A stretch of DNA of 50,763 bases from a virus. Numbering within the stretch: position 1 is the first letter of the stretch; the number at the start of each line of letters is the position of its first letter. The stretch is taken from positions 1 to 50,763 of the IMG/VR virus record IMGVR_UViG_3300009788_001127, one strand, 5' to 3'. A program made the translations under genes and the position numbers. The notes below the pieces were generated by a model, which did not search any database, was not told the DNA's origin, and saw only the letters and a program-made list of their open reading frames with translations. Shown here piece by piece: positions 1-50,763 of this stretch.

Positions 1-600
1 CATCGAGACTAGAACCTTTTTCTTGTCTGCTAGAGCCTGTAAGCAGATATCTACGTCTTCGTAGTTGCCGCCTTGATAATCTTCGCAAAATCCACCTACT
101 TTTTTAAACCAATCGGCTCTGATTGCCATTAAAGCGCCTGTAACGGCTTTTACATCCTTGTATTTACCTTTAAACTCTGATTCTTCGGCTCCCATGTTCT
201 CATGGTATGGCAGTCGCTTCTTACCGAATATAATTCCTTCGTGTTGGATAGTCTGGTCTTGCGATAGTAGCTTAGCTCCACAGATAGCGACCTTTTCATC
301 ATTAAAGGCTTCGACCATCGCTTCAATGCTTCCTGGTAATATCTGGCAATCGTTATTAAGGAATATCAGTATATCCGCGTTAGTCTTACTCGCTCCTAGA
401 TTGCAAGCTGCCGCGAATGATAACCTTTCGTCTGACCTGATTACTTGATGAGGTCCATCGATCAGCGTCGATTCTTTTGAACCATTATCAATAACGATTA
501 CACCAATATCTGCCGGACCAAACAGATAAAGGTTCGACAAGCAGAACGTCTTTAATAAATCGTCCATCTCGTAGTGGGGAATTATTACGGTTACTTTCAT
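1..600 (-). CDS. Glycosyltransferase family 2, C-terminus cut by window edge
   Basis: The N-terminal 200 codons of a GT-A fold glycosyltransferase run off the left edge. It starts MKVTVIIPHYEMDD and has the nucleotide-sugar binding segment around VIDNGSKEST. A DxD-like motif FLNNDCQ follows near residue 90. The acceptor-side region contains GGNYEDVDICLQAL. It is nearly the same protein as the complete 262-aa enzyme at 46376-47164. The ATG overlaps the stop of the 33-aa ORF upstream (ATGA), so translation is probably coupled. The sugar and acceptor cannot be told from sequence. It belongs to the surface-glycan cluster. Confidence 0.85.
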   Translation of the reverse strand, partial: MKVTVIIPHYEMDDLLKTFCLSNLYLFGPADIGVIVIDNGSKESTLIDGPHQVIRSDERLSFAAACNLGASKTNADILIFLNNDCQILPGSIEAMVEAFNDEKVAICGAKLLSQDQTIQHEGIIFGKKRLPYHENMGAEESEFKGKYKDVKAVTGALMAIRADWFKKVGGFCEDYQGGNYEDVDICLQALADKKKVLVSM

Positions 601-698
601 ACTTTAGCACCAACTAAAAGTGCAATACAAAACCCGAAAGCAGCCATAGCTATTAACAATATCGCTATTTCTAAAATTAAACTTATCTTATTATTCAT
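597..698 (-). CDS. 33-aa single-span membrane peptide
   Basis: This short ORF starts MNNKISLILEIAILLI and is almost entirely one hydrophobic helix with no charge until its last lysine. Its ATG overlaps the stop of the glycosyltransferase-methyltransferase gene (TAATG), and its stop overlaps the next glycosyltransferase start (ATGA), so it sits in a tightly coupled chain. In the right-hand copy the same slot holds an unrelated 62-aa soluble protein, so it is a variable cassette. Its function is unknown. Confidence 0.6.
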   Translation of the reverse strand: MNNKISLILEIAILLIAMAAFGFCIALLVGAKV

Positions 699-1855
699 TA
701 CTTCACTCCCATTATCGATAGATCGCCTTTATTGGCGCTCTCGTATATGTAGAGATTCTTAAATCCTGCTTTTTCAAACATCGCTCTCGCAAGGTCTTTA
801 TTTAATCCTGACTTGGCACCGTAAAGAATGTTTAACGCTGCGTTCGGATTATCCTTACATTGAGCAAGTCCGTAATCGATATCAGGTATCTTAATAAATA
901 TCTTGCCGTTATCGTTTAGAACCCTTCGCCACTCACCTAGAACTGCTGACATCTCTTGAATAGTGAACGTATGTAAGAGATGAGCTGAGTAGAGGATATT
1001 GAACGTATCATCGGTAAATGGTAACTGGTTCCCTTTAGCAACCACATCAGGGTTAAACTCTTTAAGTTCATCTACCCTTGTTACCTGACAGCCTGGAAAC
1101 TCATCTTTACGACCGCCACAGCCTATCCAAGCGAGTGACTTTAAACCCTCCATTCGGATTGGCTTTCGCCCTTGGGCTTGTGGTTCCTCTCCTTGTAGTC
1201 CAAAGAACTTCTTTTGCACTTTGCAAAAGTGCGACGCTTGTATATTTGTATCGATCCACAGCGAATAAGGCTTTCCATTCGGTGCAATCGTTTCTTGCAT
1301 TTTAGTGTAGAAATATAAATCTTCAGTTAATGCCCTGGCCTCCATCTTGCCCTCTGATGTCTTAGTCAGACCGTAATCGATGGCGAACCACGGCTTTCCG
1401 TGTTGCTCTTCCATTCTCCTTAGAACGTCGGCGCGTATCAATACTAATCCGCACCCTGCCGCCCATGTTTGGAAGAAATCTCCAACCGTCCAATCGTAAT
1501 AAGAACCCTTACCCTTTTCCTTGAATATTAACGGCTCTCCAGGTTCGCTCTTAGCGTAGTAAACGCCCGATATAGCCCCTATGTCCTCCGGTGAGTTCTC
1601 CATCCGATTAACGAGCATTCTAAGCGTGTTAGGAGGCATTATCACATCATCATCAAGGAAGAATAAGTATTTAGGCTTACTTTCGTCACTTACTACCTGT
1701 TGTGCTATTTCATTCCGTGCTTCGTCGATCCTTTTGTCTAAAACAATACTAAATTGATTCGTGTAATTGATAGGCATTGCTATCGATGTAAGGCTCATAG
1801 TGAAGTGCATCGATACCGTTCCGAACGTTGGTATTCCGATTACGCATTGAGCCAT
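698..1855 (-). CDS. Fused glycosyltransferase and SAM methyltransferase
   Basis: A 385-residue two-domain enzyme. Residues about 1-215 look like a GT-A glycosyltransferase with a metal-binding DDD at 68-70 (FFLDDDVIMPP). Residues about 235-385 look like a class I SAM-dependent methyltransferase, with a GCGG loop near 245, an acidic RVDEL strand end and a LPFTDDTF segment. The fusion suggests one sugar is both transferred and methylated, or that a glycan is capped. It lies directly downstream of the fibre and capsid genes. A second copy, almost identical, is at 47349-48506. A stretch around residue 210 (FCKVQKKFF here, YDKHSKKFF there) is a local hot spot of change. Confidence 0.75.
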   Translation of the reverse strand: MAQCVIGIPTFGTVSMHFTMSLTSIAMPINYTNQFSIVLDKRIDEARNEIAQQVVSDESKPKYLFFLDDDVIMPPNTLRMLVNRMENSPEDIGAISGVYYAKSEPGEPLIFKEKGKGSYYDWTVGDFFQTWAAGCGLVLIRADVLRRMEEQHGKPWFAIDYGLTKTSEGKMEARALTEDLYFYTKMQETIAPNGKPYSLWIDTNIQASHFCKVQKKFFGLQGEEPQAQGRKPIRMEGLKSLAWIGCGGRKDEFPGCQVTRVDELKEFNPDVVAKGNQLPFTDDTFNILYSAHLLHTFTIQEMSAVLGEWRRVLNDNGKIFIKIPDIDYGLAQCKDNPNAALNILYGAKSGLNKDLARAMFEKAGFKNLYIYESANKGDLSIMGVK

Positions 1856-2019
1856 TACTGAGAACCTCCCACGTTTATGATTACCGTGTTTCCGGTTCCC
1901 GATAGTGCTTCCATAGTTCTTAACTCACGATTCGCGTTTCTAAGAACTCTTATAAGAGCCTTATTAACTTTAACCGCTTCGGAAATATAAGCTCTGACTG
2001 TGGTTCCCGTCTCTGCCAT
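1855..2019 (-). CDS. 54-aa hypothetical protein
   Basis: The ORF starts MAETGTTVRAYISEAV with an AGGAGG site ten bases before the ATG. The middle is rich in Asn, Arg and Leu (VLRNANRELRT), likely helical, and the end is glycine-rich (TVIINVGGS). Its stop overlaps the start of the glycosyltransferase-methyltransferase (TAATG). The copy at 48506-48670 differs at only a few residues, which supports it being a real gene. It sits between a capsid fibre gene and sugar enzymes; its function is not recognised. Confidence 0.65.
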   Translation of the reverse strand: MAETGTTVRAYISEAVKVNKALIRVLRNANRELRTMEALSGTGNTVIINVGGSQ

Positions 2020-2035
2020 TTTCTTTCCTCCTGTT

Positions 2036-2575
2036 TTATTTAACTAGTAATGCCTCGAATGCTACTGTTCCGAGTGCGCTCTCAACGACTATAGCCGCCG
2101 AATCTTTGGTAACTAGATTTAGAGTATTGCTGCCGTTCGTGCCGTGCGCTGTAAGGCTGACAAAGTTCGGACTTACGCCGAGACTATGTACCTTACTGAA
2201 ATTAGCGCTTGCTGCCTCTGTGGTTCCCGTAAGAGTCTCAGCCATTCCCCCTAGCGCTCCGTCTGCTGGAAGCGCGAGACTTGATCCAGATATCTGCGAT
2301 CCAACCATATCGGCAACCGTGATAATGGACCCTGATATTTGAGAGCCGACAATATCCTTAATGGTAGCGATAGATCCTGTCTGTACTGAACCGACAATAC
2401 TCTTAAGCGTTGCTATCGAGCCGGTGATCGTCGAGCCGTTAAGGTTCTTAAAGTCGCCCGTCGATCCGCTAATGGTTGATCCGGTAATAGCTGAACCGAC
2501 TTCTAATACTGATCCTGTTAGTCCGTCGGCAGCGACCGCGTTAAAATGGGTGGTTCCTTGTGTTCTATCCGTCAT
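2036..2575 (-). CDS. Serine/glycine-repeat fibre protein, probably head fibre
   Basis: A 179-residue protein with a short N-terminus, then imperfect repeats of about 16 residues of the form IATIKDIVGSQISGS, then a C-terminal domain (HSLGVSPNFVSL onward) of a type often found at the tips of phage fibres. The repeat pattern, a hydrophobic strand then GS-rich turns, is what a trimeric beta fibre would show. It lies directly downstream of the major capsid gene, which favours a head fibre or decoration role over a tail role. The right-hand copy has one extra repeat (195 aa). The many Ser and Thr residues make it a plausible substrate for the glycosyltransferases next to it; that is inference. Confidence 0.65.
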   Translation of the reverse strand: MTDRTQGTTHFNAVAADGLTGSVLEVGSAITGSTISGSTGDFKNLNGSTITGSIATLKSIVGSVQTGSIATIKDIVGSQISGSIITVADMVGSQISGSSLALPADGALGGMAETLTGTTEAASANFSKVHSLGVSPNFVSLTAHGTNGSNTLNLVTKDSAAIVVESALGTVAFEALLVK

Positions 2576-2588
2576 TTAAACCGCCCCC

Positions 2589-3650
2589 TTAGGTCGTGCT
2601 TCGATGCCAGATACGATTATCAATAGTTCCGATTCCGTAAATGAGTCGCGCCTTATACCTTACGAGATCGAAAAAGAAAACATCGTCAGAAATGAACTGC
2701 TTCGTCGCTTGCTGTGTGAATGTTTCCGGTGTTGGTCCGATAACATTTTGATAGATCAAGCCGTTAGCGTTTCTCTGCCTGCCTAGATAGAATCTAGTAG
2801 TTGAATCAGAGTCGAGCAATGGACAAATGACGAGACGAACAATATTCCTAAGAACGTTGGTGTCATTATCTGCGGAGCCTGAAACGCCTGCCGATTCTAG
2901 TATCCTTCGAGCTTTCCATTGTAGAGCTGCTGGTACTATTAACGTGTCTGGATTCCAGTTAAGGATTTTACTTGACGCTGTATCGGTCTGAGTCTGATAG
3001 GTCGTAATCATTGACTCTAAGTTGGTTGGTGTTAGCGTTAGCGTGGAGCTTTGCGCCGTTGTATTGGCAGCGGTAACTAGATGATCTCTGATCAACTCAT
3101 AACGCTCATACTTAACCGATTCTCCTAACTCTGTTGCAAGCCTTGTTATCTCTCCCGACTTATCATAACGAATTATCTCTTCCGTAACTTCGACGATTCC
3201 ACCATGCTTTTCGTTCCTAATAACAACATCTGCCTTAGCTGTCGTTCCAAGAGTGAAATACGGAGAATTCTGAATTATAGTTCCTGGTGTCGGTTTAAGC
3301 TTCTCGATTCCTGCGTAAGTCTCAGTCTCTTTTGTAGAGTTGATGTTAAACAAGAGCGGTTGTAACACATCTGTTACAGCTTGAAAAGCCGATAGCATGA
3401 TGACTCTAAAGTCCTCTCTCAACTGTGAAGGGAACTCCGAAGTCGTCGCGGCCTCAAACAACGTTCTCCTGTTCATAAGGGCTAACGAATCAATAGATTC
3501 CGCTATTGCTAAAGGACGACCGGCTTGGTATGTGTCGATATTGTCTGAACCTTCGTAAATCTTGAACGTATGGTTCTTTGTCTCGACTACCGTGCAATCG
3601 CCTTCCTTACTTTCTCTTACTTCTTTTGATTCTGGTCCTAAAACTTTCAT
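2589..3650 (-). CDS. Major capsid protein
   Basis: A 353-residue protein placed between the decoration protein and fibre genes and downstream of protease/scaffold, the standard position of the HK97-fold major head protein. The length fits. The central part (DTLIVPAALQWKARRIL, with SRN/RQRNANGLIYQN following) resembles Mu gpT-like head proteins. It starts ATG after a strong AGGAGG. The copy at 49288-50349 is nearly identical, with changes mainly near the N-terminus and residues 118-145, which may be surface exposed. Confidence 0.85.
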   Translation of the reverse strand: MKVLGPESKEVRESKEGDCTVVETKNHTFKIYEGSDNIDTYQAGRPLAIAESIDSLALMNRRTLFEAATTSEFPSQLREDFRVIMLSAFQAVTDVLQPLLFNINSTKETETYAGIEKLKPTPGTIIQNSPYFTLGTTAKADVVIRNEKHGGIVEVTEEIIRYDKSGEITRLATELGESVKYERYELIRDHLVTAANTTAQSSTLTLTPTNLESMITTYQTQTDTASSKILNWNPDTLIVPAALQWKARRILESAGVSGSADNDTNVLRNIVRLVICPLLDSDSTTRFYLGRQRNANGLIYQNVIGPTPETFTQQATKQFISDDVFFFDLVRYKARLIYGIGTIDNRIWHRSTT

Positions 3651-3669
3651 TTTTCTAACTCACCTCCTT

Positions 3670-4056
3670 TTAAAGTAATATATGGTTATTGCCTGTTATT
3701 ACAACGGCAACCTTTGATTTATCCGAACTTGATTGTTCCCATGCAACGCCGATTGCTGAACCGGTCGATACCTGAGCAGTTGCGACAGCGGTCGCACCAG
3801 ATCCGTAGAGCTGTTGACCTTGCTCTATCTTTTGTGCGGAGCCATCGCCCTTGGTGAGTTCAAAAACTCCCCTAGTCTCGACAACCCCCTTACTTCCTGC
3901 GACTGTATCGGTATCTAAAATACCGAAAAACATACCAGCATTAGCACCTCTAAGCGCCGAACCGGTAGTATCATACATAATATCGCCGCCCGTACCTGCC
4001 GAAGCCATAAAGACGACCATCCGTTTATAATCAGCCACAAATTTATTTTCTGCCAA
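3670..4056 (-). CDS. Head decoration protein
   Basis: A 128-residue small beta-rich protein (GVFELTKGDGSAQKIEQGQQLYGSG), gene-adjacent to the capsid protein. It resembles DUF2190-type capsid cement proteins that bind the outside of the shell. The start is TTG with AGGAGGTG upstream at good spacing; the homologue at the right end starts with GTG. The N-terminal 50 residues differ most between copies while the C-terminus is conserved, as expected if the N-terminus faces outward. The exact family assignment is moderately sure. Confidence 0.65.
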   Translation of the reverse strand: MAENKFVADYKRMVVFMASAGTGGDIMYDTTGSALRGANAGMFFGILDTDTVAGSKGVVETRGVFELTKGDGSAQKIEQGQQLYGSGATAVATAQVSTGSAIGVAWEQSSSDKSKVAVVITGNNHILL

Positions 4057-4092
4057 CTTATTTCACCTCCTGATAATATTATTAAGTCGTGA

Positions 4093-4560
4093 TTAGTGTT
4101 TTGTTTCTTGCAATGATCCGTAAGCAGCTTTAGCCTCTGGTAACAATGCGCCTATTGTGTGAGTAGCTTCTTTCGTGTTTTCTTTTGGCGGATTACCTGT
4201 CACCTTAACGCCTACGCTCTTTAGAAAGACCTTGCGAGACTCGATAATAGTATCCATCTCTTCGTCGGTCTTGCCCTTCAACGATGCTGTTAAATCTTCA
4301 TCGACCTTCTTACGATTTTCAGCGTCTTTAACGGCTTCGAGGATTTTAGAGCCTTTGATCTTAAGCTCAATCTTCATTGACTCGTTTGATTCTCTTAAGG
4401 CTTCGAACTCTTTAGCGTCGATAGAATCACCCTCTTTATTATCGGTGATCTTCTCGTCCTCTTCCTTTTTTGCTGCTTCGAGAACTTCCTTCTTAAACGT
4501 CTCCAATAGTTCTGGATTCTTTTCAGTCAGTTCTTTAATCGTCAATTCATCTATCTTCAT
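4093..4560 (-). CDS. Nested in-frame scaffold start
   Basis: Inside the protease gene an ATG (MKIDELTIKE) is preceded by GGAGGTGA at ideal spacing. Starting there would make a 155-residue, highly charged, coiled-coil protein identical to the C-terminus of the long form. Lambda C/Nu3 uses exactly such a nested start to make excess scaffold. The ribosome binding site is seen; that it is used is inference. Confidence 0.55.
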   Translation of the reverse strand: MKIDELTIKELTEKNPELLETFKKEVLEAAKKEEDEKITDNKEGDSIDAKEFEALRESNESMKIELKIKGSKILEAVKDAENRKKVDEDLTASLKGKTDEEMDTIIESRKVFLKSVGVKVTGNPPKENTKEATHTIGALLPEAKAAYGSLQETKH

Positions 4561-5409
4561 TTCTTCTTCACCTCCCTCATCTCTTTCACTTGCTATAAGT
4601 CGTTCAATCGCTCCACCGGCATTAGGCCGCGTTACGATATCGGTTGAGAATACTGATTTAATACTTTCGACTAGATCAACGCCGTCTCTACCTTTCGGTA
4701 TAACCGTGCCGTCTGCGTGAATCGACGCTCCGCATAGATTGGAGCTTTCCGTTGCTCTTGTTAATAGAGGTCTTACCCACTCGGCGGATTCTAGCGTATT
4801 TAATTGAGCTTTAATGCTAGTAACACCATTCGACTCGTCAAGTCTAACTGATGTATAGTCACCTATTAAGTCTCTAATCGATCTCTCCGGCCTATCCTTC
4901 ATTTCTGTTTTAGTCGGATGGTCAGCGTAGGCTTGCGTACCCTCGAATAGTGAAACCGAAGCCTCTAATACTGAGCGCGGATAAATACGTCGTTTGTCGC
5001 TCGTTAAGCCTTCCTTGATAAGCGTTATCTCATATATTCCTTTTTCTTTATCGATAACAGATGCTTCTAATATATCAATCGGGATTACAAGGTCTGTTTT
5101 AACGCTCTCTGTCATTTGCTGTTCTGCTTCTTTAATGGCTTTAAACGTCTGGATATGTTCGACCTCTTTAGGATCTCCGAGAGTGACTATCTTGCCGTCA
5201 TCTTTATAGGTCAATTTAAAGAACTTCGAATCTCGCTCGACGATAACGTGCTTTGGAAACGTAGCGAATACATGAGTAAAAAAGTTATCCTGTCCGAAGT
5301 CATTATCGAACTTATCTTTTACGGCTCTCCTGATTCGCTTCATCATGTCGTCTATCGATCCGATGACGGCCTCTTTAACGAGGATATGTTCTTCTTTATC
5401 CTTTTCCAT
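4093..5409 (-). CDS. Prohead protease fused to scaffold domain
   Basis: A 438-residue protein. After a short N-terminal helical part, residues about 110-270 look like a phage prohead serine protease with candidate His in AYADHPTK and Ser in CGASIHADG. The last 155 residues are highly charged and predicted coiled coil (KEVLEAAKKEEDEK), as in scaffold domains. This protease-then-scaffold layout and its place before the decoration and capsid genes match HK97/lambda-type head assembly, where the protease matures the shell and removes the scaffold. The start ATG has GGAGGTGA upstream. Confidence 0.75.
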   Translation of the reverse strand: MEKDKEEHILVKEAVIGSIDDMMKRIRRAVKDKFDNDFGQDNFFTHVFATFPKHVIVERDSKFFKLTYKDDGKIVTLGDPKEVEHIQTFKAIKEAEQQMTESVKTDLVIPIDILEASVIDKEKGIYEITLIKEGLTSDKRRIYPRSVLEASVSLFEGTQAYADHPTKTEMKDRPERSIRDLIGDYTSVRLDESNGVTSIKAQLNTLESAEWVRPLLTRATESSNLCGASIHADGTVIPKGRDGVDLVESIKSVFSTDIVTRPNAGGAIERLIASERDEGGEEEMKIDELTIKELTEKNPELLETFKKEVLEAAKKEEDEKITDNKEGDSIDAKEFEALRESNESMKIELKIKGSKILEAVKDAENRKKVDEDLTASLKGKTDEEMDTIIESRKVFLKSVGVKVTGNPPKENTKEATHTIGALLPEAKAAYGSLQETKH

Positions 5410-5581
5410 TCTTCACCTCCGATTCCATCAACTTCGTTTTCTTGCCTGTTGTCTGTGTTTCGTCTAAACGCTTTACGACTCCATTTATCTCTTGAACTCG
5501 TGGACCTAGAGAAGCGGAACGTGCGTTCGTTATCTCGCTTATAAGCAATTCTCTTATGACTTTATAATCTTCTGTTTTCAT
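5396..5581 (-). CDS. 61-aa hypothetical protein
   Basis: The ORF starts MKTEDYKVIRELL with AAGGAGG upstream and overlaps the protease start by 14 bases. It is charged and probably helical, with no membrane span and no recognised motif. Position between head morphogenesis and protease genes suggests a virion assembly accessory, but no function can be assigned. Confidence 0.55.
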   Translation of the reverse strand: MKTEDYKVIRELLISEITNARSASLGPRVQEINGVVKRLDETQTTGKKTKLMESEVKNGKG

Positions 5582-5739
5582 CTTGCCTCCTTTTGATAAG
5601 ATCTTTTATAATCCTTACTAAAAAGAAGTCTGAATATAGACCAAGCGACTTCGAGTTTATCTTTGAAAGATAACTCATAAAACTTATCGTGAAATGTTAC
5701 TAGCATATCTTCATCGTCGCGCATAACTATGTCAGTCAT
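5578..5739 (-). CDS. 53-aa hypothetical protein
   Basis: An acidic N-terminus (MTDIVMRDDEDML) is followed by an aromatic and basic half (FYELSFKDKLEVAWSIFRLLF). Two adjacent ATG codons follow AGGAGG; the second has the better spacing and was chosen, although the first cannot be excluded. Its stop overlaps the 61-aa gene start (ATGA). No family recognised. Confidence 0.5.
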   Translation of the reverse strand: MTDIVMRDDEDMLVTFHDKFYELSFKDKLEVAWSIFRLLFSKDYKRSYQKEAR

Positions 5740-5749
5740 CATTCCTCCT

Positions 5750-6340
5750 TTATTGTTTAACCGCTGGATTAACGCCGAACTCAAAGTGTTCTGGGCATCT
5801 ACAGCCGATGTGTGCTGTAAAGGTAATGCTCATAGACTCTAAAGGGAACCATTCGCCATCAAGAGCCAAACATATTTCACATACCAATTCATCTTCACTA
5901 GTTTTCCAAAATAGACCGATATCCTGACCGTTAACGCCTCGATCTATCGCTATATCGTCTCTTACTTCCTTTGACCCTTGAATGAAGCCATCGAAGAACG
6001 GCTGTTCGTTTGAGAATGCCCAAGCTGCGGATCTGTTCTCATACTTATCGAATATCTTATCTAGCTCCGCCATGTATTCCGTGACGCTTGCAAAACCGGA
6101 GGGGTTAACGCTTAGTATCTCCGCATCTAGCGCCCTTACCATATCCTCGACGCTTGCGGCATTAAACGTTTTCATATTTAAAACTACATCGTCATCGAGT
6201 AGGTGCGTGACTACTTCCTTGCCTGACTTAGCGGCTGCGTATCCCTTGCCTACCGCGAATGAGTCAGCTATCGAACTATCTCCCAGTTTGATTAAGTCGG
6301 CTATAAGTATCTGTAATGCTATTCTACTTTTTTCTGTCAT
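5750..6340 (-). CDS. Phage head morphogenesis protein (SPP1 gp7 / Mu gpF-like)
   Basis: A 196-residue protein whose C-terminus carries CEICLALDG and then HIGCRCPEHFE. This Cys-x2-Cys ... His-x2-Cys-x-Cys pattern is typical of the minor head proteins of the SPP1 gp7 / Mu gpF family, which bind the portal and are packaged in small numbers. It follows the portal gene directly and overlaps its end, as in other phages. The N-terminal helical part is shorter than in the longest family members. Confidence 0.7.
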   Translation of the reverse strand: MTEKSRIALQILIADLIKLGDSSIADSFAVGKGYAAAKSGKEVVTHLLDDDVVLNMKTFNAASVEDMVRALDAEILSVNPSGFASVTEYMAELDKIFDKYENRSAAWAFSNEQPFFDGFIQGSKEVRDDIAIDRGVNGQDIGLFWKTSEDELVCEICLALDGEWFPLESMSITFTAHIGCRCPEHFEFGVNPAVKQ

Positions 6341-7901
6341 CGGCTTGCTTTCTCAAGCTAGACAACGTTTTCTTCCTAGCCTTATTGACCGCTGATTTAT
6401 AAGTTGATACATAGTTGTCGAGTATCTCATCCATCTCGTCTTGCTGGAATGTGAACTCAGCTTCTTTAATGGCCTTATTAAACGCTTCGGCTGTTATCTC
6501 TTGCCCGGGGATTACCGTAACCTGTTCAATCGGTTCGACTTCCTCTTCCTCTCTCCTGACTCTCTCCTGATTAGCTATCTTCTCCTGCTCTTCATCGAAA
6601 GAATCAAAATGGTCGAGGGAATCACCTATTGTCTTAGCGGCTGACTCGTCTGAGATCCATCCTTCTCTTGCTGATATCTCTAGCCCCTCAGCGAGTACCT
6701 TTAGCGACTTAGCGAACGCTTCCGCATCTCTAGCTGATATCTCCGGTGCTATAACATCGAACTCAGCGTTCTCAATATCATTAGATTCAAGCCCTTTAGC
6801 AACATATCGTTTAAAGAAGCCCTTTAATTCATTCTGCCTGCGCTCAAACTTGGCCATGATAGGGATTTCAACACTTGTCGCTGTTGCGAGGTTAGATTCT
6901 GATGTATCTCCGAGCCAGTGTTCAGATAGACCGACACCGGCAACGATTATCTTCAGTAACGCTGAAAGAAGATCCACCATACCTTTAACATCGTTTGGTA
7001 GTGCTGTAAATTTATATTCTATATTCGGTGAGTGAACGTACCACGTTCCAGGCTTAACCGTTCGCTCTGTTCTCTTGCCTGTGATAGGTGAACTTGCATC
7101 GTCACCGCTCTTACGCCAGCCTCCAGCGGTTGTCGTATTTCCACCAGGACCCTTGATTATCTTTTCGCCGATAACCGACATCTGGATATTGCTTCGTCTT
7201 ACTAAATTGGTTGCTACCTGTTTATGCCTTGTCAGCCATTTAAGGATGCAGAGAAGATCGGATATTCCACGCCTTGCATTAGATACGGTGTTTATCTTAA
7301 GCGATACTATCTCGTCAGCTGGTATCCAGTTAGTTTTAAGCGTCTGCTTTACTTCGGCACCGTCATTATCAAACTCGACTACATGGAATTCCTGTAGGTA
7401 TCTTTTAACGTCTTTAACGTTCTCGGGATCTACATCAATGGTTCTAATTGAACTGGGATCGGTTAGCGTAGTCTCAGCAAAGTCAGCACCATCAAAGAAC
7501 CGTGCGAATATCTCACCGAATATCGAAACCTCTCGACAAGCGTCATGCTGAAAGGTAGGCCAATCGTTAAGCTCTAGGAACTCGTCAATCGCTTTCTGCG
7601 TGTCTTCATCCTCGGATACGACCTCAAAGCCGTCCTTGATAACAAAGTCAGTCAGGCGGTCAATGTAGCCCTTAGCAAGTGGGTTCTCAACGTAAGCTTC
7701 CCAAGCGTCCTCATGGTTCTTTTTGTAATCAGTCCATGTAACGTCTTTATCGTCGGCTTGCGCTGCTATCGCCTGCCAATCTTTTACTTCCTCGGCTAGC
7801 TCTTCCATGTAAGCGATATCGGCCTCATGCGTTTCTAGTAATTGACGCTGCCCTTTGATTATTGACCCGACTATGGGTATTCGCTCTCTTAAGTCTGCCA
7901 T
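6324..7901 (-). CDS. Portal protein
   Basis: A 525-residue protein in the expected place after terminase and before the head morphogenesis protein, with the usual length for a siphovirus portal. The middle has the stem/wing signature region (LSEHWLGDTSESNLATATSVE), common in portals of this class, and the C-terminus is acidic with EEEVEP. It forms the dodecameric channel through which DNA enters the head. ATG start with AAAGGAGA upstream. It is the first gene after a 248-bp intergenic control region. Confidence 0.85.
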   Translation of the reverse strand: MADLRERIPIVGSIIKGQRQLLETHEADIAYMEELAEEVKDWQAIAAQADDKDVTWTDYKKNHEDAWEAYVENPLAKGYIDRLTDFVIKDGFEVVSEDEDTQKAIDEFLELNDWPTFQHDACREVSIFGEIFARFFDGADFAETTLTDPSSIRTIDVDPENVKDVKRYLQEFHVVEFDNDGAEVKQTLKTNWIPADEIVSLKINTVSNARRGISDLLCILKWLTRHKQVATNLVRRSNIQMSVIGEKIIKGPGGNTTTAGGWRKSGDDASSPITGKRTERTVKPGTWYVHSPNIEYKFTALPNDVKGMVDLLSALLKIIVAGVGLSEHWLGDTSESNLATATSVEIPIMAKFERRQNELKGFFKRYVAKGLESNDIENAEFDVIAPEISARDAEAFAKSLKVLAEGLEISAREGWISDESAAKTIGDSLDHFDSFDEEQEKIANQERVRREEEEVEPIEQVTVIPGQEITAEAFNKAIKEAEFTFQQDEMDEILDNYVSTYKSAVNKARKKTLSSLRKQADDRKK

Positions 7902-8040
7902 TCTTCTCCTTTGGCAAAAAGTGAAATTATTATTCTAGGATTATTCTGATTGCAGGTCACACAACCGTACGATAAAAGCGGACAGTTGAATGCGATAATC
8001 GTGCTTATAATATAACCGTGTTTTTCACACTGTACGTTTT

Positions 8041-8066
8041 ATCGCCTCAAATGAGGAGCGATTATA
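8041..8066 (-). promoter_or_regulatory. Dyad and -10-like box upstream of portal operon
   Basis: The intergenic region before the portal gene (7902-8149) has no ORF worth calling. It holds a dyad ATCGC-CTC-AAAT-GAG-GA-GCGAT and, overlapping its edge, TATAAT on the minus strand. The matching -35 is weak. Several further CGAT-containing short palindromes lie at 7966-8045. Together they look like a promoter with operator sites for the head genes, just after the terminator of the upstream gene. Confidence 0.35.
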
Positions 8067-8085
8067 TACAGTCTGGCAGGTCGAA

Positions 8086-8110
8086 TTAAAAAACCACCCT
8101 TTAGGTGGTG
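8086..8110 (-). terminator. Rho-independent terminator
   Basis: On the minus strand ACCACC-TAAAG-GGTGGT forms a six-pair hairpin followed directly by TTTTTT. It ends the transcript that contains TerS, TerL and the small-gene cluster, separating it from the portal operon. Confidence 0.85.
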
Positions 8111-8123
8111 TTGGAAACTATAA

Positions 8124-8137
8124 AAACAGACAGACAG
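8124..8137. repeat. Left arm of 14-bp inverted repeat around the 101-aa gene
   Basis: AAACAGACAGACAG lies between the stop of the 101-aa gene and its terminator. It is the perfect reverse complement of 8492-8505, in the same gene's 5' leader. In RNA the 5' and 3' untranslated regions could pair. Confidence 0.8.
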
Positions 8138-8149
8138 TGCTTGGTTTAT

Positions 8150-8455
8150 TTAGATATGTTCTACGGTTTTACCGTTCTCCATGAGAAAAGAATCACCAAT
8201 CTCAGCTAGAATCTGTACTTCATCATCTTTGCCTGGATTAACAAATATTTCCACGACATGAGAAGAGAACCCTTTATTGTCTTTTACATTCTCCTGATCA
8301 GTGCAGTGAGTAAGGTTAAGAAAATTTTGAAGAACACTTACTTCATTATCCTTCGCTCTTTGGATTGTCTTTGTGGTAAATTCTTTAACATTGCCTATGT
8401 AGCGAAACTTCTTACGTTCATCATCATTAAAGCCATACATTACTTTTAAAATCAT
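8150..8455 (-). CDS. 101-aa hypothetical protein between terL and portal
   Basis: The ORF starts MILKVMYGFNDDERKKF with AAGGAAG upstream. It is acidic, about half beta strands by eye, and ends with EIGDSFLMENGKTVEHI. No motif or membrane span is seen. Its leader contains a tetranucleotide array and its two flanks carry a 14-bp inverted repeat, which suggests post-transcriptional control or recent insertion as a cassette. Last gene before a terminator. Function unknown. Confidence 0.65.
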   Translation of the reverse strand: MILKVMYGFNDDERKKFRYIGNVKEFTTKTIQRAKDNEVSVLQNFLNLTHCTDQENVKDNKGFSSHVVEIFVNPGKDDEVQILAEIGDSFLMENGKTVEHI

Positions 8456-8473
8456 CTTTCTTCCTTTCTACGT

Positions 8474-8505
8474 GTCTGTCTGTCTGTCTATCTGTCTGTC
8501 TGTTT
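8474..8505. repeat. Tetranucleotide array (GTCT)n in 5' leader
   Basis: Eight near-perfect GTCT units (the fifth is ATCT, the last GTTT) lie 19-50 bases upstream of the 101-aa gene start. The right end forms the 14-bp inverted repeat with 8124-8137. Such arrays can change length by slipped-strand replication and so shift leader folding or start-site access; that is inference. Confidence 0.85.
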
Positions 8506-8522
8506 AAAGCGGTTAGGGTTGG

Positions 8523-8675
8523 TTAGTAAACTCGTCCGTAATCAACCTTGCAAGCGTTCTCAGATCGCTTATCTTGCATTGTTCGTTTATCTTCGGCTTG
8601 ATGTTTCCAAGGTTTACACATTAAGCAACCTGATCGTGTAGATTTCGGGCCTTTGCGTTTTTTATCTTTAGCCAT
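8523..8675 (-). CDS. 50-aa basic protein with two Cys near N-terminus
   Basis: The ORF starts MAKDKKRKGPKSTRSG and holds CLMC then KPWKHQAEDKR, with a third Cys late (ACKVDY). The high Lys/Arg content and the C-x2-C...H pattern suggest nucleic acid contact or a partial zinc site. GGGG precedes the ATG. It is one of four tiny genes packed after TerL. Confidence 0.55.
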   Translation of the reverse strand: MAKDKKRKGPKSTRSGCLMCKPWKHQAEDKRTMQDKRSENACKVDYGRVY

Positions 8676-8690
8676 TACCCCTACTTTTCC

Positions 8691-8855
8691 TTAACCAGAA
8701 TATCCGTATTTATTCCAATATTTCCTATGCTCTTTAAGTTCTTTTTCACGCTTTAGATCATTCATTTGCTTGCGATATAGAACTGTTCGTTCTCTCTTTT
8801 CTTTCTTTGAGTGTGGGCTATGATAAGCTCTGTAGTTCATATCTGGAGGTATCAC
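8691..8855 (-). CDS. 54-aa charged helical protein, GTG start
   Basis: It starts GTG with AGGAG five bases before, and overlaps the stop of the 39-aa zinc-ribbon gene (GTGA). Residues 17-45 are a dense run of Lys, Arg and Glu (KKEKRERTVLYRKQ, LKREKELKEH), likely a single long helix. No family recognised. The neat overlap and good binding site support translation. Confidence 0.55.
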   Translation of the reverse strand: MIPPDMNYRAYHSPHSKKEKRERTVLYRKQMNDLKREKELKEHRKYWNKYGYSG

Positions 8856-8971
8856 GACTTCTCCTTTTGGTTGGAGAGGGATGTTAACTCAATTAAGCAT
8901 TGACTACAAACTTCTTCAACCATATTTGTTACTAACTTTCCACACCTATCGCATATCGTTGGTCCTGTCAT
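8852..8971 (-). CDS. 39-aa zinc-ribbon protein
   Basis: A 39-residue ORF with CDRCG at 7-11 and CSQC at 22-25, two Cys-x2-Cys knuckles as in a minimal zinc ribbon. AAAGGAG lies ahead of its ATG. Such tiny zinc ribbons in phages often bind nucleic acid or a host protein; the target here is unknown. The stop overlaps the next gene's GTG. Confidence 0.65.
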   Translation of the reverse strand: MTGPTICDRCGKLVTNMVEEVCSQCLIELTSLSNQKEKS

Positions 8972-8990
8972 CCCTCTACTCCTTTAGTGT

Positions 8991-9125
8991 TTAGCCTGAG
9001 TACTGAAAGTAACTTATCCTTTTTGCGTTCTTTCGCTCTTTGTTTTTCTCTCTACGACCCTCAGACTTATACCTTGAACACTTGCCGTTTCTCTTGCCTC
9101 GGCTTAGTTTACTTCCTTTTGCCAT
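8991..9125 (-). CDS. 44-aa strongly basic protein
   Basis: The ORF (MAKGSKLSRGKRNGK...) is more than one third Lys and Arg with almost no acidic residues. It ends aromatic (RISYFQYSG). AAGGAG precedes two ATG codons; the second has the better spacing. It probably binds nucleic acid or is a small DNA-packing protein, given its place directly after TerL. No homologue recognised by eye. Confidence 0.55.
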   Translation of the reverse strand: MAKGSKLSRGKRNGKCSRYKSEGRREKNKERKNAKRISYFQYSG

Positions 9126-9163
9126 CATCTACTCCTTGGTTGGGTGGTCAAGTATACCACGAA

Positions 9164-10468
9164 CTAAAACTTCCCTTCATTAACATACTCATCCTCATAC
9201 TCTTCGACCATCTCATGTGTCTCTTCTTTTTGATTCATCTTTCGATGGGTTGCAAGCCCGTACCTAAGAGCGTCCATAGCGTCGTCTTTAAACTTGACCG
9301 GTTCCTCTAAGACATTCCCTTGCCTATCCTCGCGCCTCTTATAGCTCTGTATCTCTTTGATCGTGTTGACGCAACGAGGATGAATGATGAGCTTATACTT
9401 TTGAACTACATCAATACCCTCTGTAACCGACTTATAAGCCTGATAAACAAGTATTCCTTCTTGCTCCATATCCTCTATCCGCGCAGGATCGGCGCTATCG
9501 CAATAAGTCGGAGCTCTTACGTCATATAGTGCTTGTTTAGCATTTATCAGCTCAATAAACTCTGGATTGGTTAATCCCTTCTCGTATATCTCATCGGTAA
9601 TCATTACCGTGTTCTCTTTGATGACTAATAACAACCATACCGACGGATGAACAAACCCGAAGTCAACACCGCAGATAACATCATCAATATTGTTTCTATC
9701 TATCTCGAATTCTTTAACCTGATAGTTGTTATAAATCTTATTCTGGAATACGCCCCATTCACCCTTAGCGTATATCATCCACTGATTATGGTCCTGCTCT
9801 TCTAAGTCCTCTAAATCCTGTATCTCTTCTTTAGCCGCGAACTGGTTATCAAGATATGTAAACTGGTGCCACTCGCCTTGGTCTTTGTCGAATATCTTTG
9901 TCTTTAACCAATGGTTCTGATCGACCGGATTGAAACTGTATATCCTTTGAGCATAAGCATCTACTATGCCCTGCTTCTTATCGTCTAAGACACCGCCACG
10001 CATCCTACGGCGTATCTGTAAGTATTCGTTATAGGATAGCTCTGTCGGTTCCTCGAACCACATATTGGTGACATCGGTTAATGATTTGATTCTCTCTGCC
10101 GGTTCGCCTGTAGAGGTAACTACGGGAATAAAAAGGATCTCCGAGCCGTTCTTAAACTTGATGCTCATATCCGTCTTATTTAATTCACACTCAACGTTCC
10201 ACTCTCTAAGCGTCTTAGTTATCAGCGCCCAGCAAGTGAGCTTAAGTGATGGCTTGTACTTCCTGATGACTACGAACCTACGTTTGGGATAAGCCTGACA
10301 CTTGAGAATTACCTTTTGTGCGGCTGCATAGGACTTGCCTGAGTCAGCACCGCCGTAGAGGTAGAGGTCGCGTTCTCTTGATCTGAATACTTCGCTAAAC
10401 GATTTGTTTAAGTGGTCTTGGCTTAAGACCAGACTTTCCTGTAACGTCGAATTCTGGTTGGACGACAA
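9164..10468 (-). CDS. terL: Terminase large subunit
   Basis: A 434-residue DNA packaging motor. The N-terminal ATPase has Walker A GGADSGKS at 39-46 and Walker B ending WFEE near 137-140. The C-terminal RNase H-like nuclease has Asp residues in CGVDFGF (about 269), CDSADPAR (about 324-327) and FKDDAMDALRYG near the end. The length is typical of the PBSX/Terminase_3 type. The only sensible start is a TTG that overlaps TerS by about 74 bases; no ATG exists before Walker A. It works with TerS and the portal at the prohead vertex. Confidence 0.93.
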   Translation of the reverse strand: MSSNQNSTLQESLVLSQDHLNKSFSEVFRSRERDLYLYGGADSGKSYAAAQKVILKCQAYPKRRFVVIRKYKPSLKLTCWALITKTLREWNVECELNKTDMSIKFKNGSEILFIPVVTSTGEPAERIKSLTDVTNMWFEEPTELSYNEYLQIRRRMRGGVLDDKKQGIVDAYAQRIYSFNPVDQNHWLKTKIFDKDQGEWHQFTYLDNQFAAKEEIQDLEDLEEQDHNQWMIYAKGEWGVFQNKIYNNYQVKEFEIDRNNIDDVICGVDFGFVHPSVWLLLVIKENTVMITDEIYEKGLTNPEFIELINAKQALYDVRAPTYCDSADPARIEDMEQEGILVYQAYKSVTEGIDVVQKYKLIIHPRCVNTIKEIQSYKRREDRQGNVLEEPVKFKDDAMDALRYGLATHRKMNQKEETHEMVEEYEDEYVNEGKF

Positions 10469-10793
10469 TTACCTGCACCCCGACTCTGTGATCGATTTCC
10501 AGCTTCTCAACTAATTTACCTGTGTGTTGCAATAAAAGTTTAATCGCATTGACGTTACCTGCCTTGGCTTCCGTTGCAAGCGATTTAATGACGTCGGGTA
10601 ACTGACCTTCAAGGTAAAACATCGCCCTATTGTAAACCGCATCCCAAAATCCATCTTGGTTCTGCCAACGATAAAACGTTCTCGAATTGTATCCCATGTC
10701 GGTCGCTATTTCTTCGTTTGACCTTGTATCTTGGGGGTTAGCCTTTATGTCTATGAATTTTAATTGCTTAGGTGTCCATTCATTTTCCGACAT
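10395..10793 (-). CDS. terS: Terminase small subunit
   Basis: A 132-residue protein just upstream of TerL. The N-terminal part (WTPKQLKFIDIKA, then SNEEIATDMGYNSRTFYRWQN) is a helix-turn-helix of the kind that recognises the packaging site, followed by an oligomerisation helix region. ATG start with GAGG upstream. Its leader holds a promoter, a hairpin and a terminator, so its expression is probably controlled by read-through. Confidence 0.8.
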   Translation of the reverse strand: MSENEWTPKQLKFIDIKANPQDTRSNEEIATDMGYNSRTFYRWQNQDGFWDAVYNRAMFYLEGQLPDVIKSLATEAKAGNVNAIKLLLQHTGKLVEKLEIDHRVGVQVIVVQPEFDVTGKSGLKPRPLKQIV

Positions 10794-10813
10794 TATCCGA
10801 CCTCGTTTTGATA

Positions 10814-10841
10814 ATAAAAAAAGCCCTCTACTCAGGCTTTA
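10814..10841 (-). terminator. Terminator just upstream of TerS
   Basis: On the minus strand AAAGCC-(9 nt)-GGCTTT is followed by a T run (GGCTTTTTTT). It stops the early operon but also lies between the nearest promoter and TerS, so TerS needs read-through or antitermination. The T run ends about 20 bases before the TerS start. Confidence 0.8.
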
Positions 10842-10844
10842 CTG

Positions 10845-10860
10845 GATACCTCTCGGTATC
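10845..10860 (-). promoter_or_regulatory. 5'-terminal GNRA hairpin of leader RNA
   Basis: GATACC-GAGA-GGTATC is a perfect six-pair stem with a GNRA tetraloop on the minus strand. It starts at the expected transcription start of the promoter at 10868-10896, so it would cap the RNA. It lies directly before the terminator, resembling 5' RNA elements that modify polymerase. Confidence 0.55.
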
Positions 10861-10867
10861 ATACAAA

Positions 10868-10896
10868 AGAATAATCCTTTTATTTTCCCGTGTCAA
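10868..10896 (-). promoter_or_regulatory. Sigma70-type promoter for the terminase operon
   Basis: Minus strand TTGACA, 17-base spacer, TATTCT. The -35 is perfect and the -10 matches at four of six. This is the third of three CTTGAC repeats spaced exactly 18 bp apart (10891, 10909, 10927 on the plus strand as GTCAAG), so activator or repressor sites may overlap. Expected start near 10861. Confidence 0.6.
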
Positions 10897-10933
10897 GATT
10901 TGTTTAAAGGTCAAGAGCTTGCACGGTGTCAAG
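10891..10933 (-). repeat. Three CTTGAC direct repeats, 18-bp spacing
   Basis: On the minus strand CTTGACA, CTTGACC and CTTGACA begin exactly 18 bp apart. The first overlaps the stop of the upstream gene. The spacing, close to two helical turns, fits regulator binding or stacked promoters. The third copy serves as a -35 box. Confidence 0.7.
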
Positions 10934-11261
10934 TTTTTATCCCCATTTCCTTCTTTAGCCATCTTGCATAATCTAGCTTGATTAGAAGTGTAATCCTTAA
11001 ATCGTTAAAATAGTTATTTACATGAGTGTCTCCGGTTGGCTCTACCGATCTAGGCCTGTTGACTTCAACAACTGAAGCGTTAGTTCCTGTCGGTAGATTA
11101 AGCGGTGGAGCGTTATGCTTTTGTAAATCCCTAACCTCGTAAGATAATTCTTCAAGAATCTCGTCTATCTCTGTAGCGTATGTCTTGCCCTCTCGCTTAT
11201 ACTTGGCTCGCTGTGAGGCGTTAGTATTGCGCTGTCGTTCTTTGTCGGTTATGATGCTCAA
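10929..11261 (-). CDS. 110-aa hypothetical protein, last gene of early operon
   Basis: TTG start (MSIITDKERQRNTNASQ) overlapping the upstream stop (TTGA). The N-terminal 30 residues are basic, with a following acidic helix (IDEILEELSYEVRDLQ) and a proline/asparagine linker, then a C-terminal helix (YARWLKKEMG). It has no recognised family. As the last gene before the early terminator it could be a regulator of the terminase promoter, but this is only position-based. Confidence 0.5.
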   Translation of the reverse strand: MSIITDKERQRNTNASQRAKYKREGKTYATEIDEILEELSYEVRDLQKHNAPPLNLPTGTNASVVEVNRPRSVEPTGDTHVNNYFNDLRITLLIKLDYARWLKKEMGIKT

Positions 11262-11512
11262 AATCTCTCCCTTAACTTATTCGGAGTTATCGCTGCGAAA
11301 TCTTGAACGTTCTCGTAATATTGATCGACTAGAGAAATTGTTTCATTAACGCCGTTTACAATCTGATCGCCGTCTTCGTCTGATAAGAAATAACCGTAAA
11401 CTTTTACTTGCGTAAATCCTGCTTCAAGCGATACGTCGAAATATCCGTGCTTTATAATCCCGATGTAAAAGTCTTCCCAATCCTTTATTTTAATCCGTTG
11501 TCCGGCTTTCAT
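11258..11512 (-). CDS. 84-aa hypothetical protein
   Basis: The ORF starts MKAGQRIKIKDWEDFYIG and is mostly beta-like in the first half (VKVYGYFLSDEDGD). No motif recognised. Overlap with the TTG of the next gene indicates it is part of the early operon. It has a weak GGGGTGA site before the ATG. Confidence 0.5.
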   Translation of the reverse strand: MKAGQRIKIKDWEDFYIGIIKHGYFDVSLEAGFTQVKVYGYFLSDEDGDQIVNGVNETISLVDQYYENVQDFAAITPNKLRERF

Positions 11513-11522
11513 TCTTCACCCC

Positions 11523-11729
11523 TTAAAGTATATTCCCATTATCCTCATACTCCTTACCTTTAAAATAACCCTCTTCGTATAACTCACTCCAAGCGTCAAG
11601 CCTATTCACCGGACCAACTGCCGAAGCAGGAACCGTCTTAAATCTATCAACATACCTCTTAAGCTGTTTCTTATGCCAAGATATCGGTCTGTTTCTATTC
11701 ATCCATGCTTTTGTTCTATCGTTTTTCAT
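11523..11729 (-). CDS. 68-aa basic hypothetical protein
   Basis: MKNDRTKAWMNRNRPISWHKKQ at the start is basic and aromatic, the second half acidic (ELYEEGYFKGKEYEDNG). The ATG with AAAGGTGA upstream is preferred to the GTG two codons earlier, which falls within the binding site. The start overlaps the 56-aa ORF. No family recognised. Confidence 0.5.
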   Translation of the reverse strand: MKNDRTKAWMNRNRPISWHKKQLKRYVDRFKTVPASAVGPVNRLDAWSELYEEGYFKGKEYEDNGNIL

Positions 11730-11886
11730 GTTCACCTTTCATAGCCAAGCTAAAGTGTAGTTTATCAAAACATAAAACTCCGAGAGGACAATATATCCTC
11801 CAAGCTATGTCAGGATTGCGTCTAATGTACGCATCATTCTGCATTAACCGAAGTATTCTCATATCTATCAAGCGTTGTTTCTCCAA
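11716..11886 (-). CDS. 56-aa ORF with TTG start
   Basis: GGAGGT lies five bases before TTG (LEKQRLIDMRILRLMQ). The protein is basic with two Cys (YCPLGVLCFDK). It overlaps both the 54-aa membrane ORF upstream and the 68-aa gene downstream in other frames, so it is supported by its binding site and by filling a gap, but is less sure than its neighbours. Confidence 0.4.
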   Translation of the reverse strand: MEKQRLIDMRILRLMQNDAYIRRNPDIAWRIYCPLGVLCFDKLHFSLAMKGEHEKR

Positions 11887-11998
11887 AACCTACCTCCATC
11901 CATTGCCAAACAAATACACCCATCAAAGCCATAGACCCTTGCAGCGCCATCCAGTAGAGCGGAGCATGGACGATTAGATTGTAGGCACTTGGATTCAT
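11834..11998 (-). CDS. 54-aa membrane protein
   Basis: MNPSAYNLIVHAPLYWMALQG continues into a hydrophobic, Trp/Met-rich segment ending FVWQWMEVGF, probably one or two short spans. Its ATG overlaps the stop of the lipoprotein gene (ATGA). It is one of several tiny membrane proteins in this operon; its function is unknown. Confidence 0.45.
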   Translation of the reverse strand: MNPSAYNLIVHAPLYWMALQGSMALMGVFVWQWMEVGFGETTLDRYENTSVNAE

Positions 11999-12354
11999 TT
12001 TAAATCCATATTAAATTCTTCTTTTATGCTATTCGGTGGAATATGGATTTCATATTCATTAGTCAGGATGAATATCTTTTTTTTGATATAAGGCGTTTTA
12101 TCTTCGGGTAAGTCCTGATAAACAACAGCATATCGCGCCTTGATTGTGCCTCCCTTTATGCCTTTACCCTCTTTTCCGTAATAGTGATAAACAAGTTCAC
12201 TATCGACTCGTCCGATACCTATAAAAAAGTTCCCTGATGTTCCTTGACTGTCGTTTAAGGCGACGATTTCGATTATTCGTTCATCCATCGGTTCTTCTTC
12301 GCAACCTGTTAATAAAAGCGATAAAAGAATCGTTATTATGATTAGCTTTTTCAC
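11995..12354 (-). CDS. Phage-encoded lipoprotein
   Basis: Starting at GTG the protein reads VKKLIIITILLSLLLTGC, a classic signal peptide with lipobox LLTGC, so it should be lipid-anchored outside the membrane. The mature part (about 100 aa) begins with acidic EEEP and has strands around FFIGIGRVDSELVYHYYG. An in-frame TTG six codons earlier exists, but the signal peptide fits the GTG. Phage lipoproteins often block superinfection (for example Ltp of TP-J34, or Cor/Llp); that role is inferred only. Confidence 0.7.
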   Translation of the reverse strand: MKKLIIITILLSLLLTGCEEEPMDERIIEIVALNDSQGTSGNFFIGIGRVDSELVYHYYGKEGKGIKGGTIKARYAVVYQDLPEDKTPYIKKKIFILTNEYEIHIPPNSIKEEFNMDLK

Positions 12355-12455
12355 ACCCTCCACCCCATCCAAGAACCATAAACCTGAACCGCCAGATAGC
12401 CAGCCATCATAGCCAACACGAATAAAACGAATTTGTTATTTGGTTTTTTATACAT
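12351..12455 (-). CDS. 34-aa single-span membrane peptide
   Basis: MYKKPNNKFVLFVLAMMAGY has a positive N-terminus and one hydrophobic helix, ending GSWMGWRV. The start overlaps the upstream stop (ATGTATAA) and the stop overlaps the GTG of the lipoprotein gene. The pairing with a lipoprotein is suggestive of a shared envelope role. Confidence 0.45.
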   Translation of the reverse strand: MYKKPNNKFVLFVLAMMAGYLAVQVYGSWMGWRV

Positions 12456-12645
12456 CGGCTTCACTCATCCTTTTAAACTCATCAGAATAAGGGATAAATA
12501 TTGTAGTTCCAAAACTGTTATCGTCCCAGTTCTCATAAACCCAACCGCCGGGGACTCTGAGATATTGAGAATAGTCACTCGGTTTCCACTTTTCGCCAAT
12601 CCTCAAATCGTAAAGTTCTGCCGCATAATGTATTGCTTTTTCCAT
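12448..12645 (-). CDS. 65-aa hypothetical protein
   Basis: Starts MEKAIHYAAELYDLRIGEKWKP. Acidic and aromatic, with WVYENWDDNSFGTTIFIP near the C-terminus. The ATG overlaps the RusA stop (TGATG) and is preceded by AAGGGGTGGAG. No family recognised. Confidence 0.5.
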   Translation of the reverse strand: MEKAIHYAAELYDLRIGEKWKPSDYSQYLRVPGGWVYENWDDNSFGTTIFIPYSDEFKRMSEADV

Positions 12646-13004
12646 CACTCCACCCCTTCAATAGAAATCTCCGCCCTCTGCTCCAAAACCGTATCAACCT
12701 TAAACTTAAAAGCGTGTAACTCAATAACCTGCTTATCGTCCTCGTAGGCTATGCCGTTTAGCGAATCTATCAGGCTCTTGCAGTAGTTATCTAAGTCCCC
12801 GTCCTTATTCCCATGAAGATACACCTTTATTTCGATTCTAATGTTTCCCCCTAGCCGTACTATACCTTTAGCCCTCGCTGTCCAACCAACGGTATCCTTG
12901 TAAGCCAGATAGCGCTTTGCTTGTTGGGTTATAAGTCCGGTCTGCACCTGTCGCCGTGTCATCCGTGCTGCCGGTACCGGTCTTCCTTCTACGGTGAAGT
13001 TCAT
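12645..13004 (-). CDS. rusA: RusA-type Holliday junction resolvase
   Basis: 119 residues, the usual length. The catalytic acidic cluster is clear: GDLDNYCKSLIDSLNG with Asp 70, 72 and 80, then YEDD at 88-90. The N-terminal VEGRPVPAARMTR is the typical RusA opening strand and basic loop. It cuts four-way junctions left by recombination and replication, so that concatemers can be packaged. It fits with the RecT system further upstream in the same operon. Confidence 0.88.
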   Translation of the reverse strand: MNFTVEGRPVPAARMTRRQVQTGLITQQAKRYLAYKDTVGWTARAKGIVRLGGNIRIEIKVYLHGNKDGDLDNYCKSLIDSLNGIAYEDDKQVIELHAFKFKVDTVLEQRAEISIEGVE

Positions 13005-13267
13005 TATTCGCCTTTTTCCAAAATGTATCTTCCATTTAACTCAACCGATTTACCTTCAAGCTCTGGATACTCGTTCATTATTTCATTCCATAACTGAGCT
13101 TTAACCGCTGCATAGTCTTTGAAAACGCTGGTGATAGCTTGATAGTCATATTTCTTAAAGAATCTTCCCTGACCTTTGACAACTAACTTTTTTATCTCGC
13201 ATAATTCATCGACCCTATAATTGAACTCCCTAATTCTTTTAGTTATCTGAAATCTTTGACCTTTCAT
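13004..13267 (-). CDS. 87-aa hypothetical protein
   Basis: Starts MKGQRFQITKRIREFNYRV. Basic first half, with helical KDYAAVKAQLWNEIMNEYPEL in the middle. Coupled by ATGA to the gene upstream and adjacent to RusA. No motif recognised. Confidence 0.5.
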   Translation of the reverse strand: MKGQRFQITKRIREFNYRVDELCEIKKLVVKGQGRFFKKYDYQAITSVFKDYAAVKAQLWNEIMNEYPELEGKSVELNGRYILEKGE

Positions 13268-13491
13268 ATCTTAGCCCTCTCCCCACTCTGTTTACTTGTT
13301 GTTTTATGGTTCTTCCCATATCCAGACGATAACGCCTGATACGAGTCTATCCCACCCATAGAAGCCGATTTATCCATGTTACCTTGTCGCCACTTTTTAA
13401 ACTCAGCGTTCAGAGGGCACCGTGCCTGCGGATAGAGCTTACAGACTGTGCAGGGTTCGGTTATCTTGCAGGTGTCTGGTTTTTCGATCAT
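13264..13491 (-). CDS. 75-aa cysteine-rich protein
   Basis: Five Cys lie in the first 30 residues (TCKITEPCTVCKLYPQARC), a likely zinc-binding cluster, followed by a basic and serine-rich tail (KTTSKQSGERAK). The gene overlaps both neighbours by four bases. Possibly a small DNA-binding protein; not assigned. Confidence 0.55.
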   Translation of the reverse strand: MIEKPDTCKITEPCTVCKLYPQARCPLNAEFKKWRQGNMDKSASMGGIDSYQALSSGYGKNHKTTSKQSGERAKI

Positions 13492-13562
13492 GGCTCTAAC
13501 CTATTATCCGCAAGAGCTGGTAAAAGCAAAATTACAATAAGTATCAACCACGCAAACCACAC
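13488..13562 (-). CDS. 24-aa hydrophobic peptide
   Basis: GTG start with GGGGAGGT nine bases before; the product (VWFAWLILIVILLLPALA then DNRLEP) is one hydrophobic helix. It is linked by overlaps to the 34-aa peptide upstream and the Cys-rich gene downstream. Very short, so only moderately supported. Confidence 0.35.
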   Translation of the reverse strand: MWFAWLILIVILLLPALADNRLEP

Positions 13563-13666
13563 TAAAACCTACCTCCCCTATAATCTTTTTTAATAAAATA
13601 TATAGCTATCACACACCAAACGACGATTAACAATATCATTATCAAACTATCTTCTTGGCTCCACAT
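13562..13666 (-). CDS. 34-aa membrane peptide
   Basis: MWSQEDSLIMILLIVVWCVI has one membrane span followed by a basic end (KKDYRGGRF). A strong GGGAGGT precedes the ATG. It forms a tandem pair with the 24-aa hydrophobic peptide, which resembles small toxin-like or holin-like pairs only in size. Confidence 0.45.
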   Translation of the reverse strand: MWSQEDSLIMILLIVVWCVIAIYFIKKDYRGGRF

Positions 13667-13676
13667 CTCTACCTCC

Positions 13677-14267
13677 CTAAACCGCCAAATAATCCGCTAG
13701 TACCGGCTCTCGATTCTTTATCGCGCTCTTAGTTTTAAACTTTACCCAGACTTTATCGATATTAACCTCGTAGTTCTTACCCTCTTCGACCAACGTCTTT
13801 AATGCCTCAGTCTCATCGATCATCCCCTTATCAATTTGTCTGGACAGCATACAAGCGAACTGACATAACTCGTAAGCCTTATCATGTTGCCACTTAACGA
13901 GATCCGAAGCGTGGCAAGTTAGAATCCTAAGACCCCAGCGAGTACCGAACGGACTGAGCTTCTCCATCTCTTCACTCTCTTTTTTGATCTCTGCCGCTTT
14001 CTTATCGCTAACGACTTCTCTCATGTGATCGTGATAAACGGCTTTCATCTGTGCTATCGATGGGAAGTTATAACTGATCTCTCCGTTCTTCAGTGGCTTA
14101 TAGCACTTCTCGAACTCGTCTAAATTGAAGTATCCGATTTCCTTGTAGTATCCGGCTATGCGGTTTTTATGGACATTCTTACCTAGTCCTGTGGCTATCT
14201 CTTCCATCAAGCCTGAGAACCTTGTAAAATCAGCGTCGTTCTTTGGATCGTGGTTTTCGTCAAACAT
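13677..14267 (-). CDS. 196-aa hypothetical protein, possible helicase loader
   Basis: The start MFDENHDPKNDADFTRF is chosen because AGGAGG lies exactly before it; a longer reading frame upstream has no binding site. The protein is helical, with WGLRILTCHASDLVKWQH in the middle and a basic C-terminus. It follows the DnaD-like replication protein, the usual place of a helicase loader, but no AAA+ motif is present. The replication role is inferred from position. Confidence 0.55.
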   Translation of the reverse strand: MFDENHDPKNDADFTRFSGLMEEIATGLGKNVHKNRIAGYYKEIGYFNLDEFEKCYKPLKNGEISYNFPSIAQMKAVYHDHMREVVSDKKAAEIKKESEEMEKLSPFGTRWGLRILTCHASDLVKWQHDKAYELCQFACMLSRQIDKGMIDETEALKTLVEEGKNYEVNIDKVWVKFKTKSAIKNREPVLADYLAV

Positions 14268-14269
14268 CT

Positions 14270-14365
14270 TTAATCCTCCTGCGTTAATTTTAATAAAATT
14301 CCTACCGCTGCGTACCATATCGCGGTAATTGTGTCCTCTTTGATTATTTGAAAATAAAACGCCAT
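14270..14365 (-). CDS. 31-aa small ORF
   Basis: MAFYFQIIKEDTITAIWYAAV fills the gap between the replication genes; GGAG precedes the ATG and its last codons contain the AGGAGG site of the next gene. The weak binding site and small size make it uncertain. Confidence 0.35.
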   Translation of the reverse strand: MAFYFQIIKEDTITAIWYAAVGILLKLTQED

Positions 14366-14390
14366 TATTACAACTCCAAAAAATAAACAC

Positions 14391-15119
14391 CTATTTATCA
14401 TTATTCCCCTTCCTCTTCTCTTCGTTGACTTCTCTGATTATCTTGAGTGTTGATTCTGGAAGTTCGCCGTCGGGATTATCCCCGACAATATCTTTAGCTA
14501 CCCAGCCAACTAAAGCGTGATAATCTGATTTATATGTTTTTCCCTTCGATACTTTCCAATTATTTAACTTTTCAAGCATTACCTCTAAAATTGAATCACC
14601 GAACTTATCTTTTAATTTCTCATGCTCTTCATCAGTTAATTTTATTGATTCCTTATAAGTACTTTTAATACTTATCTTATCCTCGCCTCGCCTATCCTCG
14701 CTTAAGAACTGTTTGTTAACAGTTCCCACCTGCACTTCTATAACCTCTAAATATTGAGGGTAAAATTCAAGAAACTCATTCCAGAGTAGAGTTTTGAACT
14801 GATTACTCTCACGAATTAAAGCTTTTTCTAAAAGGTTAGGACGACCGCCACCGTTATACTGCAAGAAGTTATGAATGAAGATACATTTATTATCAAAGTC
14901 ATATGATAAATTCTTACAGTTCCCTAACAGTTTATTAACTGTTCCCAGCTGTACATTTGTGTCGTTTGCTATCTTTTTTGGAGTTACCGTATAAATGCCC
15001 GAATCTGAAGTTGCATTATTAGTAATCAAATAAAGAAATATAGTCTTTTCTGAAGGCGTTAATTGCTCAAAGTCTGGATCGTTCCAGATATGTACTGAGA
15101 CTAATCGATAATTAGCCAA
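14391..15119 (-). CDS. Replication initiation protein, DnaD-like
   Basis: 242 residues. The N-terminal half is a winged-helix domain (LTPSEKTIFLYLITNNATSDSG, KIANDTNVQLGTVNKLL) as in phage replisome organisers. The C-terminal part (LTDEEHEKLKDKFGDSILEVMLEKLNNWK then YHALVGWV) matches the DnaD-like domain found in Firmicutes phages. Such proteins bind the phage origin, often inside their own gene, and recruit the helicase. Two related DNA segments at 14713-14734 and 14936-14957 both encode VQ-GTVNK and could be origin repeats. Confidence 0.65.
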   Translation of the reverse strand: MANYRLVSVHIWNDPDFEQLTPSEKTIFLYLITNNATSDSGIYTVTPKKIANDTNVQLGTVNKLLGNCKNLSYDFDNKCIFIHNFLQYNGGGRPNLLEKALIRESNQFKTLLWNEFLEFYPQYLEVIEVQVGTVNKQFLSEDRRGEDKISIKSTYKESIKLTDEEHEKLKDKFGDSILEVMLEKLNNWKVSKGKTYKSDYHALVGWVAKDIVGDNPDGELPESTLKIIREVNEEKRKGNNDK

Positions 15120-15648
15120 AACTATCCTCTTCGTTTTTCTCAGGTATGCTAATAATATGATCGTTTAAATTACGATCGAGCTTACCTTCATCTCCGAGCT
15201 TCCAATCCATTTCTATATGTTCAAAGAGTAAGCCGTCGGATAAATTGAGGCTGTATAGTGAGATGTCTAACCAAGGTATTTGTTGAGCTGCAAACGTAAC
15301 GTCTCCTTCTGCCATTTTTCTCCCTATTAGTACACCTGTAAGGTTTGTCTTGTAGTATTTTTTAAATTTACCTCTGTTCCACGCACCTTTAAAAGCTGTG
15401 TAATATCTTGATATCTGACCCAAAGCATTCAGATCAATTAGATTTTCTTTTAATTCAAATATAGTTATATTTAATATGGGTATATCGTTTTTTGTATCCT
15501 CGACATCAAAAGAGATTAAATCAGCCCTCCCATAATTACCTAACTTTGCTTCTTTAATAATGTAAGCGTCATGGGAAACATTAAAATAATTCTGTAATGC
15601 CTCATCGAACAGAAACTATTGTAACTCTGCTTCAAGAATCTTGACCAT
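15112..15648 (-). pseudogene. PD-(D/E)XK nuclease-like gene with in-frame amber stop
   Basis: From an ATG with AAAGGA upstream the frame reads MVKILEAELQ, then TAG, then stays open for 167 more codons. After the TAG the product has GRADLISFD and IFELKEN, with ALGQISRYYTAF following: the D...E-x-K pattern and helix of a PD-(D/E)XK nuclease core. No good start exists after the TAG. Other genes in this phage end in TAG, so this is not a reassigned code. Options are a fresh point mutation, amber read-through by a host suppressor tRNA, or a sequencing error. Confidence 0.6.
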
Positions 15649-15754
15649 AATTTCCTTTCGCCATAAAAAAGGCCACCGCTTTAGTTCCGGCTAGGAAACG
15701 GGGACGATGGCCTGATTTAAACTTTATATATAATTGTTTATTTTTGCAATTCAT
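15632..15754 (-). CDS. 40-aa leader ORF across a terminator hairpin
   Basis: MNCKNKQLYIKFKSGHRPRF... is basic and has AGGA seven bases before its ATG. Its coding sequence runs through the terminator-like hairpin and T run, and ends just after the start of the amber-interrupted gene. Its ribosome binding site lies in one arm of a 12-bp inverted repeat whose other arm is the loop of the hairpin. It may be a regulatory leader peptide. Confidence 0.4.
   Translation of the reverse strand: MNCKNKQLYIKFKSGHRPRFLAGTKAVAFFMAKGNYGQDS
15665..15712 (-). terminator. Terminator-like hairpin in a leader (possible attenuator)
   Basis: GGCCATCG pairs with CGGTGGCC (one G-U pair) and is followed by TTTTTT on the minus strand. 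The 26-nt loop has an inner TTCC/GGAA hairpin. The hairpin sits just before the binding site of the amber gene, so it would cut off that gene unless it is disrupted, for example by ribosomes on the 40-aa leader ORF. Confidence 0.65.
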
Positions 15755-15769
15755 TTTGTTTCCTAGCCG
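15688..15769. repeat. 12-bp inverted repeat linking leader RBS and terminator loop
   Basis: CGGCTAGGAAAC at 15688-15699 and GTTTCCTAGCCG at 15758-15769 are perfect inverted copies. In RNA, pairing would hide the leader ORF binding site and tie up the terminator loop, giving a pseudoknot or an alternative fold. Confidence 0.8.
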
Positions 15770-15807
15770 TTGTCTTATCTTACCACCAACCACTAAACTT
15801 GTAAACG

Positions 15808-16002
15808 TTACCTAACCTCCAAATATAAATGCGGATGCTCTGAGTCTTGCTCGAAGGTGCGCGTATCTGTCCTTAGAGCGCGTCTATCAGGACTCATCTC
15901 TGAAAACCTTACATTGATCTGACGCCTATCTAAGAGGTAAGCCGAATCAACCTCATACTCTTCGACAACTTCAGCCATGAATCCTATCAGTTTGATCTTC
16001 AT
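15808..16002 (-). CDS. 64-aa hypothetical protein
   Basis: MKIKLIGFMAEVVEEYEVDSAY is beta-like, followed by RRQINVRFSEMSPDRRALRTDTRTFEQD. Mixed charge, no span, no motif recognised. Coupled by overlap to the 110-aa gene upstream. Confidence 0.5.
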   Translation of the reverse strand: MKIKLIGFMAEVVEEYEVDSAYLLDRRQINVRFSEMSPDRRALRTDTRTFEQDSEHPHLYLEVR

Positions 16003-16331
16003 ATTTCCCTAAGCCGTATAGGTCGGCAGTTAACGCCCTCTGCTTTCCTAATACAACCATCATTGTTTTTACAAAACGACCGTTCTGTTTGCCTTTCGTC
16101 ACACACAAACCCCTCATAGATAACCTCTTTGTCGGCTGGCTCTAACAGTTCCTTTTTTAATTCTTCAAAAGCTTTATTGCAACACTTATAAAATTCATCA
16201 ACCTCTTTTACTAAATATTGTCTTGACATTAAATCGTTTTTCTTCAATCCCTCTACTTCATCAATTAAAGCGTTTATTTTCCCTCCAACTTTAGTTGGTT
16301 TTAAACATTCCTCGTTAGTTAGCTTCTCCAT
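15999..16331 (-). CDS. 110-aa coiled-coil and Cys-containing protein
   Basis: The first 70 residues are helical and charged (INALIDEVEGLKKNDLMSRQ). The C-terminal 45 hold four Cys (GFVCDERQ, SFCKNNDGC, GVNCRP). It may form a small metal site. It lies directly downstream of the Fic gene, with a three-base gap, so it could be a partner; this is position-based only. Confidence 0.5.
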   Translation of the reverse strand: MEKLTNEECLKPTKVGGKINALIDEVEGLKKNDLMSRQYLVKEVDEFYKCCNKAFEELKKELLEPADKEVIYEGFVCDERQTERSFCKNNDGCIRKAEGVNCRPIRLREI

Positions 16332-16334
16332 CTC

Positions 16335-16811
16335 TTACTCCTTAAATAGCTTGTAATATTCTTGACGTTCATCTGCCTTAAAAAGTGTAGGCTCTTTACC
16401 CTCTTTGATTTCCTGATGCCACAAAAGCATCCTGCCTGTTCTACCGTTGCCGTCTACAAAAGGGTGGATTAGTTCAAACTTAACGTGGTTTTCTATTGGG
16501 TCAAACTGTGAAACTCCTGTTGATAAATCTGGTTTAAAATCGTCTAACCATTCGCTCATTAAGTCATTAACGAAAAATGCACTAGGGCAAAGGCGTGTTC
16601 CAACATAAACATTTATATTTCGATAATCGCCTTTTTCATCAGCCATTAAGTCAGTTTGATTTTCAACTATCTGAAATTGTAAGGCACATATTACGGTATG
16701 ATCTAATTCTTTAATTTCTTTCAACCACTCCCAAGCCTTTAAGCTCTGCTCATCCTCTTTAGGATCGTCTATCCCCTCTATTAAGTTTGATTGTCTTATG
16801 TGTTCTTTCAT
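16335..16811 (-). CDS. Fic domain protein (AMPylase type)
   Basis: 158 residues. The catalytic motif HPFVDGNGRTGR is complete at 116-127, with the flap GDYRNINVYVG at 61-71 for substrate docking. The N-terminus has S8-NLI-E12-G13, matching the (S/T)xxxE(G/N) inhibitory motif, so it appears self-regulated (class II type). Fic enzymes transfer AMP or related groups onto host proteins such as gyrase, EF-Tu or Hsp70. In a phage early operon it may take over or block a host factor, or be half of a toxin-antitoxin pair. The 58-aa gene just upstream is a candidate partner. Confidence 0.85.
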   Translation of the reverse strand: MKEHIRQSNLIEGIDDPKEDEQSLKAWEWLKEIKELDHTVICALQFQIVENQTDLMADEKGDYRNINVYVGTRLCPSAFFVNDLMSEWLDDFKPDLSTGVSQFDPIENHVKFELIHPFVDGNGRTGRMLLWHQEIKEGKEPTLFKADERQEYYKLFKE

Positions 16812-16814
16812 TTA

Positions 16815-16991
16815 TTACTCCTTAAACGGTTCGTTTGTTTCGTTATCATAATATTCAATAACTTCATTTACGCTTTCTTCGTGGCAATCAAAGATAATTC
16901 CTTTCTTGTTTTTGATAATTATTAAAACCTGTGACAATTCATCCTCGGAAAAAGCTCTATCTATTAACTTTTTTGTAAATTCTTTATCCAT
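16815..16991 (-). CDS. 58-aa acidic protein upstream of Fic
   Basis: MDKEFTKKLIDRAFSEDELSQ and IIKNKKGIIFDCHEESVNEV look like a small alpha/beta protein. GGGGGAGTG lies before the ATG. Its stop is two bases before the Fic start. A 15-codon ORF directly upstream (16991-17038) overlaps it and may couple translation. Possible Fic partner or antitoxin, by position only. Confidence 0.5.
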   Translation of the reverse strand: MDKEFTKKLIDRAFSEDELSQVLIIIKNKKGIIFDCHEESVNEVIEYYDNETNEPFKE

Positions 16992-17030
16992 CACTCCCCC
17001 TTAATTAGCTTGTGTAGGTAGGTGTTTAGT

Positions 17031-17252
17031 TTAGTCATTCATCTCACCTTGATAATGTTTATGGGTATCTGATAATTCTTTATTCAGCTCTTTATTCTCG
17101 GCTCTAAGGTCTTGGAGTTCGGCATCCATTACGTCAGCTTCTTCTATTAAAATGTCTCTTTCCTTTCGTGTTTTATCAAATAAATCTGCCGTTTCTCCTA
17201 GTCCGTGAGTATTCCTTAATTGCCATATAAGGTCTTTAGCCCTGTCTTTCAT
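17031..17252 (-). CDS. 73-aa coiled-coil protein
   Basis: MKDRAKDLIWQLRNTHGLGETADLF then a long heptad-rich run (LIEEADVMDAELQDLRAENKE split over residues 35-60). Likely a helical dimer. Coupled to both neighbours. Function not recognised; small coiled-coil proteins of this type are common in phage early operons. Confidence 0.55.
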   Translation of the reverse strand: MKDRAKDLIWQLRNTHGLGETADLFDKTRKERDILIEEADVMDAELQDLRAENKELNKELSDTHKHYQGEMND

Positions 17253-17623
17253 CAGCTCTCCTCCTTTAACTCTAAATAAAGATAAGATAAAGCGGTTAGG
17301 AGATCGGGGTCTGATGAGCTAAACGGCTCTCTATTGATATATTCGTCTATAATTCTAAAAGCGATTGTAACCAACCATTCTTTTGTTTGATAAATATAAT
17401 CAATGTGAACTGATAAAATATCATCTAACCCCTCTAACTCGTTTATTATCTGTTTTAGGTCTGGAACGGCTGCTTTATTGTTGTAATCTCTGCAATTAAC
17501 TTCGTGAGTAAGGGTATAGTTTTCGCCAAATACTTTACATTCCAAGCAATACCAACCATCTCCACCAATCTGCTCTACCCCGATTTCCTTGAGCTTTAAA
17601 GAGGTTTCATAGTTGAGAGTCAT
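17252..17623 (-). CDS. 123-aa hypothetical protein
   Basis: The start MTLNYETSLKLKEIGVEQIGG overlaps the upstream stop (ATGA) and is preferred to a longer frame. It resembles small phage proteins that begin with a substrate-like strand region (DGWYCLECKVFGENYTL). The C-terminus is helical (DLLTALSYLYLELKEE). No family named with confidence. Confidence 0.5.
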   Translation of the reverse strand: MTLNYETSLKLKEIGVEQIGGDGWYCLECKVFGENYTLTHEVNCRDYNNKAAVPDLKQIINELEGLDDILSVHIDYIYQTKEWLVTIAFRIIDEYINREPFSSSDPDLLTALSYLYLELKEES

Positions 17624-17823
17624 GGTGCTATACCCTCTTCCCATGCCTCGTAGAAATCTCCATCATCGTCTTGCCCACAGCTTTTTTTAAGATGAATAAA
17701 ACCTTTTTCTCCTATAATTGCTTTTATTATTTCTTCTAAGTGCCATTGTTTATGATGTCCACCATCAAATATGCAACCATCAATAGCTAGGTCGATAACT
17801 TTTCTTACCTTTTCACTTTCCAT
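17620..17823 (-). CDS. 67-aa hypothetical protein
   Basis: MESEKVRKVIDLAIDGCIFDGGHHKQWHLEEI suggests a compact helical protein with His and Cys residues (GGHHKQWH, KKSCGQD). Acidic C-terminus. No assignment. ATGA link with the next gene. Confidence 0.5.
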   Translation of the reverse strand: MESEKVRKVIDLAIDGCIFDGGHHKQWHLEEIIKAIIGEKGFIHLKKSCGQDDDGDFYEAWEEGIAP

Positions 17824-17850
17824 CTTTATTCCTCCCTTGAGTCTTTGTAG

Positions 17851-18150
17851 CTAAGAGTCATTGGATAGTTCCTTTAAAAATTGTCCATAAGCTACTTGAA
17901 TATCTCTATACTCATCCTTTATATCGTCTAGGTTAGAATTCAACCCTCCGCATGTATGCCCCATAAAATCACCCTGACCTTGATAGTCGCACCATTCGTC
18001 TTTAGGTTTTTGTCTACATGGAAAATTATCAGGATGAGCCTTGTTAAATCCGAACCGCTTGCCTTTTATTACAGCTTTTATGAGTTCACTGCATTCTTCT
18101 ATTAACTTATCTGATGCCGTTCCTATGTGTGCATATTTTGGATTACTCAT
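17851..18150 (-). CDS. MazG-like nucleotide pyrophosphohydrolase (probable)
   Basis: 99 residues. LIEECSELIKAVIKGKRFG near the N-terminus and DDIKDEYRDIQVAYGQF near the C-terminus match the EExxE and ExxD helices of MazG-type NTP-PPases, which bind Mg and hydrolyse nucleotides or (p)ppGpp-related targets. A Cys/His-containing insert (CRQKPKDEWCDYQGQGDF) lies between them, which is unusual. Overlaps the methylase stop by four bases. Confidence 0.6.
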   Translation of the reverse strand: MSNPKYAHIGTASDKLIEECSELIKAVIKGKRFGFNKAHPDNFPCRQKPKDEWCDYQGQGDFMGHTCGGLNSNLDDIKDEYRDIQVAYGQFLKELSNDS

Positions 18151-18824
18151 TCCTTTTCCTCCCCTTGTTCCTCTATCTCATGTAAGTTGGCTGTGAGGTC
18201 TATATCACTATCTACTTCGTTTCCCCAAATATTCCACCCGTCATATTTATCATCATAAAAAAAATTCGGCTGTTTGTTATCATTTCTTGCAAACAATTCA
18301 ATTCTTGGCAGATCTCCACATAGCTCAACTATTCTCAACCTAGCTATATCCGGCTTTGCTGAATGTTCACCAATAGGCGTATCTATAACAGAATGAACAT
18401 CTGCGTTTATTCTTTTAGGTTTTCCTTTTGTAGCCAATAAACATAACTCAGCATTTGCTCTTGTCCAACGGCCCATACCCCAAAACCAGCTAGCAGAATT
18501 TTTGTTTTTCTTAACCCAAGTAAAGGCAACGGTTTTATATTTAAAACCCCAATTTTCAATCAATTCCCAACACTCATCAAGCTTTGGCATTGTTACCCAT
18601 AAAAACAAAATACAATTATCATCTGTTATATTTTTAACAGGTAGATTATCAATCCACTCTTTAGTTTGTGTTAAATATTTACAACCTGCCCCCCTATTTC
18701 CTGCAAGTGCCTTATCTTCATAGCTCCAAGGCGGATCTGCATATATTATTTTATATTTCTTCATCTTTTTTCTATTAAGCTCCCTAGCCAGCTCTAAACT
18801 GACTACTGATTGTTCGGGGGTCAT
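18147..18824 (-). CDS. MT-A70 family adenine N6-methyltransferase
   Basis: 225 residues with the catalytic DPPW at 30-33 (IIYADPPWSYEDK), then WGFKYKTVAFTWVKKN and a target-recognition/C-terminal part GDLPRIELFARN, all typical of MT-A70 phage methylases. It transfers methyl to adenine in DNA, most likely to protect phage DNA from host restriction. The ATG overlaps the lipoprotein stop (ATGA) and is preferred to an upstream TTG. Confidence 0.9.
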   Translation of the reverse strand: MTPEQSVVSLELARELNRKKMKKYKIIYADPPWSYEDKALAGNRGAGCKYLTQTKEWIDNLPVKNITDDNCILFLWVTMPKLDECWELIENWGFKYKTVAFTWVKKNKNSASWFWGMGRWTRANAELCLLATKGKPKRINADVHSVIDTPIGEHSAKPDIARLRIVELCGDLPRIELFARNDNKQPNFFYDDKYDGWNIWGNEVDSDIDLTANLHEIEEQGEEKE

Positions 18825-19084
18825 TGGGATGCCTTTGGTCGAACCCAATAATCGCCAATCTTATAAGAGTCATATTCACCTTTTGAATAAAGCTGTATAG
18901 TCTGCCGCTTAGTTGTGAGGTCATGGTCATATTGTTCATCATCTTTAATCTCTAAATACCAACTCTCGAACGTCGATGAGGTTTCTGGAATGTGTCGCTT
19001 TTGAATAATCAAACCATCATCTAAAGTCCTAGTGCAGCCGCTTAATAAAACTAAACAGATTAAAGCTATAATTATCTTTTTCAT
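18821..19084 (-). CDS. Second phage lipoprotein
   Basis: MKKIIIALICLVLLSGC is a clear signal peptide with lipobox LLSGC. The mature part is about 70 residues with beta-like segments (SWYLEIKDDEQYDHD, RQTIQLYSKGEYDSY). It lies 6.5 kb upstream, in transcription order, of the other lipoprotein gene and is unrelated to it by eye. A role in superinfection exclusion or envelope change is possible. Confidence 0.7.
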   Translation of the reverse strand: MKKIIIALICLVLLSGCTRTLDDGLIIQKRHIPETSSTFESWYLEIKDDEQYDHDLTTKRQTIQLYSKGEYDSYKIGDYWVRPKASQ

Positions 19085-19099
19085 TCTCCCTCTCTCTCG

Positions 19100-19366
19100 C
19101 TAGGTAGACTGCATCTCTACATATCTGTAATCGCTGAACATTCCATTAGTGCAATATCCTTTATAAACTCTCCACTCTTCTTTACCTGTATTCAACTTAA
19201 GCATTGACGGTGGCTCATAATTAACGCATCTAACATCGCAACCTTGCTGAAATAAAGGACAACACCATTCAGGCTCTTTATGCGAATAACTCAAAAGGTT
19301 ATCTTTCGCCCCTTGCTCTGTATCCCAAACTCCTAATTCCGTTATTTGCTTATCCTTGTAACTCAT
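19100..19366 (-). CDS. 88-aa cysteine-rich protein
   Basis: MSYKDKQITELGVWDTEQ at the start; the centre has EWCCPLFQQGCDVRCVNY and a later GYCTNG. The five to six Cys form a likely metal or disulfide cluster, and the spacing CC...C...C resembles a short zinc or Fe-S motif. AGGAGAG lies eight bases before the chosen ATG. Not assigned. Confidence 0.55.
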   Translation of the reverse strand: MSYKDKQITELGVWDTEQGAKDNLLSYSHKEPEWCCPLFQQGCDVRCVNYEPPSMLKLNTGKEEWRVYKGYCTNGMFSDYRYVEMQST

Positions 19367-19429
19367 CTTCACTCTCTCCTGACTCGCTAGGTATGTGGTT
19401 ATAAGTAAGTTCTAGGGTTATGGTGGAGG

Positions 19430-19732
19430 TCATTTTTGCACCCAACATTCGATTTTCTCGGTAAATGTATGAGCTTTCATAGCCTCTCGACCATCGTCCT
19501 CATCGTTTAAATGGCTTATGCTAACCATTCCTTTAGTCATTCCCTCACTAACCTTTAAGCCCGTAGCATCAAGAAAAGAATCTCCGCTTACAGCTTTAAA
19601 TAACTTTCCATACATTTGAGCTGTTGGCGCATAACAAACGGGAACTATTAACGCACCATCACTATCTGTAAATTCTTCTGGCAGTTCCATTTCCCCACAT
19701 ATCGGGCAAGTTACCTTTTCCTTATCTGCCAT
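19430..19732 (-). CDS. 100-aa zinc-finger-like protein
   Basis: MADKEKVTCPICGEMELPEE has a zinc knuckle CPICG at 9-13, with a later Cys (VPVCY). The rest is acidic. AAAGGA precedes the ATG, which lies within the end of the MBL gene. The sole knuckle suggests pairing with the second Cys or dimerisation. No family named. Confidence 0.55.
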   Translation of the reverse strand: MADKEKVTCPICGEMELPEEFTDSDGALIVPVCYAPTAQMYGKLFKAVSGDSFLDATGLKVSEGMTKGMVSISHLNDEDDGREAMKAHTFTEKIECWVQK

Positions 19733-20483
19733 TATTTCCTTTCTCATCCTCATACTTATCTAACCCTTGGTCTTTATCTATTCTCTCTTGCGTGACAATA
19801 ACGTGTTTACCAGTGGTGCGCTGGATAGTCTCTTTAATAACTTTCTCGTCTGAGTTTCCGCTTGAAAGATGAATCAAGTGGATTGATATAGTCTTACTCA
19901 AGTCATTCGCCTTAAAGAAATCGACCGCTGTTTCCAAAGAAAAATGATTCCGTCTTAATCGCTTTTTTAAGCTTCTATCAAGAGATCCATTACTGATATT
20001 TCTATCTAAGATTTCCTCGCAATAATTAACTTCTACCATGAAGTGAGTTATCCCCTTAAAACGATAATGACAATAAGCTGAGTCGGTAAGATAAAGTAAC
20101 TTCTCATTACCTCTGGCGATCAGAAATCCTAAAGGTTCCGGCGCGTCATGTTTCGTGTCGAACGGTAAGATGGTCCAGCCGTCTATATCGAACTGTCTAT
20201 GCGCCACAATAGCGTGTGTGCGGTGCGATACTATACCCAACGCTTCAAGCGTCCCTTCCGAGGTATAAACATCTACCCCAGACTTAGCAACGCCTAAGAT
20301 TGCCTTAGAATGATCTTGGTGCGCGTGGGTGCATAGGCAACCGGCGACGCTCGATAGATTAAAGTCGAGCGTCTTCCTGATCTCTTTTATCGAGATACCG
20401 CACTCAAGCAATAAGGAACTACCATCCTTCGTTATCAGATAACAATTACCTTTGCTAGACGACGCGATTGCCTTGATCTTCAC
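19722..20483 (-). CDS. MBL-fold metallohydrolase (recombination partner)
   Basis: 253 residues with the metal site HAHQDH at 53-58, then ILPFDTKHDAPEPLG and YLTDSAYCHY, typical of YycJ/VicX-like MBL-fold proteins. It starts with GTG right after the RecT stop. In several Firmicutes phages an MBL-fold gene sits next to RecT, where it may act as the nuclease that makes single-strand ends for RecT annealing. That role is inference here. Confidence 0.8.
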   Translation of the reverse strand: MKIKAIASSSKGNCYLITKDGSSLLLECGISIKEIRKTLDFNLSSVAGCLCTHAHQDHSKAILGVAKSGVDVYTSEGTLEALGIVSHRTHAIVAHRQFDIDGWTILPFDTKHDAPEPLGFLIARGNEKLLYLTDSAYCHYRFKGITHFMVEVNYCEEILDRNISNGSLDRSLKKRLRRNHFSLETAVDFFKANDLSKTISIHLIHLSSGNSDEKVIKETIQRTTGKHVIVTQERIDKDQGLDKYEDEKGNNGR

Positions 20484-21359
20484 TTACTCAGACCACTCAG
20501 GGTTATCGCCCTCGGCGGTAGTTGTCGTAACTTCACCTTGCGCCTGTGGATCTGTCTGGATATCTATCTCTTCCGCGTTCGCTTTCTCTTCGATCTCTTC
20601 CGCTACTTCAACCTCTGCTATAACATCATCAGACCGGTTAAAATGATCCTGACCATCTATGATCAAACTATTATCATCCGATGAGTTGATGTAAGCCTTG
20701 CAGGTGCGATTGATTACCGTTTTAAGCGCCATGTCTGCTGTAAACTTACCGTGAACCGAATCAGCCTTTATCTTGCCGTCAGCGCTAACAGGGTTCATCT
20801 TAGACATCTTCCAAGACTGCTTAATCATCTCGATAGTCATTACTTCGGTAATAATCTGACTACTGTCAGCTACTATTGTGCAATAAGCTCCGACTATCTC
20901 GTCCTTATTCATATTAGTAAGGCTCGAAGTATGATTTATTATTTTCGTCCTAGAATCCTCTATCTCGAATTCGAATTCATCTTTCTCATAAACGACTTTC
21001 GCGCGTATATCTCTCGCTCCTGTAACCTGTTTACAGAGCGCCATCGTGCCGAAGTATGACCGCTGAAAAACAAGCTCGTTACCGTAAACGATAAAGTATC
21101 CTTGTTTCTTAGCCGGATTAAGACCTTGAACCACCATATCGAGCAAGGCGTTCATTATGCTCGGTCTAGTGCAGACTTCGAGCGCTGGCTTCTTAGACCG
21201 GTCTTGAGTCTTTTGTAGGATAAGCCAAGCTGATTTCATCGCGTTCTGTGGTGAATAATGCTCTGGAAAGTGAATCTTTCCGTCTTTCTTGAATTGCTCA
21301 ATACGCTGTTCGGCTATATCGAGCGTTTCCTTCTTGATCTTCGCTAGGTCTGGTGCCAT
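20484..21359 (-). CDS. recT: RecT-family single-strand annealing protein
   Basis: 291 residues. The core PSIMNALLDMVVQGLNPAKKQ, YGNELVFQRSYFGTM and GAYCTIVADSS is the standard RecT fold signature. The C-terminus is long, acidic and Thr-rich, a type of tail often used to bind SSB or a nuclease partner. It anneals complementary single strands during phage recombination and concatemer repair. AGGAGCAA precedes the ATG. It sits between an HNH gene and the MBL-fold gene. Confidence 0.92.
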   Translation of the reverse strand: MAPDLAKIKKETLDIAEQRIEQFKKDGKIHFPEHYSPQNAMKSAWLILQKTQDRSKKPALEVCTRPSIMNALLDMVVQGLNPAKKQGYFIVYGNELVFQRSYFGTMALCKQVTGARDIRAKVVYEKDEFEFEIEDSRTKIINHTSSLTNMNKDEIVGAYCTIVADSSQIITEVMTIEMIKQSWKMSKMNPVSADGKIKADSVHGKFTADMALKTVINRTCKAYINSSDDNSLIIDGQDHFNRSDDVIAEVEVAEEIEEKANAEEIDIQTDPQAQGEVTTTTAEGDNPEWSE

Positions 21360-21992
21360 TTAATTTGCTCCTTTTGTTGTTGGTTTATTAAATGCTTTTT
21401 CGACTGTCCAGCCGACATCAATACGGCTCCTTAGTGTGTTATAGTTCATGCCTAAAATTTCTGACCATTCGGTCATTGTTTTAGTATCCCCTTGATAGAC
21501 AATATTACGATTATCTCGCCTATTTCTAGCTTGCTCTTTAAGTGTTGCCCACCGACAATTATCAGGCCCATAGTGTCCATCATTATTTATTCGATCGATG
21601 GTCAAGTTGTCTTGATAGCCGTTCGACATAGCCCAATCGTGAAAGGCTTTGAACTCCATCCATTCAGCATAAATCTTTATTCCACGACCGCCATAGCAAT
21701 CATGTTTCGGATGGTTAGAATTTAGACACCGTTGCTTCATTGTTGACCAAATCCTATAAAGCCTCGATGGTTTACCGTTTTGTAGTGTTAAGCCAGTATT
21801 TAATTCTTCCTTTAAGCAACCGCAACTTTTAGTATATCCGACCCTTAAATTTGCTCCGGCAACTAAAGAGTTGTTACCACAAGTGCAACTACATAGCCAG
21901 ATAGCTCGACGATGATTATCACTTTCTGCAAACTTTACAACAGTCAGCCTACCGAATTTAAGACCAGTCATATCGGCTACTTGGTAATTCAT
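21360..21992 (-). CDS. HNH homing endonuclease with zinc ribbon and AP2-like end
   Basis: 210 residues. An N-terminal zinc ribbon (CSCTCGNN, then SCGC) is followed by the HNH core (YGGRGIKIYAEW, LTIDRINNDGHYGPDNCRW) and a C-terminal AP2/NUMOD-like DNA-binding part (MTEWSEILGMNYNTLRSRI). The start overlaps the ATPase stop (ATGA). It splits an otherwise compact recombination module, as mobile homing endonucleases do. A second, similar HNH lies at 25407-25910. Confidence 0.8.
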   Translation of the reverse strand: MNYQVADMTGLKFGRLTVVKFAESDNHRRAIWLCSCTCGNNSLVAGANLRVGYTKSCGCLKEELNTGLTLQNGKPSRLYRIWSTMKQRCLNSNHPKHDCYGGRGIKIYAEWMEFKAFHDWAMSNGYQDNLTIDRINNDGHYGPDNCRWATLKEQARNRRDNRNIVYQGDTKTMTEWSEILGMNYNTLRSRIDVGWTVEKAFNKPTTKGAN

Positions 21993-24013
21993 TTTACTGT
22001 CTCTATTTTTAATTCCTTAACGCCCTCTTTAACGAATAACGATATCAATTGACAATCCATCTCAGGCAGCTCTAAAACTGACTCGCGGTTATCAAGCCAT
22101 ATCGGAGCCTTAATATCATAGTGCTTAGATAGTGTGTAGATAACGTCAAGACCTGACTGAATCCTACCGGCAGAGTTCAAACTGTTATGGGGTACTCCAT
22201 TAACCAAAACCTCACAGCAAGGTTCTAAGCCGCCAGAGATAAGCTCTTTAAATAACTTGAACGTTACGATCTTGAACTTACTATTTATTCTTTCGCTCAA
22301 GATACTAGCCCGACTCTTCTCAAACTGTTCGATGGTGAAAAGGTCGCTTTCTAGTGATTCAAACTCTCGCGCAAGTTTCTTCTCTTGGTCTTTGAGTTCA
22401 TCGATTCTGGTCTGTCCTGATTCTCGCTTTTCGAACTTATCGATGTTTGCCCATAAGCCGGTTAGAGTTTCGTCAAGGTCGTGTATATCTTTTCTGACTT
22501 TATCAATCGCATCGTCATTATCGTAACCGAGTGCTGATATCTCCGCTGTAAGGCTTGATAGTAACTTAACAGCCTTTTGATGCTCCGGCGTATCCTCTAG
22601 CGACTTGATATTGCCGACTCCGATAGTCCTAGCTTCTTCGGCGCTTGCGAGTAGTTTTTTATTCTCTTCTATCTTATCGTCAGCCTCTTTTAATGACTCT
22701 TTAAGGGCGACATTTGTCGCTTCGTGTTCTTCGATTATCTCTCGATTAACTCGGCCTCGCTCGTCCAGCTCTTCGAGTTGTCGAGATTTACCGGTATTGA
22801 AGTTCTCTTCGGCTTTCACTCTGGCTGCTTCGACGTCTGCCTTTGGAAGTTTCTGGTTGCAGGTCGGGCAAAACGTATCGGGTTCCGTAAATCCCTCAAG
22901 GCCGTTTCCGTCTCTTAGGTGGTCGGTAAAATTAGAAAAATTAACAAATTCCTGACCGTTTACCTCTTTCCAATCTTTAAGAATAACCTCATTCTCTTCT
23001 TTACGGCGCTTGATATCATTATCGTTCGATATTATTAACCCGCTCGTTTCGTTGTATATCTGCGCTATGTCCGATATTCCGTCCTTCATCTTAGAGATAG
23101 CTTCTCGCGCCTTATCGTCAGCTTCCGAACCTCGCTCTTTATGCTTATTCTTTAGGCTTAAGATATCGCTCTCGACTTCCCTTAGCTGCTTCGTCTTTTC
23201 CGCGATCTCACCGCCGGACTCGATACGCATTACTTCATCTTCTTTAGCGCGGCGTTTAGCGACGAACTCGTCTTTCTCTTTCGTGATAGCTTTTAAGTCT
23301 AGTCCTGTGATATCTGGCAGAGCGATATTAACCTCATCAATCCTAACCGGTATCTTCTCAAGCTCCTTATTGATCTCGCTGCGACTTTCCTTTAAAACCT
23401 TTTGATGGTCGTCTATCTTTCGACTTCCGAGGATCTCCGGCAAACGTGATAAGTCTTTATTACTTGCGATTACTTCGCTATCGGTTACGCCTCCGGCTAT
23501 CTCGAATAGTACCTTGCGACACTCTTCCCAATGGAGCTGGTCGTTAAAGAACGTCGGCGATGTTATCAGCTTAAAAGTATCTTCGTCGATTAGGTCTGAT
23601 ATCGTTTGTTCGTAATCTGCTTTCTTCGTTGGTACTCCATCGACAAAGTAGTTTGTCGTATTGCCTGAGAACGTCCGTTCGGCGCTTCCTCTGGTTTTCG
23701 TCCATTTCTCGACGTAGACTTTCTTGAACTTAATCGTTCGTGAGCCGTCTTTTCCTACAAGTTCGAACGTTCCCTCGACTTCATGCTCTAAGCCGTTTTT
23801 AACGGCTCCAGTAGGCTCCAGCGTCTTGATGCTAAAATCTTTTTTATTCTGGCTGTCCTTGTCGAATAGTAACCACGTGAATGAGTCGTAGATGCTGGTC
23901 TTACCTGTCGAATTTTCGCCGAAGATATTAACATCTCGACCATCTGCCGTAACTTTTAGTGACTTGATCCCTTTGAAATTCTTAAGATTTAGTTCTAGTA
24001 GCTTTATTTCCAT
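21989..24013 (-). CDS. SbcC/Rad50-like ATPase with zinc hook
   Basis: 674 residues. Walker A GENSTGKTS at 32-40, an ABC-type end with IWLDNRE near 640, and a long coiled coil between them. In the middle is FCPTCNQ near 382-385, the CxxC zinc hook of Rad50/SbcC. It is much shorter than host SbcC (about 1000 aa), so it is a compact phage form. It probably works with the MBL-fold protein and RecT in end processing. ATG start. Confidence 0.82.
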   Translation of the reverse strand: MEIKLLELNLKNFKGIKSLKVTADGRDVNIFGENSTGKTSIYDSFTWLLFDKDSQNKKDFSIKTLEPTGAVKNGLEHEVEGTFELVGKDGSRTIKFKKVYVEKWTKTRGSAERTFSGNTTNYFVDGVPTKKADYEQTISDLIDEDTFKLITSPTFFNDQLHWEECRKVLFEIAGGVTDSEVIASNKDLSRLPEILGSRKIDDHQKVLKESRSEINKELEKIPVRIDEVNIALPDITGLDLKAITKEKDEFVAKRRAKEDEVMRIESGGEIAEKTKQLREVESDILSLKNKHKERGSEADDKAREAISKMKDGISDIAQIYNETSGLIISNDNDIKRRKEENEVILKDWKEVNGQEFVNFSNFTDHLRDGNGLEGFTEPDTFCPTCNQKLPKADVEAARVKAEENFNTGKSRQLEELDERGRVNREIIEEHEATNVALKESLKEADDKIEENKKLLASAEEARTIGVGNIKSLEDTPEHQKAVKLLSSLTAEISALGYDNDDAIDKVRKDIHDLDETLTGLWANIDKFEKRESGQTRIDELKDQEKKLAREFESLESDLFTIEQFEKSRASILSERINSKFKIVTFKLFKELISGGLEPCCEVLVNGVPHNSLNSAGRIQSGLDVIYTLSKHYDIKAPIWLDNRESVLELPEMDCQLISLFVKEGVKELKIETVK

Positions 24014-24017
24014 CTAA

Positions 24018-24371
24018 CTACTCCTTTTCTTTCATAGAATCAGGACAGTGTTTTTTGTAAAGCTCTTGATATTTCTTCATGCCTTGCTCCCAACTTTCTT
24101 CGCTACCACCATTATGAAAAACCCTAGACATTCTAGTGTGAAACTTCTCGGCTTCAACAGGTGTTTGGTGAGATTTAATAACAACTGGTTCAGAACACTT
24201 AGTAATTCTTTTTTCTTTTTTCGTATAACATATTTCTAAAGCGTGACTCTGATTTAAAGCCTCAACCCATATCAAAGCCGTTTCTTTTATCCCTTCGTCA
24301 CTCCACAAAGTAGATACAACAACGCAAGGCTTTAAGTATGTCGTTGGTGAATAAGCAGATATTAGTTGCAT
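24018..24371 (-). CDS. 117-aa hypothetical protein
   Basis: MQLISAYSPTTYLKPCVVVSTLWSDEG then a central strand/helix mix and a charged C-terminus (KKYQELYKKHCPDSMKEKE). No catalytic motif or known family was recognised. Upstream there is an inverted repeat that may control it. Confidence 0.5.
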   Translation of the reverse strand: MQLISAYSPTTYLKPCVVVSTLWSDEGIKETALIWVEALNQSHALEICYTKKEKRITKCSEPVVIKSHQTPVEAEKFHTRMSRVFHNGGSEESWEQGMKKYQELYKKHCPDSMKEKE

Positions 24372-24388
24372 TTGCTTCCTTTCTTGAC

Positions 24389-24416
24389 GTAAAAGCTCAA
24401 AGTGTTAAACTTTTAC
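24389..24416. repeat. Inverted repeat in 5' leader
   Basis: GTAAAAG and CTTTTAC flank a 14-base loop in the short gap before the 117-aa gene. It could be an operator or a leader hairpin. A second dyad (AGCGGCC/GGTCGCT type) at about 24437-24460 lies at the end of the KGG gene but has no good T run. Confidence 0.4.
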
Positions 24417-24460
24417 TTACCTGTTCTGGTGTTGAAGAGGCCGCTACTTAAGCGGTCTTT

Positions 24461-24700
24461 TCATCTTCTTCCACCTTTTCTACCTATCGCCTCGAAGAAC
24501 TCTATCCCGTGCCGTGCCTTAGTGCTGTTGCCGCCCTTGCGACCGATCTCTTCGAAGTAGCTCCGTGGCTTCGTGTTGGCTAACTTATTACCGCCAAGCT
24601 TACCGATCCTTTTGTAATAATCGATACCGTACTTCTCCTTGCAAGCGTTACCGCCTTTTAATGCTTCCGGTGATCCTGCCATTGGTCCTCGCTTAGTCAT
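24461..24700 (-). CDS. KGG-repeat stress-type protein
   Basis: 79 residues made of three repeats around IGKLGGN, IGRKGGN and IGRKGGR, matching the KGG (stress-induced, Con-10/GsiB-like) motif. Such proteins are small, soluble and basic, and in Bacillus are part of the general stress response; phage copies may bind nucleic acid. AGGAGGTGA precedes the ATG. Basic composition stands out from the neighbours. Confidence 0.75.
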   Translation of the reverse strand: MTKRGPMAGSPEALKGGNACKEKYGIDYYKRIGKLGGNKLANTKPRSYFEEIGRKGGNSTKARHGIEFFEAIGRKGGRR

Positions 24701-24713
24701 TTTGTTTCACCTC

Positions 24714-24962
24714 CTAATCGTTTGATATTATAGCCATGCCTGGGATTACTAAGGCCATTGCTGACAAAGTTCCTATTAGTCCCGTAAAAACAATCTTAGC
24801 GACATTCAACCCTACCTGTAGACCATCTATTCCGCCACCATCTACAGCGATAACTACGACATTGACAAGCCCTACAATGCCACCAATAAACATTATCCAG
24901 ATACCGACATATAAACCTAAAACAACACCTGCTATTACCATTAATATTCCTAATGCTTTCAT
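24714..24962 (-). CDS. 82-aa membrane protein
   Basis: Three hydrophobic segments, MKALGILMVIAGVVLGLYV, IMFIGGIVGLVNVVVIAV and IVFTGLIGTLSAMALVIPG, with a glycine-rich loop (DGGGIDGLQ). GGGAGGTGA precedes the ATG. Size and topology are holin-like, but it lies far from the lysis genes, so it may have another role. Confidence 0.6.
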   Translation of the reverse strand: MKALGILMVIAGVVLGLYVGIWIMFIGGIVGLVNVVVIAVDGGGIDGLQVGLNVAKIVFTGLIGTLSAMALVIPGMAIISND

Positions 24963-25025
24963 TCCTTCACCTCCCTTTTTAGTTTGGGATAAGCGCCTGC
25001 CATTGAACGCCTACCCCGAATTAAA

Positions 25026-25051
25026 GAAAAAAAGTTGCCTCAAACAACTTA
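25026..25051 (-). terminator. Rho-independent terminator
   Basis: AAGTTG-TTTGAGG-CAACTT followed by TTTTT on the minus strand, right after the 86-aa membrane gene. It separates the first few genes of the early region from the KGG and recombination genes, so read-through or another promoter is needed. Confidence 0.8.
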
Positions 25052-25060
25052 GAATAATGC

Positions 25061-25321
25061 TTACTTATCCTCCCATTCCTGATATCCAAACCCTGCCATT
25101 CTTCTCGGACTCGAACCGACCTTTCGATTCTGAAGCCTTAAGCCCCTTAAGATAACCCCAACCCAAATCGTGCCGTAAAGAATCCGCATAACGTTATCTA
25201 TCGCGTTCTGATAGTTTCGCTTTATCGCTCTCTTCCCTGTGGCGCTTATAGCGTTCTCGAATGCACCGATTAGGGCTGCGAATAATAATATTAGTATCGC
25301 TATGGATAGATTTGTTGACAT
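25061..25321 (-). CDS. 86-aa membrane protein with tRNA-like 3' end
   Basis: MSTNLSIAILILLFAALIGAF is one hydrophobic span, followed by basic KRAIKRNYQ and YGTIWVGVILRGL. The last 25 codons (RLQNRKVGSSPRRMAGFG) read like the peptide made when a tRNA gene is translated. AGGAGGTGA lies before two ATGs; the second has better spacing. The 3' end may have been captured from a tRNA. Confidence 0.55.
   Translation of the reverse strand: MSTNLSIAILILLFAALIGAFENAISATGKRAIKRNYQNAIDNVMRILYGTIWVGVILRGLRLQNRKVGSSPRRMAGFGYQEWEDK
25097..25183 (-). other. tRNA-like segment (degenerate class II)
   Basis: On the minus strand ATTCTTT and GAAGAAT form a seven-pair acceptor-like stem 87 nt apart, with a T-arm TCGG-TTCGAGT-CCGA, a possible anticodon stem TCTTA/TAAGG and a variable-arm-like CTTC/GAAAG. 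The anticodon loop lacks U33, and the D-arm is poor. It is therefore a relic or an attachment-site remnant rather than a working tRNA. Confidence 0.35.
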
Positions 25322-25410
25322 CATTCACCTCCTGCGGCATATGCAATAGCTATTAAAAGAATTGTCCCTATGAAACCAATAAATATCCATACAATGTCGC
25401 TATCTGTCAT
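25321..25410 (-). CDS. 29-aa single-span membrane peptide
   Basis: MTDSDIVWIFIGFIGTILLI is followed by AIAYAAGGE. GAGGGG lies six bases before the ATG, which overlaps the HNH stop; its own stop overlaps the next ATG. Clear translational chain. Function unknown. Confidence 0.5.
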   Translation of the reverse strand: MTDSDIVWIFIGFIGTILLIAIAYAAGGE

Positions 25411-25910
25411 TGCTTTCCCCTCTTTACTTTCCGCTTAACGTTCACAGGTGTTTCCATAGCCCTCGTAGTGGTCCATCCCCTTTTTATCCTTGTATATAGA
25501 GTGCAAGCCTTCATCCCTATTTCGTCAGCCCAAACATTCACAGTCTTAAGTTGTCCTTTATATTCTATGTAAACATTACATCTCATATTGTTTGATTGTT
25601 CTTTCGCTGTTGACCACTTACAGTTTTCTTTTGTGTAGTGACCATCAACATCTATCCGGTCGAGACTTTTGCCTTTTGGACGGTCCCCCATATCATCATA
25701 AAAATTTATAAAAACTCTCCAACTATCAGAAATGCTTATTCCCCTACCACCATAATCTTTATATCTATCATTTTTTGGATTATAAATCCGTTGAATCATT
25801 GAAGCCCAACTACCATATGATCGTGTACGGCTCTTACCGCTTGATTGCCCGTGAGTTCTACTTGCTAATGGACCTAACTTTAATCCTGCTAATTGTTTTT
25901 CACTTAACAT
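25407..25910 (-). CDS. HNH endonuclease, second copy type
   Basis: 167 residues starting MLSEKQLAGLKLGPLASRTH. The HNH core has YGSWASMIQRIYN, YGGRGISISDSW, LDRIDVDGHYTKENCKW, and the C-terminus is AP2-like (TVNVWADEIGMKACTLYTRI). It lacks the zinc ribbon of the one at 21360-21992. It overlaps the XRE regulator, so it may be a homing element inserted after it. GAGG precedes the ATG. Confidence 0.75.
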   Translation of the reverse strand: MLSEKQLAGLKLGPLASRTHGQSSGKSRTRSYGSWASMIQRIYNPKNDRYKDYGGRGISISDSWRVFINFYDDMGDRPKGKSLDRIDVDGHYTKENCKWSTAKEQSNNMRCNVYIEYKGQLKTVNVWADEIGMKACTLYTRIKRGWTTTRAMETPVNVKRKVKRGKQ

Positions 25911-26079
25911 CTGTAACCTCAAATATCCTCTTTTTAAAAAACTCTTCTAACTTCCTCATTGTAGTAATACTTACTGGTTCGCCCTGTTCTGCTTTTATGA
26001 TTGTTCTACTGCTTAAACCTACTTCTTTAGCTAGTTCTTCTTGAGTCAATCTCTTGCTTCTCCGTAATTCTCGTATCAT
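25900..26079 (-). CDS. XRE-family transcription regulator (Cro-like)
   Basis: 59 residues: MIRELRRSKRLTQEELAKEV followed by GLSSRTIIKAEQ, the helix-turn-helix of the XRE family, ending in a short charged tail. AGAGGTGAT precedes the ATG. It is the first gene after a strong promoter, and the short length fits a Cro-like repressor or a small activator. No divergent partner is present, so it may control the early promoter directly. Confidence 0.85.
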   Translation of the reverse strand: MIRELRRSKRLTQEELAKEVGLSSRTIIKAEQGEPVSITTMRKLEEFFKKRIFEVTDVK

Positions 26080-26101
26080 GTATATATCACCTCTTTTTCA
26101 C

Positions 26102-26130
26102 ATTGTAAACATAATTATTTCATACGTCAA
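26102..26130 (-). promoter_or_regulatory. Early promoter for the XRE operon
   Basis: Minus strand TTGACG, 17-base spacer, TACAAT; both boxes match at five of six. TGTTTA appears twice around it (one partly in the spacer), a possible operator. The expected start lies about 16 bases before the XRE ATG. Confidence 0.75.
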
Positions 26131-26158
26131 GCAAATAAACAATATTATTTTTAGACAC

Positions 26159-26191
26159 AAAAAAAAGCCCCTCGGTGATGAACCGAAGGGC
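26159..26191 (-). terminator. Strong terminator after lysis genes
   Basis: GCCCTTCGGT-TCATC-ACCGAGGGGC (one mismatch) followed by eight T on the minus strand. It ends the late/lysis operon just before the early promoter. Confidence 0.9.
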
Positions 26192-26208
26192 AACTATGAA
26201 AATCTGAT

Positions 26209-26433
26209 CTATTTAGTTTCAGAACTATCTAGGTATTCTAAGATTATCTCGTCTTTCCTCACCTCGCTTTCAGACTCGATACGAGTTTCCTCTTTCTTGA
26301 TCTCCGTCTGAGCTACGTTACTGGTGCCGTCAATCCAAATGCTTAAAACTACTGTTAATAATACAAAGAAAGAAACAATAAAGACTCGGATTAACTTAAA
26401 ATTATTATCTGGAATCTTATCATACTTAGGCAT
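26209..26433 (-). CDS. 74-aa single-span membrane protein
   Basis: MPKYDKIPDNNFKLIRVFIVSF leads into FVLLTVVLSIWI, one membrane span, then a highly charged tail (IKKEETRIESESEVRKDE) likely outside or inside as a coil. Topology resembles small phage lysis accessory or spanin-like proteins. AGGAGG is before the ATG. It is the last gene before the strong terminator. Confidence 0.6.
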   Translation of the reverse strand: MPKYDKIPDNNFKLIRVFIVSFFVLLTVVLSIWIDGTSNVAQTEIKKEETRIESESEVRKDEIILEYLDSSETK

Positions 26434-26443
26434 TGATAGCCTC

Positions 26444-26623
26444 CTACTTCTTAAATAGCTTTAGTTCTTTGAGTTCCGATGCAACTGTCACGCCACCAGA
26501 AACATAAGCAGTGGCAAGCACTAAATCGATTGCTGTCTGTGGAATTACTATACTAGAATTAGCTGCTATGGTGTAAGCGATAAAGGCAACGATCAATAGT
26601 GCATATCTTAGATTAAGAGTCAT
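26444..26623 (-). CDS. Holin candidate (59 aa)
   Basis: Two hydrophobic segments (YALLIVAFIAYTIAA and IDLVLATAYVSGGVTVA) joined by a short polar turn, with a basic tail (KELKLFKK). This is the two-span class of holin. AAGGAGGTT lies before the ATG. It directly follows the M15 peptidase gene, the usual pairing. Confidence 0.65.
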   Translation of the reverse strand: MTLNLRYALLIVAFIAYTIAANSSIVIPQTAIDLVLATAYVSGGVTVASELKELKLFKK

Positions 26624-26638
26624 TATTAACCTCCTTTC

Positions 26639-27004
26639 TTATCCGGTCCATGCGCGTTTGGGTCCAACGTCAACATGAACAAAGCCGTCTTTAACATACG
26701 TTCCTATCCCTCTAAACCCGACCTCATTTGCAAGTTGGGCGAGTTTCTTGGTTGACATACCTGAACAATAGATATCGGCTGCCTGTCCTAACATGTGATA
26801 AGACCTAGGCACGCCGCCGACTTGTTGATTATACTCAGGTGTCCGATATCCTGACGTAACTGTAATAGCTCTTCCTATCAGATCCCTGAGTTTCTGCAAG
26901 CGAAAAACAACTTCACTCTCAAGTTTAACTTCGTTAGTGTCCGGCGATACAAACTCTCTTAGATTGAAATTCTCCGATACCTTGAAATCATTTAGTGACG
27001 ACAT
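26639..27004 (-). CDS. Endolysin, peptidase M15 family
   Basis: 121 residues. LRDLIGRAITVTSGYRTPEYN, SYHMLGQAADI and HVDVG give the M15 zinc site (His in SYHxxGxAxD, Asp, and His in HVDxG). It cuts peptide cross-links in peptidoglycan. No signal peptide is seen, so it needs a holin, of which the next gene is a candidate. The single-domain form lacks a cell-wall binding domain. Confidence 0.85.
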   Translation of the reverse strand: MSSLNDFKVSENFNLREFVSPDTNEVKLESEVVFRLQKLRDLIGRAITVTSGYRTPEYNQQVGGVPRSYHMLGQAADIYCSGMSTKKLAQLANEVGFRGIGTYVKDGFVHVDVGPKRAWTG

Positions 27005-27006
27005 AT

Positions 27007-27327
27007 TTACTCCTTAATAACGGGTTTATATCTATCATAAATCTGAATAAACAACCACCAAAGACCAGCGACCGCCGTAATAGCGCCAAAGATTGTAATT
27101 CCTAAGCGTCCAAGCCAAGTAAAGCGATCTCGCTCATCCTTCATAGGTTTAACAGCTTTCTTTAACCATGCGATTTCTTTTTTAAGAAAATCGTGATCGA
27201 CGTTATCCTTGATGATATGCTGCCTAAAGGCTTTTCGTTCCTCTAGGTGATCTTCTCGCTCTTTCTTAATACCAGCTAAAGCATCTTCGACAAGTTCTTT
27301 TAGGTCTTTCTCTTCCTTCGGTGTCAA
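27007..27327 (-). CDS. XhlA-like membrane protein, lysis accessory
   Basis: 106 residues. A long charged helical part (KKEREDHLEERKAFRQ, LKKEIAWLKKAVKPMKDERD) ends in one membrane span (LGITIFGAITAVAGLWWLF) near the C-terminus. This resembles XhlA/hemolysin-type holin accessory proteins. The start is TTG with GGGGGAG just upstream. Placed before the endolysin. Confidence 0.65.
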   Translation of the reverse strand: MTPKEEKDLKELVEDALAGIKKEREDHLEERKAFRQHIIKDNVDHDFLKKEIAWLKKAVKPMKDERDRFTWLGRLGITIFGAITAVAGLWWLFIQIYDRYKPVIKE

Positions 27328-27337
27328 CTCTCCCCCT

Positions 27338-29434
27338 TTATATTGTGTATAGTTCGCAATCGCCGTAAAGTCTTAAGTTTCTAGTTATGCCCGATTTGTT
27401 CTTCATCTGTACCGTATGTGTAGTAATTGACGACACAAAACGAGTAATATCAACGTCTAACTGTGAGCTGGTCGCTGTCGCCACGCCGAAGAGGTCGTCG
27501 GTTCTATCAATAGAGTCAATTAACACTTGATAATCTCCACCACTTGAAAAGTTCCATATTACCTTTTTAACGCTTGAATAAAGGGCAGTTGAAAAGGTTA
27601 GAGTCATATTAACCGTTGTTAAACCGTCATTAGCCACAGACTCTAGTCCTTCATCGAAATTAAAGCTCTGTATTACATAAGTTCCTTGATCGTATCGAGT
27701 CTTTGATTTTTGTTGTCTAAGTTCTGCTTTTAAATCCGTCATAAATGAACGAGTTCTATCTTTCCAGTTAACCGTTATCGTCTCAGCGCCTTCCGGCTTG
27801 AACTCTCTTTTTTCGTTGATTATTCGGTGGAAGGTGCTTCCATCAAGTTTTAACTCTGGAATATTTATTTTATATGCGTCGCCTATCTCAAAGCCTTTAG
27901 TTTCATAATCGATGGGATCTACTTGTATATTTTCATGGAACGTTGCCCTTCGTCCAAGCCATAGAGCCGCCATAGCCTTAAGCGTCGCAAGAGTCTGTTC
28001 TTCAGATAGTTGATAGATTGATTCTAGTATTATGTTAGAAGTATCATAAGCATCAAAATCAACCGCCCTAGAAAATGTCTGTCCTGAACCCTCAGCATCG
28101 GCGTTACCGGCTCCGAGAGCGATAATATCAGTTACAAAGCTCGTCCAATCCTCTTCAGATTCAAACTGTCTTAAGTTCTTCTCGGTGACTGATAATAAAA
28201 TATTCTTATCGCTGCCTATCCTGTTCTTAAAGTCGAGGTTAGCGCAAGGCGTGGTAGCATCGACGTAGGCGACCGGATTTTCTTTCCATTGCCACCAAGT
28301 AATATTATCAGCCGTTGAAGCAAGCTGCTTCCTGATTCTGTCATCTATCGCGTTATATAAAGTCTCATAGCTAACCGAGGTCGTTTTGCTTGAACCAAAG
28401 TTATCAATAGTACCCTCTGGTATAAGCTGCTTTGGTATTCTGACGTGTAGGTTGTCAATCGTTATAGATGTCGGAGCGTTGGCTTCAAAAGCTCTAAGTC
28501 TTAAATCTCCGGCACCCGAAGCAAACCCTGTAAAGTCTCCGGTCATTAAACTTACGTTATCAATAAAGACTTCCACCGATAAACCAGATACAACTATCTT
28601 TATATGACCGCCTGTGAATATCTCATTATCTCTAAAAGCAAGCGCAATAGTTGCCGGTGTTGTTTCGTTCACTCGGAATTCAAAGGTTGTCCTAATATCT
28701 CCTGCGCCGGAAGCTTCATTATCAAGCGTTATAACAAACGACCTGCTATCCGTCGCGTCTACTCTCGCCCATATTACTGAAAATTCGAAAAGACTTCCCC
28801 CGACTCCGGTCGTTACGGTTATATCCTCAATGTCGAACTCGATAGTGCAATCGTCCCATTCGGCAGCGGTCGGACTAGTGTCGTGAGTCATTAAAGCGTT
28901 ATCGTTGCTTCCTGAGACATCGGGATCGGCAAATAATTGATTACTTACTATAACCCAATTATGATTTCCGTCGTTCGTCCAATCGCCACCGAGGGATGCC
29001 CGATTGAAGTTATCCTTTATCTTATAATCTCTACCCTTTAGAAAGCGTTTAACGGTGTCCGCTGGCTCTTCAGTAAATGATTGTACTGTCGTATGTTGTT
29101 TAGTGAGCAACCACGCCTCAGACGGTCCACTAATAGTAATCGTATTAAAGCGCCTTTTGAACTTTAAAGCGATACCGGAAAAGACTATCGTAGAATCCCT
29201 GATTATCTGGATAACATCGAACTTGTTTATTTCATTTCTAGTTAATTTGTTTATTCCGCTGTCTTGATCCTTTACCCAACCGTTGGGGATAGTGATTTCA
29301 AACTCACCTAATCCGTGCAGATGGTAAATATAGAAGCCTGATATAAAAGGAGCAGCGAAAGTCTTTCCTGTGGATCTCACGATTGATTTAACTCTATGCG
29401 TATGTTTTGTAAACTTTCTTACTGGTGTCGGCAT
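27338..29434 (-). CDS. Tail tip/baseplate protein with inserted lectin-like domain
   Basis: 698 residues. The outer parts (FEITIPNGW, ISGPSEAWLL and IFHRIINEKREF-like segments) resemble phage tail proteins that form the hub. Between about residues 140 and 335 lies an inserted jelly-roll/ConA-like domain (DNFNRASLGGDW, TIEFDIEDI, VKIVVSGLSVEVFIDN-like), the kind that binds sugars. Such insertions often bind host glycans during adsorption. The ATG overlaps the upstream stop. Confidence 0.7.
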   Translation of the reverse strand: MPTPVRKFTKHTHRVKSIVRSTGKTFAAPFISGFYIYHLHGLGEFEITIPNGWVKDQDSGINKLTRNEINKFDVIQIIRDSTIVFSGIALKFKRRFNTITISGPSEAWLLTKQHTTVQSFTEEPADTVKRFLKGRDYKIKDNFNRASLGGDWTNDGNHNWVIVSNQLFADPDVSGSNDNALMTHDTSPTAAEWDDCTIEFDIEDITVTTGVGGSLFEFSVIWARVDATDSRSFVITLDNEASGAGDIRTTFEFRVNETTPATIALAFRDNEIFTGGHIKIVVSGLSVEVFIDNVSLMTGDFTGFASGAGDLRLRAFEANAPTSITIDNLHVRIPKQLIPEGTIDNFGSSKTTSVSYETLYNAIDDRIRKQLASTADNITWWQWKENPVAYVDATTPCANLDFKNRIGSDKNILLSVTEKNLRQFESEEDWTSFVTDIIALGAGNADAEGSGQTFSRAVDFDAYDTSNIILESIYQLSEEQTLATLKAMAALWLGRRATFHENIQVDPIDYETKGFEIGDAYKINIPELKLDGSTFHRIINEKREFKPEGAETITVNWKDRTRSFMTDLKAELRQQKSKTRYDQGTYVIQSFNFDEGLESVANDGLTTVNMTLTFSTALYSSVKKVIWNFSSGGDYQVLIDSIDRTDDLFGVATATSSQLDVDITRFVSSITTHTVQMKNKSGITRNLRLYGDCELYTI

Positions 29435-30822
29435 TATCGCTCGACTACTTGACCGAGTGCTTGCGTTTCGCTACGAATATGTCCGGCCATAGTTGCTGGG
29501 CTATCTGAACTATCACCAGATGAACCAATAGCAAAAAATGAAAAATGAGCAGTTCCGGTTGCCATATTTATTTGGTCTGCCTTAGATGATGTAATGTTAT
29601 AAGTATCGTTAAATGTTCTAGTTCCAAGCTTAACCATGCCAAATGACGGCCTTCCAGAATCTTCAACGGACAACCTATTTGCTGATAATGTTGCGATACT
29701 ATAAGTTCCGTCTGCCTTTGCTGCGCTGTCAGTCGCGTCTGCTAGTATATTAGAATTGAAAGTTCCGACATCTAATCGACCCACTAGGTTAGTCGGGATC
29801 GTACCAGTTACAAAAGATGGCCGTGCTTCGATGTCCCATTGTCCACGATCTAACCGAGCTTTTACTTTTAATGAGTTTGCGGATGGTGGATAGCTCAATA
29901 CTAACTCAGCCCTTTCAGCACTTAAGTTATTCAGATTTATTTTCGGAACGGTAGTTCCATAATTTACACCATCGATCTCAACGAAACTTGCCGTCCCTGC
30001 CACTGCGTAATCACTATCGGCCTTATTCCAATACTTGAGCGTCAAGCCCCCAGGAAGGTCAGCGGTAAACGTCTTTCTAGTCAATACTTGTAATAAAGTA
30101 TTCTCAAGAACTGCGTCACCTGTAAATTTATGATCTGCTCCGAATACTTCCACCCAATTAGCCCTTGTCGCAGCATCGCCCATATCATCGTAGACGCGAA
30201 CATCTCCCAGACCGATACTTCCGACATCTTGCTCATAGGGGAATAAGTCTTGATTAGTCACGTTTCTTGTCCACTCGATATCACCCAGCGAACCGCCTCT
30301 ATTGCCTAAACTTCCCGAAGTCAGATAAACGGAAGCGGCAAACGGAAATCCATGCGAAGTGATAGTTCCGGTCAAGTTAGTTCCATAATCCGAAGTTCTA
30401 ATTGAGTGGTTTAACTGGATGGCTCTTTGAACTCGCTCTCTCTCTCCTATCTTCGTAAGCCTTGCATTAAAGTCAGCGTAACCGCCATCGATTCCACCCG
30501 TAGGGATTTCAATGTCTGCGCTATCTAAAGCGTAGTAACCGTTTAAATGAGTCGCACCGCTCCAGTTAAGATAGACTTCTCCAACCTCAGGATTCTTTAC
30601 AAGCTCTCTTACTTGATTCTGTAAGGTTATACCAGCCGAAGCCGTTTCTCTCGCTAGAGGGAAGGATATCGACACTCTATCAGGATTGACGTTCCTAACT
30701 TGCGCTAAAGGGAAACCGCCTTGAATAGTCTGGTAATCCATATTCTTCCCGACGCTGATTCTAAAATCTTTATGAGCGTCGTAGTCCGGCTGAATCTCTA
30801 GGTGATTTAGTTTAAAGCTCAT
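29434..30822 (-). CDS. Distal tail protein (Dit-like)
   Basis: 462 residues starting MSFKLNHLEIQPDYDA, placed just after the tape measure, where Dit is normally found. A beta-rich N-terminus (RISVGKNMDYQTIQGG, SISFPLARE) is followed by a longer C-terminal beta region. Dit forms the hexameric ring under the tail tube. Larger than the minimal Dit, so it has extra domains. Confidence 0.6.
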   Translation of the reverse strand: MSFKLNHLEIQPDYDAHKDFRISVGKNMDYQTIQGGFPLAQVRNVNPDRVSISFPLARETASAGITLQNQVRELVKNPEVGEVYLNWSGATHLNGYYALDSADIEIPTGGIDGGYADFNARLTKIGERERVQRAIQLNHSIRTSDYGTNLTGTITSHGFPFAASVYLTSGSLGNRGGSLGDIEWTRNVTNQDLFPYEQDVGSIGLGDVRVYDDMGDAATRANWVEVFGADHKFTGDAVLENTLLQVLTRKTFTADLPGGLTLKYWNKADSDYAVAGTASFVEIDGVNYGTTVPKINLNNLSAERAELVLSYPPSANSLKVKARLDRGQWDIEARPSFVTGTIPTNLVGRLDVGTFNSNILADATDSAAKADGTYSIATLSANRLSVEDSGRPSFGMVKLGTRTFNDTYNITSSKADQINMATGTAHFSFFAIGSSGDSSDSPATMAGHIRSETQALGQVVER

Positions 30823-32888
30823 AGATTGTCTCCGATTCCTGAAAAGTGTTGATCGACGCTCTGTGCTACTTGTTTTCCGTCAAGCATGACTTGAGTTGTA
30901 ATCTGTGTCGGTTGATTACCGCCTGTATTTATCGGTACTCCAACCCTAGTAAAAAATTCTGTAACTTCGCTCGGAAGGATTATCTCTCGCCCTTTTTCGC
31001 CAACTTCAACAGTTGAATGACCGAAAATGCCACCTTCTGCGGCTACCTGTGGACCGCTAAAAAATCCCGTTGGAGGAATCGGGCCAATAAATGGTATCGG
31101 CCCTATAAAGCTTTTATCTCCAGGTTGACTAAGCGGTATTGGGCTTAAGGGACGACCGCCTGTAGGATCATCTAGGTTAGGATTTCCAAATAAACGGTTT
31201 GGCCTTTCTTGTGCGGATAAATTAAAATCTATATTAGAAGTACCAGGACCGCTGGGTCCGATATTCGATGCACCTATGTTGCCGAATAATAGTTGTCTAG
31301 GGAAATCGAATATTTCTGTCGCTAGATCCTGCAACCATCTTTTAGCCTCTTTTATCTTATCTATAAATATATTAACGTCACTGTCAGCCTGGCCTGCTTT
31401 AGAAAGTGTTTTATACCATGCGATAGTTCGTCTATCTATGATGTCCTGCTGCACTACTTCGTTAGCTATTTCTGTTGTTAACTCTATTGTCTTGTCAGCC
31501 GCTTTTTTCATTTGTGCAGTCCATATTTTAGTAGTTTTCGTAACCCTTATATCTGCACCTTCCTGAGCTAGCTGTGCATCGATGCGCCTCTGAGTAGCAG
31601 CATCAGCCTCTTTTGAACCTACCCCGTGGAGACGTTGCGCTTCAGTTTCTTCCTCAATTGCTTCCGTTACTCTATCTACCGCTTTTTCCTGAGCATTAAG
31701 AGCCTCCCTGCGTGCTAAGTCCGCGTCTTTTACGTCTGATCGCGTCTCTTCCAATTCCTCCTCGGCTCTTTTAACGCCGTCTACTGCGTCAGCAAGAAAG
31801 CCAAACGCTGAAGTTAATCTGTCAGCCGGAGTTACCGCCGCACCTAACGCTCTATTGGCGTCCCTAATGTTTGTAAATACTACACCAAGGATGCCTCCTA
31901 GAACTGCGGCAGCGGCGATAAAAGGTAAAAGGGGAATCAGGGCCGTTGCAAACGCGATACCCATACCAACAATGGCAGGCGTAACAGCTCCTACAAGCGC
32001 TCCAGCCACTATAAACAATGGTGCTGGAGCTTCCCTTATAGAATCAACCCAAGCCTCAATATTTTCTGTCGTTAGGAGCTTTAAGAAACTCGATAAAGCG
32101 TCTATTCCATTGCCTAATGCCGGTAAAAAGATAACCCCTATGGAATTAGCAGCCTCTTCAAATAATCGTGGCAATGAACCGAGTTTTTTTCCAGCCGTTT
32201 CCATAGCATCTTCGTAGGTACCGGCAACCTTACCGCCTTCTTCTAGTATTAAGTTAAGAAATGCTTGTTTCTTTTCTGTCTCAGTTAGTTCCCTTTGCCA
32301 GACCTTTTGAACCTTACCGCCGCTTATCGTCTTATCGTTTACGATTCCAAGTTCTCTACCATAAGCTTCATATATATCAGGAAGATTTTTAACGATTCCA
32401 AACTGTCTAAGAAGTATCGGACGCTGTGCGGATATCGCGTCAGTAAGTGTCGCTGTCGCTTGTGATGAATTCTGACCACTAATAACCGCTAAGTCTTGTG
32501 CGACTCTAGCGACTTTAGTTGCGTCGGCTATGTCTAATTCAGATTGAATAAAGCCGGTTAATATCCCCCGTGATTCTTGCGTCGTTATCCCTTGCTTCTT
32601 AAGTACCTTTTCTTGTTTTTCTAATTCCTTTGTGGATATACCGGCAATCTTAGCGACCGCCTTCAAAGCGACCCCCATCGTTTCCGTTCTCGCGGCTGTC
32701 AGCGTTGCGCTACCCACATAAATGCCAGCTGCTATGCCCAGTCCGGTAATGGTTTTAAGGAAGGCGCTAGAAGCCCCTTCCGCACGCTTCATTAAGCTTT
32801 CGGTTTTAAATACTTCGTTATTTAATTTTTTAAAGGTAGCAGAAAAGCCGTCATGTGCGTTTAGATCAATTCGTAGTTCTTCAGCCAT
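30819..32888 (-). CDS. Tail tape measure protein
   Basis: 689 residues, the second largest protein here. The N-terminus is helical, the middle has a hydrophobic stretch (VAGALVGAVTPAIVGMGIAF) as in many tape measures, then coiled-coil repeats with AEEEL, KDADLARREAL. It follows the frameshifted chaperone pair, as in lambda. Tail length scales with this protein at roughly 1.5 angstrom per residue, which would give about 100 nm. Confidence 0.85.
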   Translation of the reverse strand: MAEELRIDLNAHDGFSATFKKLNNEVFKTESLMKRAEGASSAFLKTITGLGIAAGIYVGSATLTAARTETMGVALKAVAKIAGISTKELEKQEKVLKKQGITTQESRGILTGFIQSELDIADATKVARVAQDLAVISGQNSSQATATLTDAISAQRPILLRQFGIVKNLPDIYEAYGRELGIVNDKTISGGKVQKVWQRELTETEKKQAFLNLILEEGGKVAGTYEDAMETAGKKLGSLPRLFEEAANSIGVIFLPALGNGIDALSSFLKLLTTENIEAWVDSIREAPAPLFIVAGALVGAVTPAIVGMGIAFATALIPLLPFIAAAAVLGGILGVVFTNIRDANRALGAAVTPADRLTSAFGFLADAVDGVKRAEEELEETRSDVKDADLARREALNAQEKAVDRVTEAIEEETEAQRLHGVGSKEADAATQRRIDAQLAQEGADIRVTKTTKIWTAQMKKAADKTIELTTEIANEVVQQDIIDRRTIAWYKTLSKAGQADSDVNIFIDKIKEAKRWLQDLATEIFDFPRQLLFGNIGASNIGPSGPGTSNIDFNLSAQERPNRLFGNPNLDDPTGGRPLSPIPLSQPGDKSFIGPIPFIGPIPPTGFFSGPQVAAEGGIFGHSTVEVGEKGREIILPSEVTEFFTRVGVPINTGGNQPTQITTQVMLDGKQVAQSVDQHFSGIGDNL

Positions 32889-32903
32889 TAACGGCCTCCT
32901 TCC

Positions 32904-33517
32904 CTATTGTTTATTAGCCTTATCTTCGGCTTTCTGTCTATGGTATTCAGCAATTTCTTGAGCTATTTCCCAATGAGCGATTATATCTAGTTTGATACTG
33001 TAAGGGTAATTGTCGAATTCTATCAGTGATATTAGTCTGTCAGCGCATATTTCTAAAATCTCATAATCCAGCGAATAAAGTAAATCGCCTTTAAAGCTAA
33101 CACTTAATTCTCCCCCACCTTTTAAGCGAGGTCTAAGTCGTTTTTTGCTGCTTCAATATCCTCTCTTTGAATGTCCGATAGCGCATCAATCTTTCTAGCA
33201 ATCTTTTTAAGCACGTTATAAGGGATTCCATCCAAACCCTCTTTTTTCTGGTCGAATGTTTCTCCTGGTATTATTGGCTCAACCCAACCAGCCATGATAA
33301 GGTGATGTGCAAACACGTCCTCATTAAATTTTGTTTCATATTCTTTTAAGCCCTGATTAAATTTACGCTCTGTCGAATCCTCTTGAGCCTTTCGTCGTTC
33401 CCCTTCAGTTACGCCCCTTAGTAAAATCGTTCTCTCTGCGTCTAATTGGAATTCTTCCTCTTTCATCTTCTTAAGATTATCCCAGCTAGATATTTTAGCC
33501 TTACTGATAGAAAACAC
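32904..33517 (-). CDS. Tail assembly chaperone fusion by -1 frameshift
   Basis: The upstream chaperone gene contains AAAAAAC at 33140-33146 in the frame A-AAA-AAC, the canonical -1 slip site. After a -1 shift the frame reads CGA CTT AGA and stays open to TAG at 32904, giving about 204 residues. The extra 78 residues have no start codon of their own (GELSVSFKGDLLYSLDYE). The position before the tape measure matches lambda G/GT. Confidence 0.85.
33122..33517 (-). CDS. Tail assembly chaperone (unshifted form)
   Basis: 131 residues, helical and charged (LKKMKEEEFQLDAERTILL), ending AAKNDLDLA. It binds tape measure during tail assembly. The GTG at the frame's start overlaps AGGAGGTG, so translation may start at a nearby ATC or a later codon; the exact start is unclear. 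The slip site is three codons before the acidic end. Confidence 0.75.
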   Translation of the reverse strand: MFSISKAKISSWDNLKKMKEEEFQLDAERTILLRGVTEGERRKAQEDSTERKFNQGLKEYETKFNEDVFAHHLIMAGWVEPIIPGETFDQKKEGLDGIPYNVLKKIARKIDALSDIQREDIEAAKNDLDLA

Positions 33518-33520
33518 CTC

Positions 33521-33895
33521 CTATGATATTGTTCCGAATGTTCTTCCAACTAATTTCACATCATGCCTTACAGCTTGATTTTTCTGACTTTGCTGCCAAC
33601 CAGTTTCCGTAACGTATGCGCTCCCTAGTTGGTATGAAGTAGTGCCGAGAGCGTTCCCATAATGAAGATTTAATGCTTGACCGTCGGTATGAACAACATC
33701 TTCTGCGAATAGCACTCTTATAGTCATTGCGGCATTTTTGCCCGACTCAAATCTTTTAATTATCTGTCCGCTTTCGTTTTTAACGTCAAAAAGTTGCCTA
33801 GTTAAATCAACTGAGACTTCTTCAGCAAAAGGAGCTATCGGCGTACCGTCCGTACCTGAGATAATGCACTCGTTAAAGTGGAATACTTCACCCAT
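33521..33895 (-). CDS. Tail protein (124 aa)
   Basis: MGEVFHFNECIISGTDGTP begins a beta-rich protein with EEVSVDLTRQLFDVKNES and YVTETGWQQSQKNQ. It lies between the tail tube candidate and the chaperones and shares the MGEV start with the next gene, so it may be a paralogue or a minor tube protein. No family named. Confidence 0.55.
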   Translation of the reverse strand: MGEVFHFNECIISGTDGTPIAPFAEEVSVDLTRQLFDVKNESGQIIKRFESGKNAAMTIRVLFAEDVVHTDGQALNLHYGNALGTTSYQLGSAYVTETGWQQSQKNQAVRHDVKLVGRTFGTIS

Positions 33896-33898
33896 GAC

Positions 33899-34366
33899 TT
33901 AACCTAACCTTGAACTTGTCGAATGTACCGGCTCTTCCATGATATCGAAACCCATAGACCAAGTTACCTTGTCGGCTCCGTCCGGTTCGTTTTGCTCGTA
34001 ATGCTTCATGTAAATGTCATTGAACTGCATCGTATGATCCAACGCTCCAGCCGTTCCAAAAACTCTTAGCTCCCCTTGTACTCTTGGTGCTGTCGAACCT
34101 GTTGTAACTGCGTCTAAGGGTGTAACAATATCGATATGATTATCGACATAAGCCTGCGGAACGGTAAGCTCTCCGTTGCCTCGACCATTTTTCCAATGCG
34201 AAAACGTACCTCTATCCCAAACATCGACGCGTTCACGATCCCAAGACCAAGTAACACCTTCAGCGAAAGCAACTCTGGTCCCTGGTGCCGAGATAGTTCC
34301 CGACCAATCGACGGTACCATTATAAAGGTATAAATCACCCTCTATGCCTGTCTTTACTTCTCCCAT
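33899..34366 (-). CDS. Major tail tube protein (probable)
   Basis: 155 residues: MGEVKTGIEGDLYLYNGTVDWSG followed by WSWDRERVDVWDRG, TVPQAYVDNHIDIV and a beta-rich remainder. Size and place (after the tail terminator, before the chaperones) match phage tail tube proteins, which polymerise around the tape measure. No signature motif, so the call rests on context and beta content. Confidence 0.65.
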   Translation of the reverse strand: MGEVKTGIEGDLYLYNGTVDWSGTISAPGTRVAFAEGVTWSWDRERVDVWDRGTFSHWKNGRGNGELTVPQAYVDNHIDIVTPLDAVTTGSTAPRVQGELRVFGTAGALDHTMQFNDIYMKHYEQNEPDGADKVTWSMGFDIMEEPVHSTSSRLG

Positions 34367-34379
34367 TTAATTCACCTCC

Positions 34380-34871
34380 CTAAAAAGTTTCCTTAGTTGT
34401 TATTGTAAGCGTCTGCATATAACGCCTAACTTGCTCGTTCGGATCAAACGCTACTTTTGCAGCGTCGCCTTCGTCAATCCTCATCGCTCCTGCGACCGTT
34501 CCTACTGTCGCCCCTGTCGGTGTATCTCCGTATGTTTTTAAAGGTATAAAATGTGACCCTTTGAATAGATTAGTGACTCTCGATATCATCTTCTTAGCTC
34601 CGGCAACGTCGGCTTCTCCTGCGGCTGTGGGAAGTCTAAAGACATCGACTTGAGCTAATGACTCTATAAACCGTCCTCTACTCCCTGCGGCTATTGAGCG
34701 ACCTGTAACGGGTATCGGTGTATCAGATATGAACTCAACCGAATAAGTATGACTACCTATCGTATCGAGAGGGAATTCGTACTTAATCACTTCGCCCGAC
34801 TGAGTTGATAGGTTATCGTTTAGATACTCGTTAAAGCTGCGTTCTATTTCGTAGAATATTAAGGCGCTCAT
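34380..34871 (-). CDS. Tail terminator/completion protein (probable)
   Basis: 163 residues; the start at MSALIFYEIERSFN overlaps the upstream stop (ATGA), rather than a longer frame. Strands EVIKYEFPLDTIG and SVEFISDTPIPV, then a domain with MISRVTNLFKGSHFIP. Placed between the connector and tail tube genes, where gpU-like terminators sit. Confidence 0.55.
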   Translation of the reverse strand: MSALIFYEIERSFNEYLNDNLSTQSGEVIKYEFPLDTIGSHTYSVEFISDTPIPVTGRSIAAGSRGRFIESLAQVDVFRLPTAAGEADVAGAKKMISRVTNLFKGSHFIPLKTYGDTPTGATVGTVAGAMRIDEGDAAKVAFDPNEQVRRYMQTLTITTKETF

Positions 34872-35395
34872 CGTTTGAGTCCTCTCCGAGTAGCTTCCAA
34901 TATTCTCTTCGGGAATAGTCGTGACCAAATACGTTCAGTTTTCTTAAATACCTTCATCGGCCTAATACCTTTGACCCACTTTGTAAAAACTACCCCGTTA
35001 AGCGTTCCGAACCTCAGCATCTTAGCCGTCTTTGGTCCGTGCGCTCTGGTACCGTCCTCTAGGAAATTAACTAAAACTTTATTCCTAGATCCGACACTAG
35101 CCTCAAAACCATCTATTTCAAATATATTCTCACTACTTCTTTTATTAAGACTTTCCCTTACCGTTCCTCTTTTAACTTCTATTGGTCTGGTTGGTTGACC
35201 TGATACTGTTTTTATAGCCGTGAAACTTCTAGCTGGAGTTGTTGACTTGTCTAAATTCCCTCTAAGCGTACCGAGAATACCGTTTGCGCTAGATTTTACT
35301 TCTTTTAATACTTCTATTTCTATTCCTTCTCTTTTTTGCCTGATTATCTTTCTAAACTCTTCACTGTTAGTCTTGATACCAAATGTTTTAGGCAC
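34868..35395 (-). CDS. HK97 gp10-like connector/tail completion protein
   Basis: 175 residues with basic segments (RIKTNSEEFRKIIRQKREGIE-like), LEDGTRAHGPKT and PMKVFKKTERIWSRLF. The EDGTRAHG segment is the mark of the HK97 gp10 family. It acts at the head-tail joint. The start is GTG, chosen because the longer frame overlaps the upstream gene. Confidence 0.65.
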   Translation of the reverse strand: MPKTFGIKTNSEEFRKIIRQKREGIEIEVLKEVKSSANGILGTLRGNLDKSTTPARSFTAIKTVSGQPTRPIEVKRGTVRESLNKRSSENIFEIDGFEASVGSRNKVLVNFLEDGTRAHGPKTAKMLRFGTLNGVVFTKWVKGIRPMKVFKKTERIWSRLFPKRILEATRRGLKR

Positions 35396-35765
35396 GTCGC
35401 ATAACACCCCTAAAGCGAACGTCAACATCTCCGACCGTTGTCGGCTGAGGCTCTTCTATCACGTTATAAGTTCCTGTTCGCCAGCCGATTTTAGCCTTTT
35501 GATCGTAACTACCTAAAGAGTGAACCAATAAATCATCGCTCTCATAGATACCGCCTGATTCGGCAACCTCACGCGCTGAAACACGTTGAACGTTAGCTTT
35601 AATCTCCTGAATATTATAAGTAACCGTTTTAGGCTCCATAGATGGACCGGTGCCGGCAGACGATGAGATAACGTAAAGCGTTATGATCTCTTCGGTATAT
35701 TCCCCGACTGATTCAATGCAGCCTTTTATAAAGTCAACATCGTCAAGCTCAAACATCGATGACAT
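35388..35765 (-). CDS. Head closure / stopper protein (probable)
   Basis: 125 residues with strands ITLYVISSSAG, VTYNIQEIKANVQRVSA, IGWRTGTYNVIEEPQ. The size and place between the adaptor and gp10-like genes suit a stopper. Beta-rich, no unique motif. Confidence 0.5.
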   Translation of the reverse strand: MSSMFELDDVDFIKGCIESVGEYTEEIITLYVISSSAGTGPSMEPKTVTYNIQEIKANVQRVSAREVAESGGIYESDDLLVHSLGSYDQKAKIGWRTGTYNVIEEPQPTTVGDVDVRFRGVMRRA

Positions 35766-35768
35766 GAT

Positions 35769-36299
35769 TTAATCTCCTATTTGTTCTTGGTCCATGTGAG
35801 TCCACTCAACTTGCGTGTCTATCGTTCCTTGTCTGTCTGGATCGTAGTAATCGTTTCTTATCTGCTTCGCGAGATCCATATAACTCTTTGCGACCTTCGT
35901 CTTATCGACTTTTACATCTGCCGATATAAAGGAAAAGAAAGAAGCGGCTCCGGCAGCCCTCACTTCAAGCGCTTCGGCAGCTGATAGTTCAAGAACAGCG
36001 CCATTTCTAGTTAGTATGTCGGTTAGGAGCGTTCCGTTAAGCTGTGTGCAGTTATATTCGGCTGTGATGGTTGTACCATTCGTCGGTGCGACTGCAAAAG
36101 CAAGAACGCCCGATGTTCCGTTTAAGGTAAAGCCTGCCGTTCCTAAGACGCTACCGCCATCGGTAATCGTTCCGGTCGATGGTTCGATAGGGAACTTAGA
36201 GACTTGGAACTTTGTAGCGGTTCCATCGCCTATTTTAGTATCGAATCTAAACTTCGGTAAATCATCTATTCGCTGCCTTAAATCTTCCAAGTTTGCCAT
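35769..36299 (-). CDS. Head-tail adaptor (gp6-like, probable)
   Basis: 176 residues. The N-terminus has beta segments (FDTKIGDGTATKFQVSKF, TITAEYNCTQLNG), the C-terminus is helical (LSAAEALEVRAAGAASFF, KSYMDLAKQIRNDYYD). Such a helical pattern with conserved AEALEV is typical of phage connector gp6-like adaptors. First gene of the connector set. Confidence 0.6.
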   Translation of the reverse strand: MANLEDLRQRIDDLPKFRFDTKIGDGTATKFQVSKFPIEPSTGTITDGGSVLGTAGFTLNGTSGVLAFAVAPTNGTTITAEYNCTQLNGTLLTDILTRNGAVLELSAAEALEVRAAGAASFFSFISADVKVDKTKVAKSYMDLAKQIRNDYYDPDRQGTIDTQVEWTHMDQEQIGD

Positions 36300-36621
36300 T
36301 TATGAACTCCTTTCCGTCGTTACTCATTCTATTCGGTGCTGACTTATTAAACTCTATAGGATTATTTATTAAGCTTATATTACCTTTTAAGGTTTTAGGT
36401 AATAGAAATATCATCTTATTAGTATTCGTTAATAAAAAATGAGGTAGTGTTTCTTTCAACCGATTAACGTTTGATTGGTTAAGCCTGACGAACGCTAGTT
36501 CCATTTTTGGCGGAGTGAAATTCATCAGGACAAATAAAGCGCCTGGTAATAATTGACCCCACTTAGGACCGGCGTTCTGACCCCACTTAGGACCTTCTCC
36601 TTGACCCCATTTGAATGCCAT
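36262..36621 (-). CDS. 119-aa protein with WGQ repeats
   Basis: The N-terminus has three KWGQ units (MAFKWGQGEGPKWGQNAGPKWGQ broken into repeats of 8) before a hydrophobic segment (LPGALFVLMNF) and a Leu/Asn-rich end. The stop lies 38 bases inside the adaptor gene. Such W-G-Q repeats are often low-complexity linkers; function not recognised. Confidence 0.5.
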   Translation of the reverse strand: MAFKWGQGEGPKWGQNAGPKWGQLLPGALFVLMNFTPPKMELAFVRLNQSNVNRLKETLPHFLLTNTNKMIFLLPKTLKGNISLINNPIEFNKSAPNRMSNDGKEFINGKLGRFKAANR

Positions 36622-36800
36622 TACTTCCTTTTAGGTAAAAATACAACCGTGTGCTGTACGTCCATTGTTAAGCCGTGTTCGTCTAATATAGCAGCGATCT
36701 TTTTACCGCATTGCTTACGATTTTCTAGCTGTTCTTGCTGAATGACTTTGATCGCTTCGTCTGTACTTACTTTCTTATCGTTAGCGTCTGTGTCGTTCAT
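36621..36800 (-). CDS. 59-aa hypothetical protein
   Basis: MNDTDANDKKVSTDEAIKVIQQ is acidic then helical, with one Cys (KQCGKKIAA) and a basic C-terminus (FLPKRK). AAGGAGGTA precedes the ATG and the stop overlaps the next start (TAATG). Probably a small structural accessory by position. Confidence 0.6.
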   Translation of the reverse strand: MNDTDANDKKVSTDEAIKVIQQEQLENRKQCGKKIAAILDEHGLTMDVQHTVVFLPKRK

Positions 36801-36811
36801 TGTTTACCTCC

Positions 36812-36928
36812 TTATTTATCCACTTTCTTCTTAATATCCGCTTCTAGCTTATCTAATCGTTTCTCGATATCGGACTTCTCTTTCTTGGCTGTGATATGCT
36901 TTTTTATCTGATAGTTTTTATAAGTCAT
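36812..36928 (-). CDS. 38-aa charged coiled-coil peptide
   Basis: MTYKNYQIKKHITAKKEKSD and EKRLDKLEADIKKKVDK form one helical heptad run with Lys and Glu in a regular pattern. It overlaps the stop of the 101-aa gene (ATGACTTATAA). Small, likely a partner or spacer. Confidence 0.5.
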   Translation of the reverse strand: MTYKNYQIKKHITAKKEKSDIEKRLDKLEADIKKKVDK

Positions 36929-37223
36929 CTTCTCGCTCCACCCAGCCTACGTTTTCACATATCTCGCCAACGTTATTAACAAAATACTTACCTTCTCCAT
37001 GGTCGTCGATCTTAGTACCAGGCTGAGAACAATATCCTTTTAAATCCATCCTTAAAGAAAGATTTATTATATTATCGCTTTCATCGACTTCATCTATATC
37101 TATTCTATCGAGGAGAATTACAGTCGTATTATTAAAATCACCCCATAAAATGTCAGGGATAGCATAATAGATTTTATGCTTACTTGAATCATATTCATTT
37201 AAAGAGTCGTATAATATCTTCAT
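36918..37223 (-). CDS. 101-aa hypothetical protein
   Basis: MKILYDSLNEYDSSKHKIYYA, then acidic (DRIDIDEVDESD) and ends GWVEREDDL. It follows the large fibre gene and may be a fibre assembly protein or chaperone; only position supports this. Confidence 0.5.
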   Translation of the reverse strand: MKILYDSLNEYDSSKHKIYYAIPDILWGDFNNTTVILLDRIDIDEVDESDNIINLSLRMDLKGYCSQPGTKIDDHGEGKYFVNNVGEICENVGWVEREDDL

Positions 37224-37229
37224 AGTTTC

Positions 37230-40200
37230 CTAAGTAATAATATGAGCCGAGTTGCCTGTATTGGCTGATTCTGGTGTCGGAACGCTTGTATAAGTTATGT
37301 TTCCGGTGTTCCTTCTTATTTCTGCAAAGCGTTCTGTTAATAACCCTATAACGACATCTTCAAATATGACATGCCTCACGAAGCACCAAGCACTATCGTT
37401 TACGGTAATCCCTCTTGGAACGTCATCAGTACCGTCAAAATATGAGTTAAATATATTTCCTACTGTTCCTTCTTTCCAATTTACGAAGTTCCTCGTAGCG
37501 GTTGATCCCCCATTAGTTTGAAAGAAAAAACAACCGCCGACAGCCTTAACGTGAGTTATATCGAAGTGAAACGACGCTCGACACATATCTAGCTGAATAC
37601 AATCAACATTATCGCCCTTTTCAATCATGTTGCTATGAATAGAAAGAAACGATTGAACGGCTTTTATTACTACTCCAGCATTTGTTTGGAAATGACAGCC
37701 CGATACTTCTACAGAGCTATAAGATAAAATTGTTAAAGCTGCGTTAGTTCCTGATCCTTGAGCGAAGTCAGAAATTTCCAAGTCGTTCAATATTACGTTT
37801 TGCTGACCTGCTATCAATATTCCTTGAGTAGCGGAAGCGTTACCATCGATTATCGTATTTCTTGAATAAACTCGATATGTGCTTGTAGCATCGGGATTAG
37901 TTATCCATGACCTAGAAGCAATAGTAATAACTGTTCCTGTATTAGACAGTATAATAAATTTCTGCCCTGCACCTGTTCCTCCCGTTATTTCAATTACCTT
38001 TTTTGTCTCCGCTCCAAAGCTAGCACCCGTATCTGTTAGCGTTGTTATTGCGCCAGATGTCGCCGTTCCTGTGTGATCGTCGGTAGTGTCGCCGTTGACT
38101 GTAATCATAAAATCGCCAGTGAACGTTTTACCCCTAATTATTGGCGATTCAGTGAACGTTCCTGACCCTATATTTATTATCACGTTTCCGTTTACCATTC
38201 CAGGTATCGTATCTATGGCAAACTGAATAGTAAGGAAAGCGTCTGACCCTGTGCTAGTTCCGTGAGTTAAAGCGTCTGTTCCTGTGGTGCTGACAAAAAC
38301 CGTCATTGAACCGAAGCCGACCATAGACTTCCAATCAGTACCATCATGCTTATAAAGAATATCTCTACCCGTCGGTGTATGCCTGAAGAATTGACCTATA
38401 ACAGGTGATGGAGAAGTGGGTAAGGTATCTCCATTATCACACGCCATAGCTATAGCTTTAAAGGTAGCAAAGTCTAAATCAGCAACTAAAGGACTACTAA
38501 GACCGCCTCCACCTCCGCCGCCTGCGACTACTCTCCACCTTGAAGATGTAGAATCATACTGCATGACGACAAGATTATCAGCTTGAATAGTTACGTCTGA
38601 GTTTAAAGCAAATCTATTAGCAGCTGTAGAACTTGCGTTTTCATCATTTAATACAATGTCGTTTGACCCGATATTATGAATGAATAAAACTCTACCATCA
38701 GATCCACCGGCTAAACCTGTAATATTTCTTGAAGCATCGGTCGAAAGTCTTAAAGTCGATGCGGTTGATAAGCTAGTTGGATCATAATCATCTTGATCGG
38801 CTGTTATCTGTGACGGTGTTATGTCGCCACTTAGAATGAGTTGTCCGGCAGCTGAAATTTTATTTATAGATACATCGCCGTTCTCGTCCCATTCAAAGAT
38901 ATTAACTGAAGCAACTTTTAAAGTGTTTTCTGTTGGAGGTGTCGTTAAAGCATTTCTAGTTCTTGTTATTCTTATCCAGAATTTACCAGAGGTGCCATTT
39001 ACAGTATCTTGCGCCCAACCTATTAAGTCAGCGACCATCCATGAAAGTAATCCGCTCTGCCTAAATCCCTGCGATTCATCAGATGGTGTAAAGGCAGTCC
39101 AACCGCCTACACCGTCAGAATACTCAAAAACAGGCGCTATGCCTGCACCGCTCGCAGCTATTGCAAGGTCTATTGATATTTCCGAAAATACCGCCGCCAT
39201 GCCCCAATAAACCACAGCATTGTCGTTAGCGAATATCTGAACGTCTGTTGAAGTTGAGTTAAAAGCGGCTGTCCTGTCTGTGAATCCGCTATCATCTTCC
39301 CAGGCTTGCTCGACATTTATAAATGTTCCTGAAAAGTGAGAAACAGGCACGACACCTGGGTCGGCGTGTATTAAGTGAAGTTCTGTTGAGCCTTCCCCTG
39401 TAACAGATCCCTCAAAACCTCTGACAACTCCGCTTGATCCACTCGGAGTATCAAGATTAATATCAAAACTACTGCCGCTTTCACCTGCCTGCAAACCTTT
39501 AGAATCATAATTAACTACGACAGCATGAGTATTTATTTTATTGTTATTATGGACATTATAAGTAATGCAGCGCGTGTTATCGATTGCCGGTGTCTGTTCA
39601 AATCTCATCACCCCTGTGTCAATCTGTCTAGGATTGGTCGTGCCGTCGATTAGAATATCTTTTGACGCATCCATTAAAATATTAAGCTGGTTATTTGCGT
39701 TAGTTGTATTTGAACCGATACCTATATAATTATTAACGTCATCTATAAAAAAGACGTCACTATCTACTGAAAATTGTTTAGTTATTGAAACTAGACCGGC
39801 GTTATCTATCCTCATTCGCTCGGCTAGAGTCTGAGAACCATCGGGAGAAGTTAGAAAAAGTAATCGCCCTGGCATATCGTCGTTTCCAGGCGTTCCGTCT
39901 ACCGCTCCAACAATGGATGCCGCTGTTGCATAATCCGTGCCATCGTGACCGACAAACAGGAAAGAACCCAATACATCCGCATCTTGAACCACTGTTTCTG
40001 AGCCTTCAGTACCCCTAGATCGTGCGTTATAATATACTCCTGCGCTATTCGCCGTATCGGTATGAACATGACTCTCGAATACCGCTATCGTATCAGAATG
40101 AGCAGCAAAGTTAGCCGTTACCACTGAGCCGTTGACGGTCATCGTATCGTCACCGCCAGAGGTAAACTTTTGAGCCTGTATCGTAAAAGCTCCTGCGTTC

Positions 40201-40433
40201 CAATCGGCTGTTAAGGGAATACTACCATCTGCATGAATCACCGCATCTAATCGCGCCTCGACACTCGCAAAAGAACCGGCTGGATCGGCGGCTAACTGAT
40301 CTTGTACTTGCTGAAGCCGCTCTATCGCCGTATCGATCTTATCTTCCGCCACTTGCCAATCGTCGGCTCCTGAAGGACTCTCAAATATCGATACCGGTAA
40401 TTCGAGCGTCGTTTGATCTATCGGTGCTGGCAT
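37230..40433 (-). CDS. Tail spike/fibre with beta-helix region
   Basis: 1067 residues, the largest gene. The N-terminal half has coiled coil and repetitive beta modules (NIGSNDIVLNDENASST, ADNLVVMQYDSTSSRWRV are typical fibre segments). From about 740 on, Asn/Gly/Ser-rich turns (TIIDGNASATQGILI, NDLEISDFAQGSG, VEVSGCHFQTNAGV) show a right-handed beta-helix of the pectate-lyase type, as in depolymerising tailspikes. It binds or cuts host surface polysaccharide; no catalytic residues identified. It is followed by the sugar-modification cluster. Confidence 0.75.
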   Translation of the reverse strand: MPAPIDQTTLELPVSIFESPSGADDWQVAEDKIDTAIERLQQVQDQLAADPAGSFASVEARLDAVIHADGSIPLTADWNAGAFTIQAQKFTSGGDDTMTVNGSVVTANFAAHSDTIAVFESHVHTDTANSAGVYYNARSRGTEGSETVVQDADVLGSFLFVGHDGTDYATAASIVGAVDGTPGNDDMPGRLLFLTSPDGSQTLAERMRIDNAGLVSITKQFSVDSDVFFIDDVNNYIGIGSNTTNANNQLNILMDASKDILIDGTTNPRQIDTGVMRFEQTPAIDNTRCITYNVHNNNKINTHAVVVNYDSKGLQAGESGSSFDINLDTPSGSSGVVRGFEGSVTGEGSTELHLIHADPGVVPVSHFSGTFINVEQAWEDDSGFTDRTAAFNSTSTDVQIFANDNAVVYWGMAAVFSEISIDLAIAASGAGIAPVFEYSDGVGGWTAFTPSDESQGFRQSGLLSWMVADLIGWAQDTVNGTSGKFWIRITRTRNALTTPPTENTLKVASVNIFEWDENGDVSINKISAAGQLILSGDITPSQITADQDDYDPTSLSTASTLRLSTDASRNITGLAGGSDGRVLFIHNIGSNDIVLNDENASSTAANRFALNSDVTIQADNLVVMQYDSTSSRWRVVAGGGGGGGLSSPLVADLDFATFKAIAMACDNGDTLPTSPSPVIGQFFRHTPTGRDILYKHDGTDWKSMVGFGSMTVFVSTTGTDALTHGTSTGSDAFLTIQFAIDTIPGMVNGNVIINIGSGTFTESPIIRGKTFTGDFMITVNGDTTDDHTGTATSGAITTLTDTGASFGAETKKVIEITGGTGAGQKFIILSNTGTVITIASRSWITNPDATSTYRVYSRNTIIDGNASATQGILIAGQQNVILNDLEISDFAQGSGTNAALTILSYSSVEVSGCHFQTNAGVVIKAVQSFLSIHSNMIEKGDNVDCIQLDMCRASFHFDITHVKAVGGCFFFQTNGGSTATRNFVNWKEGTVGNIFNSYFDGTDDVPRGITVNDSAWCFVRHVIFEDVVIGLLTERFAEIRRNTGNITYTSVPTPESANTGNSAHIIT

Positions 40434-40453
40434 AACTTCCTCTTAATCGTTTC

Positions 40454-40789
40454 CTACGACTTACAAATTAACTTAAACGTTCTCTCTGCCGCCTGTGTTG
40501 CCGTTACTAGCTTTACATCGTTCCAAGGCGCGAGTCCTGGTAGATCCCCGAATCCTGCACTTCCTGTCGAAGCTGCGACTTTTAACTCTGTTGCGTCGCT
40601 TCCTTTTAATCTAAAAAAACTAGTTCCATCGGCTGATACATCGAAAGATATAGAGCCTGTCGTAAGAACCGGAGCTATTAAGCCAAACTTCGAGTAGTCC
40701 GCTATTCTTGCTACGTTAGAAGTAGTTACAACACTCGACGATAAAACCGTTAAATCAATTACTTCGTTTTCATTCCAACTTCCACTCAT
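40454..40789 (-). CDS. Fibre-associated beta-rich protein
   Basis: 111 residues starting MSGSWNENEVIDLTVL, chosen because AGGAGA lies before it and it overlaps the glycosyltransferase stop. Beta-rich with SFDVSADGTSFFRLKG and a C-terminal RTFKLICKS. Directly before the fibre gene, likely a fibre or head accessory. Confidence 0.55.
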   Translation of the reverse strand: MSGSWNENEVIDLTVLSSSVVTTSNVARIADYSKFGLIAPVLTTGSISFDVSADGTSFFRLKGSDATELKVAASTGSAGFGDLPGLAPWNDVKLVTATQAAERTFKLICKS

Positions 40790-41505
40790 TTTACAATCTC
40801 CTTTCTTTCTAAAGTCTTTTTCCACTCTGGATAATCAAGTTCTGTTTGTTTATTCCAGTAAAGCAATTTCCAAGCGTCGTAATCCTGATCGCTTTCTTTC
40901 GTCCGTCCTAAATGTTTGACTTTTACATTTTGAAGATAACCCGTTTGAAGTCCTGCGTTACTAGCCCTATTTGCGAACTCTCCATCCTCTTGACCGTAAT
41001 ATCCGAACTCTTTAAAGAAGCCTATATGATCGAACAGCTTTGTTGGATAAGCCGTAAAGCCGCCACCTACACAAGGGTTTAAGAACTGTTCAATCCCTAG
41101 TCCGTTCTTAACTGCCATCTTCGAGGGCCCGACCTGTTTACCTGTGTCGATATCAGCCGACAATATACCAAGACTCTCAAAACTCATAAACGCTCTAATA
41201 AACTTTTGATTCCAATCGTCAGTCTGGACAACCGTATCATCATCGACCTTAACCATTAACTCTATGTTGGCTTCTTTGATTAACTCGTAGCCCTGCTTTA
41301 AAGCTCTCGTTATTCCGACGTTTTCTTTATTTTCGATTAAGATAACGCCTTTTAATGACCTCAGGTATTCTAATACCCCAGGATAAGGAGCTTGGTTATA
41401 TATGATGTAATAAACGTACGGCGGCTTTGTCTTTTCAAGTACCGCATCGATGGTAGCTTTGACGTAGCTAAGTTGATTATATACGACAGTTACTATTCCC
41501 AGCAT
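40786..41505 (-). CDS. Glycosyltransferase family 2
   Basis: 239 residues with MLGIVTVVYNQLSYVKATIDA, VGITRALKQGYELI and the metal DDD in KVDDDTVVQ, plus GGGFTAYPTKLFDHIGFF and a GYYGQEDGEFANRASNAG end that resembles the ED acceptor loop of GT-A enzymes. It adds one sugar to a glycan in the cluster. Confidence 0.8.
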   Translation of the reverse strand: MLGIVTVVYNQLSYVKATIDAVLEKTKPPYVYYIIYNQAPYPGVLEYLRSLKGVILIENKENVGITRALKQGYELIKEANIELMVKVDDDTVVQTDDWNQKFIRAFMSFESLGILSADIDTGKQVGPSKMAVKNGLGIEQFLNPCVGGGFTAYPTKLFDHIGFFKEFGYYGQEDGEFANRASNAGLQTGYLQNVKVKHLGRTKESDQDYDAWKLLYWNKQTELDYPEWKKTLERKEIVK

Positions 41506-41990
41506 TTAACACCGTACCCGTAAACGTGGAAATCTTCTTCGATAGCTTCTTTCTTTTCAAATTTTTCCAGTAATACTAAAAAAGCTTGCGCGGTGAACCG
41601 CCAGTAATCCTCGGGGTACCCGTGCCTTCCACCGTCCTCCATAAGATCGCCACATCTTATACTGCAAGCCGTTATTATCGTGTGTCCGCCCGGTTTTAAC
41701 ACTCTATAGATTTCGCTAAACGTTTGAAAAGGATGGGAGTCGTGTTCGAGCATTTCCACGCAAGTTACGCAATCAAATGTTTCATCATCATAAGGTAAGT
41801 CGTGAGCGTTTGCGATAATATCGACGTTCTCACGTTTAGTCCCTCGCATATCAAGACCTATGTAATCGCAGCCTTCAAATATCGGCTTAACTGTTCCGCA
41901 TACATTTAAACTGCCTACATCGAGTATCTTTCCTTTAATATCAAATTTTTCTTTAACACTTCTAACATAGTTCATACAGTTATCATCCAT
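41493..41990 (-). CDS. SAM-dependent methyltransferase
   Basis: 165 residues: GKILDVGSLNVCGTV (SAM loop, somewhat altered), YIGLDMRGTKRENVD, LPYDDETFDCVTCVEMLEH, then EIYRVLKPGGHTII. This is the class I methyltransferase pattern (Methyltransf_11 type). GGAGG lies before the ATG. Likely methylates a sugar made by the neighbours. Confidence 0.8.
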   Translation of the reverse strand: MDDNCMNYVRSVKEKFDIKGKILDVGSLNVCGTVKPIFEGCDYIGLDMRGTKRENVDIIANAHDLPYDDETFDCVTCVEMLEHDSHPFQTFSEIYRVLKPGGHTIITACSIRCGDLMEDGGRHGYPEDYWRFTAQAFLVLLEKFEKKEAIEEDFHVYGYGVKCWE

Positions 41991-42008
41991 TAAAAACAAC
42001 CTCCCACA

Positions 42009-42761
42009 TCATTGCCAATCAGCCTTGATCTTTCTCTCCAGTTCATCGGCACCAGGATATTTAATCTTCTTAAGATGTTTACACATCATCGCTCGGATTA
42101 CTTTCTCTCCGTCCTCGTCTCTTGAGGTTTCCGATAGTTGCCCTTCATGGATAGTGTTAATCCCCAGCAATGAATCAATCCTTAAAAACTCCGCTCCGGC
42201 AATAGCCATTCTTGCGACTAGATCGTAATCTGAGTGCGGTCCAGGCTGATAAGGTCGAACCTTATCGAATAGCTCTTTCGTATATAAGAAACATATCCCT
42301 ATCGTGTATCCGATTGCCAGATGATGTAATTGGAGCTGACCGTCAAGATGAGACGGCCTCGTAAACTCCTTTATCGAGTTTCCTTCTCGCTCAAAGTTTA
42401 AAAAGTTACCATAAGCGAAATCGACTCCTGAATCATCTATCCCTTCGAGTAAGGTTCTAAGAAAATTAGAGAAATAGAGATTATCGTCCGTTATGAAAGT
42501 GAGGTATTGACCTCTAGCGAGATCCATTCCACGATTTAAAGCTCCTATTCCTACGTCGTTTCCATGCTCCACGAATTCTAGTCGTATTCTACTATCTATA
42601 AATGTCAAAACTTCATTAACTGTGTTATCCGTAGATCCGTCGTCAACGATAATAAGCTCAAAGTCTTTAAAGCTTTGCGTAAGTATCGAGTTTATAGTAT
42701 TCCCTATCATATCCGCGCGGTTATAAGTTGGCATGATGAGTGATATTGTCGGCTCTCTCAT
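42009..42761 (-). CDS. Glycosyltransferase family 2
   Basis: 250 residues with MREPTISLIMPTYNRADMI, FELIIVDDGSTDNT and FITDDNLYF as the metal-binding loop, then GYTIGICFLYTKELFDKV. Standard GT-A fold enzyme. Three bases overlap with the radical SAM gene, so the two are probably coupled. Confidence 0.85.
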   Translation of the reverse strand: MREPTISLIMPTYNRADMIGNTINSILTQSFKDFELIIVDDGSTDNTVNEVLTFIDSRIRLEFVEHGNDVGIGALNRGMDLARGQYLTFITDDNLYFSNFLRTLLEGIDDSGVDFAYGNFLNFEREGNSIKEFTRPSHLDGQLQLHHLAIGYTIGICFLYTKELFDKVRPYQPGPHSDYDLVARMAIAGAEFLRIDSLLGINTIHEGQLSETSRDEDGEKVIRAMMCKHLKKIKYPGADELERKIKADWQ

Positions 42762-43729
42762 AGGAAATCACCGTGTTTAATCTCGCCGTCAACGGCACCT
42801 AATACTTCATTATAAGGTTCGTAATAACACTTATCGCAATTACTACCGTCGAACGGTTTATACAATGCCTTTTTTAATGTCTCAATATTGTTTGCATATC
42901 CCATCCTCATATCTTTTGGGAAGTTTAATTCTTGGTCATTTGCGGTTTTTGCATACTGAACACCGCAACACGGATAAACGTTCCCGTCAGCGGCTATCAG
43001 TGGCTTTAGTTGCGATATATAACAGTTCTTACTTCCTCTCGTATATTCCTGTCTTGCTTGATAAATCACTAAGCTATCATCGACCAAAACACTCAGACCG
43101 AACTTTATATCATCCATCGTTGGAACATTATCAAGATCAATCAGGTCTGAAACAACCCGAACATGAGAGAAGTTCTTTTTATTAGCGTAATCGATAAACG
43201 CTGCCAAGTTCTCTGGCTTATATTTATCTGTTACCACGTAACTAAAAGCGAAATCTACGTTCCGGCATAGATCAACCGGATTATAAACATTACGGTTAAA
43301 AGTTATTTCATCTGAGCAAGATATCCTGCACCAAGTTAGAGCGTCCAGAGTACCCGTATCAAGACTTCTAAGTTTAATTCCGTTAGTAACTAACCCGACT
43401 TCGATATTGAGCGCTAGAAAGAGATCCAAGATGCTCTCAATGTCACCGTGCATCAACGGCTCTCCACCGCCTGTTATCGTTACTGCTTTAGTACCTAACT
43501 TATTTAGATTGTATGCAATATCTGCAAGCTGATTAAAGCTTAACTCTTGCTCCTTATCCACGTTATCGCATGAGCAGAAACCGCATTGAAGATTGCATTT
43601 ATTCGTTGGACATATTTGAGCATGGATAGGATCTATCTTTTTAGTTTCTTTAAACTTCTTTAAAGCATCGTGACCGATTAGTTTAGCCGGTAATGTTCCG
43701 GCTGCGGTATATGAATATTTATTGTTCAA
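42758..43729 (-). CDS. Radical SAM enzyme (SPASM-like)
   Basis: 323 residues. CNLQCGFC is the [4Fe-4S] CxxxCxxC motif, with the preceding CPTN. TITGGGEPLMHGD is the SAM GGE motif. The C-terminus has CCGVQYA and CDKCYYEP, a SPASM-like extra cluster. Such enzymes modify peptides or sugars; within this cluster it could act on a sugar or on a Ser/Thr/Cys peptide of a structural protein. Confidence 0.85.
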   Translation of the reverse strand: MNNKYSYTAAGTLPAKLIGHDALKKFKETKKIDPIHAQICPTNKCNLQCGFCSCDNVDKEQELSFNQLADIAYNLNKLGTKAVTITGGGEPLMHGDIESILDLFLALNIEVGLVTNGIKLRSLDTGTLDALTWCRISCSDEITFNRNVYNPVDLCRNVDFAFSYVVTDKYKPENLAAFIDYANKKNFSHVRVVSDLIDLDNVPTMDDIKFGLSVLVDDSLVIYQARQEYTRGSKNCYISQLKPLIAADGNVYPCCGVQYAKTANDQELNFPKDMRMGYANNIETLKKALYKPFDGSNCDKCYYEPYNEVLGAVDGEIKHGDFL

Positions 43730-44486
43730 GACGCTTCACCGCCATTTTAGCCTCAAACAGTTCTGTCGCTATCTTATAAAGCCTCATATCGTATTGATTG
43801 TGCTTTTCAATAAGTTTTAAGGTCTTACTGTCGATATCCTCTTTTCTCGGTCTACCTTCAGTTACGTTATGCTTTTCGATATTTGGTGTTATTCGCCACC
43901 TTAATTCACGCCTCATCATTTCGACTGACTCATCGAACCGTTCCATTAATCCGACAACTGCAAACTTTCGTAAATTACTTTTTGCTATTTTAAATATCTC
44001 ATCATTAACCTTACCGAACGGAACTTCTTTTTCTTGGCATTCATAGCGGTCTGCTATTCCTGCTAACACTCTCGTTTGTCCATTGTCGTTATCAGTCGCT
44101 TCAAGAATATACTCTTCTAACGAGCAATCACTTGACGTTATCTTCTCATATAAATAATGATCTGCATTCTGTTTAATGTAATAGTAGTTAGAGATTATTC
44201 TGTCGATTGGATCTCTTATTAAAGTTATGTATCGCGCTGTCTCTTCTAATTGTGTATGGATTCCGTAATTTATATGCCCTTTAATTAGCCTCAAATCCCG
44301 TCGCTCTTGATCGCTTAGATCTTCAAAATGTCGGCTTCGTCGATCCTTGCTGCCTGGGAAATAGCCGCTCGTTACAAAAAAAGGCGCTTTATCACTATAT
44401 TCTTTTTCTAAAATTCTTTGTAAGCTAGTTCCTCCAGTTTTCCCAATATGAAGAAATATTAGTATTCTTGGTTCTTCATTTTTCAT
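43719..44486 (-). CDS. Sulfotransferase (Sulfotransfer_2 type)
   Basis: 255 residues: IFLHIGKTGGTSLQRIL is the PAPS 5'-phosphosulfate loop, and YITLIRDPIDRIISNYYYIK the 3'-phosphate binding motif. The family adds sulfate to sugars or tyrosines. This is rare in phages and makes sulfated glycan on the virion or host surface likely. It overlaps the radical SAM start. Confidence 0.85.
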   Translation of the reverse strand: MKNEEPRILIFLHIGKTGGTSLQRILEKEYSDKAPFFVTSGYFPGSKDRRSRHFEDLSDQERRDLRLIKGHINYGIHTQLEETARYITLIRDPIDRIISNYYYIKQNADHYLYEKITSSDCSLEEYILEATDNDNGQTRVLAGIADRYECQEKEVPFGKVNDEIFKIAKSNLRKFAVVGLMERFDESVEMMRRELRWRITPNIEKHNVTEGRPRKEDIDSKTLKLIEKHNQYDMRLYKIATELFEAKMAVKRLEQ

Positions 44487-44980
44487 ATTCTCTTCACCGC
44501 CATAAAACCCTCCGAGTCTAACATCGGAAACGGAAGAATCGAATAATACCCGTTATCGTAAAAGTCTTTAGGAGTCCAAAGAGATTTATGGTCGATTGCC
44601 GGATTACCATAACCCCAATCTTCGGGAGTTTGTTTATTATCAAAGAATGTTATCGGTGTGTATAAGATAACAACTTTCCTCGCGATAGCCTCCGCATCTT
44701 TTATTAGCTGAAAGCCCTCTTCTTTTTCAAGGTGTTCTATTATATCGACACAAAATACAACGTCGAAAGAATCAGGTTCGATTACCTCTTTTATGTTTCT
44801 TATATCGTGCTGGATAAACTTTCCTTTAAACTTATCGCTATAGTCATATATATCTACGCCTGTTATCATATCTGGCTCGAAGTCAACTTCCGTTATTCCT
44901 ATTCCACAGCCGAGAGATAAGACTTTAGAATTCTCGACATCGCCGCCGATATATCTGAGCATATAACCGCATAAATTCAT
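44483..44980 (-). CDS. SAM-dependent methyltransferase
   Basis: 165 residues with KVLSLGCGIGITEVDF as the SAM loop, then MITGVDIYDYSDKF, DVVFCVDIIEHLE and TPITFFDNKQTPEDWG. A compact class I methyltransferase lacking extra domains. ATGA overlap with the B12-binding enzyme, so the two are coupled. Confidence 0.8.
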   Translation of the reverse strand: MNLCGYMLRYIGGDVENSKVLSLGCGIGITEVDFEPDMITGVDIYDYSDKFKGKFIQHDIRNIKEVIEPDSFDVVFCVDIIEHLEKEEGFQLIKDAEAIARKVVILYTPITFFDNKQTPEDWGYGNPAIDHKSLWTPKDFYDNGYYSILPFPMLDSEGFMAVKRI

Positions 44981-46206
44981 ACCTGCGACACCGCCCAAGC
45001 TAGGAAGTTATAATCTACGCCTTTTATCTTCGGATTATCCGGTTCAAAGTACCTGCGGTAATCCTCAGACTTCTTAACGAGGCTTAAATCGTTATCCTCG
45101 CAATAAGTATATAAATCGCTGCCCGGGTGAGGCGTATATGAAGCCCAGCTTAATATGGCTTTCGGATCAATCGCTTTTATCCTTTGAGCCATCTCAACCG
45201 TTTGGAGAACTTCTAACCTTGTTTCTGTCGGTATTCCGACCATTAGGTTCGCCCAAGTGCTGATTCCGAGCTGGCATAGTATCTCAGTGGCGCCGATATT
45301 ATCTTCGACCTTTGTCTGTTTCCTTAAGAAATCAAGGATTTTCTGACTACCTGATTCCATGCCTATAAGACAACCTCTAAGTCCTGCTTGATGTAGCGCC
45401 TTAAACATTTCCGGCTTCTTAACGATATGATCCGCTCTCGACTGACAATAGAATTCAGCGTCCGGTAAATACTTATTCTTAGCTTCTATGAATTCATCGA
45501 TATACTTCGGGAATGCGCTAAAGCAATCATCATGGATTAAAAACGATTTAAGACCTGAACGCGCCTTTAATTCTAGTAACTCACCGATAACGTTATCAAC
45601 TGATCTCATTCGAACTTTAGATCCGAATAGCTTTTTCTCTGCTGGTTGACAAAAGGTGCATCGATGCGGACAGCCACGCCCGATTATAATGGTATGAAAC
45701 GGCTCCTTTAAGTATCCGATTGGCGCTTCGTTCGCTTGTCCGAATATCTCTCTATCTGAATATGGTAACTCGTTTAAGTCCGGTCTTGAATTGTCCATCG
45801 TTCGACTTTCAAGCCACATAGTAAAAGCTACTTCGCCTTCACCTTGAATTATAAAATCTGCTCCTAGTTCTTCGCTATGCTCCGGTTCGACGCTGGGATG
45901 GATACCTCCGACAGCTATTCTTGCCTGTGGCTTAACTTTCCTTATCCGCTCAATACATTCCTTTGCGTAATCGAAATTAGCCGATAGAACGGAAACCCCG
46001 AACGCCTGAGAACCTGACCGGCTTACTTCTTCCTCGTATCTTTGCCAATCGATGCCGTTCTCATTGGTCATTCTTCTTAGATCGATTAGCCCGATATCGT
46101 GACCTTCTCTTTTTGCGTATGCGGAGATACTAGCGATACCGTGTCTTATCCATGAACCGTCTAAGCCGTCCCATGCTACCGCCGGATTTATTAGGGTTGC
46201 TTTCAT
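44977..46206 (-). CDS. B12-binding radical SAM enzyme (class B-like)
   Basis: 409 residues. The N-terminal B12-binding-like half (HGIASISAYAKREGHDIGLID, ARIAVGGIHPSVEPEHSEEL) is followed by CPHRCTFC, the radical SAM cluster site, and GLRGCLIGMESGSQKILDFLRK. This domain order marks class B radical SAM methylases, which put methyl on unactivated carbon or phosphorus, or do other reactions. In this cluster it probably modifies a sugar. Confidence 0.85.
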   Translation of the reverse strand: MKATLINPAVAWDGLDGSWIRHGIASISAYAKREGHDIGLIDLRRMTNENGIDWQRYEEEVSRSGSQAFGVSVLSANFDYAKECIERIRKVKPQARIAVGGIHPSVEPEHSEELGADFIIQGEGEVAFTMWLESRTMDNSRPDLNELPYSDREIFGQANEAPIGYLKEPFHTIIIGRGCPHRCTFCQPAEKKLFGSKVRMRSVDNVIGELLELKARSGLKSFLIHDDCFSAFPKYIDEFIEAKNKYLPDAEFYCQSRADHIVKKPEMFKALHQAGLRGCLIGMESGSQKILDFLRKQTKVEDNIGATEILCQLGISTWANLMVGIPTETRLEVLQTVEMAQRIKAIDPKAILSWASYTPHPGSDLYTYCEDNDLSLVKKSEDYRRYFEPDNPKIKGVDYNFLAWAVSQV

Positions 46207-46379
46207 AATTGACCGCCAAACGCAACCCTATCAAACAGCTTTTCTACTATGCCTCGTAGTCTGTGAATCTCTCCCCAAGTCGGAACAGTCTCGGGTAGAC
46301 GCCTGCCTCCCTCGTGCCAATATAGTAGTTGCGCTAATTCTTCTCTTTCCTCGTCTGTACGCTCCCTATTATTACTCAT
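46203..46379 (-). CDS. 58-aa hypothetical protein
   Basis: MSNNRERTDEEREELAQLLY is acidic/basic and helical, then WGEIHRLRGIVEKLFDRVAFGG. ATGA link to the glycosyltransferase gene. It may be a small partner of the sugar enzymes; no motif. Confidence 0.55.
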   Translation of the reverse strand: MSNNRERTDEEREELAQLLYWHEGGRRLPETVPTWGEIHRLRGIVEKLFDRVAFGGQL

Positions 46380-47164
46380 AGCTTCCACCCTTCTTCTCTC
46401 GGAAGCAGTGGAGTATCTTCAGCTATACCAAAGAAGCTATCAGCTCGTTTTTTCCATCGATCAAGTAATATCTCAAAGTTTCTTCTTATCAATAAGTCTG
46501 TGTGTTCGTCTGGATGGATGCCATAACTTGCACCTCCTAGATGAACGGCGCGAGATTCCATCGAGACTAGAACCTTTTTCTTGTCTGCTAGAGCCTGTAA
46601 GCAGATATCTACGTCTTCGTAGTTGCCGCCTTGATAATCTTCGCAAAATCCACCTACTTTTTTAAACCAATCTGCTCTAATCGCCATCAAAGCACCCGTA
46701 ACGGCTTTTACGTCCTTATACTTACCTTTAAACTCTGATTCTGTGGCTCCCATGTTTTCATGGTAAGGAAGTCGCTTCTTACCGAATATAATTCCTTCGT
46801 GTTGGATGGTCTGATCTTGCGACAATAGTTTAGCTCCACAGATAGCGACCTTCTCATCATTAAAGGCTTCGACCATCGCTTCAATGCTTCCTGGTAATAT
46901 CTGACAATCGTTATTAAGGAATATCAGTATATCCGCGTTCGTCTTACTCGCTCCTAGATTGCAAGCTGCCGCGAATGATAGTCTTTCATCGGATCTGATT
47001 ACTTGATGCGGACCGTCTATCAATGTCGATTCTTTTGAGCCGTTATCGACAACTACCACATCAATATCTGCCGGACCGAATAGATATAAGTTCGACAAGC
47101 AGAAGGTCTTTAGTAAATCGTCCATCTCGTAGTGCGGTATTATTACGCTGATCTTTTTATTCAT
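46376..47164 (-). CDS. Glycosyltransferase family 2 (complete copy)
   Basis: 262 residues starting MNKKISVIIPHYEMDD with GAGGTGAG upstream. Same enzyme as the truncated copy at the left edge, with FLNNDCQILPG as metal loop and GGNYEDVDICLQALADKKK near the active site. Its ATG overlaps the stop of the 62-aa gene. Ends EGWKL. Confidence 0.88.
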   Translation of the reverse strand: MNKKISVIIPHYEMDDLLKTFCLSNLYLFGPADIDVVVVDNGSKESTLIDGPHQVIRSDERLSFAAACNLGASKTNADILIFLNNDCQILPGSIEAMVEAFNDEKVAICGAKLLSQDQTIQHEGIIFGKKRLPYHENMGATESEFKGKYKDVKAVTGALMAIRADWFKKVGGFCEDYQGGNYEDVDICLQALADKKKVLVSMESRAVHLGGASYGIHPDEHTDLLIRRNFEILLDRWKKRADSFFGIAEDTPLLPREEGWKL

Positions 47165-47349
47165 TGCCAACTCACCTCAAGCCTTTTAATTAACTCTCTC
47201 GCATATGCTTCGAGGTGTTTATTTGTAAGTATCGGTACGTTTTTTCTACTAAGACATTCTTCTATTTCTTTAACTTTAGCCGCGACAATTCCAGTGGGAA
47301 TCTCATCACGCATAATTAAATATAAGAGACTAACTAGATTTTCATTCAT
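47161..47349 (-). CDS. 62-aa hypothetical protein (variable cassette)
   Basis: MNENLVSLLYLIMRDEIPTGI and KVKEIEECLSRKNVPILTNKH, then AYARELIKRLEVSW. Soluble and helical, with no relation to the 33-aa membrane peptide in the left copy, although both start right after the same TAATGAAT junction. The two overlapping joins keep the coupling. Confidence 0.65.
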   Translation of the reverse strand: MNENLVSLLYLIMRDEIPTGIVAAKVKEIEECLSRKNVPILTNKHLEAYARELIKRLEVSWQ

Positions 47350-48506
47350 TACTTCACTCCCATTATCGATAGTTCGCCTTTATTGGCGCTCTCGTATATG
47401 TAGAGATTCTTAAATCCTGCTTTTTCAAACATCGCTCTCGCAAGGTCTTTGTTTAATCCTGATTTAGCACCGTAAAGAATGTTTAACGCTGCGTTCGGAT
47501 TATCCTTACATTGAGCAAGTCCGTAATCGATATCCGGTACCTTAATAAATATCTTTCCGCTATCGTTTAGAACTCGTCGCCATTCTCCGAGTACCGCGGA
47601 CATCTCTTGAATAGTAAAGGTATGTAAGAGATGGGCAGAATAGAGAATATCGAACGTATCATCTGTAAATGGTAACTGGTTGCCTTTAGCAACTACATCA
47701 GGGTTAAACTCTTTAAGTTCATCGACCCTCGTCACCTGACAGCCTGGAAACTCATCTTTCCGACCGCCGCATCCTATCCACGCGAGTGACTTTAAACCCT
47801 CCATTCGGATTGGTTTTCTCCCTTGCGCTTGCGGTTCCTCTCCTTGCAGTCCAAAAAACTTCTTTGAATGTTTATCGTAGTGCGACGCTTGTATATTTGT
47901 ATCGATCCACAGCGAATAAGGCTTTCCATTCGGTGCTATCGTTTCTTGCATCTTTGTGTAGAAATATAGATCTTCAGTTAATGCCCTAGCTTCCATCTTG
48001 CCCTCTTTGGTCTGTTTTAGACCATAATCGATGGCGAACCACGGCTTTCCGTGTTGCTCTTCCATTCTTCTTAGAACGTCAGCGCGTATCAACACTAGAC
48101 CGCAACCTGCCGCCCATGTTTGGAAGAAATCTCCAACCGTCCAATCGTAATAAGAACCCTTACCCTTCTCTTTGAATATTAAAGGCTCTCCAGGTTCACT
48201 TTTAGCGTAGTAAACGCCCGATATAGCCCCTATGTCGTCCGGTGAGTTCTCCATCCGATTAACAAGCATCCTAAGCGTGTTAGGCGGCATTATCACATCA
48301 TCATCAAGGAAGAATAAGTATTTAGGCTTACTTTCGTCACTTACTACCTGCTGTGCTATTTCGTTTCGTGCTTCGTCGATTCTCTTATCTAAAACGATAC
48401 TAAACTGATTCGTATAATTGATAGGCATAGCTATCGATGTAAGGCTCATCGTAAAGTGCATTGATACCGTTCCGAACGTTGGTATTCCGATTACGCATTG
48501 AGCCAT
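47349..48506 (-). CDS. Fused glycosyltransferase and SAM methyltransferase (right copy)
   Basis: 385 residues, closely matching 698-1855. Glycosyltransferase DDD at 68-70, methyltransferase loop near 245. It differs at scattered sites, such as PDDIG here versus PEDIG and LKQTKEG versus LTKTSEG, and the local hot spot around residue 210. Both copies remain fully open, so neither is decaying. Confidence 0.78.
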   Translation of the reverse strand: MAQCVIGIPTFGTVSMHFTMSLTSIAMPINYTNQFSIVLDKRIDEARNEIAQQVVSDESKPKYLFFLDDDVIMPPNTLRMLVNRMENSPDDIGAISGVYYAKSEPGEPLIFKEKGKGSYYDWTVGDFFQTWAAGCGLVLIRADVLRRMEEQHGKPWFAIDYGLKQTKEGKMEARALTEDLYFYTKMQETIAPNGKPYSLWIDTNIQASHYDKHSKKFFGLQGEEPQAQGRKPIRMEGLKSLAWIGCGGRKDEFPGCQVTRVDELKEFNPDVVAKGNQLPFTDDTFDILYSAHLLHTFTIQEMSAVLGEWRRVLNDSGKIFIKVPDIDYGLAQCKDNPNAALNILYGAKSGLNKDLARAMFEKAGFKNLYIYESANKGELSIMGVK

Positions 48507-48670
48507 TACTCAGAACCTCCCACGTTTATGATTACCGTGTTTCCGGTTCCCGATAGTGCTTCAAAAGTTCTTAACTCACGATTCGCGTTTCTAAGAACTC
48601 TTATTAGAGCCTTATTAACTTTAACCGCTTCGGAAATATAAGCTCTGACTGTGGTTCCCGTCTCTGCCAT
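48506..48670 (-). CDS. 54-aa hypothetical protein (right copy)
   Basis: Matches 1855-2019, ending VGGSE instead of VGGSQ, and with a single Met-to-Phe change in the middle (RTFEAL). The reading frame and overlap are kept, supporting a real gene. It has the same AGGAGG binding site. Confidence 0.65.
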   Translation of the reverse strand: MAETGTTVRAYISEAVKVNKALIRVLRNANRELRTFEALSGTGNTVIINVGGSE

Positions 48671-48686
48671 TTTCTTTCCTCCTGTT

Positions 48687-49274
48687 TTATTTAATTACTA
48701 ACGCCTCGAACGCTACCGTACCGAGTGCGCTTTCTACGACTATTGCCGCTGAATCTTTGGTAACTAGATTTAGAGTATTACTTCCGTTCGTGCCATGCGC
48801 TGTTAGACCGACAAAGGTCGGACTTACACCGAGGCTATGGACCTTACTGAAATTAGCGCTTGCTGCGGCTGTGGTTCCTGTAAGAGTCTCAGCCATTCCC
48901 CCTAGCGCTCCGTCTTCAGGAAGCGCGAGACTTGATCCGCTTATTTGCGAACCGACCATATCGGCAACCGTGATAATGGAGCCTGATATCTGTGAGCCTA
49001 CTAAATCGGCTACCGTTAATATCGAACCCGACATCTGAGAGCCGACAATATCTTTTATCGTCGCAATCGATCCTGTTTGCACTGAACCGACGATACTCTT
49101 AACTGTTGCTATCGAGCCGGTTATCGTAGAACCGTTAAGGTTTTTAAAATCAGCCTGAGAGCCCGAAAACTGCGAACCAGTTAAGACTGATCCGACCTCG
49201 ATAACGGTACCAACAATTCCATCGGCTGCATAAGCGTTCGCGTGGGTGGTTCCTTGAGTTCTGTCATTAGACAT
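48687..49274 (-). CDS. Serine/glycine-repeat fibre protein, longer form
   Basis: 195 residues, with one more 16-residue unit (SGSILTVADLVGSQI) than the copy at 2036. The N-terminal 45 residues are notably different (HANAYAADGIVGTVIEV and TGSQFSGSQADF), while the C-terminal domain is nearly unchanged. This fits quick change in the shaft and base with a kept tip. Confidence 0.65.
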   Translation of the reverse strand: MSNDRTQGTTHANAYAADGIVGTVIEVGSVLTGSQFSGSQADFKNLNGSTITGSIATVKSIVGSVQTGSIATIKDIVGSQMSGSILTVADLVGSQISGSIITVADMVGSQISGSSLALPEDGALGGMAETLTGTTAAASANFSKVHSLGVSPTFVGLTAHGTNGSNTLNLVTKDSAAIVVESALGTVAFEALVIK

Positions 49275-49287
49275 TTAAACCGCCCCC

Positions 49288-50349
49288 TTAGGTCGTGCTT
49301 CGATGCCAGATACGATTATCAATCGTGCCGATTCCGTAAATGAGTCTCGCCTTATACCTTACGAGATCGAAAAAGAAAACATCATCGGATATAAATTGCT
49401 TCGTCGCTTGCTGTGTGAATGTTTCCGGCGTTGGTCCGATAACGTTTTGATAGATCAAGCCGTTAGCGTTTCTCTGCCTGCCTAGATAGAACCTAGTAGT
49501 TGAATCAGAGTCGAGCAGCGGACAAATGACGAGACGAACAATATTCCTAAGAACGTTGGTGTCGTTATCTGCCGATCCTGAAACGCCTGCTGATTCCAGT
49601 ATCCTTCGAGCTTTCCACTGAAGAGCAGCCGGAACGATTAGCGTGTCTGGATTCCAGTTAAGGATTTTACCTGACGCAGTATCGCTTTGAGTCTGATAGG
49701 TCGTAATCATTGACTCTAGGTTAGTCGGTGTCAGCGTAAGTGTTGAGCTTTGCGCCGTTGTGTTGGCAGCGGTGACTAGATGATCTCTAATCAACTCATA
49801 TCGCTCATACTTAACCGATTCGCCTAGCTCTGTTGCAAGCCGTGTTATCTCACCTGACTTATCATAACGAATTATCTCTTCCGTAACTTCTACGATTCCA
49901 CCATGTTTCTCGTTAGTGATAGTAACATCAGCTTTTGCAGTAGTACCAAGCACGAAATACGGCGTATTCTGAATAACCGTTCCAGGTGTCGGAGCGAGCT
50001 TCTCAATACCTGCGTATGTCTCCGTCTCTTTTGTAGAGTTGATATTAAACAAGAGCGGTTGTAACACATCAGTTACAGCTTGAAAAGCCGATAGCATGAT
50101 GACTCTAAAGTCCTCTCTCAACTGAGAAGGGAATTCAGAAGTCGTCGCGGCCTCAAATAACGTTCTTCTGTTCATAAGGGCTAACGAATCAATAGATTCC
50201 GATATTGCTAAAGGCCGACCGGCTTGGTAAGAATCTTTGTTATCCGAACCCTCGTAGATCTTGAAGGTATGGTTTTTAGTCTCCACTACCGTGCAATCGT
50301 CCTCTTTACTTTCTCTTACTTCATTTGAATTTGGTGCTAAAACTTTCAT
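49288..50349 (-). CDS. Major capsid protein (right copy)
   Basis: 353 residues, nearly identical to 2589-3650. Changes cluster at residues 5-8 (APNS here, GPES there), 37-41 and 118-146 (KLAPTPGTVIQNTPYFVLG). The C-terminal half is almost unchanged. It keeps the same place between decoration and fibre genes. Confidence 0.85.
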   Translation of the reverse strand: MKVLAPNSNEVRESKEDDCTVVETKNHTFKIYEGSDNKDSYQAGRPLAISESIDSLALMNRRTLFEAATTSEFPSQLREDFRVIMLSAFQAVTDVLQPLLFNINSTKETETYAGIEKLAPTPGTVIQNTPYFVLGTTAKADVTITNEKHGGIVEVTEEIIRYDKSGEITRLATELGESVKYERYELIRDHLVTAANTTAQSSTLTLTPTNLESMITTYQTQSDTASGKILNWNPDTLIVPAALQWKARRILESAGVSGSADNDTNVLRNIVRLVICPLLDSDSTTRFYLGRQRNANGLIYQNVIGPTPETFTQQATKQFISDDVFFFDLVRYKARLIYGIGTIDNRIWHRSTT

Positions 50350-50366
50350 CTTTCTAACTCACCTCC

Positions 50367-50753
50367 TTAGAGTAATATATGATTATTGCCTGTAATAACT
50401 ACGGCAACTTGGTCATTATCTGAACTTGATTGCTCCCATGCTACACCGATAACTGAACCGGTCGATACTTGCGCTGTTGCGACGGATGTCGCTCCTGATC
50501 CATAGAGTTCTTGTCCCTGCTCTATCTTTTGCTGGCTTCCGTCACCTTTAGTAATGTTAAAAACGCCGCGCGTTTCGACAACGCCTTTAACTGACGCGCT
50601 TGACGTAGTATCTAAGATGCCGTAAAACATACCAGCATTCAGACCTGCAACGGCCGAACCTGTCGTTCTATACATCAGGTCGCCACCCGTTCCAGACGAT
50701 GCCATAAAGACCGCCATCCGCGTATAATCCGCGACGTACTTTTTCTCTGTCAC
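50367..50753 (-). CDS. Head decoration protein (right copy)
   Basis: 128 residues starting at GTG (MTEKKYVADYTRM), close to 3670-4056. The N-terminal third differs at many positions (DLMYRTTGSAVAGLNAG, TTSSASVKG), the rest is kept. The binding site would lie beyond the window edge, so the start is not fully checked. Confidence 0.65.
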   Translation of the reverse strand: MTEKKYVADYTRMAVFMASSGTGGDLMYRTTGSAVAGLNAGMFYGILDTTSSASVKGVVETRGVFNITKGDGSQQKIEQGQELYGSGATSVATAQVSTGSVIGVAWEQSSSDNDQVAVVITGNNHILL

Positions 50754-50763
50754 TGAAATTCAC

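Follow-up and report, generated by a model that had tools for sequence, protein, structure and literature searches.

An enzyme gene chain among virion structural genes

The window, by which we mean the whole stretch of 50,763 nt that was analyzed, comes from a single metagenomic virus record (IMGVR_UViG_3300009788_001127). Nine enzyme genes lie at 40786-48506, all on the minus strand (Table 1), and their Pfam matches, together with the motifs CNLQCGFC, CPHRCTFC, TGGGEP, GKTGGTS...RDPIDRIISNYY and FFLDDD, confirm the set of enzymes that the initial annotation had listed for this region. PHROG matches to capsid, decoration and tail fibre families also bear out its placement of the chain between capsid and fibre genes upstream and a tail fibre gene downstream. 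Between adjacent frames there is either an overlap of 1-22 nt or a spacing of 9 nt, with one larger gap at 48507-48686. A 54-aa ORF with an AGGAGG site fills this gap and overlaps the fusion gene at TAATG; therefore the chain that starts from the fibre and capsid genes is unbroken, as had been claimed. Promoter and terminator scans stayed at chance level, and no match came up when the GenBank phage collection was searched at the DNA level.

Table 1. Genes and ORFs of the cassette region and its structural neighbours, in the order of the minus strand
Feature	Position	Strand	Match or remark
Head decoration protein	50367-50753	-	phrog_122, 1.5e-5
Major capsid protein	49288-50349	-	phrog_371 major head protein, 4.1e-17; phrog_133, 5.3e-15
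Ser/Thr/Gly-rich repeat protein, fibre-like	48687-49274	-	S+T 25%; no PHROG match
54-aa ORF bridging fibre gene and enzyme chain	48506-48670	-	no PHROG match
GTMT, glycosyltransferase-methyltransferase fusion, first enzyme of chain	47349-48506	-	Glycos_transf_2, 3.2e-6 (residues 45-96)
p62, small ORF	47161-47349	-	no PHROG match
GT_C, family 2 glycosyltransferase	46376-47170	-	Glycos_transf_2, 5.2e-17
p61, small ORF inside chain	46203-46388	-	no family match
B12-binding domain radical SAM (rSAM) protein, class B (predicted)	44977-46206	-	PF02310, 1.6e-16; PF04055, 3.2e-22
MT_B, class I SAM methyltransferase	44483-44998	-	weaker matches, 6e-6 (Methyltransf_23) to 4e-5
PAPS-type sulfotransferase, Sulfotransfer_2	43719-44486	-	PF03567, 4.9e-13
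rSAM enzyme with twitch-like C-terminus; unnamed, mostly phage-borne family	42758-43729	-	Radical_SAM, 8.2e-14
GT_B, family 2 glycosyltransferase	42009-42761	-	Glycos_transf_2, 7.8e-32
MT_A, class I SAM methyltransferase	41493-41999	-	Methyltransf_11, 6.2e-14
GT_A, family 2 glycosyltransferase, last enzyme of chain	40786-41505	-	Glycos_transf_2, 4.8e-9; phrog_2456 glycosyltransferase, 5.6e-9
p123, small protein coupled to GT_A, before tail fibre	40454-40825	-	no family match
Tail fibre, 1067 aa	37230-40433	-	phrog_18345 tail fibre, 1.8e-19

The two ends of the window carry the same region twice, with 85-92% DNA identity. Most simply, the genome is circular, about 46.5 kb long, and was closed on a second strain. 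A true 4-kb genomic duplication was considered and rejected: each copy breaks off at an end of the contig, and most of the differences between the two are silent, as a circular genome closed in this way would lead one to expect. Second alleles are thus available for GT_C (1-600), for GTMT (698-1855, 97% identical) and for the repeat protein (2036-2575), whose 15-aa repeats number one fewer in this allele. The dN/dS values of 0.03 for GT_C and 0.048 for GTMT (0.03-0.05) compare with about 0.06 (0.056) for the capsid gene; strong purifying selection acts on both enzymes, whose evolution is as slow as that of the capsid. The GTMT product matches phrog_1574 over residues 5-211, and its C-terminal half is a Methyltransf_11 domain (1.4e-8). 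The fibre-like repeat protein is a candidate glycan acceptor.

The radical SAM enzymes and the sulfotransferase

The product of 42758-43729 belongs to the radical SAM superfamily, as evidenced by its motifs, its Pfam match and the similarity of its AF2 model (pLDDT 92.7) to rSAM structures. The cysteines C45-x3-C49-x2-C52 are invariant in 61 sequences and TGGGEP is conserved (alignments A6/A7); the C-terminal cysteines C236-x12-G249-x4-C254 and C298-x2-C301 are also invariant in the family, for which neither PHROG nor NCBIfam has a dedicated model. This enzyme had been described as SPASM-like. However, the later conserved cysteines of the full SPASM set (C-x9-15-G-x4-C, C-x2-C-x5-C-x3-C, C) are absent across the family, so that only the twitch cysteines are present and the label has to be withdrawn; the C-terminal pattern would instead fit a single, twitch-like auxiliary Fe-S cluster.

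The closest folds to the model are SkfB (Z 21.4), DesII (Z 20.3) and SuiB (Z 19.8), followed by BlsE. Given that the first three are nearly tied, and that SkfB and SuiB are peptide-modifying, the rank of DesII gives no substrate assignment. The sugar-acting enzymes DesII, BlsE, BtrN and SpeY resemble this family in fold and in a C-terminal cysteine pattern that would fit one auxiliary cluster, but they share less than 20% identity with it, and the family has its own conserved N-terminal SYTAASxFPxKL motif and a C-terminal His.

Judging from its predicted N-terminal B12-binding domain and rSAM core, the product of 44977-46206 is a B12-binding (class B) rSAM protein, with 9ccb, AprD4 and TokK as solved relatives. 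Single-sequence scans of viral contigs for the B12 rSAM and for the capsid gave no match, and B12-rSAM matches in locus L008 and phage SF3 were dropped, their surroundings being unrelated. The sulfotransferase is a member of Sulfotransfer_2 (50.2 bits against a Pfam cut-off of 22), in which the 5'-PSB loop GKTGGTS and the 3'-PB motif RDPIDRIISNYY are intact. Its nearest solved relative by sequence is a heparan sulfate 6-O-sulfotransferase (7.9e-7); the heparan sulfate 6-O- and 2-O-enzymes share its family and PAPS-binding motifs, whereas the phage-encoded protein is soluble and has 255 aa. The structure model of the sulfotransferase (pLDDT 58), which gave weak matches only, again with heparan sulfate 6-O-sulfotransferase on top, is too uncertain to serve as evidence.

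The near tie with SkfB and SuiB introduces the question of whether the rSAM, the sulfotransferase and the methyltransferases might serve in peptide maturation and act directly on capsid or fibre residues, or on a small RiPP-like peptide, rather than on sugar. The chain does contain small ORFs of 54, 61 and 62 aa, none of which has a family match. However, in 43 of 68 related viral loci large genes flank rSAM on either side at a distance of no more than 120 nt, which leaves no space for an adjoining precursor, glycosyltransferases surround it, and the nearest solved sulfotransferases work on heparan sulfate. We therefore regard peptide maturation as very unlikely.

Recurrence of the cassette in uncultured phages

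The twitch-type rSAM family was found at 68 IMG/VR loci (not dereplicated), as against 11 near-full-length matches in approximately 85,000 prokaryote genomes. Within 6 kb of rSAM and on the same strand, a glycosyltransferase occurs in 59 of the 68 viral loci, a methyltransferase in 27 and a sulfotransferase in 16. Glycan-type labels make up 37-53% of the genes within 2 kb of rSAM, falling to 2-6% at 6-10 kb. Where rSAM lies between capsid and connector genes, the typical order is [sialyltransferase-like phrog_4603, glycosyltransferase phrog_1962]-rSAM-[GT, MT]-sulfotransferase. GT_B is 36% identical to the glycosyltransferase adjoining rSAM in locus L106, and MT_B is 41% identical to the methyltransferase adjoining it in L011.

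Not every locus shows structural neighbours: by the markers used, they were recognized within 6 kb in 31 of the 68, which speaks against a virion role, although many loci are on short contigs or have structural genes left unlabelled. Where both capsid and head-tail connector are visible, rSAM sits between them in 12 of 13 loci, usually with a sulfotransferase, and phages whose capsids are unrelated share the location among head or tail structural genes. The refuting case named with the initial annotation, a cluster found only once and lacking structural neighbours in other phages, does not hold.

The composition of the cassette differs among phages. Locus L149, whose contig also carries a terminase gene, encodes a B12-rSAM, a PIG-L deacetylase, MT, GT, rSAM, Sulfotransfer_2 and a further GT, a predicted parts list almost the same as that of the window. 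The cluster of L120 includes LicD, and that of L013 an APS kinase (PAPS supply; 4.4e-46); APS-kinase-like genes adjoin the sulfotransferase in L114/L115 and are also found in L124. Such variation, and the fact that metagenomic contigs may be chimeric, could indicate a mixed cargo island, in which host-derived metabolic genes have gathered at a tolerated site without forming a joint pathway. However, the same combinations recur across unrelated phages, rSAM identity follows structural-gene identity (r 0.52-0.87, partly from a few close pairs), and the purifying selection on GT_C and GTMT also argues against this idea, to which we assign a very low probability.

Comparison with known phage systems

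In mycobacteriophage Corndog, an O-methyltransferase and glycosyltransferases are encoded between the portal and protease genes (PMC4351075), and PMC12363180, citing Freeman et al. 2023, reports glycosylated virion proteins for Corndog, Che8 and Myrna. Glycosylation has been demonstrated in these phages; for the window cassette it is a prediction. Like Corndog and Firecracker (Cluster O), which carry glycosyltransferases and a methyltransferase inside the head structural genes (PMC4351075; locus L156), the window has glycosyltransferase and methyltransferase genes embedded in a virion structural operon. GT_C matches Firecracker gp35 (25% over 183 aa, 1.4e-7); gp34 reaches only 0.0035 and gp36 has no significant match. 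The Firecracker cassette has four genes as against nine, and no rSAM, B12-rSAM or sulfotransferase was seen in it. Since related sets are found at the same place in dozens of uncultured phages, the window cassette is probably, as far as gene content can tell, an elaborate relative of the mycobacteriophage virion-glycosylation gene sets.

In the uncultured phage ctQWt234 (MW202801, Manatee Spring), the order is capsid-rSAM-GT-PhyH-methyltransferase-NodB-like-GT, followed by a tail stabilisation gene; its rSAM is approximately 25% identical and falls outside the close family, and its automatic annotation includes no sulfotransferase or B12 rSAM. In the Pelagibacter and cyanobacterial myophages HTVC008M and SynMITS9220M01, a related rSAM precedes a methyltransferase in a sugar-type cluster that includes NDP-sugar and heptose genes and, in the stretches viewed, does not lie between capsid and tail genes. 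We found no report of rSAM and sulfotransferase in virion contexts in the open-licence papers searched. The initial statement that no phage pathway of this composition has been described thus stands for the open-licence literature, although the Corndog gene set is a smaller precedent.

A proposed virion glycan pathway

Gene families, neighbours and cellular homologues make a glycan pathway a well-supported role for the cassette, as first suggested, with the virion fibre or the host surface as its target. The latter would mean that the enzymes act late in infection on a host surface polysaccharide or lipid-linked precursor, for superinfection exclusion or progeny release, the site among structural genes serving only late expression. 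Several of the few cellular rSAM homologues do lie in surface-polysaccharide clusters of the O-antigen or capsule type (L096, L099, L103), with Wzz, WecG, Wzx, Wzt or an ABC-2 exporter, the larger phage clusters L020, L021 and L109 contain epimerase genes, and the authors who described similar Pelagibacter-phage clusters favour modification of LPS or the host O-chain (PMC7029224).

However, no flippase, polymerase, ABC exporter or membrane glycosyltransferase was seen in the phage cassettes. Conversion of the GtrA/GtrB type needs membrane proteins. Neither GtrABC conversion nor Wzx/Wzy/ABC export genes were found in the window cassette or among the neighbours in the viral loci, where only one of 598 neighbour genes, a tape measure gene, has at least four predicted TM segments, and none of the window cassette enzymes reaches a KD19 of 1.6. 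Since phages unrelated to each other carry these cassettes among their late structural genes, and membrane export genes are lacking in them, we infer that the virion is the favoured target, and consider action on the host surface unlikely.

We judge it likely, if by no means certain, that the cassette encodes a late-expressed cytosolic pathway that places a methylated, sulfated and radical-edited glycan onto virion proteins, as a richer variant of the Corndog-type cassette. In this pathway, soluble GT2 enzymes of the cytosol would build a short sugar chain during late expression, and the acceptor would be a Ser/Thr-rich virion protein, such as the capsid, decoration, repeat fibre or tail fibre protein. 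The methyltransferases and the GT-methyltransferase fusion would cap hydroxyls, and the sulfotransferase would add sulfate, with host PAPS as the donor. The twitch-type rSAM, whose closest sugar-acting folds are DesII and BlsE, and the B12 rSAM, AprD4-like by sequence, may introduce a sugar-ring change or a C-methyl group. Neither an APS kinase nor sugar-nucleotide synthesis genes were recognized in the window, and therefore the donors must come from the host. In this way the particle would acquire a glycan coat that is charged and foreign to the host.

More tentatively, and with somewhat less than even confidence, we propose that widespread uncultured tailed phages carry a sulfated, methylated virion glycan, the sugars of which are altered by an rSAM family that is dedicated to this task and borne mostly by phages, in some cases together with a B12-dependent enzyme and with PAPS synthesis encoded by the phage, and that this chemistry is new. 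If this is true, then phage particle glycans could exceed those reported for mycobacteriophages in chemical richness, and oxygen-sensitive radical enzymes kept within a structural operon would make the virion glycan. Given that the rSAM family marks the cassette, the proposal is testable in any cultivated phage that carries it. Such a glycan layer would bear on adsorption, particle stability and recognition, and these phages would be a source of unexplored sulfotransferases and radical sugar-editing enzymes.

Gene order and domains of the cassette

The initial annotation described a chain of glycan-type enzyme genes among virion genes, and this observation in the 50,763-base virus record was confirmed by Pfam, PHROGs and gene order. 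All genes of the cassette lie on the minus strand, with overlaps of 1-22 nt or spacers of 9 nt between neighbouring frames. The only larger gap is filled by a 54-aa ORF that has a good ribosome-binding site and whose stop overlaps the start of the fusion gene. PHROGs backed the structural neighbours, and Pfam backed every enzyme domain previously named except one label: the 'SPASM-like' enzyme is a radical SAM (rSAM) protein whose conserved cysteines, by alignment, fit twitch rather than SPASM. Elsewhere in the window, a 119-aa ORF opens with short tandem GPKWGQ-like repeats, and an MBL-fold protein weakly resembles Apyc1, an anti-Pycsar protein (2.6e-4, below the cut-off).

Features of the window, with cassette and flanking genes in transcription order, and of related loci (L-numbers)
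Feature	Position
Cassette	40786-48506
Capsid	49288-50349
Repeat protein (second allele)	48687-49274 (2036-2575)
54-aa ORF
Glycosyltransferase-methyltransferase fusion	47349-48506
p62 (small ORF)
GT_C (glycosyltransferase)
p61 (small ORF)
B12-rSAM	44977-46206
MT_B (methyltransferase)
Sulfotransferase	43719-44486
Twitch rSAM	42758-43729
GT_B (glycosyltransferase)
MT_A (methyltransferase)
GT_A (glycosyltransferase)
p123 (small ORF)
Tail fibre
Repeated end region	1-4032; 46559-50729
119-aa ORF	36262-36621
MBL-fold protein	19722-20483
Intein-split glycosyltransferase	L011:7292-9268
APS kinase	L013:13353-13913
Apparently split rSAM-family member	L103:10001-10948

The region from capsid to glycosyltransferase is repeated at the contig ends with 85-92% DNA identity and mostly silent differences, and most simply this is probably a circular genome of ~46.5 kb that was closed on a second strain during assembly. 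Two enzymes have a second allele: dN/dS between alleles was 0.03 for GT_C, over its shared part, and 0.048 for the fusion, versus 0.056 for the capsid; therefore, both are kept as strictly as the capsid. The alleles of the Ser/Gly-rich repeat protein differ by one 15-aa repeat (VGSQxSGSIxTVADx). This protein, whose repeat number varies between alleles, is probably a virion protein.

The twitch rSAM family

A first search, using an alignment of the twitch rSAM and three GenBank phage relatives, yielded 80 viral loci; a second, using a 17-member family profile, yielded 69 loci in viruses plus another 13 across ~85,000 prokaryote genomes. Of these 13 matches, 11 extend over most of its length. 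Metagenome-assembled contigs account for nearly all of them, and some clearly belong to phages (e.g. L094, with head genes). The twitch rSAM shares 35-49% identity with family members in a large alignment, in which the rSAM cysteines are invariant; also conserved are five cysteines and a His in the C-terminal part and a SYTAASxFPxKL motif in the N-terminal part. PHROGs and NCBIfam gave generic rSAM matches and no specific family model.

The AF2 model (61 sequences) was confident (pLDDT 92.7, pTM 0.90). Foldseek ranked the TDP-sugar deaminase DesII first, followed by BlsE and SuiB, and VIA-align Z-scores were 21.4 for SkfB, 20.3 for DesII, 19.8 for SuiB and 18.9 for BlsE. Given that sugar and peptide enzymes are tied in Z, the fold alone does not decide the substrate type. 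The reading is tipped towards sugars rather than peptides by the neighbouring genes and by several cellular homologues that are part of surface-polysaccharide loci: L096 has Wzz, WecG and Wzx, L099 has Wzt and L103 has an ABC-2 exporter. The chromosomal member in the L103 export locus (Geotalea toluenoxydans) appears split into shorter ORFs.

Recurrence in other loci

Genes called in 79 loci were labelled, with checks of the labels, by profiles whose seeds came from the window and from loci with Pfam- or PHROG-labelled members. On the same strand and within 6 kb of the rSAM gene, glycosyltransferases occur in 59 of 68 viral loci, methyltransferases in 27, sulfotransferases in 16 and a B12-rSAM in five, these counts being without dereplication and including the seemingly near-identical pairs L022/L023, L114/L115, L122/L123 and L134/L135. 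As an internal control, glycan-type genes constituted 37-53% of genes within 2 kb of rSAM versus 2-6% beyond 6 kb.

The rSAM gene lies between the commonest type of capsid gene and the connector, which, like some tail genes, was labelled from position and sequence clustering only, in 12 of the 13 loci where both were seen (insert 4.3-10.3 kb). Often, a sialyltransferase-like gene (phrog_4603) and a glycosyltransferase gene (phrog_1962) come before rSAM, which is followed by glycosyl-/methyltransferase genes, a sulfotransferase and the connector. In other phages, the rSAM gene is found ahead of connectors (L009), among tail genes before the tape measure (L011), past terminase and portal (L106; in no other locus did the terminase match that of the window) and upstream of head genes (L010, L149). 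Near the L011 cassette, an intein that contains a LAGLIDADG domain splits a glycosyltransferase gene, and in the 735-kb phage LR756501 (L007) two transketolase-like halves, recognized by eye, flank rSAM in a long glycosyltransferase cluster.

Predicted chemistry

L149, a contig with a terminase gene, encodes a B12-rSAM, a PIG-L GlcNAc deacetylase, a methyltransferase, a glycosyltransferase, rSAM, Sulfotransfer_2 and another glycosyltransferase, a predicted parts list almost the same as that of the window; further rSAM-bearing records have Sulfotransfer_2 or Sulfotransfer_3. Other cassettes add LicD (L120), NodB-like and PhyH genes (uncultured phage MW202801) or epimerases. By sequence, the window sulfotransferase is closest to heparan sulfate 6-O-sulfotransferase; nearest to the B12-rSAM are 9ccb and AprD4, an aminoglycoside enzyme. 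No APS kinase was found within the window. The L013 cluster encodes one (4.4e-46), and APS-kinase-like genes adjoin the sulfotransferase in L114/L115 and occur in L124. Their occurrence in related clusters favours true PAPS-dependent sulfation by such cassettes, and a phage-encoded PAPS supply is possible in these four loci.

Virion or host surface

The initial annotation had proposed a glycan on the virion or the host surface, and our analysis supports this in part. Host O-chain modification has been proposed for Pelagibacter phages with glycosyltransferase genes in a hypervariable region (PMC7029224). However, the window cassette enzymes have no clear membrane segment, and only one of 598 neighbouring genes (within 5 kb, viral loci), the tape measure, has at least four predicted segments; action on the host surface therefore seems unlikely. 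Cytosolic acceptors fit this scarcity of membrane segments, and the glycan pathway would act on virion proteins. We consider the virion the probable target, with some reservation.

Cluster O mycobacteriophages carry glycosyltransferase genes and an O-methyltransferase gene between those for portal and protease, and modification of the capsid was the role suggested by the authors (PMC4351075); the window protein closest to gp35 of Firecracker, a member of this cluster, is GT_C (1.4e-7). According to a later paper (PMC12363180), which cites Freeman et al. 2023, glycosylated proteins occur in Che8, Corndog and Myrna. The cassette would be of a kind already known, the virion-glycosylation cassette, and what is new here is its predicted chemistry and its marker enzyme.
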